In this document: one piece after another, positions 1-64,000 of the stretch
How the letters are laid out: each line of letters begins with the position of its first letter
Position numbering within the stretch: the stretch's first letter is position 1
Source: Zygnema cylindricum
Taxonomy: Eukaryota > Streptophyta > Zygnematophyceae > Zygnematales > Zygnemataceae
Direction of reading: 5' to 3'
Assembly (NCBI GenBank): GCA_037447655.1
Contig: JBBHKE010002749.1
Coordinates: 16,531-80,530 of the forward strand
Length of the DNA stretch: 64,000 nucleotides
Program-made: the position numbers and the translations under genes
Notes under the pieces: model-generated
Databases searched by the model: none
What the model was told of the DNA's origin: nothing
The model's input: the letters and a program-made list of their open reading frames with translations, nothing else

Positions 1-433
1 ACAACATTATATCATGAAATCCAACATAATAAAGTTTCTTCTTTTCATTGCTTAAAATTAGCCTAGACATCCCTTGGCTACAATTTTCAGCAGTAAAATA
101 AACTTTTTGCTCAAAACTTGCAGTTTAGACTCCTTTCCTAGTGCTAGTATCAAAACCCTAATCATCTAATACAGACGTAGAGATGAGGTTTTGGTTCAGC
201 TCCGGAATAAACAATACATCGGAGAATGTAACTATGGATGTCTTTCGTTCTACTAACAATTTCAGATCTACCGATCCTACCAGAGTAATAGTGACTATCC
301 TCCCATCCCCGTACTCTATCTCTACGGTGGGAATCTTTCTTATCTTAGTTAACATAAGTTTATCTTTACACATGTGCATTGATGCACTTGAGTCTACAAT
401 CAAGCCTGCTTCACCTTTTAATCCACCGAACGC
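1..433 (-). pseudogene. Copia protease and GAG-pre-integrase start (element A)
   Basis: Aspartic protease of a Copia polyprotein, which would cut Gag-Pol into its parts. The minus-strand frame at 158-403 begins with IVDSSASMHMC, the Copia active-site block. The usual DSGA or DTGA is DSSA here; element B shares this change, whereas element C has DSGA. The following stretch (TVEIEYGDGRIVT, SDVLFIPELNQNLIST) is the typical protease to pre-integrase linker. Sequence from 157 to 1 still resembles the pre-integrase region (QGMSRLILSNEK in another frame), so at least one frameshift is present. The join to gag reads PRKQKYAFGG without a stop, where B and C have an amber codon. Confidence 0.8.
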
Positions 434-1549
434 ATATTTTTGCTTTCGTGGAATTTCGACCTCTTTTTTCGCTTCTAACTCTCATCGAATAGGAGTTCAT
501 TGTCCTCGTCCTCGGATTCCGCCTCATGTACCTGTGGCACAAGGGCCTTTTTCATTCCTCTTGAGGGTCCTCTGGTCTGCCCCTCGTTTAACCGCAGCTC
601 GTTTAACTTAGTGCACTCAGCCATATAGTGCCTTCGTTTCTTACAAAAATGGCACAAACCCTTGGGAGTCCTTGGTCTGAACTCTCAATCTGATTTTTTT
701 GCCTCTCCCCTCGATAATTTCCAATTTTTTTCCTTGAATCCTTGTTCCTCCAGTCGGTCCCAACTGCCAAGGCTTGCCCACTCTTTCCTCTTCTTCAAAT
801 CTCAATCGTATTCTCCCGAACGAGAATCATCCTTACCAATGAATTCAAAATCCACCTTGAGTCCGCTAAGTTTTTCACACGGTTGACTATGTTCTCAAAC
901 TCATCGAGTAACTTTATCAGTAAACAATTAACCTTTTCCTTTTCACTAAATACTTTTCCAGCACTCTCTAGTACTATGAAAGTTCACCAAGCTTATTGCA
1001 AAAATCCAACATCTTCCCCCCTTTGTATATATTCTCTTTAATTTTTTGATAAGCCAACTGTTGTTGCTGAATTGTACCACTCCGGTACATCTCTATGAGA
1101 GCCACCCAAAGATCGGATGCCCTCTCTACCTACAAATGAGGAGATGCAAGCCTTTGATTTAGATGGCGAAAGATGAAGTGCTTAGGCGCCATATAGTTGT
1201 AGTCCCAGATATCGATATCATTCTCCTTGTTGCTCAAAATAGGTAACATGAATACCAAACCGGTTGCTATTAATGTGAGTGTCTCCTTCTCCTGTCTTTT
1301 GTCCACCAACTCCCCTTCCTTTGTCTCCTGTGTTGAAGATGGATCTGCATCTCTAGTGAATCTGCCTCTTGTAAACCCTGGAGGGATCCCGAGACTTGAT
1401 GGACGCCTCACGCGTCCACTCACTATTCCCCAAAACCATTTCTCACATAGAGCTCCTGTCATCATACTTTCCCAATATATGAAGGCAACTCCCTTGAAGA
1501 TGAGCACCCTAGAGGGTGGGCCTATAACCTTTAACTTTGAGACCTCCAT
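434..1549 (-). pseudogene. Copia gag (element A)
   Basis: Nucleocapsid and capsid gene of a Copia element, in several frames. The first 139 codons (1130-1549) start MEVSKLK and continue VIGPPSR, so the first seven codons lie in the LTR and the next ones are the translated priming site. The motif IFKGVAFIYW matches the IFDG..YLYW block at the start of every Copia gag in this window. The CCHC zinc knuckle is at 475-657 (CHFCKKRRHYMAEC, spacing C-x2-C-x4-H-x4-C) and is followed by an acidic tail. Frameshifts separate the capsid and knuckle parts. Overlapping plus-strand frames are shadows. Confidence 0.8.
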
Positions 1550-3441
1550 AGGTCCTCAGATTAGGCAGCTCACACTAAGCCTCTAGGATAACCCTGACCC
1601 TTTTGTGTTTCAGCATGTATAACTGCCACATTGACAAACAAAAAGTCTGACCACCTTCTCCTTTGTAAAGGTAAGACTCCCTTGAGTCTATATCAAAAAG
1701 AATCTTTGAATTTGCTTCCCTAAGCAGTAAGTTGTAGAGGGTCAAAGTTGACCTTTTGTACAGAAGCTCTATGGGAGAGAGGGTCTAATCTATCAAATTT
1801 TTGTAAGTCCTATCTCTCTCTAAAAATCTATCTTCTGAAGTACGGCCCCAATCAAAATACTACGTCGTACATAAAGGTACAGGTGTCAGTGTACTTTCTG
1901 TACGGTCATTGTACGACATGGAAATTAAGTTGACACATGTTATTTTTGGACTCGTTCCTGTAATCCCTGTAGATGTCATATTCCAATATGGTTGTGCCAC
2001 GTATCAATTGATATGACGCTAACCGCAAACCGCTGAAAACCTTTTTTGCGATCTCGGCATGCTTCGTGGCCGTCCGATAAAACTTGATTTCAATCATAGC
2101 CGTTATAAATACTAGCGCGATATTTGTTTTGCCTTCGAAACAAAGTGCACGGTATCCGTTTCGGATGTTTTGTATGTCGTACATCACAAACTCTTTCTAT
2201 GTCTAAATATCCCGTTAAATGAACTAGCCTACGTGTAAGCATTTATCTAATTAACAAACCCTATACCGTCTAACCTTTAACTTTGATCGTCCATATTAAC
2301 TGATCACTTAAAGCTAAGCTGCCTTAAACTGCCTAAACAACACTCTTCACAGAATCCTGATAATTACTTCAAAGTATCTTGACTTCTAAAGTCTCAACTT
2401 TTATAAAACAATATACCTTGGACACATAACCTGTCCCCCTGATATCTATTAAAGACTTCCTTCTTTAAAGAAATCAGATGTCAGACCTTGAAGTCAATTT
2501 ATCTTACTAACATTCAGATAATTACTTCCCTTCTGACCATAATAATCTTCAGAAACACTCAGATTATACTTGATCAGATTTACACTTCAATATTCACATT
2601 CAGACTTACACAAAACACAAGGCAAATTAAATTTCTTTAATATTAATAAGAATGTAAACATACAATGTAAACTAATCTGATTGACTTTCTGCTTCTTGCA
2701 ATGGTAATTATATACTTCCTAAACTAACACAGTTCTTCCTTGAATATAACGAACTAAGCTACATCGGATTGAAACATTCAAATTTTGCTTACTAAGAAAT
2801 TTGAATGATTTTGAAATCAAGAATTTGAATTTCAAAGTTCTTCTGAGTTACATCGGACTTTCCTGGTACTATTTCATGTTTAAATTTCCCGTGGTACTTT
2901 GTCGTTTCGATTATCTTTTGCAATTACGTCGTATCTTTTAGAATCTGACGTGGCATTCTTTTGAAAGTATCCGACGTGGCATACTTTTAAAATATTTATT
3001 TGACGTGTGAATTTTACGGCGTACCAAAAAGAGTGAATCGTATTTTTACCGATGTTTGTTGGCGTCTTTTTGTTCCGTGATTTCCGGGGTAACAATTTGT
3101 TACAGCGACGAGAAAATTTCATCGCTACAGATTGAAGTTAAATCCAATATAACCTTCATATAGGACTAATTCGCTAATGCTACCGACTACCGGCAGCTCT
3201 AACGGACACCAGGTACCACGTTAAATTCCCGGGTCCGTCAATTACTATTTTGGTAAATCTCCCAATCTAATATTTGTCCTCGTCTGGATAGCATAGGCGG
3301 TCATGGCTCTATCTCCCTCCAACTTTCAGTGACTGCGACAAGTGTGGGAGCTCGAGGGAGGAGTTAGAGGCACACTGCTTTAGCTTCTTTTCTCTATTTT
3401 ACAAAACCAAGAAAATACTAAAATACCTTTTAATTTCTACA
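1530..3441 (-). repeat. 5' LTR of element A (fam1), interrupted by an insert
   Basis: On the minus strand it starts TGTAGAAATT, as the element B LTRs do, and ends just before the priming site. It aligns with the LTRs at 5155-6210 and 11480-12508 at both ends, including the chain of short palindromes and the GGACTTA box (minus strand, around 1800). The length is about 1.9 kb against roughly 1.05 kb for its relatives; the excess is an unrelated stretch near 2275-3160. Confidence 0.75.
2275..3160. other. Unidentified insert of about 0.9 kb inside LTR A
   Basis: The flanks match fam1 LTRs, but this AT-rich stretch does not match any other LTR in the window. It contains an inverted repeat around 2783-2812 (CATTCAAATTTT facing AAATTTGAATG) and a doubled GACGTGGCAT motif near 2946 and 2973. 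I see no coding potential or clear terminal repeats. It could be a decayed LTR or a DNA element. The edges are approximate because both sides have drifted. Confidence 0.4.
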
Positions 3442-3465
3442 TGATGCTACTAAATTGAAGTATTG

Positions 3466-3735
3466 TAGGGATGTAGTGGGACTAGGTGACTAGCTAAGTT
3501 GTTCTGTTGCCATGCTGCGCTAGTTTGGCATCAGGATGCAGTGGGACTAGGTGACTAGCTAAAGTTGCGGCATTGTTATGGTGCCATGCTGCGTTACATT
3601 GGGATTCAGTGGGACTAGGTAACTAGCTGATTTGCTGCGTTGCTATGCAGCTATACTGCGCTAGTTTGACAAACGAAACTGAGATGCTTGACATCGTAGG
3701 TGCGTTAATACATTGAGTCTAAAGCTTTAGGGGAG
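3466..3735 (+). repeat. Copia 3' tail with three tandem ~67-bp repeats, then polypurine tract
   Basis: Three imperfect copies of a unit beginning GTAGTGGGACTAGGTGACTAGCT start near 3471, 3539 and 3606. The same motif occurs once at the end of element F (62281-62300), where it covers the last RNase H codons and stop. The stretch ends in the polypurine tract AAAGCTTTAGGGGAG, directly before the LTR at 3736. It is the 3' end of a fam2 element whose coding part is missing. Confidence 0.65.
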
Positions 3736-4703
3736 TGTTTTTATTGGAAATCTTTAAGTCTCAATAAATTAGTGTGACGTCAAAAAGACAGCGTAAAAGA
3801 CACGGGTCGTCACTTAAAGAACAAAACAAGTGTTTTTATAAATAGCAACGATATCCATATACGTGCGTCACACATTGAACGGGACAAAGCAGTTGCGACG
3901 CACATGGTAATAAGCAGCTCCGACAGGACGAAGCAGCTGCGATGCAGATGGGACAAAGCACGTGCGATGGGACAATGGAGCTGCGGTTATTTTTAGATAT
4001 GATTCGTTACGGGACGACGCAGCTGCGACGAAGCTAGGGTGACGTTGAATATGATCCATAACGGGGTATAAAAGTTGCGGTTGATTTGAATCAAATCAAT
4101 GGACGAGATTCATGATAGGATCACAAGTGATTTGCAAGCAGGTGGTTTCGTAACATCTAGATGGACCTATCCATACAATAGTATCCAAGCCCGCAGCAAG
4201 TAATTGTACAGTCACTTACTATTAATCTCTCAGTAATATTGAGTGTAAAGTGGTAGAATCAGCTTTAGCGTGATTAGGAGAACTTAGATATTAGTAATAG
4301 TTTGGTTCTTGGACGTATCTCTTTGGAACACTTGTATCAGAGAGACACCACTAAGTAATAAGACAACTAGGAGTACAAACTCACTACGAGTATAAGACTT
4401 AGTACTTAGAACATTTTGTGTATCCAGACTTCCAGATTGTGTAATTTGGAAAAAATATTTGGGAAACTTATGAGTTGCAAATCTTGGTGTATGTTGGATT
4501 AATTGGGCTGAAACTTTGGAGTTGTCAATCTTTGTGATATTCTATACTGTGGTATAGTTTGAAGCAATTTGACTGTTGTATCATATTTGGTGAGCTGTAG
4601 AAAACAGCTGCTTGGTAGGATTCTTGGTTAGCTTCTGCGAGTGAATTATATCTACTTCTACTACTACTGCTCCTCCACCTGCACCACTAGTCTAAGAACA
4701 ACA
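3736..4703 (+). repeat. fam2 Copia LTR
   Basis: Starts TGTTTTTATTGG right after a polypurine tract and ends GAACAACA, giving the expected TGTT...AACA ends. The last part contains the ACTTCTACTACTACTGCTCC block that codes for the gag N-terminus in element F. A GACTTAGTACTTAGAACATTTT box lies at 4388-4410, about 310 bases before the LTR end. GC-rich GCAGTTGCG-like words cluster at 3885-4080. Confidence 0.75.
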
Positions 4704-4706
4704 AAT

Positions 4707-4904
4707 TTACATAACATGTACACTAAACCAGATTTGATAATCATTTTTCATCTCAAGGTAAGACATTACCAACTCGTTTGTCATAGACTGCTTCAAGACT
4801 TTGAGGCAGTGGGGATTCTTCTTTCTCCAATCCGGTGCAGTCTCATCAGCGGTTCTGTCCACAATGGATGACAAGTCTTTCTTTTCAAAATAGGAGCTTA
4901 ACAT
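4707..4904 (-). pseudogene. Inverted fam3 gag fragment
   Basis: A 65-codon minus-strand frame (MLSSYFEKKDLSSIVD, ADETAPDWRKKN, LVMSYLEM) matches the gag at 50330-50608 and 56340-56560. It belongs to fam3, although it directly abuts the end of a fam2 LTR and lies in the opposite orientation. It is an isolated fragment without priming site, LTR or zinc knuckle. Confidence 0.75.
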
Positions 4905-4974
4905 CTTTTCTCATTACAAGTAGACAGTGTTGGTTTTATAGCTTTATCCTCGCTCTTTGGATTCTCTACCGCCT

Positions 4975-5154
4975 CGGAGGAACCTCTTACCTATCGGAAG
5001 GCCTTCTCATTACCAAAAAGAACACACTGGATTGAGGCAGCAAATGACGAAATGAAATTTGTTATGAAGGCTCAAACGTGGGAGGTTGGTGGATCTTCCT
5101 TCGAACAGGAAAGCCATCGGCAGTAAATAGGTGTTCAAGGTCAAGTTGAACCCA
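4975..5154 (+). pseudogene. Copia reverse transcriptase N-terminal fragment
   Basis: Encodes THWIEAANDEMKFVMKAQTWE followed by a shifted remnant of the GSKWVFKVKLN block, matching the reverse transcriptase entry region of element F (60780-60905). It is cut at its 3' end by the 5' LTR of element B, so B inserted into an older fam2 element here. Confidence 0.75.
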
Positions 5155-6210
5155 TGTAGAAATTAATGGTTTTTAAAGTATTTTCTAGGTGTGAATAGAA
5201 ATAAGAAAGAAGCCGAGGCAGTCTACCTCTAACATCTCTCTCCAACTCTCAAACTTGTCGCAGTCACTGAGAAATTGGAGAGGGAGCTAGAGCCATGGCT
5301 ATCTAGGCAATCCAGAGGTTTACGGGAAAATATATTTTAGTTATAGGTTTTCTTTACTAAAAGATATATGCCGGCCACAGGATTTGATCGTGGTACCTAC
5401 CGGCCGGCAGACTGCCTGTAGCCGTTAGCCTTAGCCATTAAGTCTAGATGTAGTGTTACGTAATATAGGGTTTGATAATTAATTAAACATTAATACGTAG
5501 GATAAATCATTTAACTATAATTGTTTACGGGATACATAGAACCGGTAGTGTAAAAGTACAAATTGCGGTACGGATAAGAAATCAATACCGCGCATTGATT
5601 TCGTAAGCGAAACAAATACCGCGCATGTATTTATTACGGCTACGATCAAATGTGAATTTAATCAGACGGCCGGAATTAGCGCCGAGATCGCGGAAGAAGA
5701 ATTCGGCGGTTTGTGGCCATCGCCACATCGGATGACACGTGGCAAAATTACATTGGATCGTGGTATCTCCGGAGATTACGGCACCGAATCCGGATATGAC
5801 ATGTGTCGACATTAAGGCCATGTTGTACAATTTCCGTACATAAAGTACACCGGCGACTGTACTTTTGTGTACGGTGGAGAAATTTGATTGGCTCAGTACA
5901 TCAGTAGATAGAGTCTGTGAAAGAGATAGGACTTATAAAAAAATTAGGAGATAGGATCCTCTCTCCTAGAGAGCTTCTATACAAAAGGTCAACTTTGACC
6001 CTCCATAGATTACTGCTCAGGAGAGCAAATTCAAAGATTCTTTTTGCTATCGACTCAAAGGAGTCTTGCCTTCACAAGAGTGCAAGTGGTAAGAGTTTTT
6101 GTTTGCCAGGGTGGCAGTGGTTCTTGTTGAAACACAAAGGGGTCAAGATTATCCTAGAGGCTTCTTGGAAGCTGTCCACTCTGAGGACTTATAGAGGTCT
6201 CAGAGTTTCA
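5155..6210 (+). repeat. 5' LTR of element B
   Basis: Starts TGTAGAAATT and ends GAGTTTCA before GGTTATGAGCCC, about 1056 bases. Possible promoter parts near the middle are GATTGGCTC at 5888 (inverted CCAAT box) and GGACTTATAAAAAAATT at 5929, which carries both a TATA-like run and the box shared with other LTR families. A palindromic stretch around 5590-5625 recurs as a tandem triplet in the solo LTR at 43116. Confidence 0.88.
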
Positions 6211-6222
6211 GGTTATGAGCCC
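6211..6222 (+). other. Primer binding site, half-tRNA-iMet type (element B)
   Basis: GGTTATGAGCCC directly follows the LTR end. It differs by one base from GGTTATGGGCCC, the complement of the initiator tRNA-Met anticodon stem-loop, used by Drosophila copia with a cleaved tRNA. The gag ATG (6215) lies inside it. Confidence 0.7.
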
Positions 6223-7306
6223 ACCCTCTAGGGTACCAATATTTAATGGAACTGGCTTCATATACTGGGAAAGTATGATGATAGGAGTTCTATGCGAAAA
6301 AAGGTTTTGGGGGATAGTGAGTGGACGAATGGGGCGTCTATCAAGCTTTGGAATCCCTCCAGGGTTTGGAGGAAGCATATTCACCAGGAAAAAGGATCCA
6401 CCTTCAATAGAGGAGACAACGGAAGGAGAGGTGGTGGACAAAGGAAAGGAGAATGAGACGACCACACCAATAGCAACTGGTTCGGCATTCATGTCACCTA
6501 TTCGAGGAACGAGGAGAATGATATTGAAACCTGGGACTTCAACAATATGGCGGCAAATCACTCCATCCAACGCCATCTCACTCAAAGACTTGCATGTCCT
6601 CATTTGCACGTAGAAAGGGCATCTGATCTTTGGATGGCTCTCATAGAGATGTACCGAAGTGGTACGATTCAGCAACAACAGTTGGCTGATAAAAAAGTTA
6701 AGGAGTATGTATACAAAGGGGGAAATATGTTGGATTTTTGGAATGAACTTGCTACACTCTTCATGGAGCTAGAGAGTGGGGGAAAAGTTTTTAGTGAAAA
6801 AGAAAAGGTTAACTGTTTAGTGATTAAGTTACCCGATGAGTTCGGGAACATAGTCAACCGTGTGCAGGACTTGCCGGACTCAAGGTGGATATGGAACTCA
6901 GGTGGTAAGGATGATTCTCGTTTGAGAGAATACAATTGAGATCCGAATGGGAAGAAAGAGTGGCCAAGCCTTGGCAACAGCGACCGATTGGAGGAAGAAG
7001 GATTCTGGAAACCGGTCGAAAACTATGGGGGTAGGGAGCAGAAAAAAACAGACCGATGAGTTTCGAACCAAGGGCTCCCAAAGGTTTTTGTCATTTTTGT
7101 AAGAAACCTGGGCACTATATGGCAAAGTGCACTTAACTAACCGAGCTTCGGTTAAAGGATGGGCAGACCGGTGGTACTCCGAGAGGAAAGAAAAATGCCC
7201 TTATCACACAGGTACTTGAGTTTCAATCCGAGGACAAGGACGATGAGCTCCTTTTGGATGAGGAGTTGGAGGCGAAAAATGAGGTCGTAATTCCACGAAG
7301 GTAGAA
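6215..7306 (+). pseudogene. Copia gag (element B)
   Basis: Capsid and nucleocapsid gene. The first frame (6215-6613) starts MSPPSRVPIFNGTGFIYW, the conserved gag entry block. A second frame (6547-6939) carries the middle domain (WMALIEMYRSGTIQQQQLADKK). The zinc knuckle CHFCKKPGHYMAKC is at 7089-7130 in a third frame, and an acidic stretch leads to PRR and an amber stop at about 7302. At least two frameshifts are needed to read it through. The start inside the priming site is the first ATG, because an in-frame stop lies at 6182. Confidence 0.85.
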
Positions 7307-7322
7307 ATGTGCTTAAAGTGGA

Positions 7323-9000
7323 TTGAAAGGTGAAGCAGGCTGGATTATAGATTCAAGTGCCTCCATGCACATGTGTAAGGATAGGCACCTGTTCACTAAG
7401 ATAAGAAAGATTCCCACCGTACAGATAGAGTACGGGGATGGGAGGATAGTCACCACTTCTCTTGTTAGATCGGTAGATCTGAAAGTGTTAGTAGAAGGAA
7501 AGACATCCATATTAACATTCTCCGATGTATTATTTATTCCGGAGCTGAACAAAAATCTTATCTCTACATCAGTATTAGATGATAAGGGTTTTTTTACTAG
7601 CACTAGGGAAGGAGTTTTTAATGCTAGTTTTCAGGAGGATGTCTATTCATTGCTGAGAAAGGTAGCCATGGGATGTTTAGGCTGATTTTAAGTAATGAAA
7701 CGAAGAAACTTTATTATGCTGGTGTTCATGATATTATGATGTGGCATAAGAGGCTTGGGCATGTGAATCTAGATAAGTTAAGAGAGATGAAAAAGATGGG
7801 AGTGGTGGAAGGGATTCAATTCAGTGAGAGTGATGATATAAGTGATTGTAGTGGATGTGCTCAAGGTAAAGCAAACAGATTACCCTTTCCTATAACAACC
7901 ACCTATAAGGGAGAAAAAATTCTAGATCTTGTACACACAAATATTTGGGGAACGGCTAAAGTGCCCTCACCGGGGGGAAGAGATTTATGATGATTATAAC
8001 TGATAATTGGTCTCGGTATTCCCGAGGGTATTTTTTGAAAAACAAGTCAAAAGCTTAGGATTGTTTTAGACAATATAATGCGTGGAGCGAAAAACTCCAT
8101 GAAACTCCAATCAAGAGAGTAAGGAGGGACAATGGTGGAGAGTATACTTCTAACCAGTTTGAGGATTTTCTGAGGGAAGATGGGGTCCAACACCAAAAGA
8201 CAATTCCAGAAAATCCGGAACAGAATGGGGTAGCTGAAAGGTTAAATAGAACACTAAGTGATAACGCTAAAAGTATGTTGTCAGATAAAAAGATAAGAAA
8301 AAGGTTTTGGGCAGAAGCAATGAACTGTGCTAATTATCTCAAGAATAGAGTTCTTACTTCAGCTATAAAAGATCAAACACCTTATGAGAGATGGACAGGC
8401 CGGAAACTAGACATATCTCACTTAAAGGTTTTCGGCAGTCAAGTGTTCAGTCTAGATACTGATCGGTCCAATTGGAAGCTAGATCCTAAAGGAAAACCGG
8501 GATACTTATTAGGATATGATGAAGATGTTAAAGGATATAGAGTTTATGATCTAAAAAGGGAAGATATAATCTTCGTAAAGCATCTAGTAGTTATGGATGA
8601 AGGAAAGTCTGTGGATCCCTTCAAATATACGAAGTCAGTAAAAATCAGATTTGAGTTAGAAAATTCCGATGACTTTGAGCTTCCTAACTATCCAGGTTTT
8701 AGAGAAGATGACATTCTTGCAGGAACAAATCAGACCGAAAAGGACTCGGCTGTGGAAACTCCAGTGACAACTCTACTCGAAGCGGAAGACGTGGTGGAAA
8801 TTGATTCGGAATCAAGGGATAGGGGAGAAGCCGAGTTTGTTCAAAAGAATCCACGAGAACCATCTATTCCGGCCTCAGATTTTGAGGAAGGAAGGAGAAG
8901 TAGCAAAAGACTGCAAGTAAAACAGGTTAATAACAAGGTAACTAAACTATCTCATCAAGATAAACCTCAAACTTTTGAAGAGGCGATAACTTGTCCAGAA
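7323..9000 (+). pseudogene. Copia protease and integrase (element B)
   Basis: Protease block WIIDSSASMHMC at the start (DSSA instead of DSGA). The pre-integrase zinc finger follows at about 7740-7870 (HKRLGHV then CSGCAQGK). In the integrase core the first catalytic position reads LVHTNIWGT where element C has LVHADIWGP, an apparent Asp-to-Asn loss. The second Asp (DNGGEYTS, about 8130) and the Glu (NPEQNGVAER, about 8220) remain. The C-terminal part (8275-9000) has KVFGSQVF and the WKLDPKGKPGYLLGYD block common to Copia integrases. Frames change near 7680 and 8270. Confidence 0.85.
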
Positions 9001-10546
9001 AGAAACCGGTGGAAGACAGCCATCAATGAGGAGATGGCCTCAATTATGGCAGCGGATACTTGTGAGCTGGTGGATTGTCCACCTAACTGAACACCAATTG
9101 GTTGTAAGTGGGTTTTCAAATTAAAACTGAACCCAAAAAACACAATCGAGCGCTACAAGGCCTGACTAGTGGGAAAGGATTTACACAAAAGAGGGAATTG
9201 ACTACGAGGAAACTTTTGCCCCGGTGGTCAGATTTCCCTTCGTCCACATACTTTTCAGCCTGGTAGCAGCGGAAGACATGGAAGTGCACCAGATGGACAT
9301 CAAAAGAGCCTTTTTGCATGGAGAATTGGAAGAGGAGATCTTCATGCGACAACCCGAAGGGTTTGTGGAGGAAGGAGAGGAGAGTAAGGTGTGCCGGCTG
9401 ATTAAATCTCTTTATGGTTTGAAACAGGAACATCGACAGTGGAATAAGAAGCTTGATGAGTTTCTTATCGGTATGGGATATAACTGGATCAGCTCAGATC
9501 ACTCAATCTATATTTTCGAAGATGAGGAAGGTTTTATATTTATTGCAATTTATGTTGATGATTTGCTTGTTTTAAGTAAATCAATGGATAAATTTAATAA
9601 ATTGAAAACCGATCTTAAGGGGAGATTTGAAATGAAGGATATGGGGGAAGCAAAATATATTTTGGGAATTCAAGTAGAGAGAGACTGAAAAAAAAAGATT
9701 ATAAGATTGACTCAAAAGGAGGCAATAGGGAACATGCTTGAAAAATTTCAGATGGATAAAGCTAATAGTTCTACAACTCTAATGGAGTTGAAGAAGGGAA
9801 GTGAGGGGATTGAGGAAGAAGGAGTCATAGTCTTGGACGAGGAATTATCTCCTGAATAACAGAAGTTCATGCAGACTATTTCTTACGGGCAAGTAGTGGG
9901 AAGTCTAATCTATTTTATGAATTGTACCCGGCCGGATTTAGCTGCAGCTGTAGGAGTGCTGAGTAGAAGTCTAAATGCTCCCACTAAGAGGGATTGGGAG
10001 GCAGCTAAGAGAGTCCTTAGATCCTTGATAGGAACTAGAGATCCATGGTTGCCTTTGGGTGGGGAGAATACTGACATCACTACTTGGAGTGATCCCAGTT
10101 ATGTTGATGCTCCGATGAGGAGATGCACTTCTGGATATGTATCATATGTGGGTCATAGGGCTTGCTGGTGGAGTAGCAAACAACAAAAAGTTATTGCTCA
10201 GTCCACCATGGAGGCTGAGTATATGGCCTCTTGCTCTGCTGTAAAAGAATTGATGTGGGTCAAGTCTTTCCTTGGTGAGCTTGGTCACCTTAAGAGTGGT
10301 GTGCATAAAATATTTTGTGATAATCAGGCAGCAATCGCTATTTTTGCCAATCCTAAACATCATTTTAAAGCCAAACACATGGACATTAGACTAAGCTTTG
10401 TTATAGAGAAAGAAGAAAATAAAATAATCAGTTTAGAGTACCGACCAGATAGTGAGATGGTAGCAGATATGATGACCAAGCCTGTGCCTTCCCCTAAACT
10501 AATTTTCTGCAGGGAGAAGTGTGGTCTGAAATTAAAGATTGACTAG
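9001..10546 (+). pseudogene. Copia reverse transcriptase and RNase H (element B)
   Basis: Polymerase domain from INEEMASIMAADT through HQMDIKRAFLHGELEEEIFMRQPEGF to the active site YVDDLLVLSKS (about 9551-9583). A stop interrupts after VERD at 9686. RNase H begins around SLIYFMNCTRPDLAAAVGVLS (two runs), with the active-site Asp blocks TTWSDPSYVDAP and STMEAEYMA, then FCDNQAAIAI and KHMDIRLSFVIE, and finishes at VADMMTKPVPSP. Length and order are normal for the family. A stop and frame break near 9100-9170 and another near 9840-9869 split it. Confidence 0.88.
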
Positions 10547-10549
10547 AAA

Positions 10550-10559
10550 ATAAGGGGAG
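10550..10559 (+). other. Polypurine tract of element B
   Basis: ATAAGGGGAG sits directly before the TG that opens the 3' LTR. It would prime plus-strand DNA synthesis during reverse transcription. The same tract, reversed, marks the minus LTR at 12508. Confidence 0.85.
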
Positions 10560-11479
10560 TGTAGAAATTAATGGTTTTTAAAGTATTTTCTAGGTCTGAA
10601 TAGAAATAAGAAAGAAGCCGAGGCAGTCTACCTCTAACTTCTCTCTCCAACTCTCAATCTTGTCGCATTCACTGAGAAAATTGGAGAGGGAGCTAGAGCC
10701 GTAGCTACCTAGGCTATCCAGAGGTTTACGGGAAAATATATTTTAGTTAGGGGTTTTCTTTACTAAAAGATATATGCCGGCCACAGGATTTGATCGTGGT
10801 ACCTACCGGCCGGCAGACTGCCTGTAGCCGTTAGCCTTAGCCAATAAGTCTAGATGTAGTGTTACGTAATATAGGGTTTGATAATTAATTAAACATTAAT
10901 ACGTAGGATAAATCATTTAACTATAATTGTTTACGGGATACATAGAACTGGTAGTGTAAAGGTACAAATTGCGATACGGATAAGAAATCAATACCGCGCA
11001 TTGATTTCGTAAGCGAAACAAATACCGCGCATGTATTTATTACGGCTACGATCAAATGTGAATTTAATCGGACGGCCGCAATTATCGCCGAGATCGCGGA
11101 AGAAGAATTTGGCGGTTTGTGGCCATCGCCACATCGAATGACACGTGGCAAAATTACATTGGATCGTGGTATCTCCGGAGATTACGGCACCGAATCCGGA
11201 GATGACATGTGTCGACATTAAGGCCATGTTGTACAATTTCCGTACATAAAGTACACCGGCGACTGTACTTTTGTGTACGGTGGAGAAATCTGATTGGCTC
11301 CGTACATCAGTAGATAGAGTCTGTGAGAGAGATAGGACTTAGAAATAAATTAGGAAATAGGATCCTCTCTTCAGAGTGCTTCGGTACAAAAGGTCAACAT
11401 TGACCCTCTATAACTTACTGTTCAGGAGAGCGAATTCAAAGATTCTTTTTGCTATCGACTCAGGGGAGTCTTGTCATTC
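10560..11479 (+). repeat. 3' LTR of element B, truncated
   Basis: Starts TGTAGAAATTAATGG and matches the 5' LTR up to about GGGGAGTCTTG (11474), including the GGACTTAGAAATAAATT version of the shared box near 11336. It then breaks into the minus-strand LTR that begins at 11480. About 120-130 terminal bases are missing. Confidence 0.85.
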
Positions 11480-12508
11480 TGTGTCCTCCAATGGACTACA
11501 GAATACAGGAAGCCTCTAGATAGTATTTAACTAACCCACTTAAATCCACGACCATTGCTGCCCTAGAATGCAAATTGACAATTTGACTGAACCTCTATGC
11601 AGCCTGGACTCCCTTGAGTCCGTAGCAAAAAGAATCACTAAAAACGGCCAACCAGGCGATAAGTTATGAGGTAGTAAAAATGCCAATTTGTACAAACTCT
11701 CAAAGGGAGAGGTGACTACCTACCAAAATTTTCTAAGTCTTGATTCTCTTCTAATAACTCCTATCTACTGAAGTACGGACCAATCAGATTACTGTATCGT
11801 ACACAAAAGTACTACTACCGATGTACCTTTTGTACAGCCTATGTACGACAAGGCTATTAAGTGGACGCGTGTCCGCTTTTCACTCGTCCGTACGTTCCTC
11901 GGAATTCCTATGACCGAATGTCATCTCTCCGCGTGGTTCCAGGTCACGCCACGTCACAAAACGCCAAAGTGACCACTCCAAGATTTCGGCGATGATGTGC
12001 GCCGTTGGATTATGCGAAACGAAATCTTAGCCGTAATAAATGCTTGCGTGACATTTGTTCCGATGTCGAAATAAAATGCGTGGTATCCGTTTTGAATTAA
12101 CGTCGTACGACGTACCTTATAAAACTGAATCTATGTACGCCATATACAGTTCTAGTTAAATGAATTTTATCCACTCAAACTAAATATATATCTATCACAT
12201 ACAATAGCACTTAGCATTGGTCCTAGTCTATTAGGATAAAGCTGACCGCTACCGGTTAACTTGACGAACCGCAGGTACCGGGATCAAATCTCTCGTCCGT
12301 CAAGTATATTTTTAGTAACCTACTAAAAATAGCTGTCTGTTGAACTAAGGCAGCCATGGATCAACCTCTCTCTCTTACCTTCAATGACTACAACAAGTAT
12401 GGGAGCTAGAGAGCGGAGGTGGAGGCAGGCTGTCCGTCCTTTTTCTTTTTCTTTTACAAAAACATATTTAAACCTAGAAAATACTCTAGAAATCTATAAA
12501 TTTCAACA
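11480..12508 (-). repeat. Minus-strand fam1 LTR with its polypurine tract
   Basis: Read on the minus strand it opens TGTTGAAATTTATAG at 12508 and aligns along its length with the element B LTR, ending close to 11480. Its polypurine tract (AATAAGGGGAG on the minus strand, 12509-12519) and a short element tail to about 12553 follow on the right, so it is a 3' LTR. The sequence right of 12553 runs in the opposite direction (element C). Confidence 0.8.
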
Positions 12509-12554
12509 CTCCCCTTATTTTCTAGTCTAATTTTAATTTTTCTTTCAACCCGTT

Positions 12555-13199
12555 TTGGTGGAGATTTATAGAGTTGGGACTATTCAGGAGCTCCAGTTGG
12601 CTGAGCAAAAGCTATTGAGTTATACCTATAAAGGAGGAAAGATGTTAGATTATTGTAATGATCTTTCTTGTTTGTATATGGAAATGGAAAGTGCCGGGTG
12701 GACAGGTACAATGAAAATGAAAGTTAACACCCTTAACATGAAATTACCAGATGAGTTTGAAAACATAGTGTACCGAGTACAAGGAATGCCTGATAGTTCA
12801 TGGAAATGGAACACAGTAGTCAGGATGATACTTGTGCAGGAAAACACAATGGAGATTAGGAGAGGAGGAAAGAGCATTCAAGCTCTAGCAGTAGGAGGGG
12901 ACCGATGGGGGAAGGACCCGAAGAAACCTTATAGAGGGGAAAGAGATCATTCTGAGGGACAGAGGCCCCCAAAGGGTCTTTGTCATTATTGCAAAAAGCC
13001 GGGACACTTTATTGCAGATTGTGTGAAGCTATCAGAGCTGAGGCTCCAAGAGAACCGTGGAGGGGGTTCTTCCAGAGGGAAGAAAAAGGCACTTTTGGTT
13101 ACAAAAGTGTCAGGAGAAACCGAGGATGAGTCCTCTGAGGAGGATAAGGAACTTCTTCTTAACGAGAGTTTAGAGGAGAAGGATATTCCTCGGAGGTAG
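12555..13199 (+). pseudogene. Copia gag, 5'-truncated (element C)
   Basis: A 214-codon frame starting inside the capsid domain (VEIYRVGTIQELQLAEQKLL aligns with the middle of the element B gag). The zinc knuckle CHYCKKPGHFIADC is near residues 143-156. An acidic tail (SGETEDESSEEDKELLLNES) precedes PRR and an amber stop at 13197. The first 110-120 residues are absent, replaced by minus-strand LTR tail. The first ATG used here is internal to the true protein. Confidence 0.85.
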
Positions 13200-14868
13200 A
13201 ACTGTGCCTTTGGAGCAATCAGGGAAGCTCCACAGGAAGGATGGATCATCGACTCAGGTGCATCCATGCATATGTGTCGTGATAAATAACTCTTCACAAA
13301 GTTAAGAAAGATTCCTACTGTAGAGATTGAGCATGGGGATGGGAGAGTGGTTACTACAGATCTAGTGGGATCAGTAGATCTAAAAGTCTTAGTGGAGGGT
13401 AAGACTTCTATACTTACATTCTCAGATGTACATTACATTCCTCAGCTGAGTAAAAATCTTGTCTCTACGTCTGTGTTAGATGACAAAGAGTTTGATACTT
13501 TCACTAGAAAGGGAGTCTTTACAGCTAAGTATAGGGATGAAGTTTACTTTACAGCAGATAAGGGTAGCCAAGGAATGTTTAGGCTTAACTTAAGTAATGA
13601 AAAGAAGAATGTTTATTATGTTGGTGTTCCTAAGGTGATGATTTGGCATAAGCGGTTGGGGCATGTGCATTTTGATAGGTTAAGGGAAATGAAAAAGCTT
13701 GGGGTAGTAGATGGCATTCAGTTTGGGGATAATGAAATGATGGATGATTGTAGTGGTTGTGCTCAAGGTAAGGCTCACAGACTTCCCTTTCCCAAAGCCG
13801 CCACATATAGAGGTGAGAAAGTGTTAGATTTGGTCCACGCAGACATTTGGGGACCTGCAAAAGTACCTTCGGTTGGAGGAAAGAGGTTTATGATGACAAT
13901 AACTGATGATTGGTCCAGATACTCTAGAGTCTACTTTCTGAAAAATAAGTCTGAAGCATCAACTTACTTCAAAGAATATAAAGCATGGAGTGAGAAGTTG
14001 CATAAAACCCCTATTAAGAGGATAAGGAGTGATAATGGGGGGGAATATACCTCTAACCAGTTTGAGGAATATCTTAGAGATGAGGGAGTGCAACACCAGA
14101 AAACTGTACCATATAACCCGGAACAAAATGGGGTAGCTGAAAGGTTGAATCGAACACTAGGAGATAGTGCATGCAATATGTTGGCAGACAAGAAAATAGG
14201 AAAGAGATTTTGGGCAGAGGCAATGAACTGTGCCAACTACATTAAAAATAGAGTCCTTACCTCAGCTGTAAAAGGAGTGACACCTTATGAGAGATGGGTT
14301 GGAAGGAAACCCGATATCTCACACCTTAAAGTATTTGGTTGCCAAGTTTACAGTCTTGACACGGATAGGAAAAACTGGAAACTAGATGCTAAAGGAAAAC
14401 CTGGATACTTTGTGGGATATGATGAGGATGTTAAGGGATATAGAGTCTATGACTTAGCAAAGAAAGATATCATTCTGGTCAAACACTTAGTTGTCATAGA
14501 TGAAGGGAAGTCATTTGACCCCTTCAAATATACAAAGAAGATAAGGATCAGATTTGAGTCCGAAAGTGAGGAGAACTCAGTCGTCCCCGACAGGGACATG
14601 GGTGACACCGTGATTACATATTCAGAGGAGATCGAAGATACAGGAGACTCACCGGAAACCTCACATACTCCCATGGACTTCGAGGAGATAGAAGAAGCGG
14701 GACAAGAACCGGTTTCCTTGGACAGGGGAGCCGATGAGACAATGAGAAGAAATCCAATACTTCCATCCATTCCAGCTTCGGAGTTTGAGGGAGGAAGGAG
14801 GAGAAGCAAAAGGATACAGGAAAAACAAGCTACTCACAAGGTAACTAAGCTATCTCACCCAGATGAGC
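13200..14868 (+). pseudogene. Copia protease and integrase (element C)
   Basis: Continues gag in the same frame. Protease block GWIIDSGASMHMC (about 13240-13280) has the normal DSGA. An ochre stop at 13287 replaces the Gln or His seen at this site in relatives. The integrase is intact in its motifs: HKRLGHVHFD and CSGCAQGKAHRLPF (HHCC finger), VHADIWGPAKVPSVGG (first Asp), RSDNGGEYTSNQFEEYL (second Asp) and NPEQNGVAERLNR (Glu). The C-terminal half has KVFGCQVYSLDTDRKNWKL and an acidic linker ending IPASEFEGGRRRSKR. The open stretch is 573 codons from 13347. Confidence 0.9.
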
Positions 14869-15638
14869 CTCAGTCTTACTTAGAGGCAGTGAATAGTCCA
14901 GAGAAAGAAAGATGGATTAGAGCCATAAATGATGAGATGGCTTCTATCATGGAAGCAAATACTTGGGAACTAGCGGATTGCCCTCCAGAAAGAAAACCTA
15001 TTGGATGTAAATGGGTATTTAAACTAAAACTAAACCCAGATAATACAATTGAGAGGTATAAGGCTTGATTGGTAGCGAAGGGGTTCACCCAAAAAGAGGG
15101 GATTGACTATGAGGAGACCTTTGCTCCAGTTGTTCGGTTCCCATCGGTAAGGATTCTCCTCAGTCTGGCCGCAGCGTAAGACATGGAAATACACCAGATG
15201 GACATTAAGACTGCTTTTCTTAATGGTGAGTTAGAGGAAGAAATTTTTATGAGGCAACCCGAGGGGTTTGTTGAAGAAGGAGAAGAGAGCAAAGTCTGCA
15301 GGCTCATAAAGTCCTTATATGGACTGAAACAGGCTTCCCGACAGTGGAATAAGAAACTAGATGAGTTTCTCACCGATCTGGGATACATTCGGATCAGCTC
15401 TGACCATTCTATCTATATGTTTGAAGATGAGAATGGTGTCATTTTTATTGCAATTTATGTGGATGATCTGCTTGTGTTAAGTAAGTTTTTGGAGAATATC
15501 AATAGGCTAAAGAAAGATCTTAGGGGCAGATTTGATATGAAGGATTTAGGGGAGGCAAAATATATTTTGGGGATCTAAATGGAGAGAGATAGGGGGAAGA
15601 CGATTATCAGACTTACTTAGAAATAAGCAATAGGTAAT
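14869..15638 (+). pseudogene. Copia reverse transcriptase (element C)
   Basis: Same frame as gag and integrase. Entry block EKERWIRAINDEMASIMEANTWEL is split here only by convention. Fingers and palm follow: IGCKWVFKLKLNPDNT, then HQMDIKTAFLNGELEEEIF, SLYGLKQASRQWNKKLDEFL, and the active site YVDDLLVLSKF near 15460-15490. Nonsense codons stand at 15066 (TGA where relatives have Arg), 15177 (TAA for Glu), 15576 (TAA for Gln), 15618 (TAG for Gln) and 15624 (TAA for Glu). No frameshift is visible. Confidence 0.9.
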
Positions 15639-16201
15639 ATGCTTGAGAAATTCCAGATGGAAAAAGCTAATAGTTGTACCACTCCCATGGACTTGAAAAA
15701 AGTAAGTGATGGGAGTGTAGAAGGAGGAGTGATGATCTTAGACGATCAGATGAGTCCAGAGGAGAGAGAGTTTATGAAGTCTATCCCTTATAGACAGGTC
15801 GTAGGAAGCTTAATCTATTTTATGAACTGTACCAGGCCAGACATAGCGGCAGCAGTTGGAGTACTCAGCACGAGTCTCAATGATCCTAGGAAGAGAGACT
15901 GGGAGGCAGCCAAGAGAGTCATGAGATTTCTGGTTGGAACTAGAGAATTATGGTTGCATTTGGGAGGGGAGCACACTGATATCACCACTTGGAGTGACGC
16001 CAGTTATGGGGATGCACCTTTGAGAAGATGCACTTCTGGATATGTTTTGTATGTGGGGGAAGGTGCTTGCTGTTGGAGCAGTATGCAACAAAAAGTGGTT
16101 GCTCAGTCTACTATGGAGGCTGAGTATATGGCGTCTTGTTCTGCTGTAAAAGAATTAATGTGGGTGAAATCATTGTTACAAGAACTGGGATTTATAAAGG
16201 A
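15639..16201 (+). pseudogene. Copia RNase H, 3'-truncated (element C)
   Basis: Continues the pol frame: VVGSLIYFMNCTRPDIAAAV, the Asp block TTWSDASYGDAPLRRCTSGY, and VVAQSTMEAEYMASCSAVKELMWVKS (two runs). It is cut after QELGFIKE by minus-strand LTR sequence beginning GGTTAACTTGACG at 16202. The final block (DNQAAIAI to VADMMTKP) is missing. Confidence 0.88.
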
Positions 16202-16455
16202 GGTTAACTTGACGAACCGCAGGTACCGGGATCAAATCTTTGGTCCGTCAAGTATATTTTTAGTAACCTACTAAAAATAGCTGTCTGTTGAACTAAGGCA
16301 GCCATGGATCAACCTCTCTCTCTTACCTTCAGTGACTACAACAAGTATGGGAGCTAAGAGCGGAGGTGGAGGCAGGTTGTCCGTCCTTTTTCTTTTTCTT
16401 TTACAAAAACATATTTAAACCTAGAAAATACTCTAGAAATCTATAAATTTCAACA
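16202..16455 (-). repeat. Minus-strand fam1 LTR, first 254 bases only
   Basis: Nearly identical to 12254-12508 and in the same orientation. It ends on the right at the exact LTR terminus (minus TGTTGAAATTT at 16455), where fam2 reverse transcriptase sequence begins. Together with 11480-12508 it forms a pair of minus LTRs around a plus internal region. Confidence 0.85.
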
Positions 16456-17595
16456 AACTGATGAAATCTTTGTATGGGTTGAAACAGACCCTGAGACAGT
16501 GGAACCTAAATTTGGATGAATTCTTAACTGAACTATGCTTTAAAAAAATCAATTCAGATCATTTCGTATATGTTATAGACGGTGAAGATGGAATAATCTA
16601 TAATGCTATATATGTAAGATGCTTATAAACAAGTTTATAAATGAAATAAACTTTACTAAGGAAGCTTTAAAATCCAAATTTGAGATGGAAGACCTCGGTG
16701 AGGCCGAGAATATCTGAAGGATATAAGTAGAGAGAGATAGAAACAAGAAACAGATAATGTAAACTCAAAAGGAGGCTATAGATTCCATGCTGGAAAAGTT
16801 TGAAATGAAAGAAGTTAAAGGATATGTAACTCCCATGGAATTCAACCTGAAATTAGAGGGAAGTAACTCTGATTCATGTATTTTAGTTGGTAAAAGTCTA
16901 GAGTCAGGGAGGAGGAATTTATGGCTTCAAAACCATATAGGCAAGTAGTTGGTATCCTCATTTATTTTATGAACTTTACGAGTTCCGATATTGCAGTTGT
17001 TGTTGGTGCTTGAAAGAGAAGTCTACATAATCCGAAAAGGCTGACTAGTAAGCTGCAAAAAGAGTACTAAGATACCTGGCAAGAACTCGTAACCTCGAAC
17101 TTGTCCTTGGAGGAGGAGAAGTCAAGCTGCAGACCGGGAGCGATGCTAGCTATGGCGACATGCATAGCAAAAAATCAACTACCGGATTTGTTTTGCATAA
17201 TGGAAATGGAACTTGCTGCTAGGGAAACAAACTTTAGAAGGTCACGACCCGGTCAACTATGGAGTTAGAATTTATGACTGCAAGTTGACCCTCAAGGAAC
17301 TCTTATGGGTAAAGGCACTTTTACAGGAATTGGGACCCATGCAGACTGGGTCTTAAGTCATTTGGTTTGACAACCAAGCAACCATTGCAATCGCCTCCAA
17401 TCCCAACCACCACTTTAAAAGTAAACACATGGATTGTCAGACTGCATTTTGTCTGAGAAAAGGTGCTTGCTAGAGTTATAAAATTGTGTTATTTACCAGA
17501 TGAAAATATGGTTGCAGATATGGTAACTTAAACTCTACCTGCGCTAAATTATACTTCTGCAGAATTGCTATTGGATTAAGTGAATAACTAAGTCT
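16456..17595 (+). pseudogene. Copia reverse transcriptase and RNase H remnant (element D, fam2)
   Basis: Begins inside the polymerase (KSLYGLKQTLRQWNLNLDEFL). The active-site block is damaged: IYVRCL in place of YVDDLL. Many stops and shifts follow, but the RNase H landmarks can still be read in pieces (IYFMNFT, SDASYGDM, STTGFVLHNGNGTCC, DNQATIAIASNPNHHFKSKH). The tail leads into a polypurine tract. It is the 3' third of a fam2 element; the 5' part was lost at the LTR junction. Confidence 0.8.
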
Positions 17596-17610
17596 AAAGC
17601 TTTAGGGGAG
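17596..17610 (+). other. Polypurine tract of element D
   Basis: TAAAGCTTTAGGGGAG-like tract directly before TGTTG. It is nearly identical to the tract at 3721-3735 and marks the 3' LTR of a fam2 element. Confidence 0.8.
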
Positions 17611-18573
17611 TGTTGCTTTTACAGCTTTGTCCTCAATAGATAGAGTTGTAATGGGAGGTTTGTAACTTTGAATATTTTTGGTTCAAAGTGATTGTAATAC
17701 TTACCTTAAATAGTGTGAAAGTGAAGAAGTAACGCTAGAGTATTTTCTACGGTCACACAAACACACGTCCACATTTTTGACAACGCAGGAAGTGCGAATG
17801 GTCCTAGATACATGTCACTCATCGAACGAGGGAATTCGGTGGATCGGACGGACAAAATGTGAACCGGGCATCTGGGAGCACAATTGTAAAAGGACAAGTA
17901 CCGGACGCCGATTTTAACCTGACTAACGCCTAAGATTGAAATAGGGACCACAGGTGACGAGGTGCTTAGTAAGCTCTCTAGATATTCGTACAAGTTAAAC
18001 CACAACCGGGTGGACTTATTTGGCTGTTGCTGACTAAGCATCAACATTATGTGTACGGCGTCAAATTGTGAATACTTCAAGTAACATATTTTTGTAGTGT
18101 AGTGCATTAGTAAATAGTCTTTACTATTTACCTTTAGACTATTTGGAAATAGATTTTTGGAAGTACGTTAAGGTACTCTATCATACTATAGTACAGTGCT
18201 ACTATTCCAAGTACAAGCGCGTGATTCGTCAGTCAACAGTAGATAATCACTCAGTATATAAAATTTAGGACTTATAAATATTTTGATATCCTGTTTTGGG
18301 TATATGGAAATCTAAGGGCATTTTTTGGGAAACTTGCAGAGTACATATCTTATGGTTTACTTAATCAATTGGGCTGTAATTTTGGGAATTGACGGCTTGT
18401 ATGGTGATTTGTTTATGTGCTGAATTTGGTGTTAATTAGATTAGTGTGTAAGATTGTGTGGTGAATCAAAAGTGGTCTTTTTCGTGGGATTCTTATTTAG
18501 CTTTTGTTTTAGCTATGTCTACTTCAACAACTATTGTTGCACCTCCACCTACACTAGTTGTCATAGAACAATA
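17611..18573 (+). repeat. 3' LTR of element D (fam2)
   Basis: Opens TGTTGCTTTTACAGC after the polypurine tract. It ends near CATAGAACAATA, a decayed form of the AACAACA terminus. The gag start block (ATGTCTACTTCAACAACT, coding MSTSTT) lies at 18512, within the LTR. The GGACTTATAAATATTTTG box is at 18269, about 300 bases from the end. Confidence 0.8.
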
Positions 18574-19014
18574 GTCTTATCTATCAAAAATAGGCTATTT
18601 GGGCGGTGGGCCCATAACCTGTTGAAGGTCATGGGCATATTGGCTTGGCACCGATCCACTTGCAATTTCCGTCACACTTGCACTTGCTGGGATATTCCTC
18701 CCAGGAGGAGCAGCTATAGCACTACGGCCTATAGGAGCACATGGTTCACCAAAAAATCTACTGACAAAATTCTAAGTGCTTGGACGAGAATCGTCCAGTC
18801 AAAAATAACTTTACACTTAAAATCCAATAGATATGTTTCACTTCTACATTCTCTTACGGACATACACACTAATTTACTCAAAGATAACTACTCGAGTAGA
18901 TACTACAAAAATAACACACTAAAATTGGTTAATATTGAACAGTTGGTAGATTAAAAATATTCTAAGTCCTGCACTCAAATTTCTAAGACTAACTAAAGCT
19001 TACTTTTCAATTCC
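18574..19014 (-). repeat. Minus-strand fam3 LTR with internal deletion, plus gag start
   Basis: The minus strand from 19014 reads ATTGAAAAGTAAGC, the fam3 LTR start. It jumps from TGGTGAACCATGT to GCTCCTATAGGCC, skipping about 300 bases found in other fam3 LTRs, and then ends TTCAACA at 18620. The priming site GGTTATGGGCCC follows (complement 18608-18619), with the first gag codons GPPPK. The missing middle lies next door in inverted orientation. Confidence 0.8.
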
Positions 19015-19325
19015 ATGTACATATGTTTTAGATTTTTTGAATATCTTTAGAGTATTTAGTTCAATTATAAATGATCAGTTTGATAAAGAATGTAGATTCT
19101 ACACAAAGTTAATAAAATGAGAGTAATAAGTGTAGTTTAAGGTGTTTTGTGTTCTATTGTCTTTGATTTGCTTGTAGTGTATGTTTGTCTTGTTTCAAGA
19201 CCTATTTCATTTGTAGTTACATATCTTATAGTATTAATTTAGTTTGATAAGTATTCCTCTTTTGATTTGCTTTTGCTAACATGTCGGATAACGGCTTAGC
19301 TCCTGTTGCAAGTGCTCCTATAGAT
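19015..19325 (+). repeat. Inverted middle segment of the fam3 LTR
   Basis: Matches fam3 LTR sequence from CTGTATATACGTTTTAG to AGTGCTCCTAT (compare 49843 to about 50140), including the gag ATG (MSDNGLAPVASAP at about 19281). It corresponds exactly to the part deleted from the adjacent minus LTR, but runs on the plus strand. It ends where the satellite begins. Confidence 0.75.
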
Positions 19326-19330
19326 CTAAG

Positions 19331-21925
19331 AGTGGTAACAAACACTTTCTATTGTTAGCGCTCACAAAAATAGGTAAAGTAAACTCTAAACCATGTTTTT
19401 AAATGAAATTTGTGTTTGCGCTAACAATAGTTAATTTGTAACAAAAAATGTTTGTTGTTCGCAGTAAATACAAGAGGTAAAACAAACTCCAAACCATATT
19501 TGAAACACAAGTTTTTGTTTTTTCTAACAACAATAGCGGTAAGAAACTCTTTATATTGTTAACGCTCACAAAAAGAGGTAAAAAAAACCCGAAACCATGT
19601 TTCTAACACAAATTTGAGTTTGCGCTAACAAAGATATTTGTAACAATCAACGTTTATTATCCACGGTCACAGAAAGAGGTAAAATAAACTCCAAACCATG
19701 TTTGTAACACAAGTTTGAGTTTGCGCTAACAACAATATAGGTAAGAAACTTTTTTTATTGTTAACGATCACAAAATAGTTAAAAAAAACCCTTAATCATG
19801 TTTAAAACACAAATATGTGTTTGCGCTAACAATAGTGTTTCGTAACGAACAACGTTTATTATTTGCGGTCAAAAAATGAGGTAAAATAAACTCCGAACCA
19901 TGTTTGTAGCACAAGTTTGTGTTTGAGCAAAAAACTATTTTTCTTAACAAAAAACGTTTATTATTACACTCACAAAAACAGTAAAAATAACCCCTAACTT
20001 TGTTTTCAACAAAAATTGTGTTAACATTAACAACAAAAATATTTAGGAACAAAGATTATTGCTTATGCACACAAAGAGAGTATAAAAAAGTTATAAACCA
20101 TGTTTTTAGCACAAATTTGAGTTTGCGCAAACAACGATATTTGTAACAAACAAGGTTTATTGTTCACGGTCACAAAAAGAGGTAAAACAAACTCCGAACC
20201 ATTTTTGTAACACAAGTTTTTGTTTTTGCTAACAACAATAGCGGTAAGAAACTCTTTATATTGTTAACGCTCACAAAAAGAGGTAAAGAAAACCCTAAGC
20301 CATGTTTCTAACACAAATTTGAGTTTGCCCTGACGAAGATATTTGTAACAATCAACGTTTTGTAACAATCAACGTTTATTGTCCACGGTCACAGAAAAGA
20401 GGTAAAATAAACTTCGAACCATGTTTGTAACACAAGTTTGTGTTGACGCTAACAATAATAGTGGTAAGAAACTCTTTATATTTTTAACGCTCACAAAAAT
20501 ATTAAAAAAAAAAAACCCTAAACCATGTTTCTAACACAAATTTGAGTTTGTGCTAACAAAGATATTTGTAACAAACAACGTTTTTTGTTCGTAGTAAGAA
20601 CAAGAGGTAATATAAACTCCGAATCATGTTTGTAACAAGAGTTTTTGTTTTCGCTAACAACAATAGTGGTAACAAACACTTTATCTTGTTAACGCTCACA
20701 AAAATAGATAAAATAAACACTAAACGATGTTTATAACTCAAATTTGTGTTTGTGCTAACAATAATATTTTGTAACGAACAACGTTTATTGTTTGCAATAA
20801 AAAAAAGACGTAAAACAAACTCCGAACCATTTTTTTTACACAAGTTTGTGTTTGCGCTAACAACAATAGTGGTAAGAAACACTTTATATTGTTAACGCTT
20901 AGCAAAATAGTTAAAATAAACCCTAAACCATGTTTCGAACACAAATTGGAGTTTGGGCTTCAAAGATATTTGTAACAAACAACGTTTATTGTTCGCGGTC
21001 AGAAAAAGAGGTAAAACAAACTCCGAACTCTGTTTATAACACAATTTTGTGTTTGCGCTAACAACAATAGTGGTAACAAACTCTTTCTATTGTTAATGCT
21101 CACAAAAAGAGGTAAAATAAACTCCGAACCATGATTTTATCTCAAATTTGTGTTTGAGCTAACAATAGTTTTTATTAACAAAAAACGTTTATTATTACAC
21201 TCACAAATACAATATAAAAAACTCTATAAACTTAGTTTTCAACAAGAAATTGTGTTTGTGTTAACTACAAAAACATTTACGAATAAAGTTGTATTGTAGC
21301 GCACACAAAGAGAGTTTGAAAATATCCTAAACCATGTTTCTAACACAAGTTTGAGTTTGCGCTAGAAAAAATATATGTAACAAACAACGTTTATTGTTCA
21401 CGGTCACAAAAAGAGGAAAAATATACTCCAACCCATGTTTGTAACACAAGTTTGTGTTTGCGTCAACAACGATAGTGGTAAAAAACACTTTCTATTGTTA
21501 ACGCTCACAAAAGTAGATAAATATACTCTATACGATGTTTATAACTCAAATTTGTGTTTGCGCTAACAATAGTTATTTTTACCAAAAAACGTTTATTATC
21601 ACGCTCACAAAAAAAGAAAAAAAAAACTCCTATACTTTGTTTTTAACACAAATTTGTGTTTGCGCTAACTACAAAAATATTTATGAACAAAGTTTTATGC
21701 TTGCGCACACCAAGAGAGTTTAAAAAAATTCTAAACCTATTTCTAACACAAATTTGAGTTTGCGCTAACAAAGATATTTGTAACAAACAACAATTATTGT
21801 TTGCGGTCAAAAAAAGAGGTAAAATATACTGTGAAACACAAGTTTGTGTTTGCGCCAAAAACAATAGTGGTAAGAAACACTTGATATTTTTAACGCTCAC
21901 AAAAATAGATAAAAAATACCCTAAA
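19331..21925. repeat. Satellite array, left part (about 26 monomers of ~102 bp)
   Basis: Tandem monomers with spacing close to 102 bases (for example GTTTGYGCTAACA at 20747 and 20849). Each has a core close to AACACAAATTTGTGTT, a perfect 16-base palindrome in the best copies, then TGCGCTAACAA. Two monomer types tend to alternate: one with AACAATAGTGGTAA and CGCTCACAAAAATAG, the other with AAGATATTTGTAACAAACAACG and CGGTCACAAAAAGAGG. This suggests a dimeric higher-order unit of about 204 bases. Short open frames in it are not genes. Confidence 0.9.
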
Positions 21926-21935
21926 AAATTTTTTC

Positions 21936-23005
21936 TACAACCACCGTTGCAGGAGGAGAACCAGCAATGGTAGTGGAAGTAGACATTAGAAACACCAGAA
22001 ATTATCAAATAAGCACCTACTCAACTGCCAACTTTGACCCAACACAAAATATGACTCAAAACTTCAATATGCCTCAAATTTGCCACAATGATATAAAACA
22101 CAGTAAATTAACAATTTCCAAAATTGAAGCCCAAATGATTATGTTAACCATACAATATAATTTCTGGAAGTTTCCCAAAAACTGCCTTTAGAAAATCATA
22201 TTCCCAAAACTGAATGATTCAAAATTGTCTAAGTCCTAAACTTATATACTCGCAGTGAGTATCTATTGGTCACACTAATAAGGGTGATTATACAACAGTA
22301 CTATCCTAATTAATCGACAAAGTATCCAGCGTACTTACTGTATCGTGAGAACCACCAAAAACTTAATTATTTTTTTCCAAAAACCTAATTAGTGAAACAA
22401 TAAAATTCATTACACTAAACTACAAAACAATGTTAATCAAATATTTTCAGATGGCAAATTGTACAATAAACGTTCCTGGTGCTTAGTCATGGTGGTCGCT
22501 AAAGTCCAGCCGACTGTCGTAGTGTAGTACGAAGCACCTGAGTGCTTCGTCACTTGTGGTCCCACGTGGATCTTGCTTCGTCACTTGTAATCCCACGTGA
22601 ATCACGCTTGTGGTCCAAAGTGAATCGGGTCCGTTGACACGACTTGAAATTAATGATCACAAAATGTACCGTACCAAACATTTCCGAATTATTCGGACGT
22701 TTCCAATCAATGATCATAGAAATGTCCCGTAGCTTACAATTCCGAAATATTCTTACATATATTTTCCAGAGTATTCAGAATGGATTCATTCCATATGATC
22801 CGGCCATTCAAACTGTCTGCTGCGTGACACGTGTCGGTCGCCACTCTGTAAAACTTGCAAAGGTATAATACACTCTACTATACTTTTGCTACTCTAATAC
22901 TAATAAAGGTAAGTATTACATAAAACTACTTAGAAAATTTTTTAAGTCTTTTTGGTCTCCTCTCACAGCCCTATCTACTGAATATAAAGATTTTAATATT
23001 CAACA
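21936..23005 (-). repeat. fam2 solo LTR inside the satellite
   Basis: The minus strand opens TGTTGAATATTAAAATC at 23005 and shares sequence with the element D LTR (CAGTAGATAG, TGTAATACTTACC, the GGACTTAGACAATTTTG box near 22230). It ends at the GGTTGTAGAA block near 21936. Satellite monomers on both sides would join into one unit (CCCTAAA then AAACCATG), so the LTR interrupted a continuous array. No internal region is present. A clean target duplication is no longer visible. Confidence 0.75.
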
Positions 23006-23872
23006 AAACCATGTTTCTAACACAAATTTCAGTTTGCTCTAACAAAAATATTTGTAAAAATCAATGTTTATTGTTCACGGTCACAAAAAAAAGGTAAAAT
23101 AAACTCCAAACCATGTTTGTAACACAAGTTTGTGTTTGCGCTAACAACAATAGTGGTAAGAAACTCTTTATATTGTTAACGCTCACAAAAACAGTTAAAA
23201 AAAAACCTAAATCATGTTTCTAACACAAATTTGAGTTTGTGCTAACAAATATATTTTTAACAAACAACTTTTATCGTTCGTGTTCACAAAAAGAGGAAAA
23301 ATAAACTCTGAACAATGTTTGTAACAAAATTTTTTGTTTGCGCTAACAATAATAGTGGTAACTAACACTTTCTATTGTTGACGCTCACTAAAATAGATAA
23401 AATAAACTCTTAACGATGTTTATAACTCAAATTTGTGTTTGCGATAACAATAGTTTTTTTTAACAAAAAACGTTTAGTATTACGCTCACAAAAAGGTAAA
23501 AAAAAACCCCTAAACTTTGTTTTCAACACAAATTTGTTTTTGCGTTAACTACAAAAAAATTTACCAACAAATTATAATGCTTACCCACACAAAGAGAGTT
23601 TAAAATAATGTTTAACTATGTTTCTAACATAAATTTGAGTTTGCGCTAACATAGATATTTGTAACAAACGACGTTTATTGTTCGCAATCACAAAAGAGGT
23701 AAAATAAACATCAAACAATGTTTGTAACACAAGTTTGTGTTTGCGCTAACAACACTATTGGTAAGAAACTCTTTATATTGTTAACGTTCACAAAAATAAT
23801 TAAAAAAAACCCAATGTTTCTTACACAAATTTGAGTTTGCTATAACAAATGTATTTGTAACAAACAACCTTT
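23006..23872. repeat. Satellite array, middle part (about 8-9 monomers)
   Basis: Same monomers as 19331-21925. The right end breaks inside a monomer at CAAACAACCTTT, immediately before the fam4 LTR. The interrupted monomer resumes at 35687 with CGTTTATTG, so CCTTT and CGTTT are a probable 5-bp target duplication with one change. Confidence 0.88.
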
Positions 23873-24693
23873 TGTTGATTTGAGGTAATATGTGCAACAG
23901 AAGAAGACAAAGAAGCACAAAGAGTTGTCATAATAACCAAATCCCAAAAAGGAAACTCTCACGAAATCCCACAAAATAACCAACTTCACAATGAAGCCCC
24001 AAGCAAACTAGACACACCAAAGATATGCAAATAAGCCACATAAAAACCATAACCCAAAAAATCCACACGCAGATTTTCACAAAGTTTTGCCTAAAGATCA
24101 CAATAATCTTCCGATTCAAAAACCCCCAAAAACTGCTTCGCAGATTTCCATACGAGGAATTCCTTACTCCAAATATATTATAAGTCCTATACATACAAGT
24201 TAGCCTACAGCTGATCTACACTATACCAAAAATACCGTGGTTGACCGGTACACTAACCTTATCGAACAAAACTCCGCCGTCACCCGTACACAATATATAC
24301 ATCAAACCTAGAAAAATCCACCGCTAAAACAAAGTGCTACGCGGTCAGAAGTTCGTTCACTGAAATGACGGCGCATTGAATATTTCACTTCCAAAAATGA
24401 CAGCGGACTTCGTCCGCCGTTAGCCCATTCGTTCATCACCGAAGATGAACCTCCACGTGTAAATCTGGTCCCCGAATGAATCTGTACTTCAGTTGTCCGG
24501 ATCAACCAGCCTTAACTCCCTCACGGACTAACACGTGTCCCTAGAGTGTACCAAACTTGTGATTTCTCGTCTGAGTTACATACCACACTAAATCCTATCT
24601 ACGCAAATTCAATTTTTACACAAAAATTACTATGTCCGAAATCTCCTTTTCACACACGAGATATAGAAAAGACTAAAGGTTTCCAAAACAACA
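23873..24693 (-). repeat. 3' LTR of element G (fam4)
   Basis: 821 bases. The minus strand opens TGTTGTTTTGGAAACC and ends TCAAATCAACA. The gag ATG and first codons lie in its last 60-70 bases (minus ATGACAACTCTTTGTGCTTC). The GGACTTATAATATATTTGG box is at about 24168-24190. It directly abuts satellite on the left. Confidence 0.85.
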
Positions 24694-24739
24694 CTCTCTT
24701 AAACCTTTAGACTCTCTCTGTCACTAAGTCCACATGCCT

Positions 24740-25431
24740 TTCTACAAAACTTCAATTAAGGTGCAAGTAAAGGCTTAGTCATCATATCTGCTACCATTTC
24801 CTCATCCGGGAGATAACTGAGTTCTAAAATTCTCTTCATCACCTTCTCTTTTACAAAATGCAGCTTGATATCAATATGTTTGCTTTTAAAGTGATGACTT
24901 GGGTTAGATGCAATCGCTTTAGCTGCCTAGTTGTCACACCACACTATTTCAAATCTAGATTACATGAAATGAAGTTCTTGAAGGAGAGATTTTACCCAAA
25001 GTAGCTCATTAACAGCTAAGCTTACAACCATATATTCAACCTCCATTGTAGACTGAGCTGTGACTTTCTAAAGTCTCTTACTCGAGCAGCATGTTCCACT
25101 TCCAATATTCAGAATGAATCCGGTGGTGGAGCGGCGGCTTGGCATGTCTATGTAGCTCGCATCGCTCCAAGTCTGAATTTTGACTTCATCTCCACCGAGA
25201 GCAAGTCGTAGATTCAACGTCCCTACAATATACCGAAGAACCCGCTTTGCTGCCTTCCAATTTGATCTCCTCGGATTTTGCAAACTCCAGCTTATGACAC
25301 CAATTGTTGCCGCAATTTCTGGCCGCGTGCAATTCATGAAGTAGATGAGGTTGCCGACAATCTGGTAGTATGGATTGGTAGACATAAAATCTGCCTCCCC
25401 TGATTCTAAGGTGTAAATAAAGATGACTCAT
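24740..25431 (-). pseudogene. Copia RNase H (element G)
   Basis: A frame of 105 codons (25068-25385) has IVGNLIYFMNCTRPEIAA, IQTWSDASYIDMPSRRSTTG and IGSGTCCSSKRL. The remaining blocks (AQSTMEVEYMVVSLAVNELL, KHHFKSKHIDIKLHFVKEK, LPDEEMVADMMTKPLLAP) can be read downstream to about 24750 through stops. It removes the RNA strand during reverse transcription. The protein ends just before the polypurine tract, as usual. Confidence 0.85.
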
Positions 25432-26250
25432 TCTTTGGTCTCCATGCCTTCCACCTTTTTCTTAAATTCCATGGGAGTGGCATTTCCCTTTGCCTCTACC
25501 ATGCCAAACTTCTCGAGCATATTCCCAATCGCTTCCCGTTGCGTTAGATAGATTAATCCCCTATCTTTACCCCTCTCTACTTGAATTCCAAGAATATACT
25601 TTGCCTCCCCTAAATCCTTCATCTCAAATCTGAAATTCAATGTTGCTTTTATTTTATTCATCTCATTTAATGACTTACGTAGTAGCAGCAAATCATCTAC
25701 ATACACCGCAATGTAAATAATCTCATCTTCTCTTTCCATAAAATAGACCGAGTGAACTGAACTAATCCTTACAAAACCGAGACCAGTTAGAAGCTCATCT
25801 AGTTTCAGATTCCATTGACGAGGATCCTGCTTCATACAGTACAAGGATTTCAGCAACTTACAGACCAAATTTTCTTTTCCAGTCTCTACATACATTTCAG
25901 GCTGCTTGATGTAAATCACTTCCTCTAAGTCTCCATGCAAGAAAGTTGTCTTAACATCCATTTGATGTAATTCCATATCCTCAATGGATTGTAAAGATAA
26001 CAATATTCTAACAGTTGGAAACCGGACAATCGGAGAGAAAGTCTCTTCATAGTTAATTCCCTCTTTCTGACTATAATCTTTTGCAACAAGCCGAGCTTTA
26101 TATCATTCAATGGATTTATCCAGATTCAAATTAACTTTAAAGACCCACTTACAGCCGATTGCCTTTCGATCAGGCGGAAGTTCCACAAGCTCCCAAGTTT
26201 GAGCTTCCATTATTGACCGCATTTCGTCGTTTGCTGCGGAGATCCATTGA
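25428..26250 (-). pseudogene. Copia reverse transcriptase (element G)
   Basis: The main frame of 191 codons (25428-26003) covers HQMDVKTTFLHGDLEEVIYIKQ, SLYCMKQDPRQWNLKLDELL, the active site YVDDLLLLRKS and MKDLGEAKYILGIQVERG (each shorter than a full domain). Upstream to 26250 are ANDEMRSIMEAQTWELVELP, GCKWVFKVNLNLDKSIE, an amber codon at about 26103, and NYEETFSPIVRFP. The frame is shared with the integrase and RNase H parts. Confidence 0.87.
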
Positions 26251-26276
26251 TCCTTTTTCAAAGCTGAGAAAGCCTC

Positions 26277-28083
26277 CTATATAGAGATGGGTTCCATCGT
26301 GCCGGAAAAAAATAGAGCATGATCCACTGGTTCACCTCGCAGCCTGCTGCTTTGCCATCCCCCCCTTGGAAAATCTGAGGCTGGAATTATTGGAGCCGTA
26401 CGAGGTTGCCGTGAAGTAGGAGGAGGTGGAGGAGGAGGTGGAGGAGGTCTAGTAGGCTCGACAAGTGGAACATCCGGACTGTCCGGAGTCAGAATATGAG
26501 ATGTTCCGCCACCAAGAGATAAAGAAGAGGTGGTTGAAGAGGTAAAAGGAACACTTTCGAAAATTACATATTCTTGAATTTTGGCATTTTTCTCAAAACC
26601 TGTCATGCCAAAAACATCAATCGATTGACTTTCTTCATTAAACTGAATATTTCTAGCAACATGATGAGTTTTTCTATCTGTATTCTATACTCTATAGCCT
26701 ACGGACTCATTATCAAATCCCATAGAAATTCCGGGAACCGATTTCGAACTAAGCTTAGAAATAGGAAGATTATCCAAAATAAAATATTTACTTCCAAAAC
26801 TCCGAAAGTGACTAACATTGAGCTTTCTTCCGATCCATACTTCATATGGTGTTTTCCCTTTTACAACTCTAGTTTCTATTCTATTCCTAATATATGAAGC
26901 ACAAGAGAAAGCCTCACCCCAAAATTTAAAATCTATCCGTTTATCTAACAACATAGATTTTGCACTTTTCGTTAGAGTCCGATTAAGTCTTTCTGATACT
27001 CCATTTTGCTCCGGAGTATAAGGAACTTTAAATTGCGGAGAAATGCCGTTTTCTTTTAGATAGTCCAAAAATGCATGAGAAATATATTTACCTCCGTTGT
27101 CGGGCAGAGGAGAGAATCGGCTTCCCCTGAAGCTTTTCCGCCCACACCCGAAAGTGCTTGAAGTGAGTAAGCACTTCACTCTTCTCCTTCATAAATTAAA
27201 CTTTTGTGTATCGGGAAAAATCATCGGTAAAAGTGACCAAAAACCGAATGCAACTGAGGGAAGGGACTTTTGACGATCCCCACACATCCGAATGAATAAT
27301 TTGCAACAAATCCATAGCTCGCTTATCCGCGGTATTAGGTAGGGGCAGCTTATGAAGCTTTCCCAAAGCACACCCATCACATACATTAGAGTATTTTTGG
27401 CTTAATTTGACACCATCTATCGTATTTTGTTTTACCATTTTATCAAGCCTCTCATGATGAACATGACCGAGCCTCTTATGCCATAAAACATTTTTCAGAA
27501 GGACATTGGAGTATGCAAAGTCAATTTCACTAGCCAAGTCCATCCTATACAACAAGTTTGGGCCTCTAGTTCCTACCACAGGTACTCTCCCATCTTTACT
27601 TAATACCTTTTTCCCATTCTTTTGCAAAATTTGAAATCCGTTCATTTCAGCCACCGAAGTGGAAAACATTTTTTTTTTAAATGTTGGAATATAGTGAACA
27701 TCATGTAAGGTCTTTTTTACAATCTGATCGTTGATGTCACATGCTAACTCCACGCTTCCTTTTGCTGTAACCTCCACACCGCTGTCATCCGCGTAATAAA
27801 TCCGACGAGTGGGAATTGGAATAAGGGTTTTGAAATAAGCCCGATTGCCGCACATGTGGGAGGAGCACCCGGAGTCCTTAATCCACTCATTCTCTGGAGG
27901 TCCCTCCATGAGATCTTTTGCAAGAGCAAAGAACTCATCGTCATCCGATTGCACGAATCTGACCACATCCTCTTTTTCCTCCTTCGGTTCATCTTGTGGC
28001 GTCTCATCGATTGCAAGGAACGTCGTATTATTAACTGGCAGTTTTGATGCCGGTAATCTTGATGATGAATCCTCTAGCCGCAC
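26277..28083 (-). pseudogene. Copia protease and integrase (element G)
   Basis: The 295-codon frame (27196-28083) holds the protease block WIKDSGCSSHMC at about 27875, where the third active-site residue is Gly as normal and the fourth is Cys rather than Ala. The HHCC finger follows (HKRLGHVHHERL, CDGCALGKLHKLPL), then the first integrase Asp (IIHSDVWGSSKVPS). The next frame (26685-27179) has PDNGGKYISHAFLDYL, PEQNGVSERLNRTL and DFKFWGEAFSCASY. The 26277-26606 frame is the linker, with a run of ten prolines before IPASDFPRGG. A frameshift near 27190 separates the halves. Confidence 0.87.
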
Positions 28084-28900
28084 CTTTTATCCCGCACGAT
28101 AATTTTTTGTTGCACACGCTTTATAAATGTCAAACACAGCCGGAAAACATGACATTGACCAAAGCAATAGACACACCTATTATATTGCCTATAATTCACA
28201 TTAGGGGTGAAATTCCTATTACCGGAAAATCCAGCCAGCCCATATGTGTGAGCATTGTCAGCTACCGCTAAATTTCCACTGTTCAAAGCTTTTTGATTTG
28301 CCTCTTCTTCCAAAATATAAGCTTGTGCTACAGCTATATTCCATCTACTTTTCTCTAACTTCTTTAACTGTACCGTGGCTCCTTTATATTTAGTAGGAAG
28401 CCCTATCATTAGAATCAAAACCTGATGATAAGGGGGAAAACTCCCCCCGGAACATGCATTTTCCAACAATAGGAGTTTCAAGCCATTGCAATATGAGTTC
28501 ATATCACCCCCGGTATACTTATAATCCCAATATTTTCTAGCGGTTACAACCTCATTCTGCTCGGTTGCTAGGACATAAGACTCCTACAAAGCCTTCCCTC
28601 AGATGTCGTAGAGACAGTGATATATGTCATGTGTAAATCTTTGGATAAAATTAATTTAAGAACATGCAATGCATCTTTGTTTTTCTTTCCAAAATCAAGA
28701 TCCGTATCTGAAAGAACACTGGAAACCACGTCATAGAAATTTATTTGCTTAAGGTAAGACTTAGTCAAATCCACCCAATATAAATATTTTTGCCCATTGA
28801 ACACCGTGATCCACGAGGGAGGGCCCGTAACCTGTTGATTTGAAGTAACAGGTGCAATAGAAGAAGACGAAGAAGCATCACGAGTTGTCATAATAACCAA
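28074..28900 (-). pseudogene. Copia gag (element G)
   Basis: The N-terminal frame (28568-28900) contains MTTRDASSSSSIAPVTSNQQ inside the LTR, then VTGPPSW (translated priming site) and ITVFNGQKYLYW. A second frame (28074-28502) has the capsid C-terminus (CSGGSFPPYHQVLILMIGLP, WNIAVAQAYILEEEA) and the zinc knuckle CVYCFGQCHVFRLC. A frameshift lies near 28500-28570. The upstream ATG at 28900 gives MVI before MTT; either could be used. Confidence 0.85.
28821..28832 (-). other. Primer binding site, half-tRNA-iMet type (element G)
   Basis: The minus strand reads GGTTACGGGCCC right after the LTR end ATCAACA. It has one change from the initiator tRNA-Met anticodon-arm complement. It is translated as V-T-G-P within gag. 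Confidence 0.75.
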
Positions 28901-29482
28901 ATCCCAAAGAGGAAACTCTCACAAAATCAAACAAAATAACCAACTTCACAATGAAGCCCCAAGCAAATCAGACACGCCCAAGATCTGCAAATATGCTAGA
29001 ATAAAGACAATAACCCACAAAAACTACATGCAGGTTTTCACAAATTTTGCCAAAATATTACAATGATCTTACAATTCAAAAACCTCCAAAAACTACTTCG
29101 CAGTTTTCTATACAAGGAATTCCTTACTCCAAAAATATTTTAAGTCCTACATATACAAGTTAGCCAACAACTGATCTACACCATACAACAAATTGCGTGG
29201 TTGACCGGTACACTTACCTTATCAAACAAATTTCCGCCGTCACCCATACACAATATACACCTCAAACCTAGAAAAGTCGGTCGTTAAAACAAAGCGCTAC
29301 GTGGTCAGAAGTTCGTTCGCAGAAATGGCGGCGCATTCAATATTTCACTTCCAAAAATGACAGCGGACTTCGTCCGCCGTTAGCCCATTCGTTCATCATC
29401 CAAGATGAACCTCCACGTGTAAATTCGGTCCCCAAATTAATCTCTACTTCAGTTGTCCGGATCAACCAATCTTAACTCCCTC
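28833..29482 (-). repeat. 5' LTR of element G, 3' portion
   Basis: Aligns with 23873 to about 24510 of the 3' LTR and stops at CTTAACTCCCTCA. The first part of the LTR is found at 35562-35686, leaving about 50 bases lost at the break. It carries GGACTTAAAATATTTTTGG at 29134-29155. Confidence 0.82.
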
Positions 29483-29907
29483 AAGTTTCCTCCTGCCAAA
29501 TCATTTTCTGCATATAATACTTGTAAGTCAATACAGTGTTTCTCCATACTACCTCATACATACTTGTGTTCAACTATTTTGGTAACACTACTAAGCCAAT
29601 GATATAAAGACGTCTTTTCATACATACATTCTAAGCACTTCAATAATTCAGCTGCCCTTTTAACACTTAGGTATGACATTACTAAATCCACACTCAAAGA
29701 GTTCTTGATAACCCTTAGACACTCATGATTTTTACTTTTCCATCCATGTGACGTTTCATCCAAGGTACCGTCCACCACATCCATTAGCTCCATCATCTCG
29801 ACGAAGCTCTCGATTGCATCCTTCCAGTAGTGATATTTTGATCCATCAAATATAGGTAGCCATGGGTGTGGGCCCATAACCTGTTGTCCATAGCCTATTT
29901 CAGCCAT
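29483..29907 (-). pseudogene. Copia gag N-terminal fragment (fam5)
   Basis: A 117-codon frame (29554-29907) starts MAEIGYGQ in the LTR, then QVMGPHPWLPIFDGSKYHYW with the translated priming site. The capsid region continues LMDVVDGTLDETSHGWKSKN and VMSYLSVKRAAELLKCLE. It is truncated after about 140 codons at the break in the element G LTR. No zinc knuckle is present. Confidence 0.82.
29870..29881 (-). other. Primer binding site, half-tRNA-iMet type (fam5)
   Basis: Minus-strand GGTTATGGGCCC, an exact match to the complement of the initiator tRNA-Met anticodon arm, directly after the LTR end GGACAACA. Confidence 0.82.
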
Positions 29908-30971
29908 GGATTACCCTCGGAAGCACCACAGACTACCCCTCAAACAGCTGTGTTTTAGATTACTCCACAATAGATAAAATACTCTCAAACTGTTATAATA
30001 GGCAGTATGTTAAAGACACTATAAGCTCCCAAAGTAATAGCTAAATCCACGAAGGAATCTAGAAGATATAAGCTCCAGCGTTTCACAAAAACACCTGACA
30101 GCTTCACAAACTAACCACTTAGACCTCACATAGAATATTATAGAGATTACAGAATAGAATGAAGCTGCACACACATATATATTATATATCATAGAATAAC
30201 TTCACAAAGTTTCACATGAAAGCACCAAACAGGGTGATCACACCATCAGGTCAAAGATGCAGAAAACAGTCTGCCATTGCTTTTATTAAACTTGACTGTG
30301 ATACTCAAAATATTCTAAGTCCTACAAGTTATACTCAGAGAATTCACTACTGAATGTACGGAGGCCTACCATCCGCACAGTATCTACTATCTACCTAAAC
30401 TATTGTAAGTATACCCGAATAGATCGAGGTATGTCAGATCGAACAAATCTACACTAATAATAAAACACCAAAGAGACAAACCTATGTTGTACATAATATT
30501 TACAACGACATCTCCACAATCTTCGTACGTCAAAAACCAAGCTACCACTAAGTAAATATCATTACTCACAATCTATACTAGTCATATTATCCGCAGCTGC
30601 GTCAGCTGCTTTGTCCGTGCAGATCGTATCAAGGCAACTGCAGTTGCGTTGACTTGTTTGCGTCGCAGCTACTGCGTACCAGCGACGAATATTCATCCAA
30701 AATAACTGCAGTTGCGTTGTCCTGTTTGCGTCGCAACTGCGCCGTACCGGCGGTGCCTGTTAGAACATTTCGTTTACTCCACATCGGATCGCTTCGCGAT
30801 TCGCCGTCCATTTGTCAGTGCTTGTGCCCGCCACTCAGTGAGTCTTTTACATCACTTAAATTATATCCGTTCGTTCGCTCCCCCAATCCATGAATCCATT
30901 CGAACCTCCACATTAAATTCCATAGCACACGAATTGTCGCGTACGCACGAAACAAACTTTTCAAAACAACA
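29882..30971 (-). repeat. fam5 LTR, copy 1
   Basis: The minus strand opens TGTTGTTTTGAAAAG at 30971 and ends CTATGGACAACA at 29882, 1090 bases. It is nearly identical to 34487-35551, with a constant offset of 4580 over most of its length. The GGACTTAGAATATTTTGAG box is near 30325. A GC-rich zone with GCAGTTGCGTTG words is at 30595-30760. The sequence before its start is pyrimidine-rich on the minus strand, so this looks like a 5' LTR. Confidence 0.85.
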
Positions 30972-32150
30972 AGGGGTAGCAGAGGGGTGTCACATGTATG
31001 ATTCATCATACAATTTACCATATTTCTTACCATACTACTTAAATTACGATTCACCGTACAGTATTTGTACCAATACCCCCCTCTTACTAAACATATCGCT
31101 ATAATATTTGTATGTTCGGAGCAATATGTTGAGCCCTTTGACCCTTTGATATTCAATGCATCGAATGTCCATTTTATTGTGAAAATTATCTACTCGATAC
31201 ACAACAACAATGTTCGTGGCTTTCTCCGAAGAATATACGTACAACAATTTGATCATCTATGAAGCAACGAAATCTAATATAAAATGGCGCTAAATCTCGA
31301 TATGTTTTTTCCTCTTGTGGAAGACCGAGTTTTGACCAACGTCCTCAACTCATACTAGCAGTATAAATTTCAAGCAAATAAAAGAAACTCCCGATTCACA
31401 AAGCATCTCCTTAGTCTAAAAAGACGCTTTAAATACAAGTAAATCAACGCCCATTACACGGGCATCGACCTTGTCTTGTTTTATCATGGCCTTTTTATCA
31501 TGTCTATTTCACGCGTATGAACTGCGTCCTGTTTATCACAACGTCTTAGTACTATTGTACTATTAAATACGTCCGTACATATATTTTTAGAGGTGACCCA
31601 AATCAACACAACGATTGACAAAATTAATACACGACACGAAATCCAACTTGTTGAAATGGACAACTGAATTTTGGAATACTAACATCCTATAATCGGACCG
31701 TCACGAACGAATGATTGATGGCTGAAGACTCTTTAGTGCACGTGGCGATTTTATCTTAATTCATTGATAGGGTCTAGCAGCTAAGACCTAACGGTCAAGA
31801 TCGATTTTCGAAGGAGTACTTTGAAATTTACCTGTTTGGTGACACTAACATAGAGACAAAGATACCAGTTTGCCGACGTAGGAATAATAATAAGACTACC
31901 CGTTTGCTGATGTTGGTCGTGGGACAAAGTTACCTGTTTGGAACGTTAGCCGAGAGACATGTCGATTACAAATGCAGGCGAACAGAAAGGCGGCCAATTA
32001 AAAGATTTTTCAAATGGACGACCAAAGGTCTATAATTTGTATAAAGATATCACACAACCATGTATATTAAAATTCGTTGAATTGAGTGTAAATGTGTCGT
32101 TTGAAAACGAAAACTATATAAAATTGTCGCGCCACCAAAAATTGTAAAAG
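30972..32150. other. Unassigned 1.2-kb stretch
   Basis: AT-rich sequence with no recognisable coding block, tandem repeat or LTR match elsewhere in the window. A purine run on the minus strand (AAGAGGGGGGTATTGG, near 31070-31085) could be an old polypurine tract next to an LTR start. The short open frames here have no similarity I can recognise. Confidence 0.4.
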
Positions 32151-32636
32151 AGGTAACAATACACAACATCACGTCGCAATGCACAGCGGAAACGCCAAGG
32201 ATCTTCCCGTAGCAACAGTAGGAGCACACAGTACTAACAGACAAGTTTGCGCTTTATTGCTGGAAAGAGAGTACAAGGTTGCGCTCGCTGTATAGGTCTA
32301 CTTGAGGTCCCCCATTCACTAGGTCTACTGGACTATTAAAACTAACTGCTATTCAACCTAGTACTATACAGCTGTACACGTGGACCTTCACGGTCAACCG
32401 AGATCTATCCAAACCTTTCTTCTAGAACTATACAGCTCAATCTACATTCTGCGGCGTTGCTATGCTGCGCTGCTGCGCTACTAAGTTGCTACGCCGCTAA
32501 GTTGCTATGTTGTTATGCTGCGTTGGTCTGGAATCGCACTTGCGCTGCTCTGGAATCGCAACTACGCTGCTCTGAAATCGCAACTATAACAGCCTAGCCC
32601 TAGCCATTAAGTACCCAATTGTGTAACCCTGTTACA
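32151..32636 (-). repeat. Probable Ty3/Gypsy 3' LTR
   Basis: The minus strand opens TGTAACAGGG at 32636 after a purine tract (GTGGGAGGAAC), the usual start of Gypsy LTRs. The far end is placed near TATTGTTAC at 32151, a possible match to the TGTAACA start. An AATAAAG signal lies near 32255. Three copies of a unit containing CTGGAATCGCA (32525-32585) and many GCTGCG words sit near the start. The end point is uncertain. Confidence 0.5.
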
Positions 32637-32946
32637 GTTCCTCCCACTAAGGATTCAGCGTCCTGCTGAACTATAATTGACTCAGGAAAACTGCAACTGC
32701 CAGAGTATGTCATATGTTTCCTCGCGATACTCTTCCAACTCCTGGCGAAGGGCGTCGAGTTGATTTTGAAGCTGTTCACATCAGGTCTCCAGTAACGCGA
32801 TGTTATGATCTGCAGCTGCGAACCGTCTCCGAGTGATTCGCTCCCGAACCTGATCTTGCCCTTCCTCAACCTCGCGTACTTCGGGTCGCGGCGAAACGTC
32901 CGCCGGTGCAGACTCCTCGCGTGCAGGAATTCAGGGTTCTGCGGGT

Positions 32947-33453
32947 TCAGCCACTGGGGTATTGTGCCTCCGCCTTCTTTTTTGCGCTTTCAGACGATTG
33001 CTCGTCCGCGGTACTCTCTTTATTTGGGTCCGTCATCACCTCTAGATCTGAGGCGCGCTCCTCAATTGGCGGAGGCGTTGGTTCTCGTTCTGGTTCCTCC
33101 GCCTCCGATAGCTCATGATCCTCCTTATATCCCTGATCCCCTTCCCGGGTTGGGGTGTATTCGGGGTCCTGTGAGTTTTCGGACCCCTCCCTTCCACTTG
33201 TCTCTGCCGGTAAAACCTCGCTACTAGCAATTTCCTCAGGTTCGGCTCCACTTCCACTTCTCTTCGCTTGCTTGCTTCCACCATGGCCTCCGCCGCCCTT
33301 AACAATCTCTCGGGACGGTTCGCATCTCCTTGTCCCACTCGTACAAGTCTCCTCCTCTTCGGTGGTGGAGAGGACGACAACGCCATATACACTGTTGAAC
33401 AAGACAATTTCGGTAATTCCTGAAGCGAAGGTAAACTGACTGTGCCGAGACAA
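32947..33453 (-). CDS. Acidic, low-complexity ORF downstream of a Gypsy chromodomain
   Basis: 168 codons without interruption on the minus strand, between the chromodomain and the putative 3' LTR. The product is rich in Glu, Ser, Pro and Gly (EEEETCTSGTRR, AEEPEREPTPPPIEERASD) and probably disordered. I recognise no domain. It may be a short extra ORF after pol, the start of another gag, or non-coding GC-rich DNA with chance openness. Its survival beside a pol gene with nonsense codons is mildly notable. Confidence 0.4.
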   Translation of the reverse strand: MSRHSQFTFASGITEIVLFNSVYGVVVLSTTEEEETCTSGTRRCEPSREIVKGGGGHGGSKQAKRSGSGAEPEEIASSEVLPAETSGREGSENSQDPEYTPTREGDQGYKEDHELSEAEEPEREPTPPPIEERASDLEVMTDPNKESTADEQSSESAKKKAEAQYPSG

Positions 33454-33859
33454 GCAATTTCCAAGCTGCCGAGACTGGGTTGGTCGCGAGGACAGATGGC
33501 GGCTTTATTCACGGGGGTTGTGGGTTTCACTCTTGGACTTTGCGAAGCGTCGCAGCATGCGAGGGTATCGCAGCGTCCATCATTTATAAAACTGCGTTGC
33601 TGCGGCGAAACCGAGGGTTCGTGGTTACCCACATAGTGAAACACAATTGCGCCGTTGCGCATTCCTGTCAGCGCAGTGGTGGTGCTGCGATCCTTTGACG
33701 GCTTCGTGACCATGTTGCGCTGCGGTGGCTGCACTGTTACAACGCTGCGGTGGGATAACATCGCCGCTGCGTTCCTCTGCCGCGTCCCCAAGATAATTGC
33801 GATGGTTGCGACACTGCGATTCGCTCTTTTTTTGCGGCCGCTGCGATTTCCCCTCCGGT

Positions 33860-34486
33860 AAAGCTGAGTGTCCTCATTCCGCCAAAACCGGCGCAGCAAC
33901 TTCGGAGAATGCAGATCCCCCTCGTCCACCTAAGAGTCGTCCTCAGCACCGTAGCCCTTCCAACGCACCAAATATTGGGTGGAGTTGGAATTCCGAGCGT
34001 GGCGTGATTGAATGATCGCTTCTACTTCATACTCGTCCGAGGTTCCCCGAACAGGTGGTAAAGGAGTATGTCGTCGTCGACCAAGAAACACCAAATCAGG
34101 ATCGCGGAATGGCTTAAGAAGGGAAACATGAAAGTCATTGTGGATATGCAAGTCCGTCGGAATATCGAACTTGTAAGCCACGACGCCCACACGGGAAAGA
34201 ATTGTGAACGGGCGCGTGAACTTCGGTGTCAACTTCTTAGTGAGGGCACCCGGCAAAGAGAGGTTTGCCATATCAAGGCGAACTTTGTCCCCCACGTTAA
34301 AGACGGTGTCCTTCCGATGAGCATCACCCTGCGACTTTTGTCAATCCTTTGCCATTTGGAGCGCCTTGGTCGCATTTTCTAGATTATTTTGCAGCGTTTT
34401 GGCAAAGTCCAGAGCTGCCGGGGTTTGGCAGTCCGCTACCAATAAGTTTTGGGGAAGAGTGGGTTGTCGTCCATTGAGGGATTACC
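33860..34486 (-). pseudogene. Ty3/Gypsy integrase C-terminus with chromodomain
   Basis: End of a chromovirus-type Pol. From 34486 down: ALDFAKTLQNNLENATKALQMA (read in two parts around a stop), then [37 protein letters not shown] (GPY/F-like module) and [12 protein letters not shown]. The chromodomain follows: [31 protein letters not shown] at 33930 stands where Trp is expected (VDEGDLHSPKLLRRF continues in frame). Chromodomains steer integration to heterochromatin in chromoviruses. The reverse transcriptase and integrase core are absent. Confidence 0.85.
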
Positions 34487-35551
34487 ATCAGAAGCACCAC
34501 AGACTACCCCTCAAACAGCTGTGTTTCAGAAAGCACAGATTACTCCAAAATAGATAAGATACTCTCAAACTGCACCAATAGGCAGTATGTTATAGACATT
34601 GATAGCTCCCAAAGTAATAGCTAAATCCACGAAGGAATCTAGAAGATATAAGCTCCAGCGTTTCACAAAAACACTTGACAACTTCACAAACTAACCACTT
34701 AGACCTCACATAGAATATTATAGAGATAACAGAATAGAAAGAAGCTGCACACACATATATATTATATATCATAGAATAACTTCACAAAGTTTCACATGAT
34801 AGCACCAAACAGGGTGATCACACCATCAGGTCAAAGATGCAGAAAACAGTCTGCCATTGCTTTTATTAAACTTGACTGTGATACTCAAAATATTCTAAGT
34901 CATACAAGTTATACTCAGAGAATTCACTACTGAATGTACGGAGGCCTACCATCCGCACGGTATCTACCATCTACCTAAACTATTGTAAGTATACCCGAAT
35001 AGATCGAGGTATGTCAGATCGAACAAATCTACACTAATAATAAAACACCAAAGAGACAAACCTATGTTGTACATAATATTTACAACGACATCTCCACAAT
35101 CTTCGTACGTCAAAAACCAAGCTACCACTAAGTAAATATCATTACTCACAATCTATACTAGTCATATTATCCGCAGCTGCGTCAGCTGCTTTGTCCGTGC
35201 AGATCGTATCAAGGCAACTGCAGTTGCGTTGACTTGTTTGCGTCGCAGCTACTGCGTACCAGCGACGAATATTCATCCAAAATAACTGCAGTTGCGTTGT
35301 CCTGTTTGCGTCGCAACTGCGCCGTACCGGCGGTGCCTGTTAGAACATTTCGTTTACTCCACATCGGATCGCTTCGCGATTCGCCGTCCATTTGTCAGTG
35401 CTTGTGCCCGCCACTCAGTGAGTCTTTTACATCACTTAAACTATATCCGTTCGTTCGCTCCCCCAATCCATGAATCCATTCGAACCTCCACATTAAATTC
35501 CATAGCGCACGAACTATCGCATACGTACGAAACATTCTTTTCAAAACAGCA
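34487..35551 (-). repeat. fam5 LTR, copy 2
   Basis: Nearly identical to 29882-30971 but lacks the last 20-30 bases; its inner end runs into Gypsy integrase sequence. It opens TGCTGTTTTGAAAAG on the minus strand at 35551. The very high identity to copy 1 suggests recent origin or gene conversion, compared with the decayed sequence around it. Confidence 0.85.
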
Positions 35552-35561
35552 GTGAACACCG

Positions 35562-35686
35562 TTCGGGGTTACATACCACACTAAATCCTGTCTACGCCAA
35601 TTTAGTCTGTACACAAAAATGACTAAGTTCGAGATCTCCTTCTCACACACGAGATATAAAGAGGACTAAAGGTTTCAAAAACGAAA
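35562..35686 (-). repeat. 5' LTR of element G, first 125 bases
   Basis: Matches 24568-24693 of the element G 3' LTR (TTACATACCACACTAAATCC, CACACACGAGATATA, GACTAAAGGTTTC). The right end is followed by CGTTT and satellite, which mirrors the satellite broken at CCTTT beside the 3' LTR. It is the missing piece of the 5' LTR at 28833-29482. Confidence 0.8.
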
Positions 35687-38485
35687 CGTTTATTGTTCGC
35701 GGTCACAAAAAGAGGTAAAATAAACTCCGCACCATGTTTATAACATATGTTTTTGTTTACGCTAACAACAATACTGATAACAAACACTTTACATTGTTAT
35801 TGCTCACAAAGTTATATAAGAAAACCCTAAACCTTGCTTCTATCACAAATTTGAGTTTGCACTAACAAAGATATTTGTAACAAACAACGTTTATTGTTTG
35901 TGGTCACAAAAAGAGGTAAAGTAAACTTCAAACCATGTTTATAACACAAGTTTGTGTTTGCGCTAACAACAATAGTGGCAATAAACACTTTAAATTGTTA
36001 ATGCTCACAAAAATAGTTAAAAAGAACCCTAAACCATGTATATAACACAAATTTGTGTTTGCGCTAACAAAGATATTTGTAACAAACAACTTTTGTTGTT
36101 TTGCGGTCACAAAAAGAGGTAAAATAAACTCCAGTCCATGTTTGTAACACAAGATTGTGTTTGTGCTAACAACAATAGTGGTAACAAACACTATATGTTG
36201 TTAACGCTCACAAAAATAGTTTAAAAAAACCCTAAACCATGTTTCTAACACAAATTTGAGTTTGTGCTACCAAATATATTTGTAACAAACAACGTTTGTT
36301 GTTCATAGTCACAAAAAGAGGTAATATAATCTCCAAACCATGTTTGTAACACAAGTTTGTGTTTGTGCTAACAACAATAGAGGTAACAAACATTTTATAT
36401 TGTTTACGCTCACCAAAATTGTTTAAAAAAACCGTAATCCTTGTTTCTTTCACAAATTTGAGTTTGCACTAACAACGATATTTGTAACAAACAACGTTTA
36501 TTGTTTGCGGTCACAAAAAGAGGTAAAATAAACTCCACACGATGTTTATAACACAAGTTTTTGTTTGCACTAACAACAATAGTGGTAACATCCACTATAT
36601 ACTGTTAACGCTCACAAAAATGGTTAAAAAAAAGCCATAAACCATGTATCTAACACAAATTTGTGTTTGCGCTAACAAAGATATTTGTAACAAACAATGT
36701 TTATTGTTCGTGGTCATAAAAAGAGGTAAAATAAAACCCTAACCATGTTTGTTTGGTAAAAAAAATATTATATTGTTAACGCTCACAAAAATTGTTCAAA
36801 TAAACTCTCAACCATGTTTATAACTCAAATATGTGTTTGTGCTAACAATCATTTCTTGTAACGAATAACGTTTATTATATACACTCACAAAAACAGTAAA
36901 AGAAAACCCTCAACTATGCTTGCAACACCAATTTGTGTTTGTGATAACAACAAAAATATTAACGAATATAATTTATTTTTAACGCACACAAAGTGAGTTA
37001 GAAAAAACCATAAACCATGTTTCTATCACAAATTTAAGTTTGCGCTAACAAATATATTTGCAACAAACAAATTTTATTGTTAGCTCTCACAAAAAGAGGT
37101 AAAATAAACTCCTAACCTTGTTTGAAACAAAACTTTGTGTTTGCGTTAACAACAATATCGATAGCAAACACTTTATATTGTTTGCGTCCACAAAAATAGT
37201 TCAAAATAAACTCTAAACCATGTTTATAACTCAAATTTGTGTTTGCGCTAACAATCATTTCTTAAATCGAACAACGCATTTTATTATGCTCACAAAAACT
37301 GTAAAAATAAACTTTAAACTATGTTTGCAACAAAGATATGTGTTTACGTTAACAACAAAAGTATTAACAAACAAGTTTATTGTTAAAGCACACAAAGAGA
37401 GTGAAAAAAAACCATATACCATGTTCTTATCACCAATTTGCGGGTTCGCTAACAAAAATATTTGTAACAAACAACGTTTATTGATCCTGCCAACAAAAAT
37501 AATTCAAAACACACGCTCAACCATGTTTATAATTCAAATTTGTGTTTGGGCTAACAATAACTTCTTGTAACAGTTTTTTTTTAATTATAACGCTCACAAA
37601 AAAAGTAAAAATAAACCCTAAAATATGTTTGCAACACAAATTTGTGTTTACATTAACAAAAAAAATAACAACATACAAAGTTTATTATCAACGCAGACAG
37701 AGAGTGTTAAAAAAAAACCCTTAACCATATTTCTATCGCATATTTGAGTTTCCGCAAACAATCATTTTTTGTAATGATCAACGTTTATTATTACGCTCAC
37801 AAAAAAAGTAGAAAAAACCCTCAACTATGTTTGCAACACAAATTTGTGTTTGCGTTAACAAAAAAAATGTTAGCTAACAAAGTTTTTTGTTAAAGCGCAC
37901 AAAAGGAGTTAAACAAAACCTTAAACCATGTTTCTATCAAAAATTTGAGTTTGTGCTGACAAAAATATTTGTAACAAACAATGTTTATTGTTCGAGCTTA
38001 CAAAAAGAGGTAAAATAAACACCAAACCATGATTGTAACAAAAAAAATGTGTTTAAGAAGCCAACAACATTGGTAACAAACACTTTATATTGTTAGCACC
38101 CACAAAAATAATTCAAAATAAACTATAAACCATATTAATTACTCAAATTTGTGTTTGCGCAAACAATAAATCTTTGTAACGAACAACATATACTATTACG
38201 CTAAAAAAAATAGCATTAAAAAACCCTAAACTATGTTTGCAAAACAAATTTTTGTTTGCGTAAACAACAAAAATATTAACGAACAAATTTTATTGTTAAT
38301 GAACACAAAGAAAGTTAAAAAAAACCTTAAACCATGTTTATATCACAAATTTGAGTTTGCGCTAACAAAGATATTTGTAACAAATAACGTTTATTATTTG
38401 AGCTTAGAAAAAGATGTAAAATAAACTCCGAATCATGTTTCTAACACAGCTTTGTGTTTGCGATACCAAAAATATTGGATACAAA
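35687..38485. repeat. Satellite array, right part (about 28 monomers)
   Basis: Same ~102-bp monomers as 19331-23872. Several copies have the exact palindrome AACACAAATTTGTGTT (for example 36046 and 36653). Monomers toward the right end diverge more (AACAAAAATATTAACGAAC variants with GCACACAAAGAGAGT), so the array has at least three monomer classes. The right end meets an LTR end at 38486. Confidence 0.9.
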
Positions 38486-38890
38486 TGTTGTTCTACAACC
38501 ACTGGTGCAGGTGGAGGAGCAGCAGTAGTAGTAGAAGTTGAGATGATACACTCTCAAAAGCTATCAAAAATATCAAAAAACCTACGAAACAGCCGTTTGC
38601 AAGTGCTCACCAAATCTTATACAAGCATCCAAACTTCACAAAACTCTATCAGACTATACAGCAGCATAAACAGTGACAACTCCCAAAATTTCAGTACAAT
38701 TGACTCGACAACACTCAAGATATAATACTCAAAAGTTTCCCAAAAACTGTTTGCAGTTTTACAACTTAGAAGTCTTGATACATAAAATGTTCCAAGTCTT
38801 AAGTCTTATACTCTCAATGAGTATTTGCTTAGTGTCGTACTGCGGACAAAAGTGTACGTGAAAGGTAAGTCCAAAAATTAACGTGCAACA
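38486..38890 (-). repeat. fam2-type LTR, short copy
   Basis: The plus strand starts TGTTGTTCTACAACC, the complement of the fam2 LTR end, and includes the coding block for MISTSTTTAAPPP-like residues in reverse. It carries GACTTAAGACTTGGAACATTTT near 38793. The start is placed at GCAACA (38890), giving about 405 bases, less than half the length of other fam2 LTRs, so an internal deletion is likely. Confidence 0.65.
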
Positions 38891-38919
38891 AAAGTCTAAG
38901 TATTCTTATTCCCACCAAA

Positions 38920-39869
38920 CTAATATATCATCATATCATCAACTAATCTATCTGCTCTGGTTCTCGGTGGAAATCCCATTGCTTGTTCTCGTTCCTCAAT
39001 ACTTGGTGCTCTCCACGCAGCGTTTCTACTGTCAAAGATCATTCCTGGTGCAAAATTCCGGTAAGCACGGCTGTTAGGGAAAGATACCACGGTCGGTAGG
39101 GCCCTTCGTGGAATCTCGGGTTTATTGCAACCAAAAAAGGGTGCTCGGTCGGCTGTGGTAACAGGGGTGGCCATTTGCCCTGGTCCGAGGATTTGTTGAA
39201 TTGTGATGTTGGGATCAGGAACCTGTGTGTTTAATAACTGTTGGAGGATGGGTAGAGGCACCAAGTTGGTTTAATAAGCATGAACTTACTGGGCTCTTGA
39301 TCCAACCTGTGCTGCAACAAACACTATTGCAGTCTCCAAAACCTTGGTCACTTGGTTCCAGCTGTTGACAACCTCTTTCCTTTTATCATCTGTGGGGTGA
39401 ACATTTCCAAGACCAACCCCAGTGGGTGTGTCTTGGCGTTCCTGTAACTCTGTTATTAGTCGAGTCTTTTGAAAAAATGTTCTGCAACAGACATCCTGGT
39501 GTCCCCTGCCCTGTCCTGCTAAAAAATACCCCTGGCAAGGCCATCTAACGATCACCATGTATACACTTTCTAGCTTCTCCAAATGTGAATCTGTGATGTT
39601 TTCTACATTCTGGGGAAGCGTATGGTGAGAGTTAGAATGGCGAACACCGAGAGTTGCTGTGGGTAAAGTTGGTGGAGCCAATGCTCTCGATGCTCAATGT
39701 CTGTGTGGGCGTTCGGGTCAATCTCGATTGCCCTGTAAGTTTCTACTTGGTATCTAGCTATTAGGTTGGCTTCGAGGTCGGAACTAATGCCGGAGAATAG
39801 CGAGAGAATTCGGAGTCCTGAGGGCGGGATATCCACTGACACCACTTGTCGATTGAAGTCCTTGTCGGT
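38920..39869 (-). pseudogene. C5-cytosine DNA methyltransferase in a Gypsy element
   Basis: Catalytic domain of a DNA cytosine-5 methyltransferase, motifs in canonical order. Motif I is LSLFSGI (39806-39786, the AdoMet loop; GG became SS). Then YRAIEIDPNA at about 39737-39708 (motif II). Motif IV is WPCQGYFLAGQGRG with the catalytic Cys at 39537-39535. The motif VI position reads GNV (39408-39400) where ENV is expected. Motif VIII region is AAQVGSRAQ, and APSIEEREQAMGFPP (39009-38965) matches the motif IX region. Motif X is missing. One frameshift between motifs II and IV and two ochre codons near 39288 and 39273 break it. It follows the element's protease by about 0.4 kb on the same strand. 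It could instead be an unrelated host gene fragment, but the adjacency argues against this. Confidence 0.87.
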
Positions 39870-40199
39870 TTAGGAATCGTTTGGAGTTCGGGCTAGATGA
39901 ACCTTACTGTCCTGGATGATATGCTGACAAAGCTCTTGTCCACTCCCCGGCGAAGTGTGGCCATCTATACAAATCTGCTTTGATACTCCCTTTCCCACGG
40001 CTTGGAGATGGGGAATTACTAGATGGAATTCCCGATATCGGTGGAATCTTCAAACAGCTGTGAAAGGGTGGATGCATAGTACACCGGACATCATCCAGCC
40101 ACAAGAACAATTGTTTTCCCGCGGTTCAATAAATCCAAAGGGACCACCACTTTGGTGCCCTCTGTATTTTCCGGGTCTTACACTGTAACTTGTTCCTTC

Positions 40200-40816
40200 C
40201 ATATGCTCAACTCCATATTCAACCTTGTCCACGTGGCCATACCCAACACAATTTCAAATTGCTTACCTTCCATCACAAGGAAGAAGAGCTTAATTTGCAC
40301 GTGTTGGCCTGCGTCATCCGCTAATTTGATTTCCATTGCCTTAATGATGCCATACAGTGGTTACCTCCCGTTGTTGACCGTACCTAGGCATATTTCGCAG
40401 GGGCTAATTTTAGGCCTAATTTCCTCGGGCATTTTGTGTAATGCTGAGGTTGTTATGAGATTAAGGAGGGTACCGGTATCCACCACTGCATCTTGATACC
40501 CGCTGTATCCATTAAGTGTAAAATTACATGTCTTGTTAAAAATAAGAGCCACCTACAGGGCCTTATAATCTTTAACTGCCATATATGTTTTCGGTCCTGC
40601 CGACATGAAGACTGTCTTGGGTGGTTCTTCCAACGCGACCCATTCCCACCTGGTGTGAATCTCTTCCCCTAGTGCCTGAATGAGGATTTTTTCGGGCAAA
40701 TTGTGGGAGGAAGCTTGCGTTTTGATGTGGTCAAGGCGTAGGGCATCAAGTGTCGCATTGACATAACTGCTGGCATAGAAGAAGGAGGGTAAGCTTTGGG
40801 CGATGAAATGGGTGAG
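40200..40816 (-). pseudogene. Ty3/Gypsy retropepsin
   Basis: Aspartic protease of a Gypsy Pol. The minus frame upstream (40816-40560) reads SSYVNATLDALRL and HTRWEWVALEEPPKTVFM, then VALIFNKTCNF and the active site AVVDTGTLLNLIT at 40486-40448. KLFFLVMEGKQFEIVLGMATW is the C-terminal Ile-Leu-Gly block of retropepsins (about 40280-40220). Stops lie at about 40553 and 40358. It sits between gag and the methyltransferase, and is the main evidence that the latter is part of an element. Confidence 0.8.
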
Positions 40817-41119
40817 TCATTTTTTTCCAATTTCTATTGTTCCCCCCCCCCCCCTCGCTTTTTCATACTCTGCGTCAGAGTTCCCTGTTGGAGGTGTAAT
40901 TGGTGGAACTGTGGTTGGTCTTTTAGCCAAGTATCGATCGAACCTTTCCTGATCTGTTTCAATGGTTAAAGCATCCTTTTCCGGATAAGGTTTCTTATAA
41001 CCCTCGAAACCAAGAGGAAGTTTCTTAAGAGCCGGAGGAGGTGGATGGGTCGGTTTTTGGACCAGCCCAATGTCACTATTTAGTAGGAAAGCTCGTGGTG
41101 TGAACTTTGCGGCTGTGGT
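40817..41119 (-). pseudogene. Ty3/Gypsy gag, C-terminal part
   Basis: The frame AAKFTPRAFLLNSDIGLVQ, PPPPALKKLPLGFEGY, ETDQERFDRYLAKRP, ending in a poly-Gly run encoded by a C tract at 40848-40862. It joins in sense with the gag piece at 42280 (TINQLNQRTA) once the fam5 solo LTR is removed. No zinc knuckle is seen. Confidence 0.7.
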
Positions 41120-42279
41120 TGTTGTTTTTGAAATGTTAGTTTCGTACTCACGCCACATTTTGTGCGCACGCGACGGTTCGTGCGTAGATTATTACCGGAA
41201 ATATTGTGGTGGTACAAATGGAGGTTCGAATGGATTTGTGGATTGGGGGAGTAATTGTACGATTGAAATTAAAGGATTAATTGAGTGGCTCGGAATACGT
41301 TTACAAATGGACGGCGGATCGCGAAGCAATCCGATGTGAAATTTATGAAATGTTGAATATGAACGCCGCCGGTACGAAACGTCTTATTTGGACAAGTGTA
41401 CTTTATTTGCGAGAGGCATATTTATTGCCAAGGACGCAAGTTCGGTACGGTTTTATTTAGGCAAGTGGTCCGTGGTACATTTGGAGGGCGGACGGCGTCC
41501 GCCGATATTTCCAAAGGATTGTATTTTGATAATGTGGTATCAAGTGGACCGTACGTATGTGATGTCGGTTCATGACGTGGTTTCGTCCTCAAGTGACGAA
41601 TCAAGTTGATACTCAGTACGCGGATTTTACGGAAGCGTCGATGTTAATATTTTTCTGAACGTTGATGTGTCTTTTTGTGAATTAATTATTAGTGTAGATT
41701 TACTCACTTTGACATACCTTGAAGTATTCGGGTATACCGACATTAATAGAGGTAGCTGGTAGATAGCGTACGGCTGATATGCCTCCGTACATTCAGCAGT
41801 AAGCTCTTGTATATATTTGTAGGACTTCGTCATTTTAGGACATAGGAACTTTTTGGACCAAAAACTGTTTATGGTTATTTTTGGTAATTTTATCTGAGGA
41901 TTACTCTCAGATATGCAAGCGGAATTATCTGAAATTCTACATGTGAGTTCCTAATTATATTTTTAACATTGTCACATATTTTCAGGTCTGTTGTGTGCCT
42001 GGTCTGTGTTTTACTCCATTGTGAAGTTAGTCTGTCTGATCAAAGTTTTGGCAGACTGTTTTTCTGCAACTTTGACTAGATGATGTGATCAATCTATTTA
42101 TTATTTTTGTCTGAAACTTTGTGAGGTCATTTTGTATCCTAGATAACATCTGTAAATGTAGTTTCAGCTTGTTTTGTTTATTCTGTTGAATTCTGTGTTT
42201 ATCCAAAGTAGGCTATTTTTAGGGTAGTCTGTGGTGCTTCCTAGGGTGAATCCATGGCTAGAAATGGCTATGGACAACA
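41120..42279 (+). repeat. fam5 solo LTR inside Gypsy gag
   Basis: Opens TGTTGTTTTTGAAATG and ends GGCTATGGACAACA, 1160 bases, the opposite orientation to the other fam5 LTRs. It is flanked by GTGGT (41115-41119) and GCGGT (42280-42284), a 5-bp target duplication with one change. The end includes the gag start ATGGCTAGAAATGGCTATGG (MARNGYGQ). No internal region follows, so the two LTRs of the original insertion recombined. Confidence 0.85.
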
Positions 42280-43115
42280 GCGGTCCTTTGGTTCAATTGG
42301 TTGATTGTTCTTTCTTTGTGCAGACGTGGTAGAGTGGAGTTGCCTGCAATTGTCTCGACCTCGACATTCCAGGCTCCGAACAGAAATGTTCGAGCATTAT
42401 GAGCCTTTGGAGGCTCCATATCCAAACCCATGAGTTCATCATGATCTACACCCACCTTGTATGCTGTTCTAGATCCGCTAGCTTTCGTAGCAGATTTTGT
42501 TTCTCTTTATGCAGTTTTTGAGCATGCGTTAAAGGTGGAGGTGTGTGGGTCTTCGATCCCAAACGGAGAGCAGCCAATTTCGCTGCCATGGCTGCCAATT
42601 GAGTGATTTGCTGCTCAATGATGTGTTGCGGCGTCATGTTACTTGGTCCTGGTTCATTATGAGATGGACGTCCCCAGGGATGCAAAAGTTGCAATGGTGG
42701 AGGATAAACAACTGTTTCCCCCTCATCTGTGAACAAAACATATTGCATCATTTTTTTTGGGACCCTATATTTCCGGAAAAACATTGCCTTTCCTTGTGGC
42801 CCATGAAATAAAATGCCTCAAATTTTGACCCCTTTGTGGTGTAATTCCCTCTTAACTCATTAAAGATCTAAGCATCATCAAATTTAGGAATTTTGATTTG
42901 CCTTAACTAAGATTGAGACATTTTAGCAGTTTCGGAATGGGGAGTAGGTTTATAAGTTTCTTTTGTGATCGGCGTGCGATCCCCTTATCCTCCTCCCTGT
43001 CTGCGTTTATGCTGCTTCAGGGTTCTTTTTGCAAGTTTTTTCTCAAACTCCTTTTGCTTGATAGCGAGTTCAGGGTTCAGCTTCCTGAGCATGTTTTCCA
43101 CCCGTGACCGGTTTG
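42280..43115 (-). pseudogene. Ty3/Gypsy gag, middle part
   Basis: Frames at 42446-42784 (VLFTDEGETVVYPPPLQLL, IIEQQITQLAAMAAKLAALR, a helical stretch) and 42258-42455 (GVDHDELMGLDMEPP, NARTFLFGAWNVE) join by a frameshift near 42450. To the right, PELAIKQKEFEKKLAKRTL (about 43080-43020) is coiled-coil-like. The text reads as one Gypsy capsid region but matches no family I can name. Confidence 0.6.
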
Positions 43116-44356
43116 TGTTGATATTTGTGTATTTTCTAGGTCTGTATTAGGATAGAAAAAGAGCTGAGGCGGTCTGCCTCTAACTCCCCTCTCCAAACCC
43201 CCACACTTGTTGTAGTCACTGAAGGCTGGATAGGGAGCTAGAGCCATGGCTGCCTAGGCTCTCTAGAGAAGACAGGAGGTAAATTAGGTAGACTTACCAA
43301 AAGTTAGTTGACGGACCCAGGAATTGATCCTGGTACCTGCCGTCCGTCAATCCGCATTAGCCGTTAGCTCTAGCCGTTATGTCTAGAACAGATATTACGA
43401 TATGTAGGGTTTGATAAATATATAAATCGTCATATGTAGATTAATCCGTTTAACGGATAATAGATACTTAGTACATAGATACAGTTTAATTTAGTACGAA
43501 GTACGGTATGGGGACAGAACGGATACCGCACATTTGTTTCGATAGCGAAACAAATACCGCGCATTTGTTTCGATAGCAAAACAAATACCTCGCATTTGTT
43601 TCGAAAGCAAAACAAATACCGCGCGTCGAATTTCAGCGGCTAGGATTATAGCTGGTTTTGATCGGACGGCCACGATAGGCGCCGCGATCACGGAAAAGGC
43701 ATTTTTGGGGTTTTACGTTCTTTGCCACGTCAGATGACACGTGGCGTGATAACATTGGACTACAGGAATTCCGGAGATTACAGGAACTAATCCTGATTTG
43801 ACACGTGTCGACATTTTGGCCATGTCGTACAATGGCCGTACATAAAGTACACCGGCACCTGTACTTTTCTGTACGACACAGTAATTTGATTGGTGCCGTA
43901 CTTCAGTAGATAGAGTTTTAGAGAGGGAATAGGACTTAGAAAATTTTGGGTAGGCAGCTGCCTCTCCCAGAGAGCACCTTGTATAAATGGCTAACTTTGG
44001 ACAGCCATAACTATCAATTTACTTGACCATTTTCAATGATTCTTTTTGCTGCGGACTCAGGGGAGTTTAGGCTACACAGGGGTGTAGTCGGTCAGAGTTC
44101 CTGTCTGCCAGGGTGGCTGTATTTCTAAGGGAAAGTCAAAGTGGGTGAATGTGTCCAAATCTCATATTCTAACTTTGCATGCTGTGGTGGAACTGAGCAC
44201 ACAGAAAGTGTTATTTCACAGGGGTGAATCTATATTGGGGTTTTGACTGTAAAGGGGTCAGTCATTTGGGTTTATATCAACTTGGAGTCGTCACTATCTA
44301 GATTAGCTTCTTTTGGATTTGCATACTTGAGGGCCAATGGAGGTATCAGAGTTTCA
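43116..44356 (+). repeat. fam1 solo LTR inside Gypsy gag
   Basis: Opens TGTTGATATTTGTG and ends ATCAGAGTTTCA, 1241 bases, with the exact 5-bp target duplication GTTTG at 43111-43115 and 44357-44361. The gag start ATGGAGGTATCAGAG (MEVSE) is at 44339. GGACTTAGAAAATTTTGGG lies at 43931. A palindromic unit (ATTTGTTTCG then CGAAACAAAT) is repeated in tandem three times at 43528-43622. The missing priming site confirms a solo LTR. Confidence 0.9.
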
Positions 44357-46150
44357 GTTTGGTTGCAGTTCAGGCAAACGTACAGGTAAACATTTTCATA
44401 GGCACCCATTGCAGGCTCGGATCTAGTCTCAGCTTCCTATTTCCCCTTAAGCTTCCACAAAGCTTGAAGTTGTGTTTGTTCCTCTTTGTTAAGAGAGGAT
44501 TCCCCCGTGAAACCTATAAAGTTGGCTTGCGCTTTGCTGGTAACAACCTTTTCTCTGGCCTTGCTGTTTACAAAATGATCTTATATCTTTATTACAGCCA
44601 ATGAAGTTTGTGGTGCCGTGGGATTCTTGTCGTGGATTGCGTGATAGACACTCTAATTGTCAAGAGCTGCTTGTCTTGTTGGTCTGAACGAGTTTCGAAT
44701 AGTGAAGTAATATTTTGTGGCCATGGCTGGAGTGTCAACGATAGACAGCTTGATCTTCTGACAGAGGCTCGAGAGGCGCTTGAAAAACGTCTACGGGGTT
44801 TGATATTTCAAACATCGAAATTACGTGAATTCCTTGATTATTGATTTCGTTCCTTTCTGTATAAAGGAGTCTTTAGGCCTCCAGAAGATTGGTGCAAGGA
44901 GTACGGTTGGCCACCATTTGGGTATCTACCTCAGCGGCATGTACGGCCTGCAAATTGTTAACTTAGGTTCTCCTTTATGCATACAATTTCATGTTTATAG
45001 TGAAAGTAGCAGTAACAAGGAGTGGTGCGGCTTGAGCTAGGTCGGCGGCTGCATTAAGGGCTTCGGCGTCAAGCACCGAATTTAAAATTTTGATGTTAGG
45101 AGCCATCAAAGGGGGTTGACGCTCCTTATTGTCAGCCAAAGCTCTTCATGCTAAAAAGTTTACCATCATAAGGAAAAGAGTGGTCTCAAAATCTCGTGAG
45201 ATGACCCCTTCCTTGTATTTGTTAACTTTTGACTGCATGAAGGATTTCCCCAACAGTTCAAAATCTGAGAAATCGATCCCCGATCTATCTCCCTTAAAGA
45301 TCTTTATGTCCCCCATTTCTTTTTCCTCCTCAGCAATGTGGGTGAACTGTGGAAAGTTTGGTCTGGTGGGGCTGACAAACTGAGCACGTGAAATGGCTCA
45401 GAGATCTGCCCCTTCTATATCTAAACCTCTTTCTCCTCCGGGTGAAACAGTTGGGATCTTCCCCCCCCAATGACGATGGTCTTGCTTTCAAAGGAGGTGT
45501 GGAATTTTTGGCTCCTATATATCCATGAGAGTATTTTTCCTCTCTCAAAAGTGTCTCCATCAATGGGATGTGGAGACAAGGTCTGTTCAAAGGCCTCAGT
45601 GGAATAGACGGCAATGGAGACAGAGACGACTAGGGACTTTGAGGAAAAGGTGTCTCGCTTTAGGGCAGCCTTTTAGAGGTCTCAGGAGGAGGAGTTCCAG
45701 AGCTGGAAGGTGGGGGGAATCGGTGAGGAGGTGAGTAGGTGAGGACGTCGTATTTGTAGGGCAAAACAAGCGGGTCTAAGAACCCCCGGACGGCTACAGC
45801 GGGAGAAAAGGATGGCGAAGGAGAGGAGGCGTGAGGTGGTGATGGGGGAGGAGTGGACTAGGTGAGAGAAATGTGTAATCTCTGGTCGGGTTATATTTCC
45901 ACCACGGCCTCCACTGTGGAAGTCCCTGCCACCAAGACAAAGGTTGAATGCTTTGTGGACAGAGCTGCCAAGTTACCCAGTAGATCTGCACCCAACCCCA
46001 TTTCGTTAAATCTTGTTGTCCCCCCCCTTTTCCGCTCAAGGGGAGATTACGGTCTAGGTCCCAGGTGAGTCCTTGCGGCCTGTATTGTAGGAGGAGTTGC
46101 TTGACTCTAAGGTGGTCTTCCTGCAGAGGAACCTATTCTACAAAGGGGAT
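44357..46150 (-). pseudogene. Ty3/Gypsy gag, N-terminal part
   Basis: Fragments in changing frames: QEDHLRVKQLLLQYRPQG and MGLGADLLGNLAALSTKH (46130-45950), IKILNSVLDAEALNAAADL (45090-45030), and KAREKVVTSKAQANFIGF with LNKEEQTQLQALWKLKG (44570-44450). C tracts at 45461-45468 and 46019-46026 fall in it and would favour slippage. No clear start codon or LTR is left; the right end is cut by element I. Confidence 0.5.
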
Positions 46151-46439
46151 CAACTTGTCCACTAAAGATCACTGATGACTCATGTCCTTGTGAAACTTAC
46201 GCTACAAACTACTACCTTTCTGCTGTCACACTAATTTACTGAGACTTAAAGTTTTCCAAAATCAATACTCCTCTAAAACTTTAGACTTAGTGTATCAACG
46301 CAGTTGCGATGTCACATCTAGCGCAGCATGGTAGCGCAACATGGCAACATAGCAACCCAGCAAACCAACTACTCACTTCGTTCCACTACATCCTAATTTT
46401 GTGCTAGTGCAACATAGCAGTATCAGAGTGTAGCAACTC

Positions 46440-47110
46440 ATCTATTCACCCAATCCTACCGCATCCCTATAATACTTCATTTTGGGAGCAGGAAAAACTA
46501 TAATAAGCATATCAGCAACCATTCTTGCGTCTAGCAGATAGCATAATTTGATCGCCGTAGAGAACACTTTTTTTCTTACAAAGTGTAATTGTACATCCAT
46601 GTGCTTACTCTTAAAGTGGTGACTTAGGTTAGAGGCAATGGTAATGGCAGCCTGGTTATCACACAAGATCGCCTGTGACCCAACCTGCATTGTATCCTAA
46701 TTCTTACAACATGGATTTTACCCATAAGAGTTCTTTGAGGGCCGAGCTTACTGCCATATGTTCTGACTCCATTGTCGATTGTGCTGTAACCTTTTGAAGT
46801 TTGCTACTCCAGAAGCACGTTCCGTTCCCAATTTGCAAAACGAAACTCATGGTGGATTTCCAGCTTGGCATGACGCCATAGCTTGTATCACTCCACGTTT
46901 GCATTTTCACTTCTCCTTGGCCTATTGTGAGTTTGAGGTCTTTTGTTCCTGCCATATATCTTAAGACTCTCCTTGCAGCATCAAAATCAGATTTTCTCGG
47001 ATTCTCTAGACTCCTACTCTCTACCCCGACTACTGCAGCAATGTCAGGATGGGTACAATTCATGAAATATATTTAGCTTCCTACTATATGTCTGTAAGGT
47101 ATTTGTGTCA
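46440..47110 (-). pseudogene. Copia RNase H (element I)
   Basis: The 119-codon frame (46704-47063) starts MNCTHPDIAAVVGVESRSLE and has MQTWSDTSYGVMPSWKST and QSTMESEHMAVSSALKELL. The second frame (46442-46690) has ILCDNQAAITIASNLSHHFK and ends ARMVADMLIIVFPAPKMKYY, then YRDAVGLGE. A small deletion or shift lies near 46695. Overall order and length are normal. Confidence 0.87.
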
Positions 47111-47960
47111 TAAAATCATTCTCCCTTGAATCTGAATACTCTATAACAATGACACCTGGTTCTGTCTCTTCTCCCATTGTCTTTTGCCGAAATTCCATTG
47201 GAGTAAGACATCCTTTTGCCCTTTGCATTCCATACTCATCTAACATGTTTCCAATAGCCTCTCTTTGAGTCAATTTTATTACTTTCTTATTTCTGTCCCT
47301 CTCTACCTGAATATCCAAAATATATTTTGCCTCATTCAGATCTTTCATCTCGAACCGTGAGTTTAGAGCGGTTTTGATTTTATTAATTTCAGCCATTGAT
47401 TTGCTAATAAATAATAAATCATCTACATACATCGCTATATACACTATCCCATTTTCACCCTTTAGAACATAGATAGTGATCATAACTTATCCTTTGAAAT
47501 CCTAGGCTAGTCAAAAATTCATCAAACTTTAGATTCCATTGCCTATGGGCCTGTTTTAGGCCATACAGAGATTTTAGCAACTTGCATACTAAGTGTTCCT
47601 TTCCTAGTTCTGCATGTTTTTCTGGCTTCTACATATAAATAGTCTCCTTTACTTCTCCATGCAAAAATGTTGTCTTTATATCTATTGTATGTATTTCCAT
47701 ATCCTCTATAGCAGCTAGGGACAACAAAATTCCAACTGTCAGAAATCTTACAACGAAGAGATTGTTTCTTCAAAATTGATTCCTTCCTTTTGATTATAAC
47801 CCTTTGCCACAAGTCTAGGCTTATATCGTTCAATCGTGTTATCGGGATTTAACTTCACCTTGAATACCCATTTGTTGTCGATCACTTTTCCGTTCGGAGG
47901 AAGTTCCATAAGCTCCCATGTTTAAGCCTCCATGATTGACTTCATTTCATCGTTTGCTGC
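47073..47960 (-). pseudogene. Copia reverse transcriptase (element I)
   Basis: The frame 47073-47483 holds YVDDLLFISKSMAEINKIK and MKDLNEAKYILDIQVERD. Upstream pieces in other frames give KVKLNPDNTIER, FNQEEGINFEETISS and MEIHTIDIKTTFLHGEVKE. Asp-Asp of the active site are intact. At least two shifts occur between 47480 and 47830. Confidence 0.85.
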
Positions 47961-49560
47961 CTCGATCCAGTGATTCCCCTCTGTTGATGAGTAGGCCTCT
48001 TGGATGGTCAAGAGCTCCCCTATGGCTCCCGAGTAGGCAAAGTGTGAACTTGCTTGCAGGTGACTTGTGGATCTTCTTCCTCCCGAAAATTCTAAGGTTG
48101 AGATCGTAGGCTGCCGCGCATTGCGCTGATTGTGCTGGTTGGAATCCGTGTGTAGTCACTCCTCTTGGTCCGGTTCGAACTAAACTTGTTGAGGAATTTG
48201 GAGAGAGTCTGATTCCGGAGTCGCCACCGGAGAATGTTGCATCTACGGGACAATTTCTTGCATGCAATCTAGAATGACATACTCTTGTACTTTTTGCTGC
48301 TTTTGCTGCTCTGTCATTTGAAATAAATCTATCGAGTCTAGTTCCTCTTTGACAGTGATATTCCTTGCAACAACTATTTTCTGCCTCTCAAACACAAAGA
48401 CTTTGGAACCTTTTGAGAGATCATCATATCCAAACAAAATACCCAATAATCCATTCGGTTCCATTCTCCATCTGTCTGCAGACGTGTCCAAGATAAAGCA
48501 TTGACTACCAAAGACTTTGAAGTGGCTAACATCTGGTTTGCTACCTGTCCAGATCTTATAAGGAGTAGATTCTACCGATCTTGATCCTATCCTATTCTTA
48601 ATATAAAATGCACAATTTAGAGCCTCAGCCCAGAATTTCGGATCCACATTTTTATCTGCAAGTAACGATCTTGAGCTCTCCGTGAGATTTCTATTTAATC
48701 TCTCAGACACCCCATTTTGTTGCGGGGAATGTGGAACAATCAGTAGATGACTTATGCCTACCTCGAGTAAAAATGATTCAAACTCTTTTGATGTATATTC
48801 ACCTCCATTGTCCGATCTGACCTAGAAAATAGGTAAATCATGAACCTTTTCAGCATATGCTTTGTAGTGTTTGAAGTGACCAATCACTTCACTCTTTTCT
48901 TTCATGTAGTACACTTTTGTAAACCCAGAGATATCATCTGTGAAGGTGACCATATATTTCATTCCCCCGGCAGATGGAACCTTCGCAGGACCAAAAACAT
49001 CCGAATGAATTTGTTGTAAAAGTTTTGTGGATCGATGCTCAGATTCTTTAGGAAACAGTAGTCTGTGGATTTTGCCCAAAGCGGAGCCATGGCATGTTTT
49101 GACTAGCCGATCTGTGATTGATTCACCCTCTGTTTATCTAGCAATGACCATTTTTCTCAAACTATCATAACTTACATGGCTTTATGTCACAACTCATCTA
49201 AATGCAAAACACCAGAGTACAGAATATCATTCTCCTTGGTATTAGCCATATCCATTCGGTACATCTTGCTACAATCTCTAGTACCTGTAACTACGAATTT
49301 GCTATTTTTGCTAACAACCTGCCTACAATTTTTCAAATTAACCTCAAAGCCTTTACTCTCTACCAAGTACGTAAAAAACAGATTTTTCTTAATGTCAGGC
49401 TCAAATAAGACATTGTGAAGAGTTCTTTCAGTTGTTTTGCGCCTCCAAATCCACTAGCAAATACACATCACCCACAACACGAGTCTGAACACTCATGCCA
49501 CAAACATAATAAATATTTTTCTCCGTCGTTGTTTTCAGATTTTTGAAGATGGCTTTGTTC
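47947..49560 (-). pseudogene. Copia protease remnant and integrase (element I)
   Basis: The right part (49080-49560) is the protease to pre-integrase region with many stops (YYVCGMSVQTRVVGD, MYRMDMANTKENDILYSGV). Integrase frames: 48822-49079 (MGKIHRLLFPKESEHRSTK, IHSDVFGPAKVPSAGG, first Asp) and 48243-48710 (MSERLNRNLTESSRSLLADK, KFWAEALNCAFYIKN, FKVFGSQCFILDTSADRW). The segment between reads SDNGGEYTSKEFESFLLEVG. The linker 47947-48267 is Ser/Pro-rich with SGGRRSTSHLQ in a neighbouring frame. Confidence 0.83.
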
Positions 49561-49565
49561 CAGCA

Positions 49566-50249
49566 TATTGAAAAGTAAGCTTTAGTAAGTCTTAGAAATT
49601 AGAGTCTAGGACTTAGAATAATTTTGGAATAAACTGTTCAATATTGACCAAATTAAGTGTAGATTTTTTGTAGTATCTACACGAATAGTTTTTTTAAGTA
49701 AATAAGTGTGTAGGGCCGGCAGTGAATGTAGACGTGATAAGAATAACCCGGATTTTTAGGGTATAGATAATGTTAGAGGACAATTTTGATCCAAACACTT
49801 AGATTTTTGTGAGTAGGCTGTATAGTGAACCCTGTATATACGTTTTAGATGTTTTCTAGAACTTTAAAGTATTTAGTTCAATTAGGATTGATCAATTCTA
49901 CACAAAATGTACAATCTACACAGATTTTAAAGAAGTGAGAGCACTAAGTGCAGTTTAAGGTGTTTTGTGCTCTATTGTCTTTGATTTGCTTGTAGTACAT
50001 GTTTGTTTGGTTGAAAGACCTCTTTCATTTGTAGTTACATATCTTACACTATTGATCTAGTCTTATAGGTATTCCTCTTTGGGTTTGCTTTCGCTAACAT
50101 GTCTGATAATGGCTCAGCTCCTACAGCAAGTGCTCCTATTAGCCCTAGTGCTCCATCGCTCCTCCAAGGACGAATATCCCAGCTGGTGCAAGTGTGACTC
50201 CTAGTGGGAGTGGATCACAGCCAAGTCTTAATGCCCATGACCTACAACT
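49566..50249 (+). repeat. 5' LTR of element E1 (fam3)
   Basis: Opens TATTGAAAAGTAAGC and ends CTACAACT before the priming site; the consensus end is CAACA. GGACTTAGAATAATTTTGG lies only about 35 bases from the start, unlike the other families. The gag ATG (ATGTCTGATAATGGCTCAGC, MSDNGSA) is at 50099, so about 150 bases of gag frame lie in the LTR. Confidence 0.85.
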
Positions 50250-50261
50250 GGTTATGGGCCC
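50250..50261 (+). other. Primer binding site, half-tRNA-iMet type (element E1)
   Basis: GGTTATGGGCCC, an exact match to the complement of the initiator tRNA-Met anticodon arm. It is read as V-M-G-P in gag, followed by PPNLPIFDG. Confidence 0.82.
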
Positions 50262-51130
50262 ACCGCCCAACTTACCTATCTTTGATGGATCGGATTACTT
50301 GTATTGGGAAGATATGCTGAGCTCCTATTTTGAAGAGAGGGACTTTGTCATCCATTGTGGATGGGACTGCTGATGAGACTACATCGGATTGGAGAAAGAA
50401 GAATATCCACTACCTCAATGTCTTGAAGCAGTCTATGCCAAAGGAGTTGGTAATGTCTTACCTTGATATGAATAAGGCTTCTCAAATCTGGTTTAGTGTA
50501 CATGCTATGTATGTTCAACTTGATGTCACTGTTACTCTAATACAGCAACATAAATCTTTGAATTTAAGTATTATGGAGGTAGTATGTCAAATCATTGTCA
50601 TGTTGTGAAAAGGTTGTTCTTTCAGAATACTAGTGTAGGTGAAGATTTTTCACCACCTCAGCAAGCTATGTTATTGATGAGAACTCAGCCCCATGAATAT
50701 AAAGGGAGCCAGGGATAGGCATAGGGGTCTTCCACAACGTCAATGGAATATTGAGTTAGCAATTCAGTTTATTATAAGAGAAGAAGCTAACAAGATTTTA
50801 CAAAGAGGTAGTAGTAAGTCCGTGCACTCATTAGATAACCAGTTTTCAGACTCTAATTATGGTAGAGGTAGTGGTCCTAGAAAATCACCATTAACCTGTT
50901 ATTATTGTGATGAAAAATGGCATGTGTTCAGAATGTGTCATTCCTACAAGAGAGCGAAAGCCACAGGATATTGTCGCTCTAGTTGGAACAAAAGTCGAGT
51001 TCCTTCTCAATCAGGTGGACGACCAACTTCTCTTTTCAACTAACTTAAGGAGGAGGATGTGAGCAGCTTTCACAACAACAGTGAAAAGAAATATTTTGCG
51101 ATGGCACAAGCAACAGAAGGCGTGGGGGAA
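50250..51130 (+). pseudogene. Copia gag (element E1)
   Basis: GPPPNLPIFDGSDYLYWEDM, then a shift into LSSIVDGTADETTSDWRKKN and VMSYLDMNKASQIWFSVHAM (50330-50608). A further frame (50693-51043) has LPQRQWNIELAIQFIIREEA and the zinc knuckle CYYCDEKWHVFRMC. It ends near SLFN and a stop at 51041. A LTR ATG at 50099 is the likely original start. Confidence 0.83.
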
Positions 51131-52730
51131 GACGAATGGATAATGTACTCTGGTGCATAAGCCCACATGTGTCGCAATCGCCATCTATTTGAGAGTATTA
51201 ATCTATTTCACCCATCAAAATTTATTTTAGTGATGATACCTTTGTTGAGTCAAAAGCAAAAGGGAGGGTATCACTTATGTTGAATGTAGAGGGAAAACTT
51301 GTGAAATGGGTTTTGGAAGATGTGTTTCATGTCCTTGTTTTTATAAGAAATTTCTCTCTACATCAGTGGTAGAAAAGAAAGTTATTAAAATTATATTCGA
51401 GAATGGAAAGAAAACAGTGAGTAAGAATGGGAAAATAGCTGCAGAGGGATTTGCTGGAGGAAACAATTTGTATCGTTTGAGTCTTTCAAATGATAAAGAC
51501 AATGATGTTATGTACTCAAGTGTAATCAGTGATTGTGATTTATGGCATAAACGTTTAAAACATGTGAATTATGATAGATTAGAAATGATGGTAAATCAAA
51601 AAATGGTGGAAAAAGTAAAAATTAGTCAAAAACCAACATCAAATCTAAATGATGGTAGTGCAATGGGAAAAAATTATAAGTTGCATTTCCCTTTGCAAAC
51701 TGATCATAGAAGCAGTAGGGTGCTAGAAATATGTTATTTAGATGTATGGGGGCCATCTAGGTATCTATCTGTGGGAGGTGCTAAGTTTATACTTACATTT
51801 TTTGATGACTATAGTAGATTAACTACAGTTTATTTCTTGAAAAGTAAAAATGTAGTTTTTTCAAAATTTAAAGAGTATAAGGCTTGGGTTGAAAACCTGC
51901 ATGAAAGAAAGATAACGGGATTCAGATCTGATAATACAAGGGAGTACATTTCTAATGAGTTTGCAGAATTCCTCAAATTACATGGAATCTCACATTACCT
52001 AACTATTCTTTATTCTCCAGAACAAAACAGTGTTTGTGAGAGAATGAATAGGACCATATCAGAGTGTGATAGGATGATGATGGCTGATATGGACATAGAT
52101 TTCAAATTTTGGGCTGAGGCTATGAATTGTGCAGCTTATGTGAGAAAGAGTCTAGAGACAAGGGCAGTAAAAGATAAAACTCCCTATGAAATGTGGATTA
52201 GACACAAACCAGATGTAAGTCAATTCAAAGTTTTGGGAGTAAGGTATTCATGCTAGATAATGATCCACAAAAATGAAAATTAGAGCTAAATGGCATACCA
52301 GGGATATTTCTAGGGTATGATGATCATGCCAACGGTTATAAAGTATTAAGAGAAATTGAGTTGTGGTAGCCAGAAACAACATAGTGAAGGATGAGGGAAA
52401 AGGAGTAGATGTATTTAATCATCCTGCAGATAAAGTGAAAGATAAAAGTGTTGATTATATCTTTTTAGAGGAAAATTCTATGTTTTTCATGAAAATTATA
52501 GAAAATGCATCTAGTTTAACTCAAAATGACTTAGAATCATCTTCTCTACCAGAAACAGGAAGTGTTATGCCTGAAAGAGTTGTAGACTCTCCTCTACCTC
52601 AAGCCGAAACTGAATTACAAGAGGAATCACATGTATCGAGGAGGATGACCCAACCATATATACCATCGACAGAATTTCCCGGTGGAGTTAGGCGAAGTGC
52701 ATGACTCAGGGGAGAAAATACAGCCTTTGC
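51131..52730 (+). pseudogene. Copia protease and integrase (element E1)
   Basis: The protease block reads EWIMYSGA-stop-AHMC at about 51136-51172: the catalytic Asp is Tyr and a stop follows. The 316-codon frame (51306-52256) contains HKRLKHVNYDRL and then NLNDGSAMGK, where CDGCALGK is expected, so both finger cysteines are gone. The integrase core keeps its first Asp (YLDVWGPSRYLSVGG), second Asp (RSDNTREYISNEF) and Glu (SPEQNSVCERMNR). The linker frame (52363-52704) ends IPSTEFPGGVRRSA. Confidence 0.85.
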
Positions 52731-52739
52731 TCATTCTAC

Positions 52740-53690
52740 ACACATAGAAGAGATTTTAACATTGAAAGAAGCTTTTTCGAGTAATGAAAATAAACATTAG
52801 GTGGAACCTGTCAATGGGGAAATGAAGTCCATCATCGAGGCCCAAACTTGGGATTTGGTGGAACTTCCTCCAGGAAGAAAGGCTATTGGAAGTAAATGGG
52901 TGTTTAAATTAAAAATGAACCCTAATAATACCATAGTCAGTATAAGGCTAGTTTGGTTGCTAAGGGATGTAATCAAAAAGAGGGGATAGATTATGAAGAA
53001 ACTTTTTCACCGGTTGTAAGGTTTCCATATGTTCACATCTTACTTACATTAGCTACGATAGAGGATTTTGACATCCACCAAATGGATGTCAAAACTCCCT
53101 TTTTGCATGTTGATTTAGATGAGGTCATTTATATGAAGCAGATCGAGAGTAATGAGGAAGTAGGAAAAGTAAATCTTTTGTGCAGACTTTTAAAATCATT
53201 TTATGGCCTAAATTAGGCCTCAAGGTAGTGGAACCGAAAGATGGATGAGTTCTTGACAGGATAAGGGTGTACTAGAATTAGCTAAGATCATTCAGTATAT
53301 GTGATGTGTGGTGATAATCGTGATAAGGTGATATTCATTGCTGTGTATGTTGATGATTTGCTGCTAATTAGTAGGAACAAAGAAGGAATTGGTAGAGTAA
53401 AACACGCTCTTAATTCAAAATTTGAAATGAAGGATTTCGGTGAGGCTAAATACATTCTTAAAATACAAGTTGAAAGAGATATAGAAAAGAAAATCACTAG
53501 GCTAACTCAAAAGGAAGCGATAGGAAACATGTTAGAAAAATTTACCTTGGCTGATGCCAAAGGTTGTGCAACTCCTATGGAGTATAAGCAAAATCTTGAA
53601 TTAATGGAGCATGAGTTTGGAATCATATACATGAGGAACTCAGTGCAGAAGAGCAAAAAATTATTTCCCAAGTACCTTACAGACAAGTAG
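52740..53690 (+). pseudogene. Copia reverse transcriptase (element E1)
   Basis: Frames 52801-52989 (NGEMKSIIEAQTWDLVELPP, GSKWVFKLKMNPNNTI), 52953-53216 (DYEETFSPVVRFPYVHILL, HQMDVKTPFLHVDLDEVIYM) and 53301-53690 (YVDDLLLISRNKEGIGR, MKDFGEAKYILKIQVERD). Active-site Asp-Asp are kept. Shifts lie near 52940 and 53220-53300. Confidence 0.86.
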
Positions 53691-54345
53691 TAGGGAGTGT
53701 GATTTACTTCATGAATTGCACTAGGTCTGATATAGCTGCAGCTGCTGGTGTGTTGAGCAAAAGTCTACAAAATCCACGGAAAAAGAGTGGGCGGCAGCAA
53801 AAAGGGTCTTAAGATATTTTGTTTAGGACTAGGAATCTTTGGCTTACTTTGGTAGGGGACAAGGTTAATATTAATACTTGGAGTGATGCTAGCTATGGTG
53901 ATGTGCCTAATAGGAAGTCTACAACTGGGTATGTCATTTAGATTGGAAGTGGAACTTGTAGTTGGAGTAGTAAACTTCAAAAAGTCACTGCACAATCGAC
54001 CATGGAAGACGAATACATGGTTGCAAGCGCAGCCATAAAAGAGTTGCTTTGGATTAAGGCATTTCTTCAAGAATTGGGGTTTACACAACACGGAACACAA
54101 ATAATGTGGTGTTACAATCAAGCATCCATTTCTGTGGCTACAAACCCAAGTCACCATTTTAAGAGTAAGCATATGGACATTCAACTACATTTGGTACGAG
54201 GAAAAGTTTTTTAAAGAGTAGTCAAAAATTGTTATTTGCCTTATGAGAAAATGGTTGCGGACATGTTGACAAAAGCCCTTCCCGCTCCTAAGTTGGAGTA
54301 CTGAAGAAAAACATGTGGTCTAAGAGAGTAAGTCTTATAAAGCTT
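53670..54345 (+). pseudogene. Copia RNase H (element E1)
   Basis: Reads YRQVVGSVIYFMNCTRSDIA, then NTWSDASYGDVPNRKSTTGY, a stop, STMEDEYMVASAAIKELLWI, QASISVATNPSHHFKSKHMD and VADMLTKALPAPKLEY. Several frames are used. A GGA codon block near 53780-53830 is shifted. The end (GLRE and stop) precedes the 3' LTR by about 25 bases. Confidence 0.84.
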
Positions 54346-54353
54346 AACGAAAG

Positions 54354-54992
54354 TATTGAAAAGTAAGCTATAGTAAGTCTTAGAAATTTGAGTGTAGGAC
54401 TTAGAATAATTTTGGAATACAAACTGTTCAATATTGACCAAATTTAGTGTAGATTTTTTGCAGTATCTACACGAATAATTATCTTTAAGTAAATTAGTGT
54501 GTAGGGCCGCCAATGAATGTGGGCGTAATAAGAATCACCCGGATTTTTAGGGTATAGATATTGTTAGTGGACAATTCTGGTCCAAACACTTAGATTTTTG
54601 TTAGTAGGCTGTCTGGTGAACCCTGTACATATATTTTAGATGTTTTCTAGATCTTTTGAGTATTTAGTTCAATTAGGATTAATCAGTTTGACACAGAATG
54701 TACATTTTACACAAGAGTTAAGGAAATGTGAGCACTAAGTGCAGTTTAAGGTGTTTTGTGCTCTTTTGTCCTCTATTGTCTTTGATTTGCTTGTAGTACA
54801 TGTTTGTATGGTTGAAAGACCTCTTTCATTTGGAGTTACATATCTTACACTATAGATTTAGTGTACTAGACATTTCTCTTTCGATTTGTTTCTGTTGTCA
54901 TGTCTACTAATGGCTCCGTTCTCGCTGGTGCAAGCTTGACTCATAGTGGGAGTGGATCTCAGCCAAGTTAGAATGCCCATGACCTTGAACAA
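54354..54992 (+). repeat. fam3 LTR 2
   Basis: Opens TATTGAAAAGTAAGC and ends near CTTGAACAA, where it joins integrase sequence rather than a priming site. GGACTTAGAATAATTTTGG is at 54397. It serves as 3' LTR of E1 and as the left LTR of the next unit. Confidence 0.85.
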
Positions 54993-55677
54993 ATTGTGTT
55001 GCTTATCTGAGAAACAGGTTAAAAACAAGGTCAGTAAAAGATAAAACTCCCTATGAAATATGGACTAGACACAAACTAGATGTAACTCATTTCAAGGTTT
55101 TTGAAAGTAAGGTTTTTATGTTAGATAATGATCGGCAGAAATGGAAACTATAACCTAAAGGTATACCAGGGCTACTTGTAGGGTATGATGATCATGCTAA
55201 AGGATATAGAGTGTATGACACTAAAAGAAATAGAGTTGTGGTAGCTAGAAATATTATTGTGAAGGATGAAGGTAAAGAAGTAGATGTATTTAATGAGCTT
55301 ATAGATGAGAAGAAGGATAGAAGTGTTGATTATATATTTTTAGAGGAAAATCCCATGTTTTTCAAGAAAATATAAAGAAAATGCATCTACATTAGCTCAA
55401 AGTGACTTGCAATCATCTTCTCCACCAGAAACAAGAAGTGTTATGCCCGAAAGAGTTGCAGACTCTCCTCTACTTCAAGCCGAAACTGAATCACAAGAAG
55501 AATCACATGTATAAATGAGGAGGACCCAACCATTTATAACAACGACATAATTCCCTGGTGGAGTGAGGGGAAGTGCGAGACTCAGGGGAGAAAATGCAGC
55601 CTTTGCTCACTCAGCACACATACAAGAGCCTCTACTGTTAACGAAAGCTTTTTCGAGTAATCAAAGGGAACAATAGG
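54993..55677 (+). pseudogene. Copia integrase C-terminal fragment (fam3)
   Basis: Starts at NCVAYLRNRLKTRSVKDKT, then TPYEIWTRHKLDVTHFKVF, GYDDHAKGYRVYDTKRNRVV and the linker ESHV, FITTT-like text. It is 0.7 kb of internal sequence between two fam3 LTRs, matching about 52125-52790 of E1. Protease, gag and reverse transcriptase are missing. Confidence 0.83.
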
Positions 55678-56309
55678 TATTGAAAATTAAGCTTAAGTAA
55701 GTCTTAGAAATCTGAGTCTATTACTTAGAATATTTTTGAATTACCAACTGTTCAATATTAACCAAATTAAGTGTAGATTTTTTGTAGTATCTACACCACT
55801 AGTTATCTTTAAGTAAATTAGTGTGTAAGGTCATCAATGAATGTGGACGTGATAAAAATCACCCGGATTTTTAAGGTATAGATATTGTTAGTGGAAAATT
55901 CTGGTCTAAACACTTAGATTTTTGTCAATATGCTGACTGGTGAACCCTTTACATACGTTTTAGATGTTTTCTAGATCTTTTGAGTATTTAGTTCAATTAG
56001 GATTGATCAGTTCTATACAGAATGTACATTCTACAAAAGATATTAGGAAATGAGAGCACTAAGTGCACTTTAAGGTTTTTTTTTCTGTTCTATTGTCCTT
56101 GAATTGCTTGTAGTATTTGTTAATCTAGTTTAAAGACCTCTCTCACTTAAAGCTACATATCTTACAATATATATCTAGTCAAATAGGTACTTTTTCAAGG
56201 GTTTGCTTCTACTATCATGTTTACTAATGGCTCTGTCCTTGTTGGTGCAAGTGTGATGCCTAGTGGGAGTAAAACACAGCCAAGTCAGATTGCCAATGAC
56301 TTACAACAG
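55678..56309 (+). repeat. fam3 LTR 3
   Basis: Opens TATTGAAAATTAAGC and ends TTACAACA before an intact priming site. The gag start codon is displaced: ATGTTTACTAATGGCTCTG (MFTNGSVLVGAS) at 56217. The shared box is decayed here (ATTACTTAGAATATTTTTG at 55716). Confidence 0.85.
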
Positions 56310-57368
56310 GTTATGGGCCCACCGCCCAAATTGCCTATTTTTGATGGAACTGACTTCTTATATTGGGAAGAAATGTTGAGCTCATATTTCGTGGAGAGGG
56401 ACTTGTCACCCATTGTGGAAGGAACTGCCGATCAGACTACACCGGATTGGAGAAGAACAACCTCCACTGCCTCAACGTCTTGAAATAGACAATGACTAAA
56501 GATTTGGTAATGTTGTATCTTGAGTTTAAGAAAGCTTGTGAAGTTTGGTTTTGTATACGTGCTATGTATGTTCAGCTAGATGTTACAATAAAGACTAACA
56601 TAGCCACTCAGATCTTTGAATTCCAGTATTCAAGAGGTAGTATGTCAAATCATTGTCATGCTATGAAAAGGTTGTTCCTTCAAAGTACTAGTGCAGGTGG
56701 GGACTTTTCGCCCCCTAGGCATGCTATGTAATTGATGAGAACTTTACCTGATGAGTACAAGGGAGCCATTGACAGGCTTAGGACTCTTCCACAACGTCAG
56801 TGGAATATAGCATTAGCAATTCGGTTTATTTTTATTGAAGAAGTTAAGTAGATGTCACAAAGAGGTAGTAGTAAGTATGTTCAGGCTTTAGGTAACCAGT
56901 TTCTAGTTTTGAGACTCTAAGATTGGCACTGGTAGTGGTAGTGGTAGAGGAAGGGGACCTAGCAGGTCACCTTGGACTTGCTATTATCGTGATGAAAAAG
57001 GCCATGTTTTCATGTTCTGTAATGCAAACAAGTGAGCCAAAGCTACGAGAAATTTTCACTCTGGTTGGGACGAAAGACGAGTTCCATCTACGTGAAATGG
57101 GCGCCCACCAACGTTTTCCAATGCACTTCAAGAGGAAGACGTGAGTAGCTTTCCCATCAACAGTGAGAAGATATACTTTGCGATGGCACAAGCAACGAAA
57201 GGCGTGGAGGGTGACTAATGGATAATAGACTCCGGTGCATCTGCACACATGTGCTGCAATCGCCATCCTTTTGAGAGTATTCAATCTATTTCACCCATTA
57301 AAATTTATTTAGTGATGATACATTTGTTTAGTCGAAAGCAAAAGCGAGGGTGTCACTTATATTGAATG
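56217..57368 (+). pseudogene. Copia gag and protease start (element E3, fam3)
   Basis: The frame 56217-56483 runs through the LTR end (SQIANDLQQ), the priming site (VMGPPPKLPIFDG, exact GGTTATGGGCCC at 56310-56321) and LYWEEMLSSYFVERDLS. Later frames give LVMLYLEFKKACEVWFC and a damaged zinc knuckle with CYYRDEKGHVFMFC (second Cys is Arg). Protease text (WIIDSGASAHMCCNRH with a stop before it) starts near 57220. It is cut by the fam2 LTR at 57369. Confidence 0.84.
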
Positions 57369-58213
57369 TGTAGTCTTTTTGGAAAGCTTTCAGTCTTAGA
57401 GCAACGCAGCTGCAATACAGACAGAGCAGCGCAGCTGCTATACAGACAAAGCAGGGCAGCTGCTATAGTGCAGAGCAGCGCAGCAGCACAGCAGGGCAGC
57501 TGCTATAGTGCAGAGCAGCGCAGCAGCACAGCAGACAGAGCAGCGCAGCTGCTATACAGCAGAGCAGCTCAGCAACGCAGCAAGAGAGCAACGCAGCAGC
57601 GAAGCTGCAACAGAGACAAGACAACGCAACCATGATTATATTTGATATGGTCCGTACAAACAACGCAGCGTCTGATATTCTTAATGTGATTCTGTACGGG
57701 ATAGAGCAACTGCAATAGATACGATTCTAGTCAACTTAGTGGGGAACTCAGTGGTAACTTAGTGGGTAACTCAGTGGTATTTTAGTGATAGCTCAGTGGT
57801 AGCTTAGTGATAGCTTAGTGGTAGTTTGACAGATTAGTGGTAGTGTGGTGGTTTGATGTACCTCTCAAGTACACTGGTGTTGCCAGTTCAACACAAGTAT
57901 AAGACTTAGGACTTAGAACATATTATGGATCTAGACTTCCAAGTTGTAAAACTGCAGACAGTTTTTGGGAAACTTTTGAGTATTATATCTTGAGTGTTGT
58001 CTGGTCAATTGTGCAGAAACTTTAGGAATTATCATTGTTTATGCTAATCTATATTTTGATAGAGTTTTGTGAGGTTTGGATCATTGAATAAGAATTAGTG
58101 AGCACTTAAGAACAGCTGTTTGGTAGGATTCTTGATAGTTTCTGAGAGTGTATCATGTCTACTTCTACTACCACAGCTGCTCCTCCACCTGCACTGGTGG
58201 TTGTAGAACAACA
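57369..58213 (+). repeat. 5' LTR of element F
   Basis: Opens TGTAGTCTTTTTGG, ends GTAGAACAACA. It has a minisatellite of GCAGCGCAGCAGCACAGCAG-like units at 57400-57620 and a second tandem of CTTAGTGATAGCTCAGTGGTAG units at 57735-57845. The GGACTTAGAACATATT box is at 57907, about 310 bases from the end. The gag ATG is at 58155 (MSTSTTTAAPPPALVVVEQQ), within the LTR. Confidence 0.88.
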
Positions 58214-58990
58214 AGGTATGGGCTTGTCATCAAGAAATTCCTATCTTTTCCGAAGATAAGTATGTTTATTGGGCGGATATGGTGGAGACACATTTTGAGA
58301 ATGTCAATCTTTTAGATATATTGGATGGTTCGTTGGATGAATCTGATCCGTCATGGTCTAAGAAAAATCGTAAGCTCATTCTATTCTGAAATTTTGTATA
58401 TCTAAGGACTTAGCTATGTCTCGTATAAAAATGAAAAAAACAATTGATATCTGGAAATCCCTTTAAAGTGATTATGAAAAAGCCAATGTCCAGGAAGAGT
58501 TTATATTGGGTGGAAATATTTGGGACTATAAGAACACTGGCTGTACAATGGCTGAATATTCTAACAAATTTCGTATCTTTGTAGATGCACATGCTTGTGC
58601 AGGTGGGGTGTTTCCTCCTTTTCAACAGGCAACATTGCTCATGAGGTGTCTCCCTCGTAGTATGAAAGGAGCATCTAACATGCTCAAACAAAAAGATAAA
58701 GCTAGCTGGACTTTACAATTAGCCATCAATATTTTACTAGAAGAGGACGCTACATCTAATATTCTCAATGTTGAGCAAGTAGAGGCTTTTAATTTAGACT
58801 TTGAGAGAAAAGGCTAGTTTAATCAGCAAAGGAATCACTTTAATCACTTCAGACAGTTTAATCAAGGTGTAAATAGACAATCAAACAATGCATGTTTTTA
58901 TTGTAGTGAGACAGGTCATGGATACAAATTTTGTCCTAGGCTTAAAAAAGCTACCAATACAGGTTTATACAGGCTGGGATGGCAACAAAG
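58155..58990 (+). pseudogene. Copia gag (element F)
   Basis: Begins in the LTR. The priming site is degenerate (GGTATGGGCTT at 58215, one base short), which shifts the frame. The capsid text is IFSEDKYVYWADMVETHFEN, DGSLDESDPSWSKKN, then the 103-codon frame 58506-58817 (AGGVFPPFQQATLLMRCLPR, WTLQLAINILLEEDA). The zinc knuckle is near 58900-58940 (CFYCSETGHGYKFC). A stop at 58815 and shifts near 58390 and 58470 break it. Confidence 0.84.
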
Positions 58991-60480
58991 CCCGTTTTAC
59001 AAAGGCTTCACGGGGCCTACACCTCGTGGAAATGCACTAATTTCGGCTTCTTCGTCTCTCCTAGACGAGACTTGGACCGTTTCTACGGAAGATGATACCG
59101 ATCTATTCGCTATGGCGGCTGCGATGGAGGATGCGAAGGACCCTGGATGGATAATAGATACAGGAGCGTCAGCCCACATGTGCTTGAAGAAGGCCATTTT
59201 CAAAAATATGAAAACAACGCCGAAGAAAAAGATTTATTATGCTTGTGGAATGAGTGTCCAGACTCGTGCTGTGGGTGATGTGTCCTTACTAGTTGATGTA
59301 GAAGGAAAAGCAATTGAAAGGACTTTTCACAATGTCTTATTTGTGCATGACTTTAAGAAAAGTCTGTTTTCTACGTCGTTGGTAGAGAGTAAAGGCTTTG
59401 AGGTTAATTTGAAAAATGGTCGGCAGGTTGTTAGCAAAAATGGCAAGGTTGCGGTTACAGGTACTAGCGATAGTAGCAAGATGTATCACATGGATATGGC
59501 TAATACCAAGGAGAATGATGTTCTTTACTCTAGTGTTTTGCACTCAGATGAGTTGTGGCATAAAAGATTAGGCCATGTAAACTATGATAGTTTGAGGAAA
59601 ATGGTCTTTGCTAGAAAAATAAAAGGTGTATTACTCACAGATGAGCTGGTCAAAACTTGTGATGGTTGCGCTTTAGGCAAAATCCACAGATTACCATTTC
59701 CTAAGGAGTCTGAGCATCGGTCAACGAAACTTTTACAACAAATTCATTTGGATGTCTTTTGTCCGACGAAGGTTCCATCTGCCGGGGGGATGAAATATAT
59801 GGTCACCTTCACAGATGACTTCTCCAGGTTTACAAAAGTTTACTTCATGAAGGAGAAGAGTGAAGTATTTGGTCACTTCAAACACTATAAAGCATGGGCT
59901 GAAAAACTTCATAATTTACCTATTTTGCAGCTCAGATCGGACAATGGTGGTGAATATACATCAAAAGAATTTGAAACCTTTTTACTCAAGGAGGGAATAA
60001 GTCATCTATTGACTGTTCCACATTCACCGGAACAAAATGGGGTGTCAGAAAGACTAAATAGAACTCTCACAGAGAGCTCTAGGGCGATGCTTGCAGATAA
60101 AAATGTGGATCCGAAATTTTGGGCTGAGGCTCTAAACTGTGCAGTTTATTTTAAGAATAGGATAGGATCAAGATCGGTAGAAAAACTCTTTACGAGATTT
60201 GGACAGGTAGCAAACCAGATGTTAGCCATTTCAAGGTCTTTGGTAGTCAATGCTTTATATTGGATACGTCTACAGATAGATGGAAACTGGAATCGAAGGG
60301 ATTACCGGGTATTCTGTTAGGATATGATGATCACTCAAAAGGTAATAGAGTCTTTGTGTTTGAGAGGCAGAAAATAGTTGTAGCAAGGAACATCATTGTT
60401 TAAGATGAACTGACTCCATAGATTTATTTAAAATGACAGAGCAGCAAAAGCAACACAAGGTGCAGGAATATATGTCATTT
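58991..60480 (+). pseudogene. Copia protease and integrase (element F)
   Basis: The 402-codon frame (59112-60320) has protease WIIDTGASAHMC (canonical DTGA), FHNVLFVHDFKKSLFST, the HHCC finger (HKRLGHVNYDSLRKM, CDGCALGKIHRLPF) and the integrase core with all three acidic residues: IHLDVFCPTKVPS, RSDNGGEYTSKEF, SPEQNGVSERLNR. A deletion near 60180 shifts the frame before TPYEIW; FKVFGSQCFILDTSTDRW, GYDDHSKGNRVFVFERQ follow in the other frame to about 60400, where a stop interrupts. Confidence 0.9.
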
Positions 60481-60484
60481 TAGA

Positions 60485-61500
60485 TTGCATGCAGGATATT
60501 GTCCCGCAGATTCCACAAACTCCGGTAGTGACTCCGGAGTCCGTCTCTCTCCAAGTTCCTCAACAAATTTGGATCCAGCCAGACCAACAGCGGTCAATAC
60601 AAACAGATCACAACCAGTGCAATCAACGCAATGCACGGCATCCGACGATCTCAGCCTCAAAATTTCCGGGGGAAAGAAGATCAAGCAGCCGCCTGCAAGC
60701 AAGCTCTCACTTTGCGTACTCGGCAGCCTCGAGGAGCCTTTGACCATTCAGCAGGCCATCTCATCACCAAAACAGAATCATTGGATCGAGGCAGCAAACG
60801 ATGAAATGAAGTCCATCATGGAGGCTCAAACATGGGAGCTTGTGGACCTTCCTCTAGACCGAAAAGAGATCGGCAGCAAATGGGTATTCAAGGTGAAGTT
60901 AAATCTTGATAACACCATTGAACGCTATAAGGCCAATTTTGTGGCAAAGGGGTAGAATCAAAAGGAAGGAATCGATTTTGAACAAACATTTTCTCCGGTT
61001 GTAAGATTTCCAACAGTTAGGATTTTGCTGTCTCTAGCTGCTATAGAAGATATGGAAATACATCAGATGGATGTAAAGACGGCCTTTTTGCACGGAGAAC
61101 TAGAAGAAACCACTTACATGCAGCAGCCTGAAAAGTATGTGGAACCAGGAAAAGCGCACTTAGTATGCAAGTTGCTAAAATCTTTGTTTGGCCTAAAACT
61201 GGCCCCCATACAGTGGAATCTAAAGCTTGATGAATTCTTAACTAGCCTACGATTTCAAAGGATAAGTTTTGATCACTCTGTCTACGTTATAAAGGGTGTA
61301 AATGGGATAGTGTATATAACAGTATATGTAGATGATTTGTTATTAATTAGCAAATCAATGGCTGAAATTACCAAAATCAAAACTACTCTAAACTCACGGT
61401 TCGAGATGAAAGACCTCGGTGAGGCAAAATATATTTTGGGTATGTAGGTAGAGAGGGACAGGAATAAGAAAATAATAAAATTAACTCAAAAAGAGGTTAT
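60485..61500 (+). pseudogene. Copia linker and reverse transcriptase (element F)
   Basis: Ser/Pro-rich linker, then ANDEMKSIMEAQTWELVDLP, GSKWVFKVKLNLDNTIERYK and an amber stop at 60954. The second frame portion (61025-61447) is in phase with it: HQMDVKTAFLHGELEETTYM, SLFGLKLAPIQWNLKLDEFL and the active site YVDDLLLISKSMAEITK, ending MKDLGEAKYILG. A stop at 61445 falls in ILGMQVERD. Only nonsense changes separate the two halves. Confidence 0.88.
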
Positions 61501-61559
61501 TGGAAACATGTTAGATGAGTATGGAATCCGGGGGCGAAAGGATGTTTAACTCCAATGGA

Positions 61560-62290
61560 GTTTCGGTAGAAGTTAGAGGGAGAAGAGACAGAACTGGGTG
61601 TCATTGTTAGCGAGTATTTAGAGTCAATGGAGAATGATCCCATGACAATAATACCTAATAGACAGATAGTGGGAAGTTTAATATATTTCATGAACTGTAC
61701 CCGCCCTGACATTGCTGCAGCAATCGCGGTACTGAGCAGGAGTCGAGAAAATCCGAGAAAATCTGATCTTGATGCAGCAAGGAGAGTCTTAAGATATTTG
61801 GCAGGAACTAAAGATCTCAAACTCACTCTAGGCGGAGGCAAAGTAAAACTGCAAACATGGAGTGATGCAAGCTTTGGCGACATGCCAAGCAGCAAATCCA
61901 CCACGGGATTCGTTCTACAAATTGGGAACGGTACTTGCTGCTCGAGCACCAAAATTCAAAAGGTTACAGCACAGTCGACAATGGAGTCGGAATATATGGC
62001 AGCAAGCTCGACCCTCAAAAAACTCTTATGGGTAAAATCCATATTACAAGAATTAGGTTTCATGCAAGTTGGTCCACAGGTGATCTTGTGCGATAACCAG
62101 GCTGCTATTGCCATTGCTTCTAACCCGAGTCATCACTTCAAAAGCAAGCACATGGATGTACGATTACACTTTGTAAGAGATATTTAGAGTGCTTAAATTA
62201 TGATTTTTGCCAGATGCAAAAATGATTGTTGATAAGCTCACTAAAGCCCTCCCTGCTCCTAAACTGAAGTATTATAGGGACGCAGTGGGA
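61560..62290 (+). pseudogene. Copia RNase H (element F)
   Basis: The 186-codon frame (61627-62187) has IVGSLIYFMNCTRPDIAAAI, LQTWSDASFGDMPSSKSTTG, STMESEYMAASSTLKKLLWV and CDNQAAIAIASNPSHHFKSK. After a stop at 62185 the last block (KMIVDKLTKALPAPKLKYY, with VADM changed to VDKL) leads to YRDAVGLSE. A small shift lies near 61540. Confidence 0.88.
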
Positions 62291-62447
62291 TTAAGTGAAT
62301 AGTTGAATTGCTGCAATGCTATACTGCCATTCTGTGATAAATCCACCATTCTGATGTAGTGGGACTGAGTGACATGTTATTTGCTATATTGCTATGCTGC
62401 GTTGCTGCGCTAGTTTATCAGCGCAGTTGAGCCGGTATACTGAGTCT

Positions 62448-62462
62448 AAAGTTTTAGGGGAG
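62448..62462 (+). other. Polypurine tract of element F
   Basis: AAAGTTTTAGGGGAG directly before TGTTGTC. It matches the fam2 tracts at 3721-3735 and 17596-17610. Confidence 0.85.
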
Positions 62463-63266
62463 TGTTGTCTTTTTGGAAAGCTTCCAGTCTCACAGCAGCG
62501 CCTTTGCTATACAGACAGAGCAGGGCAGCTGCTATACAGACAAAGCAGGGCAGCTGCTATAGTGCAGAGCAGCGCAGCAGCACAGCAGACAGAGCAGCGC
62601 AGCTGCTATACAGCAGAGCAGCTCAGCAGCGCAGCAGGAGAGCAACGCCGCAGCGAAGCTGCAACAGAGACAAGACAACGCAACCACGATTATATTTGAT
62701 ATGGTTCGTACAGACAACGCAACGTCTGATATTTTTAATGTGATTTTGTACAGGATAGAGAAACTGCGATAGATACAATTCTAGTCATCTTAGTGGGGAA
62801 CTCAGTGGTAACTTAGTGGGTAACTCAATGGTAGCTTAGTAATAGCTCAGTGGTAGCTTAGTGATAGCTCAGTGGTAGTTTGACAGATTATTGGTAGCTT
62901 GGTGGTTTGATGTACCTCTCAAGTACACTGGTGTTGCCAGTTCAACACAAGTATAAGACTTAGGACTCAGAACATATTATGGATCCAAACTTCCAAGTTG
63001 TAAAACTGCACACAATTTTTTAGAAACTTGTGAGTATTATATCTTGAGTGTTTTCGGGTCAATTGTGCTGATACTTTGGGAGTTATAAGTGTTTATGCTA
63101 CTCTGTATTTTGATAGAGTTTTGTGAGATTTGGATGCTTGTATAAGAATTATTGAGCACTTAAGAACAATTGTTTAATAGGATTCTTGGTAGCTTCTGAG
63201 AGTGTATCATGTCTACTTCTACTACTACAGCTACTCCTCCACCTGCATCAGTAGTTGTAGAACAAC
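62463..63266 (+). repeat. 3' LTR of element F
   Basis: Opens TGTTGTCTTTTTGG, ends GTAGAACAACA. It has the same CAGC-rich and TAGCTCAGTGG tandem zones as the 5' LTR but with fewer units. The gag start block follows at 63209. Right after its end lies fam3 protease text instead of host sequence, so it may also have served as the 5' LTR of a hybrid unit. Confidence 0.87.
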
Positions 63267-63539
63267 AGAATGAAGATGGAAAACCTGTGAAAAAGGTCTT
63301 AAAAGATGTGTTGCATGTTCCTGCTTTTAAAAGAAACATTTTCTCTACGTAAGTGGTAGAAAAGAAAGGTTTTAAGACAATATCTGAGATTGGACAGAAA
63401 CTAGTCTATAAGAATAGGAATATAGTTGTAGAAGGATTTGTTAGAGGAAACAATTTAAATCGGTTCAGTCTTGCAAATGATAAGGACAATGATGTTATGT
63501 ACTCAAGTGTAATCATTATTTGTGATTTATGGCATTAAC
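63267..63539 (+). pseudogene. Copia protease to pre-integrase fragment (fam3)
   Basis: Reads NEDGKPVKKVLKDVLHVPAF, then IFST, a stop, VVEKKGFKTISEIGQKLVYK, GFVRGNNLNRFSLANDKDND and CDLWH. It aligns with 51286-51545 of element E1. It is joined to the exact end of a fam2 LTR on the left and to a fam3 LTR start on the right. Confidence 0.82.
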
Positions 63540-63748
63540 TATTGAAAAGAAAGCTTTAGTAATCCTTAGAAATTTGAGTCAATGACATAATATTTTTGGA
63601 ATACTTTCAGTTCAATATTGACCAACTTTAGTGTAGATATTTTGTAGTATCTACACGAATAGTTATCTTTAAGTAAATTAGTATGTAGGGCCGCTAATGA
63701 ATATGGACAGGATAAGAATCACCCGGATTTTTAGGGTTTAGATATTAT
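63540..63748 (+). repeat. fam3 LTR, first 209 bases only
   Basis: TATTGAAAAGAAAGC start, running to GGGTTTAGATATTAT, where a second fam3 LTR starts afresh. It looks like a partial duplication through the short word TATT. Confidence 0.8.
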
Positions 63749-64000
63749 TATTGAAAAGTAAGCTTTAGTAGTAAGTCTTAGAAATTTGAGTCTAGGACTT
63801 ATAATAATTTTAGAATACCAACTGTTCAATATTGACCAAATTTAGTGTGATTTTTCTTGTAGTATCTACACGAATTGATATCTTTAAGTTAATTAGTGTG
63901 TAGGGCCGCCAATGAATGTAGACGTGATAAGAATCATCCGGAATTTTAGGGTATAGATATTGTTAGTGGACAATTCTGGTCCAAACACTTAGATTTTTGT
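63749..64000 (+). repeat. fam3 LTR, runs off the window edge
   Basis: Opens TATTGAAAAGTAAGC and follows the fam3 LTR consensus (TAGGACTTATAATAATTTT near 63795, GGACAATTCTGGTCCAAACA) to the last base of the window. Confidence 0.83.

Follow-up and report, generated by a model that had tools for sequence, protein, structure and literature searches.

The window (the whole 64-kb stretch of Zygnema DNA that was analyzed) carries gag-like coding sequence, a retropepsin-like domain, and a C5-methyltransferase domain on its minus strand, in that order. The relic is divided by inserted repeats, and the methyltransferase runs directly into a further repeat. The features are given below; labels beginning with L denote related loci elsewhere in the genome, which are described further on.

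45394..46169, minus strand: gag-like coding sequence, the 5' piece of the relic; over parts of its length 69-71% identical by blastn to L012, L013, L022, L025, and L026, and found by tblastn with the L013 gag frame
44360..45394, minus strand: second piece of gag-like coding sequence; 74-75% nucleotide identity to L012, L013, L022, and L026
43110..44359, no strand assigned: insertion splitting the gag region; family-B loci are contiguous across it (L026 position 2342, then 2347), and repeat copies lie in the window
42282..43109, minus strand: gag C-terminal region of the relic; 75-76% nucleotide identity to L012, L013, L023, and L026
41105..42281, plus strand: inserted LTR-like repeat; family-B loci run across it almost without a gap (L026 position 3170, then 3200)
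40181..40552, minus strand: retropepsin-like domain (VDTGT to an ILGM-like end) with one in-frame stop; profile E values of 6.8e-29 and 5.3e-27, and 75% amino acid identity to the L013 protease frame
38954..39869, minus strand: DNMT3-like C5-methyltransferase domain without motif X; profile E values of 3e-45, 9.1e-43, and 3.9e-19, the larger piece having 73% amino acid identity to L013
38486..38953, no strand assigned: LTR-like repeat abutting the truncation point; copies of its first 327-339 bp lie at 57896-58213, 62950-63267, and 4379-4703, and L024 matches 38930-38486

On the window copy, Pfam matches were sub-threshold (PF00145, E value of 0.0016 when read through and 0.0067 for one piece; PF13650, E value of 0.017), as were those of NCBIfam on this copy alone, and a profile made from relatives was therefore used. 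A PDB search with one window methyltransferase piece returned nothing at an E value of ≤1, and the best match to the read-through was HhaI at 0.91. The methyltransferase profile, an alignment of nine relatives from which the window copy was excluded, was searched against 1540 six-frame window pieces of at least 25 amino acids. At an E value of ≤0.01, it matched only three pieces, all on the minus strand and in order: 39869-39606 (3.9e-19), 39693-39289 (3e-45), and 39270-38923 (9.1e-43). Five mononucleotide shuffles of the window gave no match to this profile at the same threshold. A family-B protease profile matched the minus strand at 40552-40364 (6.8e-29) and 40360-40181 (5.3e-27), the shuffle control covering the methyltransferase model only. 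The retropepsin and the methyltransferase domain are 0.3 kb apart. Within the methyltransferase, LSLFSGI, EIDPN, PCQG, and EEREQAMGF are present in order. An earlier note, made from the letters of the window, had described a retropepsin followed on one strand by a C5 methyltransferase with its motifs in order. The relatives-based profiles confirmed this description, for which Pfam alone would have been insufficient as proof. The damage that it listed was also found in the methyltransferase of the window copy, namely, a frameshift (near 39640), two in-frame stops, and the change of ENV to GNV.

The relic proved longer than the interval of 38920-40560 first assigned to it. Six family-B loci (L012, L013, L022, L023, L025, and L026) align to the window from gag at 46169 through the methyltransferase, at 68-80% nucleotide identity, and two insertions split the relic. 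In the L025 alignment, the 45394..46169 piece runs on into the 44360..45394 piece. The insertion at 43110..44359 is about 68% alike to window positions 5178-6146 and 10583-11469 and, by our reading, is probably a retroelement repeat, while the repeat at 41105..42281 is an inverted, diverged relative of repeats at 29.9-30.96 and 34.48-35.56 kb. At the other end, homology stops at 38954-38958, directly after the "GF" block, in five of the six family-B loci; the L025 alignment stops at 38985 because L025 itself is cut off there. Since homology stops right after "GF" and another repeat begins, it is truncation that has removed motif X, reverse transcriptase (RT), RNase H, and integrase, and the "PPRTRADRL..." that follows the GF block would, by our reading, be foreign sequence. 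The copy had been described as decayed and lacking motif X; both the decay and the absence stand, but motif X was lost by truncation.

A Pfam search of 33001-42600 in all three frames of the minus strand (E value of ≤0.1) gave no RT, RNase H, or integrase core; its only matches were a Tf2-like SH3 domain and a chromodomain at about 34.29-33.88 kb. This chromodomain/integrase tail, on the same strand, was considered as the 3' end of the window element and rejected because the relatives have a PHD finger at that end, a satellite and repeats intervene, and no family-B match covers the tail; it was assigned to another Gypsy family. No tRNA gene was found within the 64-kb window. The stretch is probably what is left of a dead Gypsy-type retrotransposon copy, namely, its 5' half with gag, the protease, and most of the methyltransferase, and the identity of the element as a DNMT3-bearing Gypsy-type retrotransposon is nearly certain.

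To place the window copy among its relatives, the genome assembly (352,776,454 bases in 2689 contigs) was searched with PF00145. This gave 782 candidates, of which 123 were scored, all 123 above the Pfam cut-off; the match was free of stops in 85 of the 123, and 26 had an open frame of at least 500 amino acids. Twenty of the scored loci were inspected. They were picked mostly for long open frames and include L009 and L013, the source of the domain queries, and their proportions are therefore not those of the whole family. L009 and L010 are nearly identical in the methyltransferase. Three diverged families, A, B, and C, were distinguished in this single 353-Mb genome, L013 belonging to that of the window copy.

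In all 20 loci, the protease precedes the methyltransferase on the same strand, on which 18 loci also have RT downstream, 17 have integrase, and 16 have a PHD finger. Among the loci that deviate, L021 has a PHD match spanning only 32 amino acids, the RT-PHD part of L024 is inverted, and L025 runs into another element; integrase and PHD in L022, and PHD in L015, were not found within the stretch examined. The fullest copy, L009, is a single stop-to-stop frame of 2395 codons that encodes gag, protease, methyltransferase, RT, RNase H, integrase, and a PHD finger, a relative of the single-frame kind that the earlier note had proposed to look for. Its Pfam matches were PF00145 (2e-11), RVT_1 (1.4e-29), RNase H (2.6e-34), Integrase_H2C2 (4e-15), rve (1.7e-11), and PHD (1.5e-9), with zf-CCHC and protease matches that were weak and below the curated cut-offs. 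The L013 frame matched PF00145 (8.2e-13), RT, RNase H, integrase, and, weakly, PHD (0.0044). Pfam protease matches lay below the curated cut-off in L009 (0.012), L013 (2.1e-4), and L017 (2.7e-4). Frames of 2395, 1757, 1643, 1525, and 1520 codons join the methyltransferase to RT. The predicted methyltransferase thus sits, without introns, in the Pol of a Gypsy-type element, and its placement between protease and RT, proposed from the window alone, holds in 18 of the 20 relatives inspected.

A host DNMT gene (DNMT3, CMT, or DNMT1) that merely lies beside a retrotransposon, or was once carried by one, would make the adjacency a matter of chance. Host-type methyltransferase genes do occur in the genome, with at least one, DNMT1/MET1-like, on contig C2527. 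This gene has two RFTS-domain matches, apparently in separate exons, and one of its exons matched DNMT1 chains of 1507-1574 residues in the PDB at about 1.5e-46, the next long-chain group following at 3.3e-6; we take the former to be of plant MET1 length and the latter to be mammalian, which would place the host in the green lineage. However, protease is followed by methyltransferase at 20 of 20 loci in 20 places of the genome, single frames of up to 2395 codons link the methyltransferase to RT, and repeats flank whole elements in all five cases examined (see below). The repeated protease-methyltransferase adjacency therefore refutes chance adjacency, to which we assign hardly any probability. 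Single-copy, intron-bearing host genes with no Pol nearby and no repeated protease-DNMT adjacency, which the earlier note had set against its own reading, were not what the 20 loci showed. Elsewhere in the assembly, rbcL was not found, and the ADD family of DNMT3 gave no match; since the controls gave none for ADD either, its absence carries no information. Beyond this genome, a scan of a viral collection with the methyltransferase alignment gave one relative among 25 pattern matches, which we read as an ordinary phage-type methylase gene. In bacterial and archaeal genomes, none of 37 pattern matches was confirmed.

The type of the enzyme was assessed by comparison with solved structures. The L013 methyltransferase matched DNMT3A (1.1e-14, residues 9-224), DNMT3B (5.8e-10), HhaI (3.6e-5), and DRM2 (1.5e-3) in the PDB, and the element-borne methyltransferase is, on this comparison, of the DNMT3 type, with a catalytic domain predicted to be unrearranged and motifs I to X in linear order. 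Nine aligned domains, one of which is partial, show no variation at the presumed catalytic Cys, the motif VI Glu-Asn, or the first motif VIII Arg. Motif IV reads WPCQG in families B and C and WECQG in the five family-A copies, with Glu for the usual Pro; methyltransferase activity is therefore not assured in family A. Identity between the family-A and family-B methyltransferases is 40-42% in the nine-copy alignment.

Trees were computed under LG+G4 from 20 rows for the methyltransferase and from 19 rows for RT and RNase H, which L025 lacks. The two trees agree in their main groups: family A stands apart from B plus C with support of 100/100 in both, the family-B grouping has support of 99/96 and 96/95 in the two trees, and the same sets of copies appear within family A in both (support of 91-93 in the RT tree). 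L020 (family C) drew a long-branch warning from the program when the methyltransferase tree was built. Because the methyltransferase and RT trees match, the domain seems to have accompanied RT from a time before the families diverged, and a single capture of the methyltransferase by the element lineage would be the simplest reading.

We next considered the selection acting on the captured domain. Among the family-A copies L009, L011, and L016, which belong to different subgroups, 75-79% of synonymous sites in the methyltransferase differ, compared with 10.6-15% of nonsynonymous sites. Nonsynonymous difference in RT among family-A subgroup copies was 3.5-4.7%, and in the comparisons of L009 with L011 and L016, pN was 0.14-0.15 for the methyltransferase and 0.043-0.047 for RT, the methyltransferase changing faster. 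Saturated silent sites with few nonsynonymous changes therefore indicate that the amino acids of the methyltransferase are constrained, less so than those of RT. For recent copies, dN/dS was computed only from pairs within a dS of 0.05-1.5, and each of the methyltransferase sets includes one copy with a stop. Under these limits, the median dN/dS of the methyltransferase was 0.317 in family A (5 of 28 pairs, 8 copies) and 0.284 in family B (10 of 10 pairs, 5 copies), and that of RT was 0.054 in family A (10 of 55 pairs) and 0.287 in family B (6 of 10 pairs). The window piece, compared with five family-B copies, gave a dN of 0.15-0.17 and a dS of 0.67-0.88. The dN/dS of the methyltransferase among recent copies is only moderately low, which counts against the explanation favored here; recent-copy values are raised because decay follows insertion.

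These values bear on the possibility that the methyltransferase is structural or vestigial and is kept inside Pol without methylating DNA, for example, in an RNA-binding or packaging role. The ECQ in place of PCQ in family-A motif IV and the recent-copy dN/dS of about 0.3 are in its favor, as is the finding that a LINE-borne Symbiodinium enzyme did not methylate DNA in yeast (PMC5890265). Against it are the invariance of the catalytic Cys, the motif VI Glu-Asn, and the first motif VIII Arg in nine domains, and the saturation of silent sites between subgroups that differ by 10.6-15% in nonsynonymous change; moreover, the same source reports that retrotransposon DNMTs can methylate CGs de novo (PMC5890265). 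We regard a structural or vestigial role as unlikely.

The flanks of five elements were examined: C1344, C829, and C1915 (family A), C1100 (family C), and C1042 (family B). Instead of the plain LTR pair that had been expected in full copies, all five have split direct repeats in the arrangement A-coding-B-A-B, with repeat A before and after the coding region and repeat B directly on either side of the second A. In C1344, C829, and C1915, repeat A measures 931, 1388, and 1475 bp, respectively (copies 100, 99.6, and 99.5% identical), and repeat B measures 243, 190, and 192 bp (99.5-99.6% identical). Repeats A and B are 96.0 and 95.8% identical in C1100 and 83 and 94.8% identical in C1042. The elements begin with TGTC and end with GACA, the first repeat A of C1042 being without the exact start. 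Perfect 4-bp target duplications, TTGG, AAGG, and CCCT, were found in three of the five elements, all of family A, when the flanks were compared by eye; of the older elements without a perfect duplication, C1100 has TCTT versus TCTC (three of four bases) and C1042 none that is clear. At the internal B-A joint, the sequence is GACA-GC-TGTC. It exceeds the joined ends by two bases, which look like those trimmed by integrases. Integration by the predicted rve plus Integrase_H2C2 (DDE) enzyme would explain the 4-bp duplications. No tyrosine recombinase was among the Pfam matches of the L009, L013, and L017 frames, in which rve and Integrase_H2C2 are present. Downstream of the PHD finger, the exact 10-mer junction GACAGCTGTC was found in 9 of the 20 loci, which include members of every family, and L023 carries it with a single change. 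The first repeat B is preceded by a run of G, which may represent a polypurine tract.

The split repeats could also arise from head-to-tail or circle insertion of an ordinary LTR element with no distinct replication scheme, since a two-LTR circle in which LTR = B+A would, if opened at the B|A joint, give A-ORF-B-A-B. Yet the same arrangement is found in five of five elements from three families, the GACA-GC-TGTC joint is conserved, and the ends are without the two joint bases and carry 4-bp duplications in three of the five. The shared arrangement, the joint, and these ends with their duplications therefore point to a heritable structure, which we prefer, and make circle insertion a distinctly improbable origin.

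A C-terminal PHD finger is present in most of the relatives and lies beyond the reach of the truncated window copy. The PHD finger of L009 matched those of PHF12 (5e-16), BAZ2B (1.9e-12), KDM5B (2.4e-11), and PHF21A (1.3e-11) in the PDB, several of which are known to read histone H3 tails with unmodified lysine 4. That of L013 is weak (Pfam E value of 0.0044, below the cut-off), and its first cysteine pair is oddly spaced by our reading. The same strand gave no PHD match in 4 of the 20 loci. Within the long frames of L009, L013, and L017, no Chromo domain was matched, and the PHD finger was found instead. The element thus seems to code for a writer of host epigenetic marks and for a likely reader of them.

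These components suggest what we take to be the most likely mechanism. The Pol polyprotein would be cut into separate enzymes inside the particle. The DNMT3 part would then act in the particle or in the pre-integration complex, adding 5-methylcytosine to new cDNA or to a fresh insertion, and the methylated element DNA may pass as host-like or be protected. The integrase would trim the two extra bases still present inside the element where B1 meets A2 (B1|gc|A2) and then join the TGTC/GACA ends, while the PHD finger would bind the histone H3 tail, guide the integrase, and steer insertion, much as chromodomains steer the insertion of chromoviruses. That the enzyme methylates the element's own DNA we put at even odds. 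That the PHD finger steers integration may be put just short of an even prospect.

The enzyme might instead act mainly on the host, methylating the surrounding chromatin or the target site and so quieting the element or its neighbors, with the PHD finger recruiting it. The presence on one polyprotein of a DNMT3-type writer and a PHD finger like solved histone readers would suit this, but Pol proteins usually work inside the particle and the pre-integration complex, and we think a mainly host-directed action unlikely. The most far-reaching reading, which we put tentatively at somewhat below even, is a self-methylating, histone-guided lineage that carries a writer (DNMT3) and a reader (PHD behind a DDE integrase) and that has a split-repeat form with 4-bp duplications, replicating unlike LTR or DIRS elements.

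Several known systems share parts of this architecture. Chromoviruses are Ty3/Gypsy elements with an integrase-linked chromodomain; like the elements described here, they have the Gypsy order of protease, RT, RNase H, and integrase and, at the integrase end, a domain that binds chromatin, whereas the elements here have a PHD finger instead of the chromodomain and a methyltransferase between protease and RT. Ginger1 elements are DNA transposons and hence lack RT. They resemble the present elements in having a Gypsy-like integrase with an added C-terminal domain, and one family, Ginger1-9_HM, is described as having Ulp1 and a PHD finger; no methyltransferase is named for Ginger1 in the accessible part of that source, in contrast to the elements here (PMC2836005).

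The closest counterpart is KnitGypsy-Dnmt3 of Klebsormidium nitens, described as having intronless Dnmt3 domains in Gypsy Pol and DIRS-like repeats (de Mendoza et al. 2018, PMC5890265). Compared by description, the two have in common an intronless Dnmt3-type domain without the DRM rearrangement, Gypsy Pol, and the A-coding-B-A-B arrangement (PMC5890265), and the elements here are, judged by these features, of the kind described as KnitGypsy-Dnmt3. Purifying selection is reported there, with Ka/Ks below 0.2 between copies (PMC5890265), compared with medians of 0.317 (family A) and 0.284 (family B) for recent pairs here. The term "PHD" has no occurrence in the main text of that paper, whereas a PHD finger is found here; three diverged families, 4-bp duplications, and an ECQ motif IV in one family are further differences from the description in that text (PMC5890265). 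SymbioDIRS-Dnmt3 of Symbiodinium, from the same source, also has a Dnmt3-type domain in Pol and A-coding-B-A-B repeats but uses a tyrosine recombinase, in contrast to the H2C2 plus rve (DDE) integrase and the 4-bp duplications in three of five elements here (PMC5890265). The features that define DIRS membership, a tyrosine recombinase and no target duplication, do not describe the elements here.

Retrotransposons with a DNMT have been reported in dinoflagellates and in a single charophyte (PMC5890265), and a 2025 survey cites the 2018 finding and names the families as Copia and DIRS (PMC12344493). A search of open-licence papers turned up no account of a PHD finger in any Gypsy retrotransposon, DNMT-bearing or otherwise. 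As far as the searches went, the C-terminal PHD finger, the three diverged families in one genome, and the evidence on integration are new.

The Zygnema copies offer material to test what the enzyme does for the element. The genome is rich in copies, with three diverged families, an added PHD finger, and at least one copy with identical long repeats, which therefore marks a recent insertion. With its unusual ECQ motif, family A provides a natural variant with which to ask if it is catalysis that has been kept. Insertion into chromatin of the kind that the PHD finger would read, the arrival of new insertions already methylated, and DDE integration of a split-repeat element are each testable in this system.

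At methyltransferase motif IV, all five aligned family-A copies of the methyltransferase-bearing Gypsy elements (L009, L018, L024, L011, and L016) read WECQG in place of WPCQG; the motif IV cysteine was retained in every copy. The family-A WECQG is a fixed substitution of an unusual kind. In L022, a family-B locus elsewhere in the genome, many overlapping direct repeats (~64 to 67% identity) lie downstream of the RT, at 6800-8500 with the match turned to the plus strand. L036/L037 (C2527:79997-82439) is a host MET1-like gene; it matches the RFTS domain twice, and the two matches seem to lie in different exons.

The LTR-like repeat neighboring the relic is adjoined by a satellite-like array (window 35685-38476) with a unit of ~101 bp; a 202-bp period fits as well. 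A Tf2-1 SH3 integrase tail (2.4e-15) and a chromodomain (2.7e-8) at 33880-34292 on the minus strand are part of a Gypsy element other than the relic, and directly upstream lies an LTR-like repeat (34.48-35.56 kb). The ORF list suggests several copia-type elements, in which the Pol frames are long, at 6-17 kb (plus), 25.4-28.6 kb (minus), 46.2-48.8 kb (minus), 50.7-54 kb (plus), and 58.8-62.2 kb (plus). Retroelements make up much of the window.
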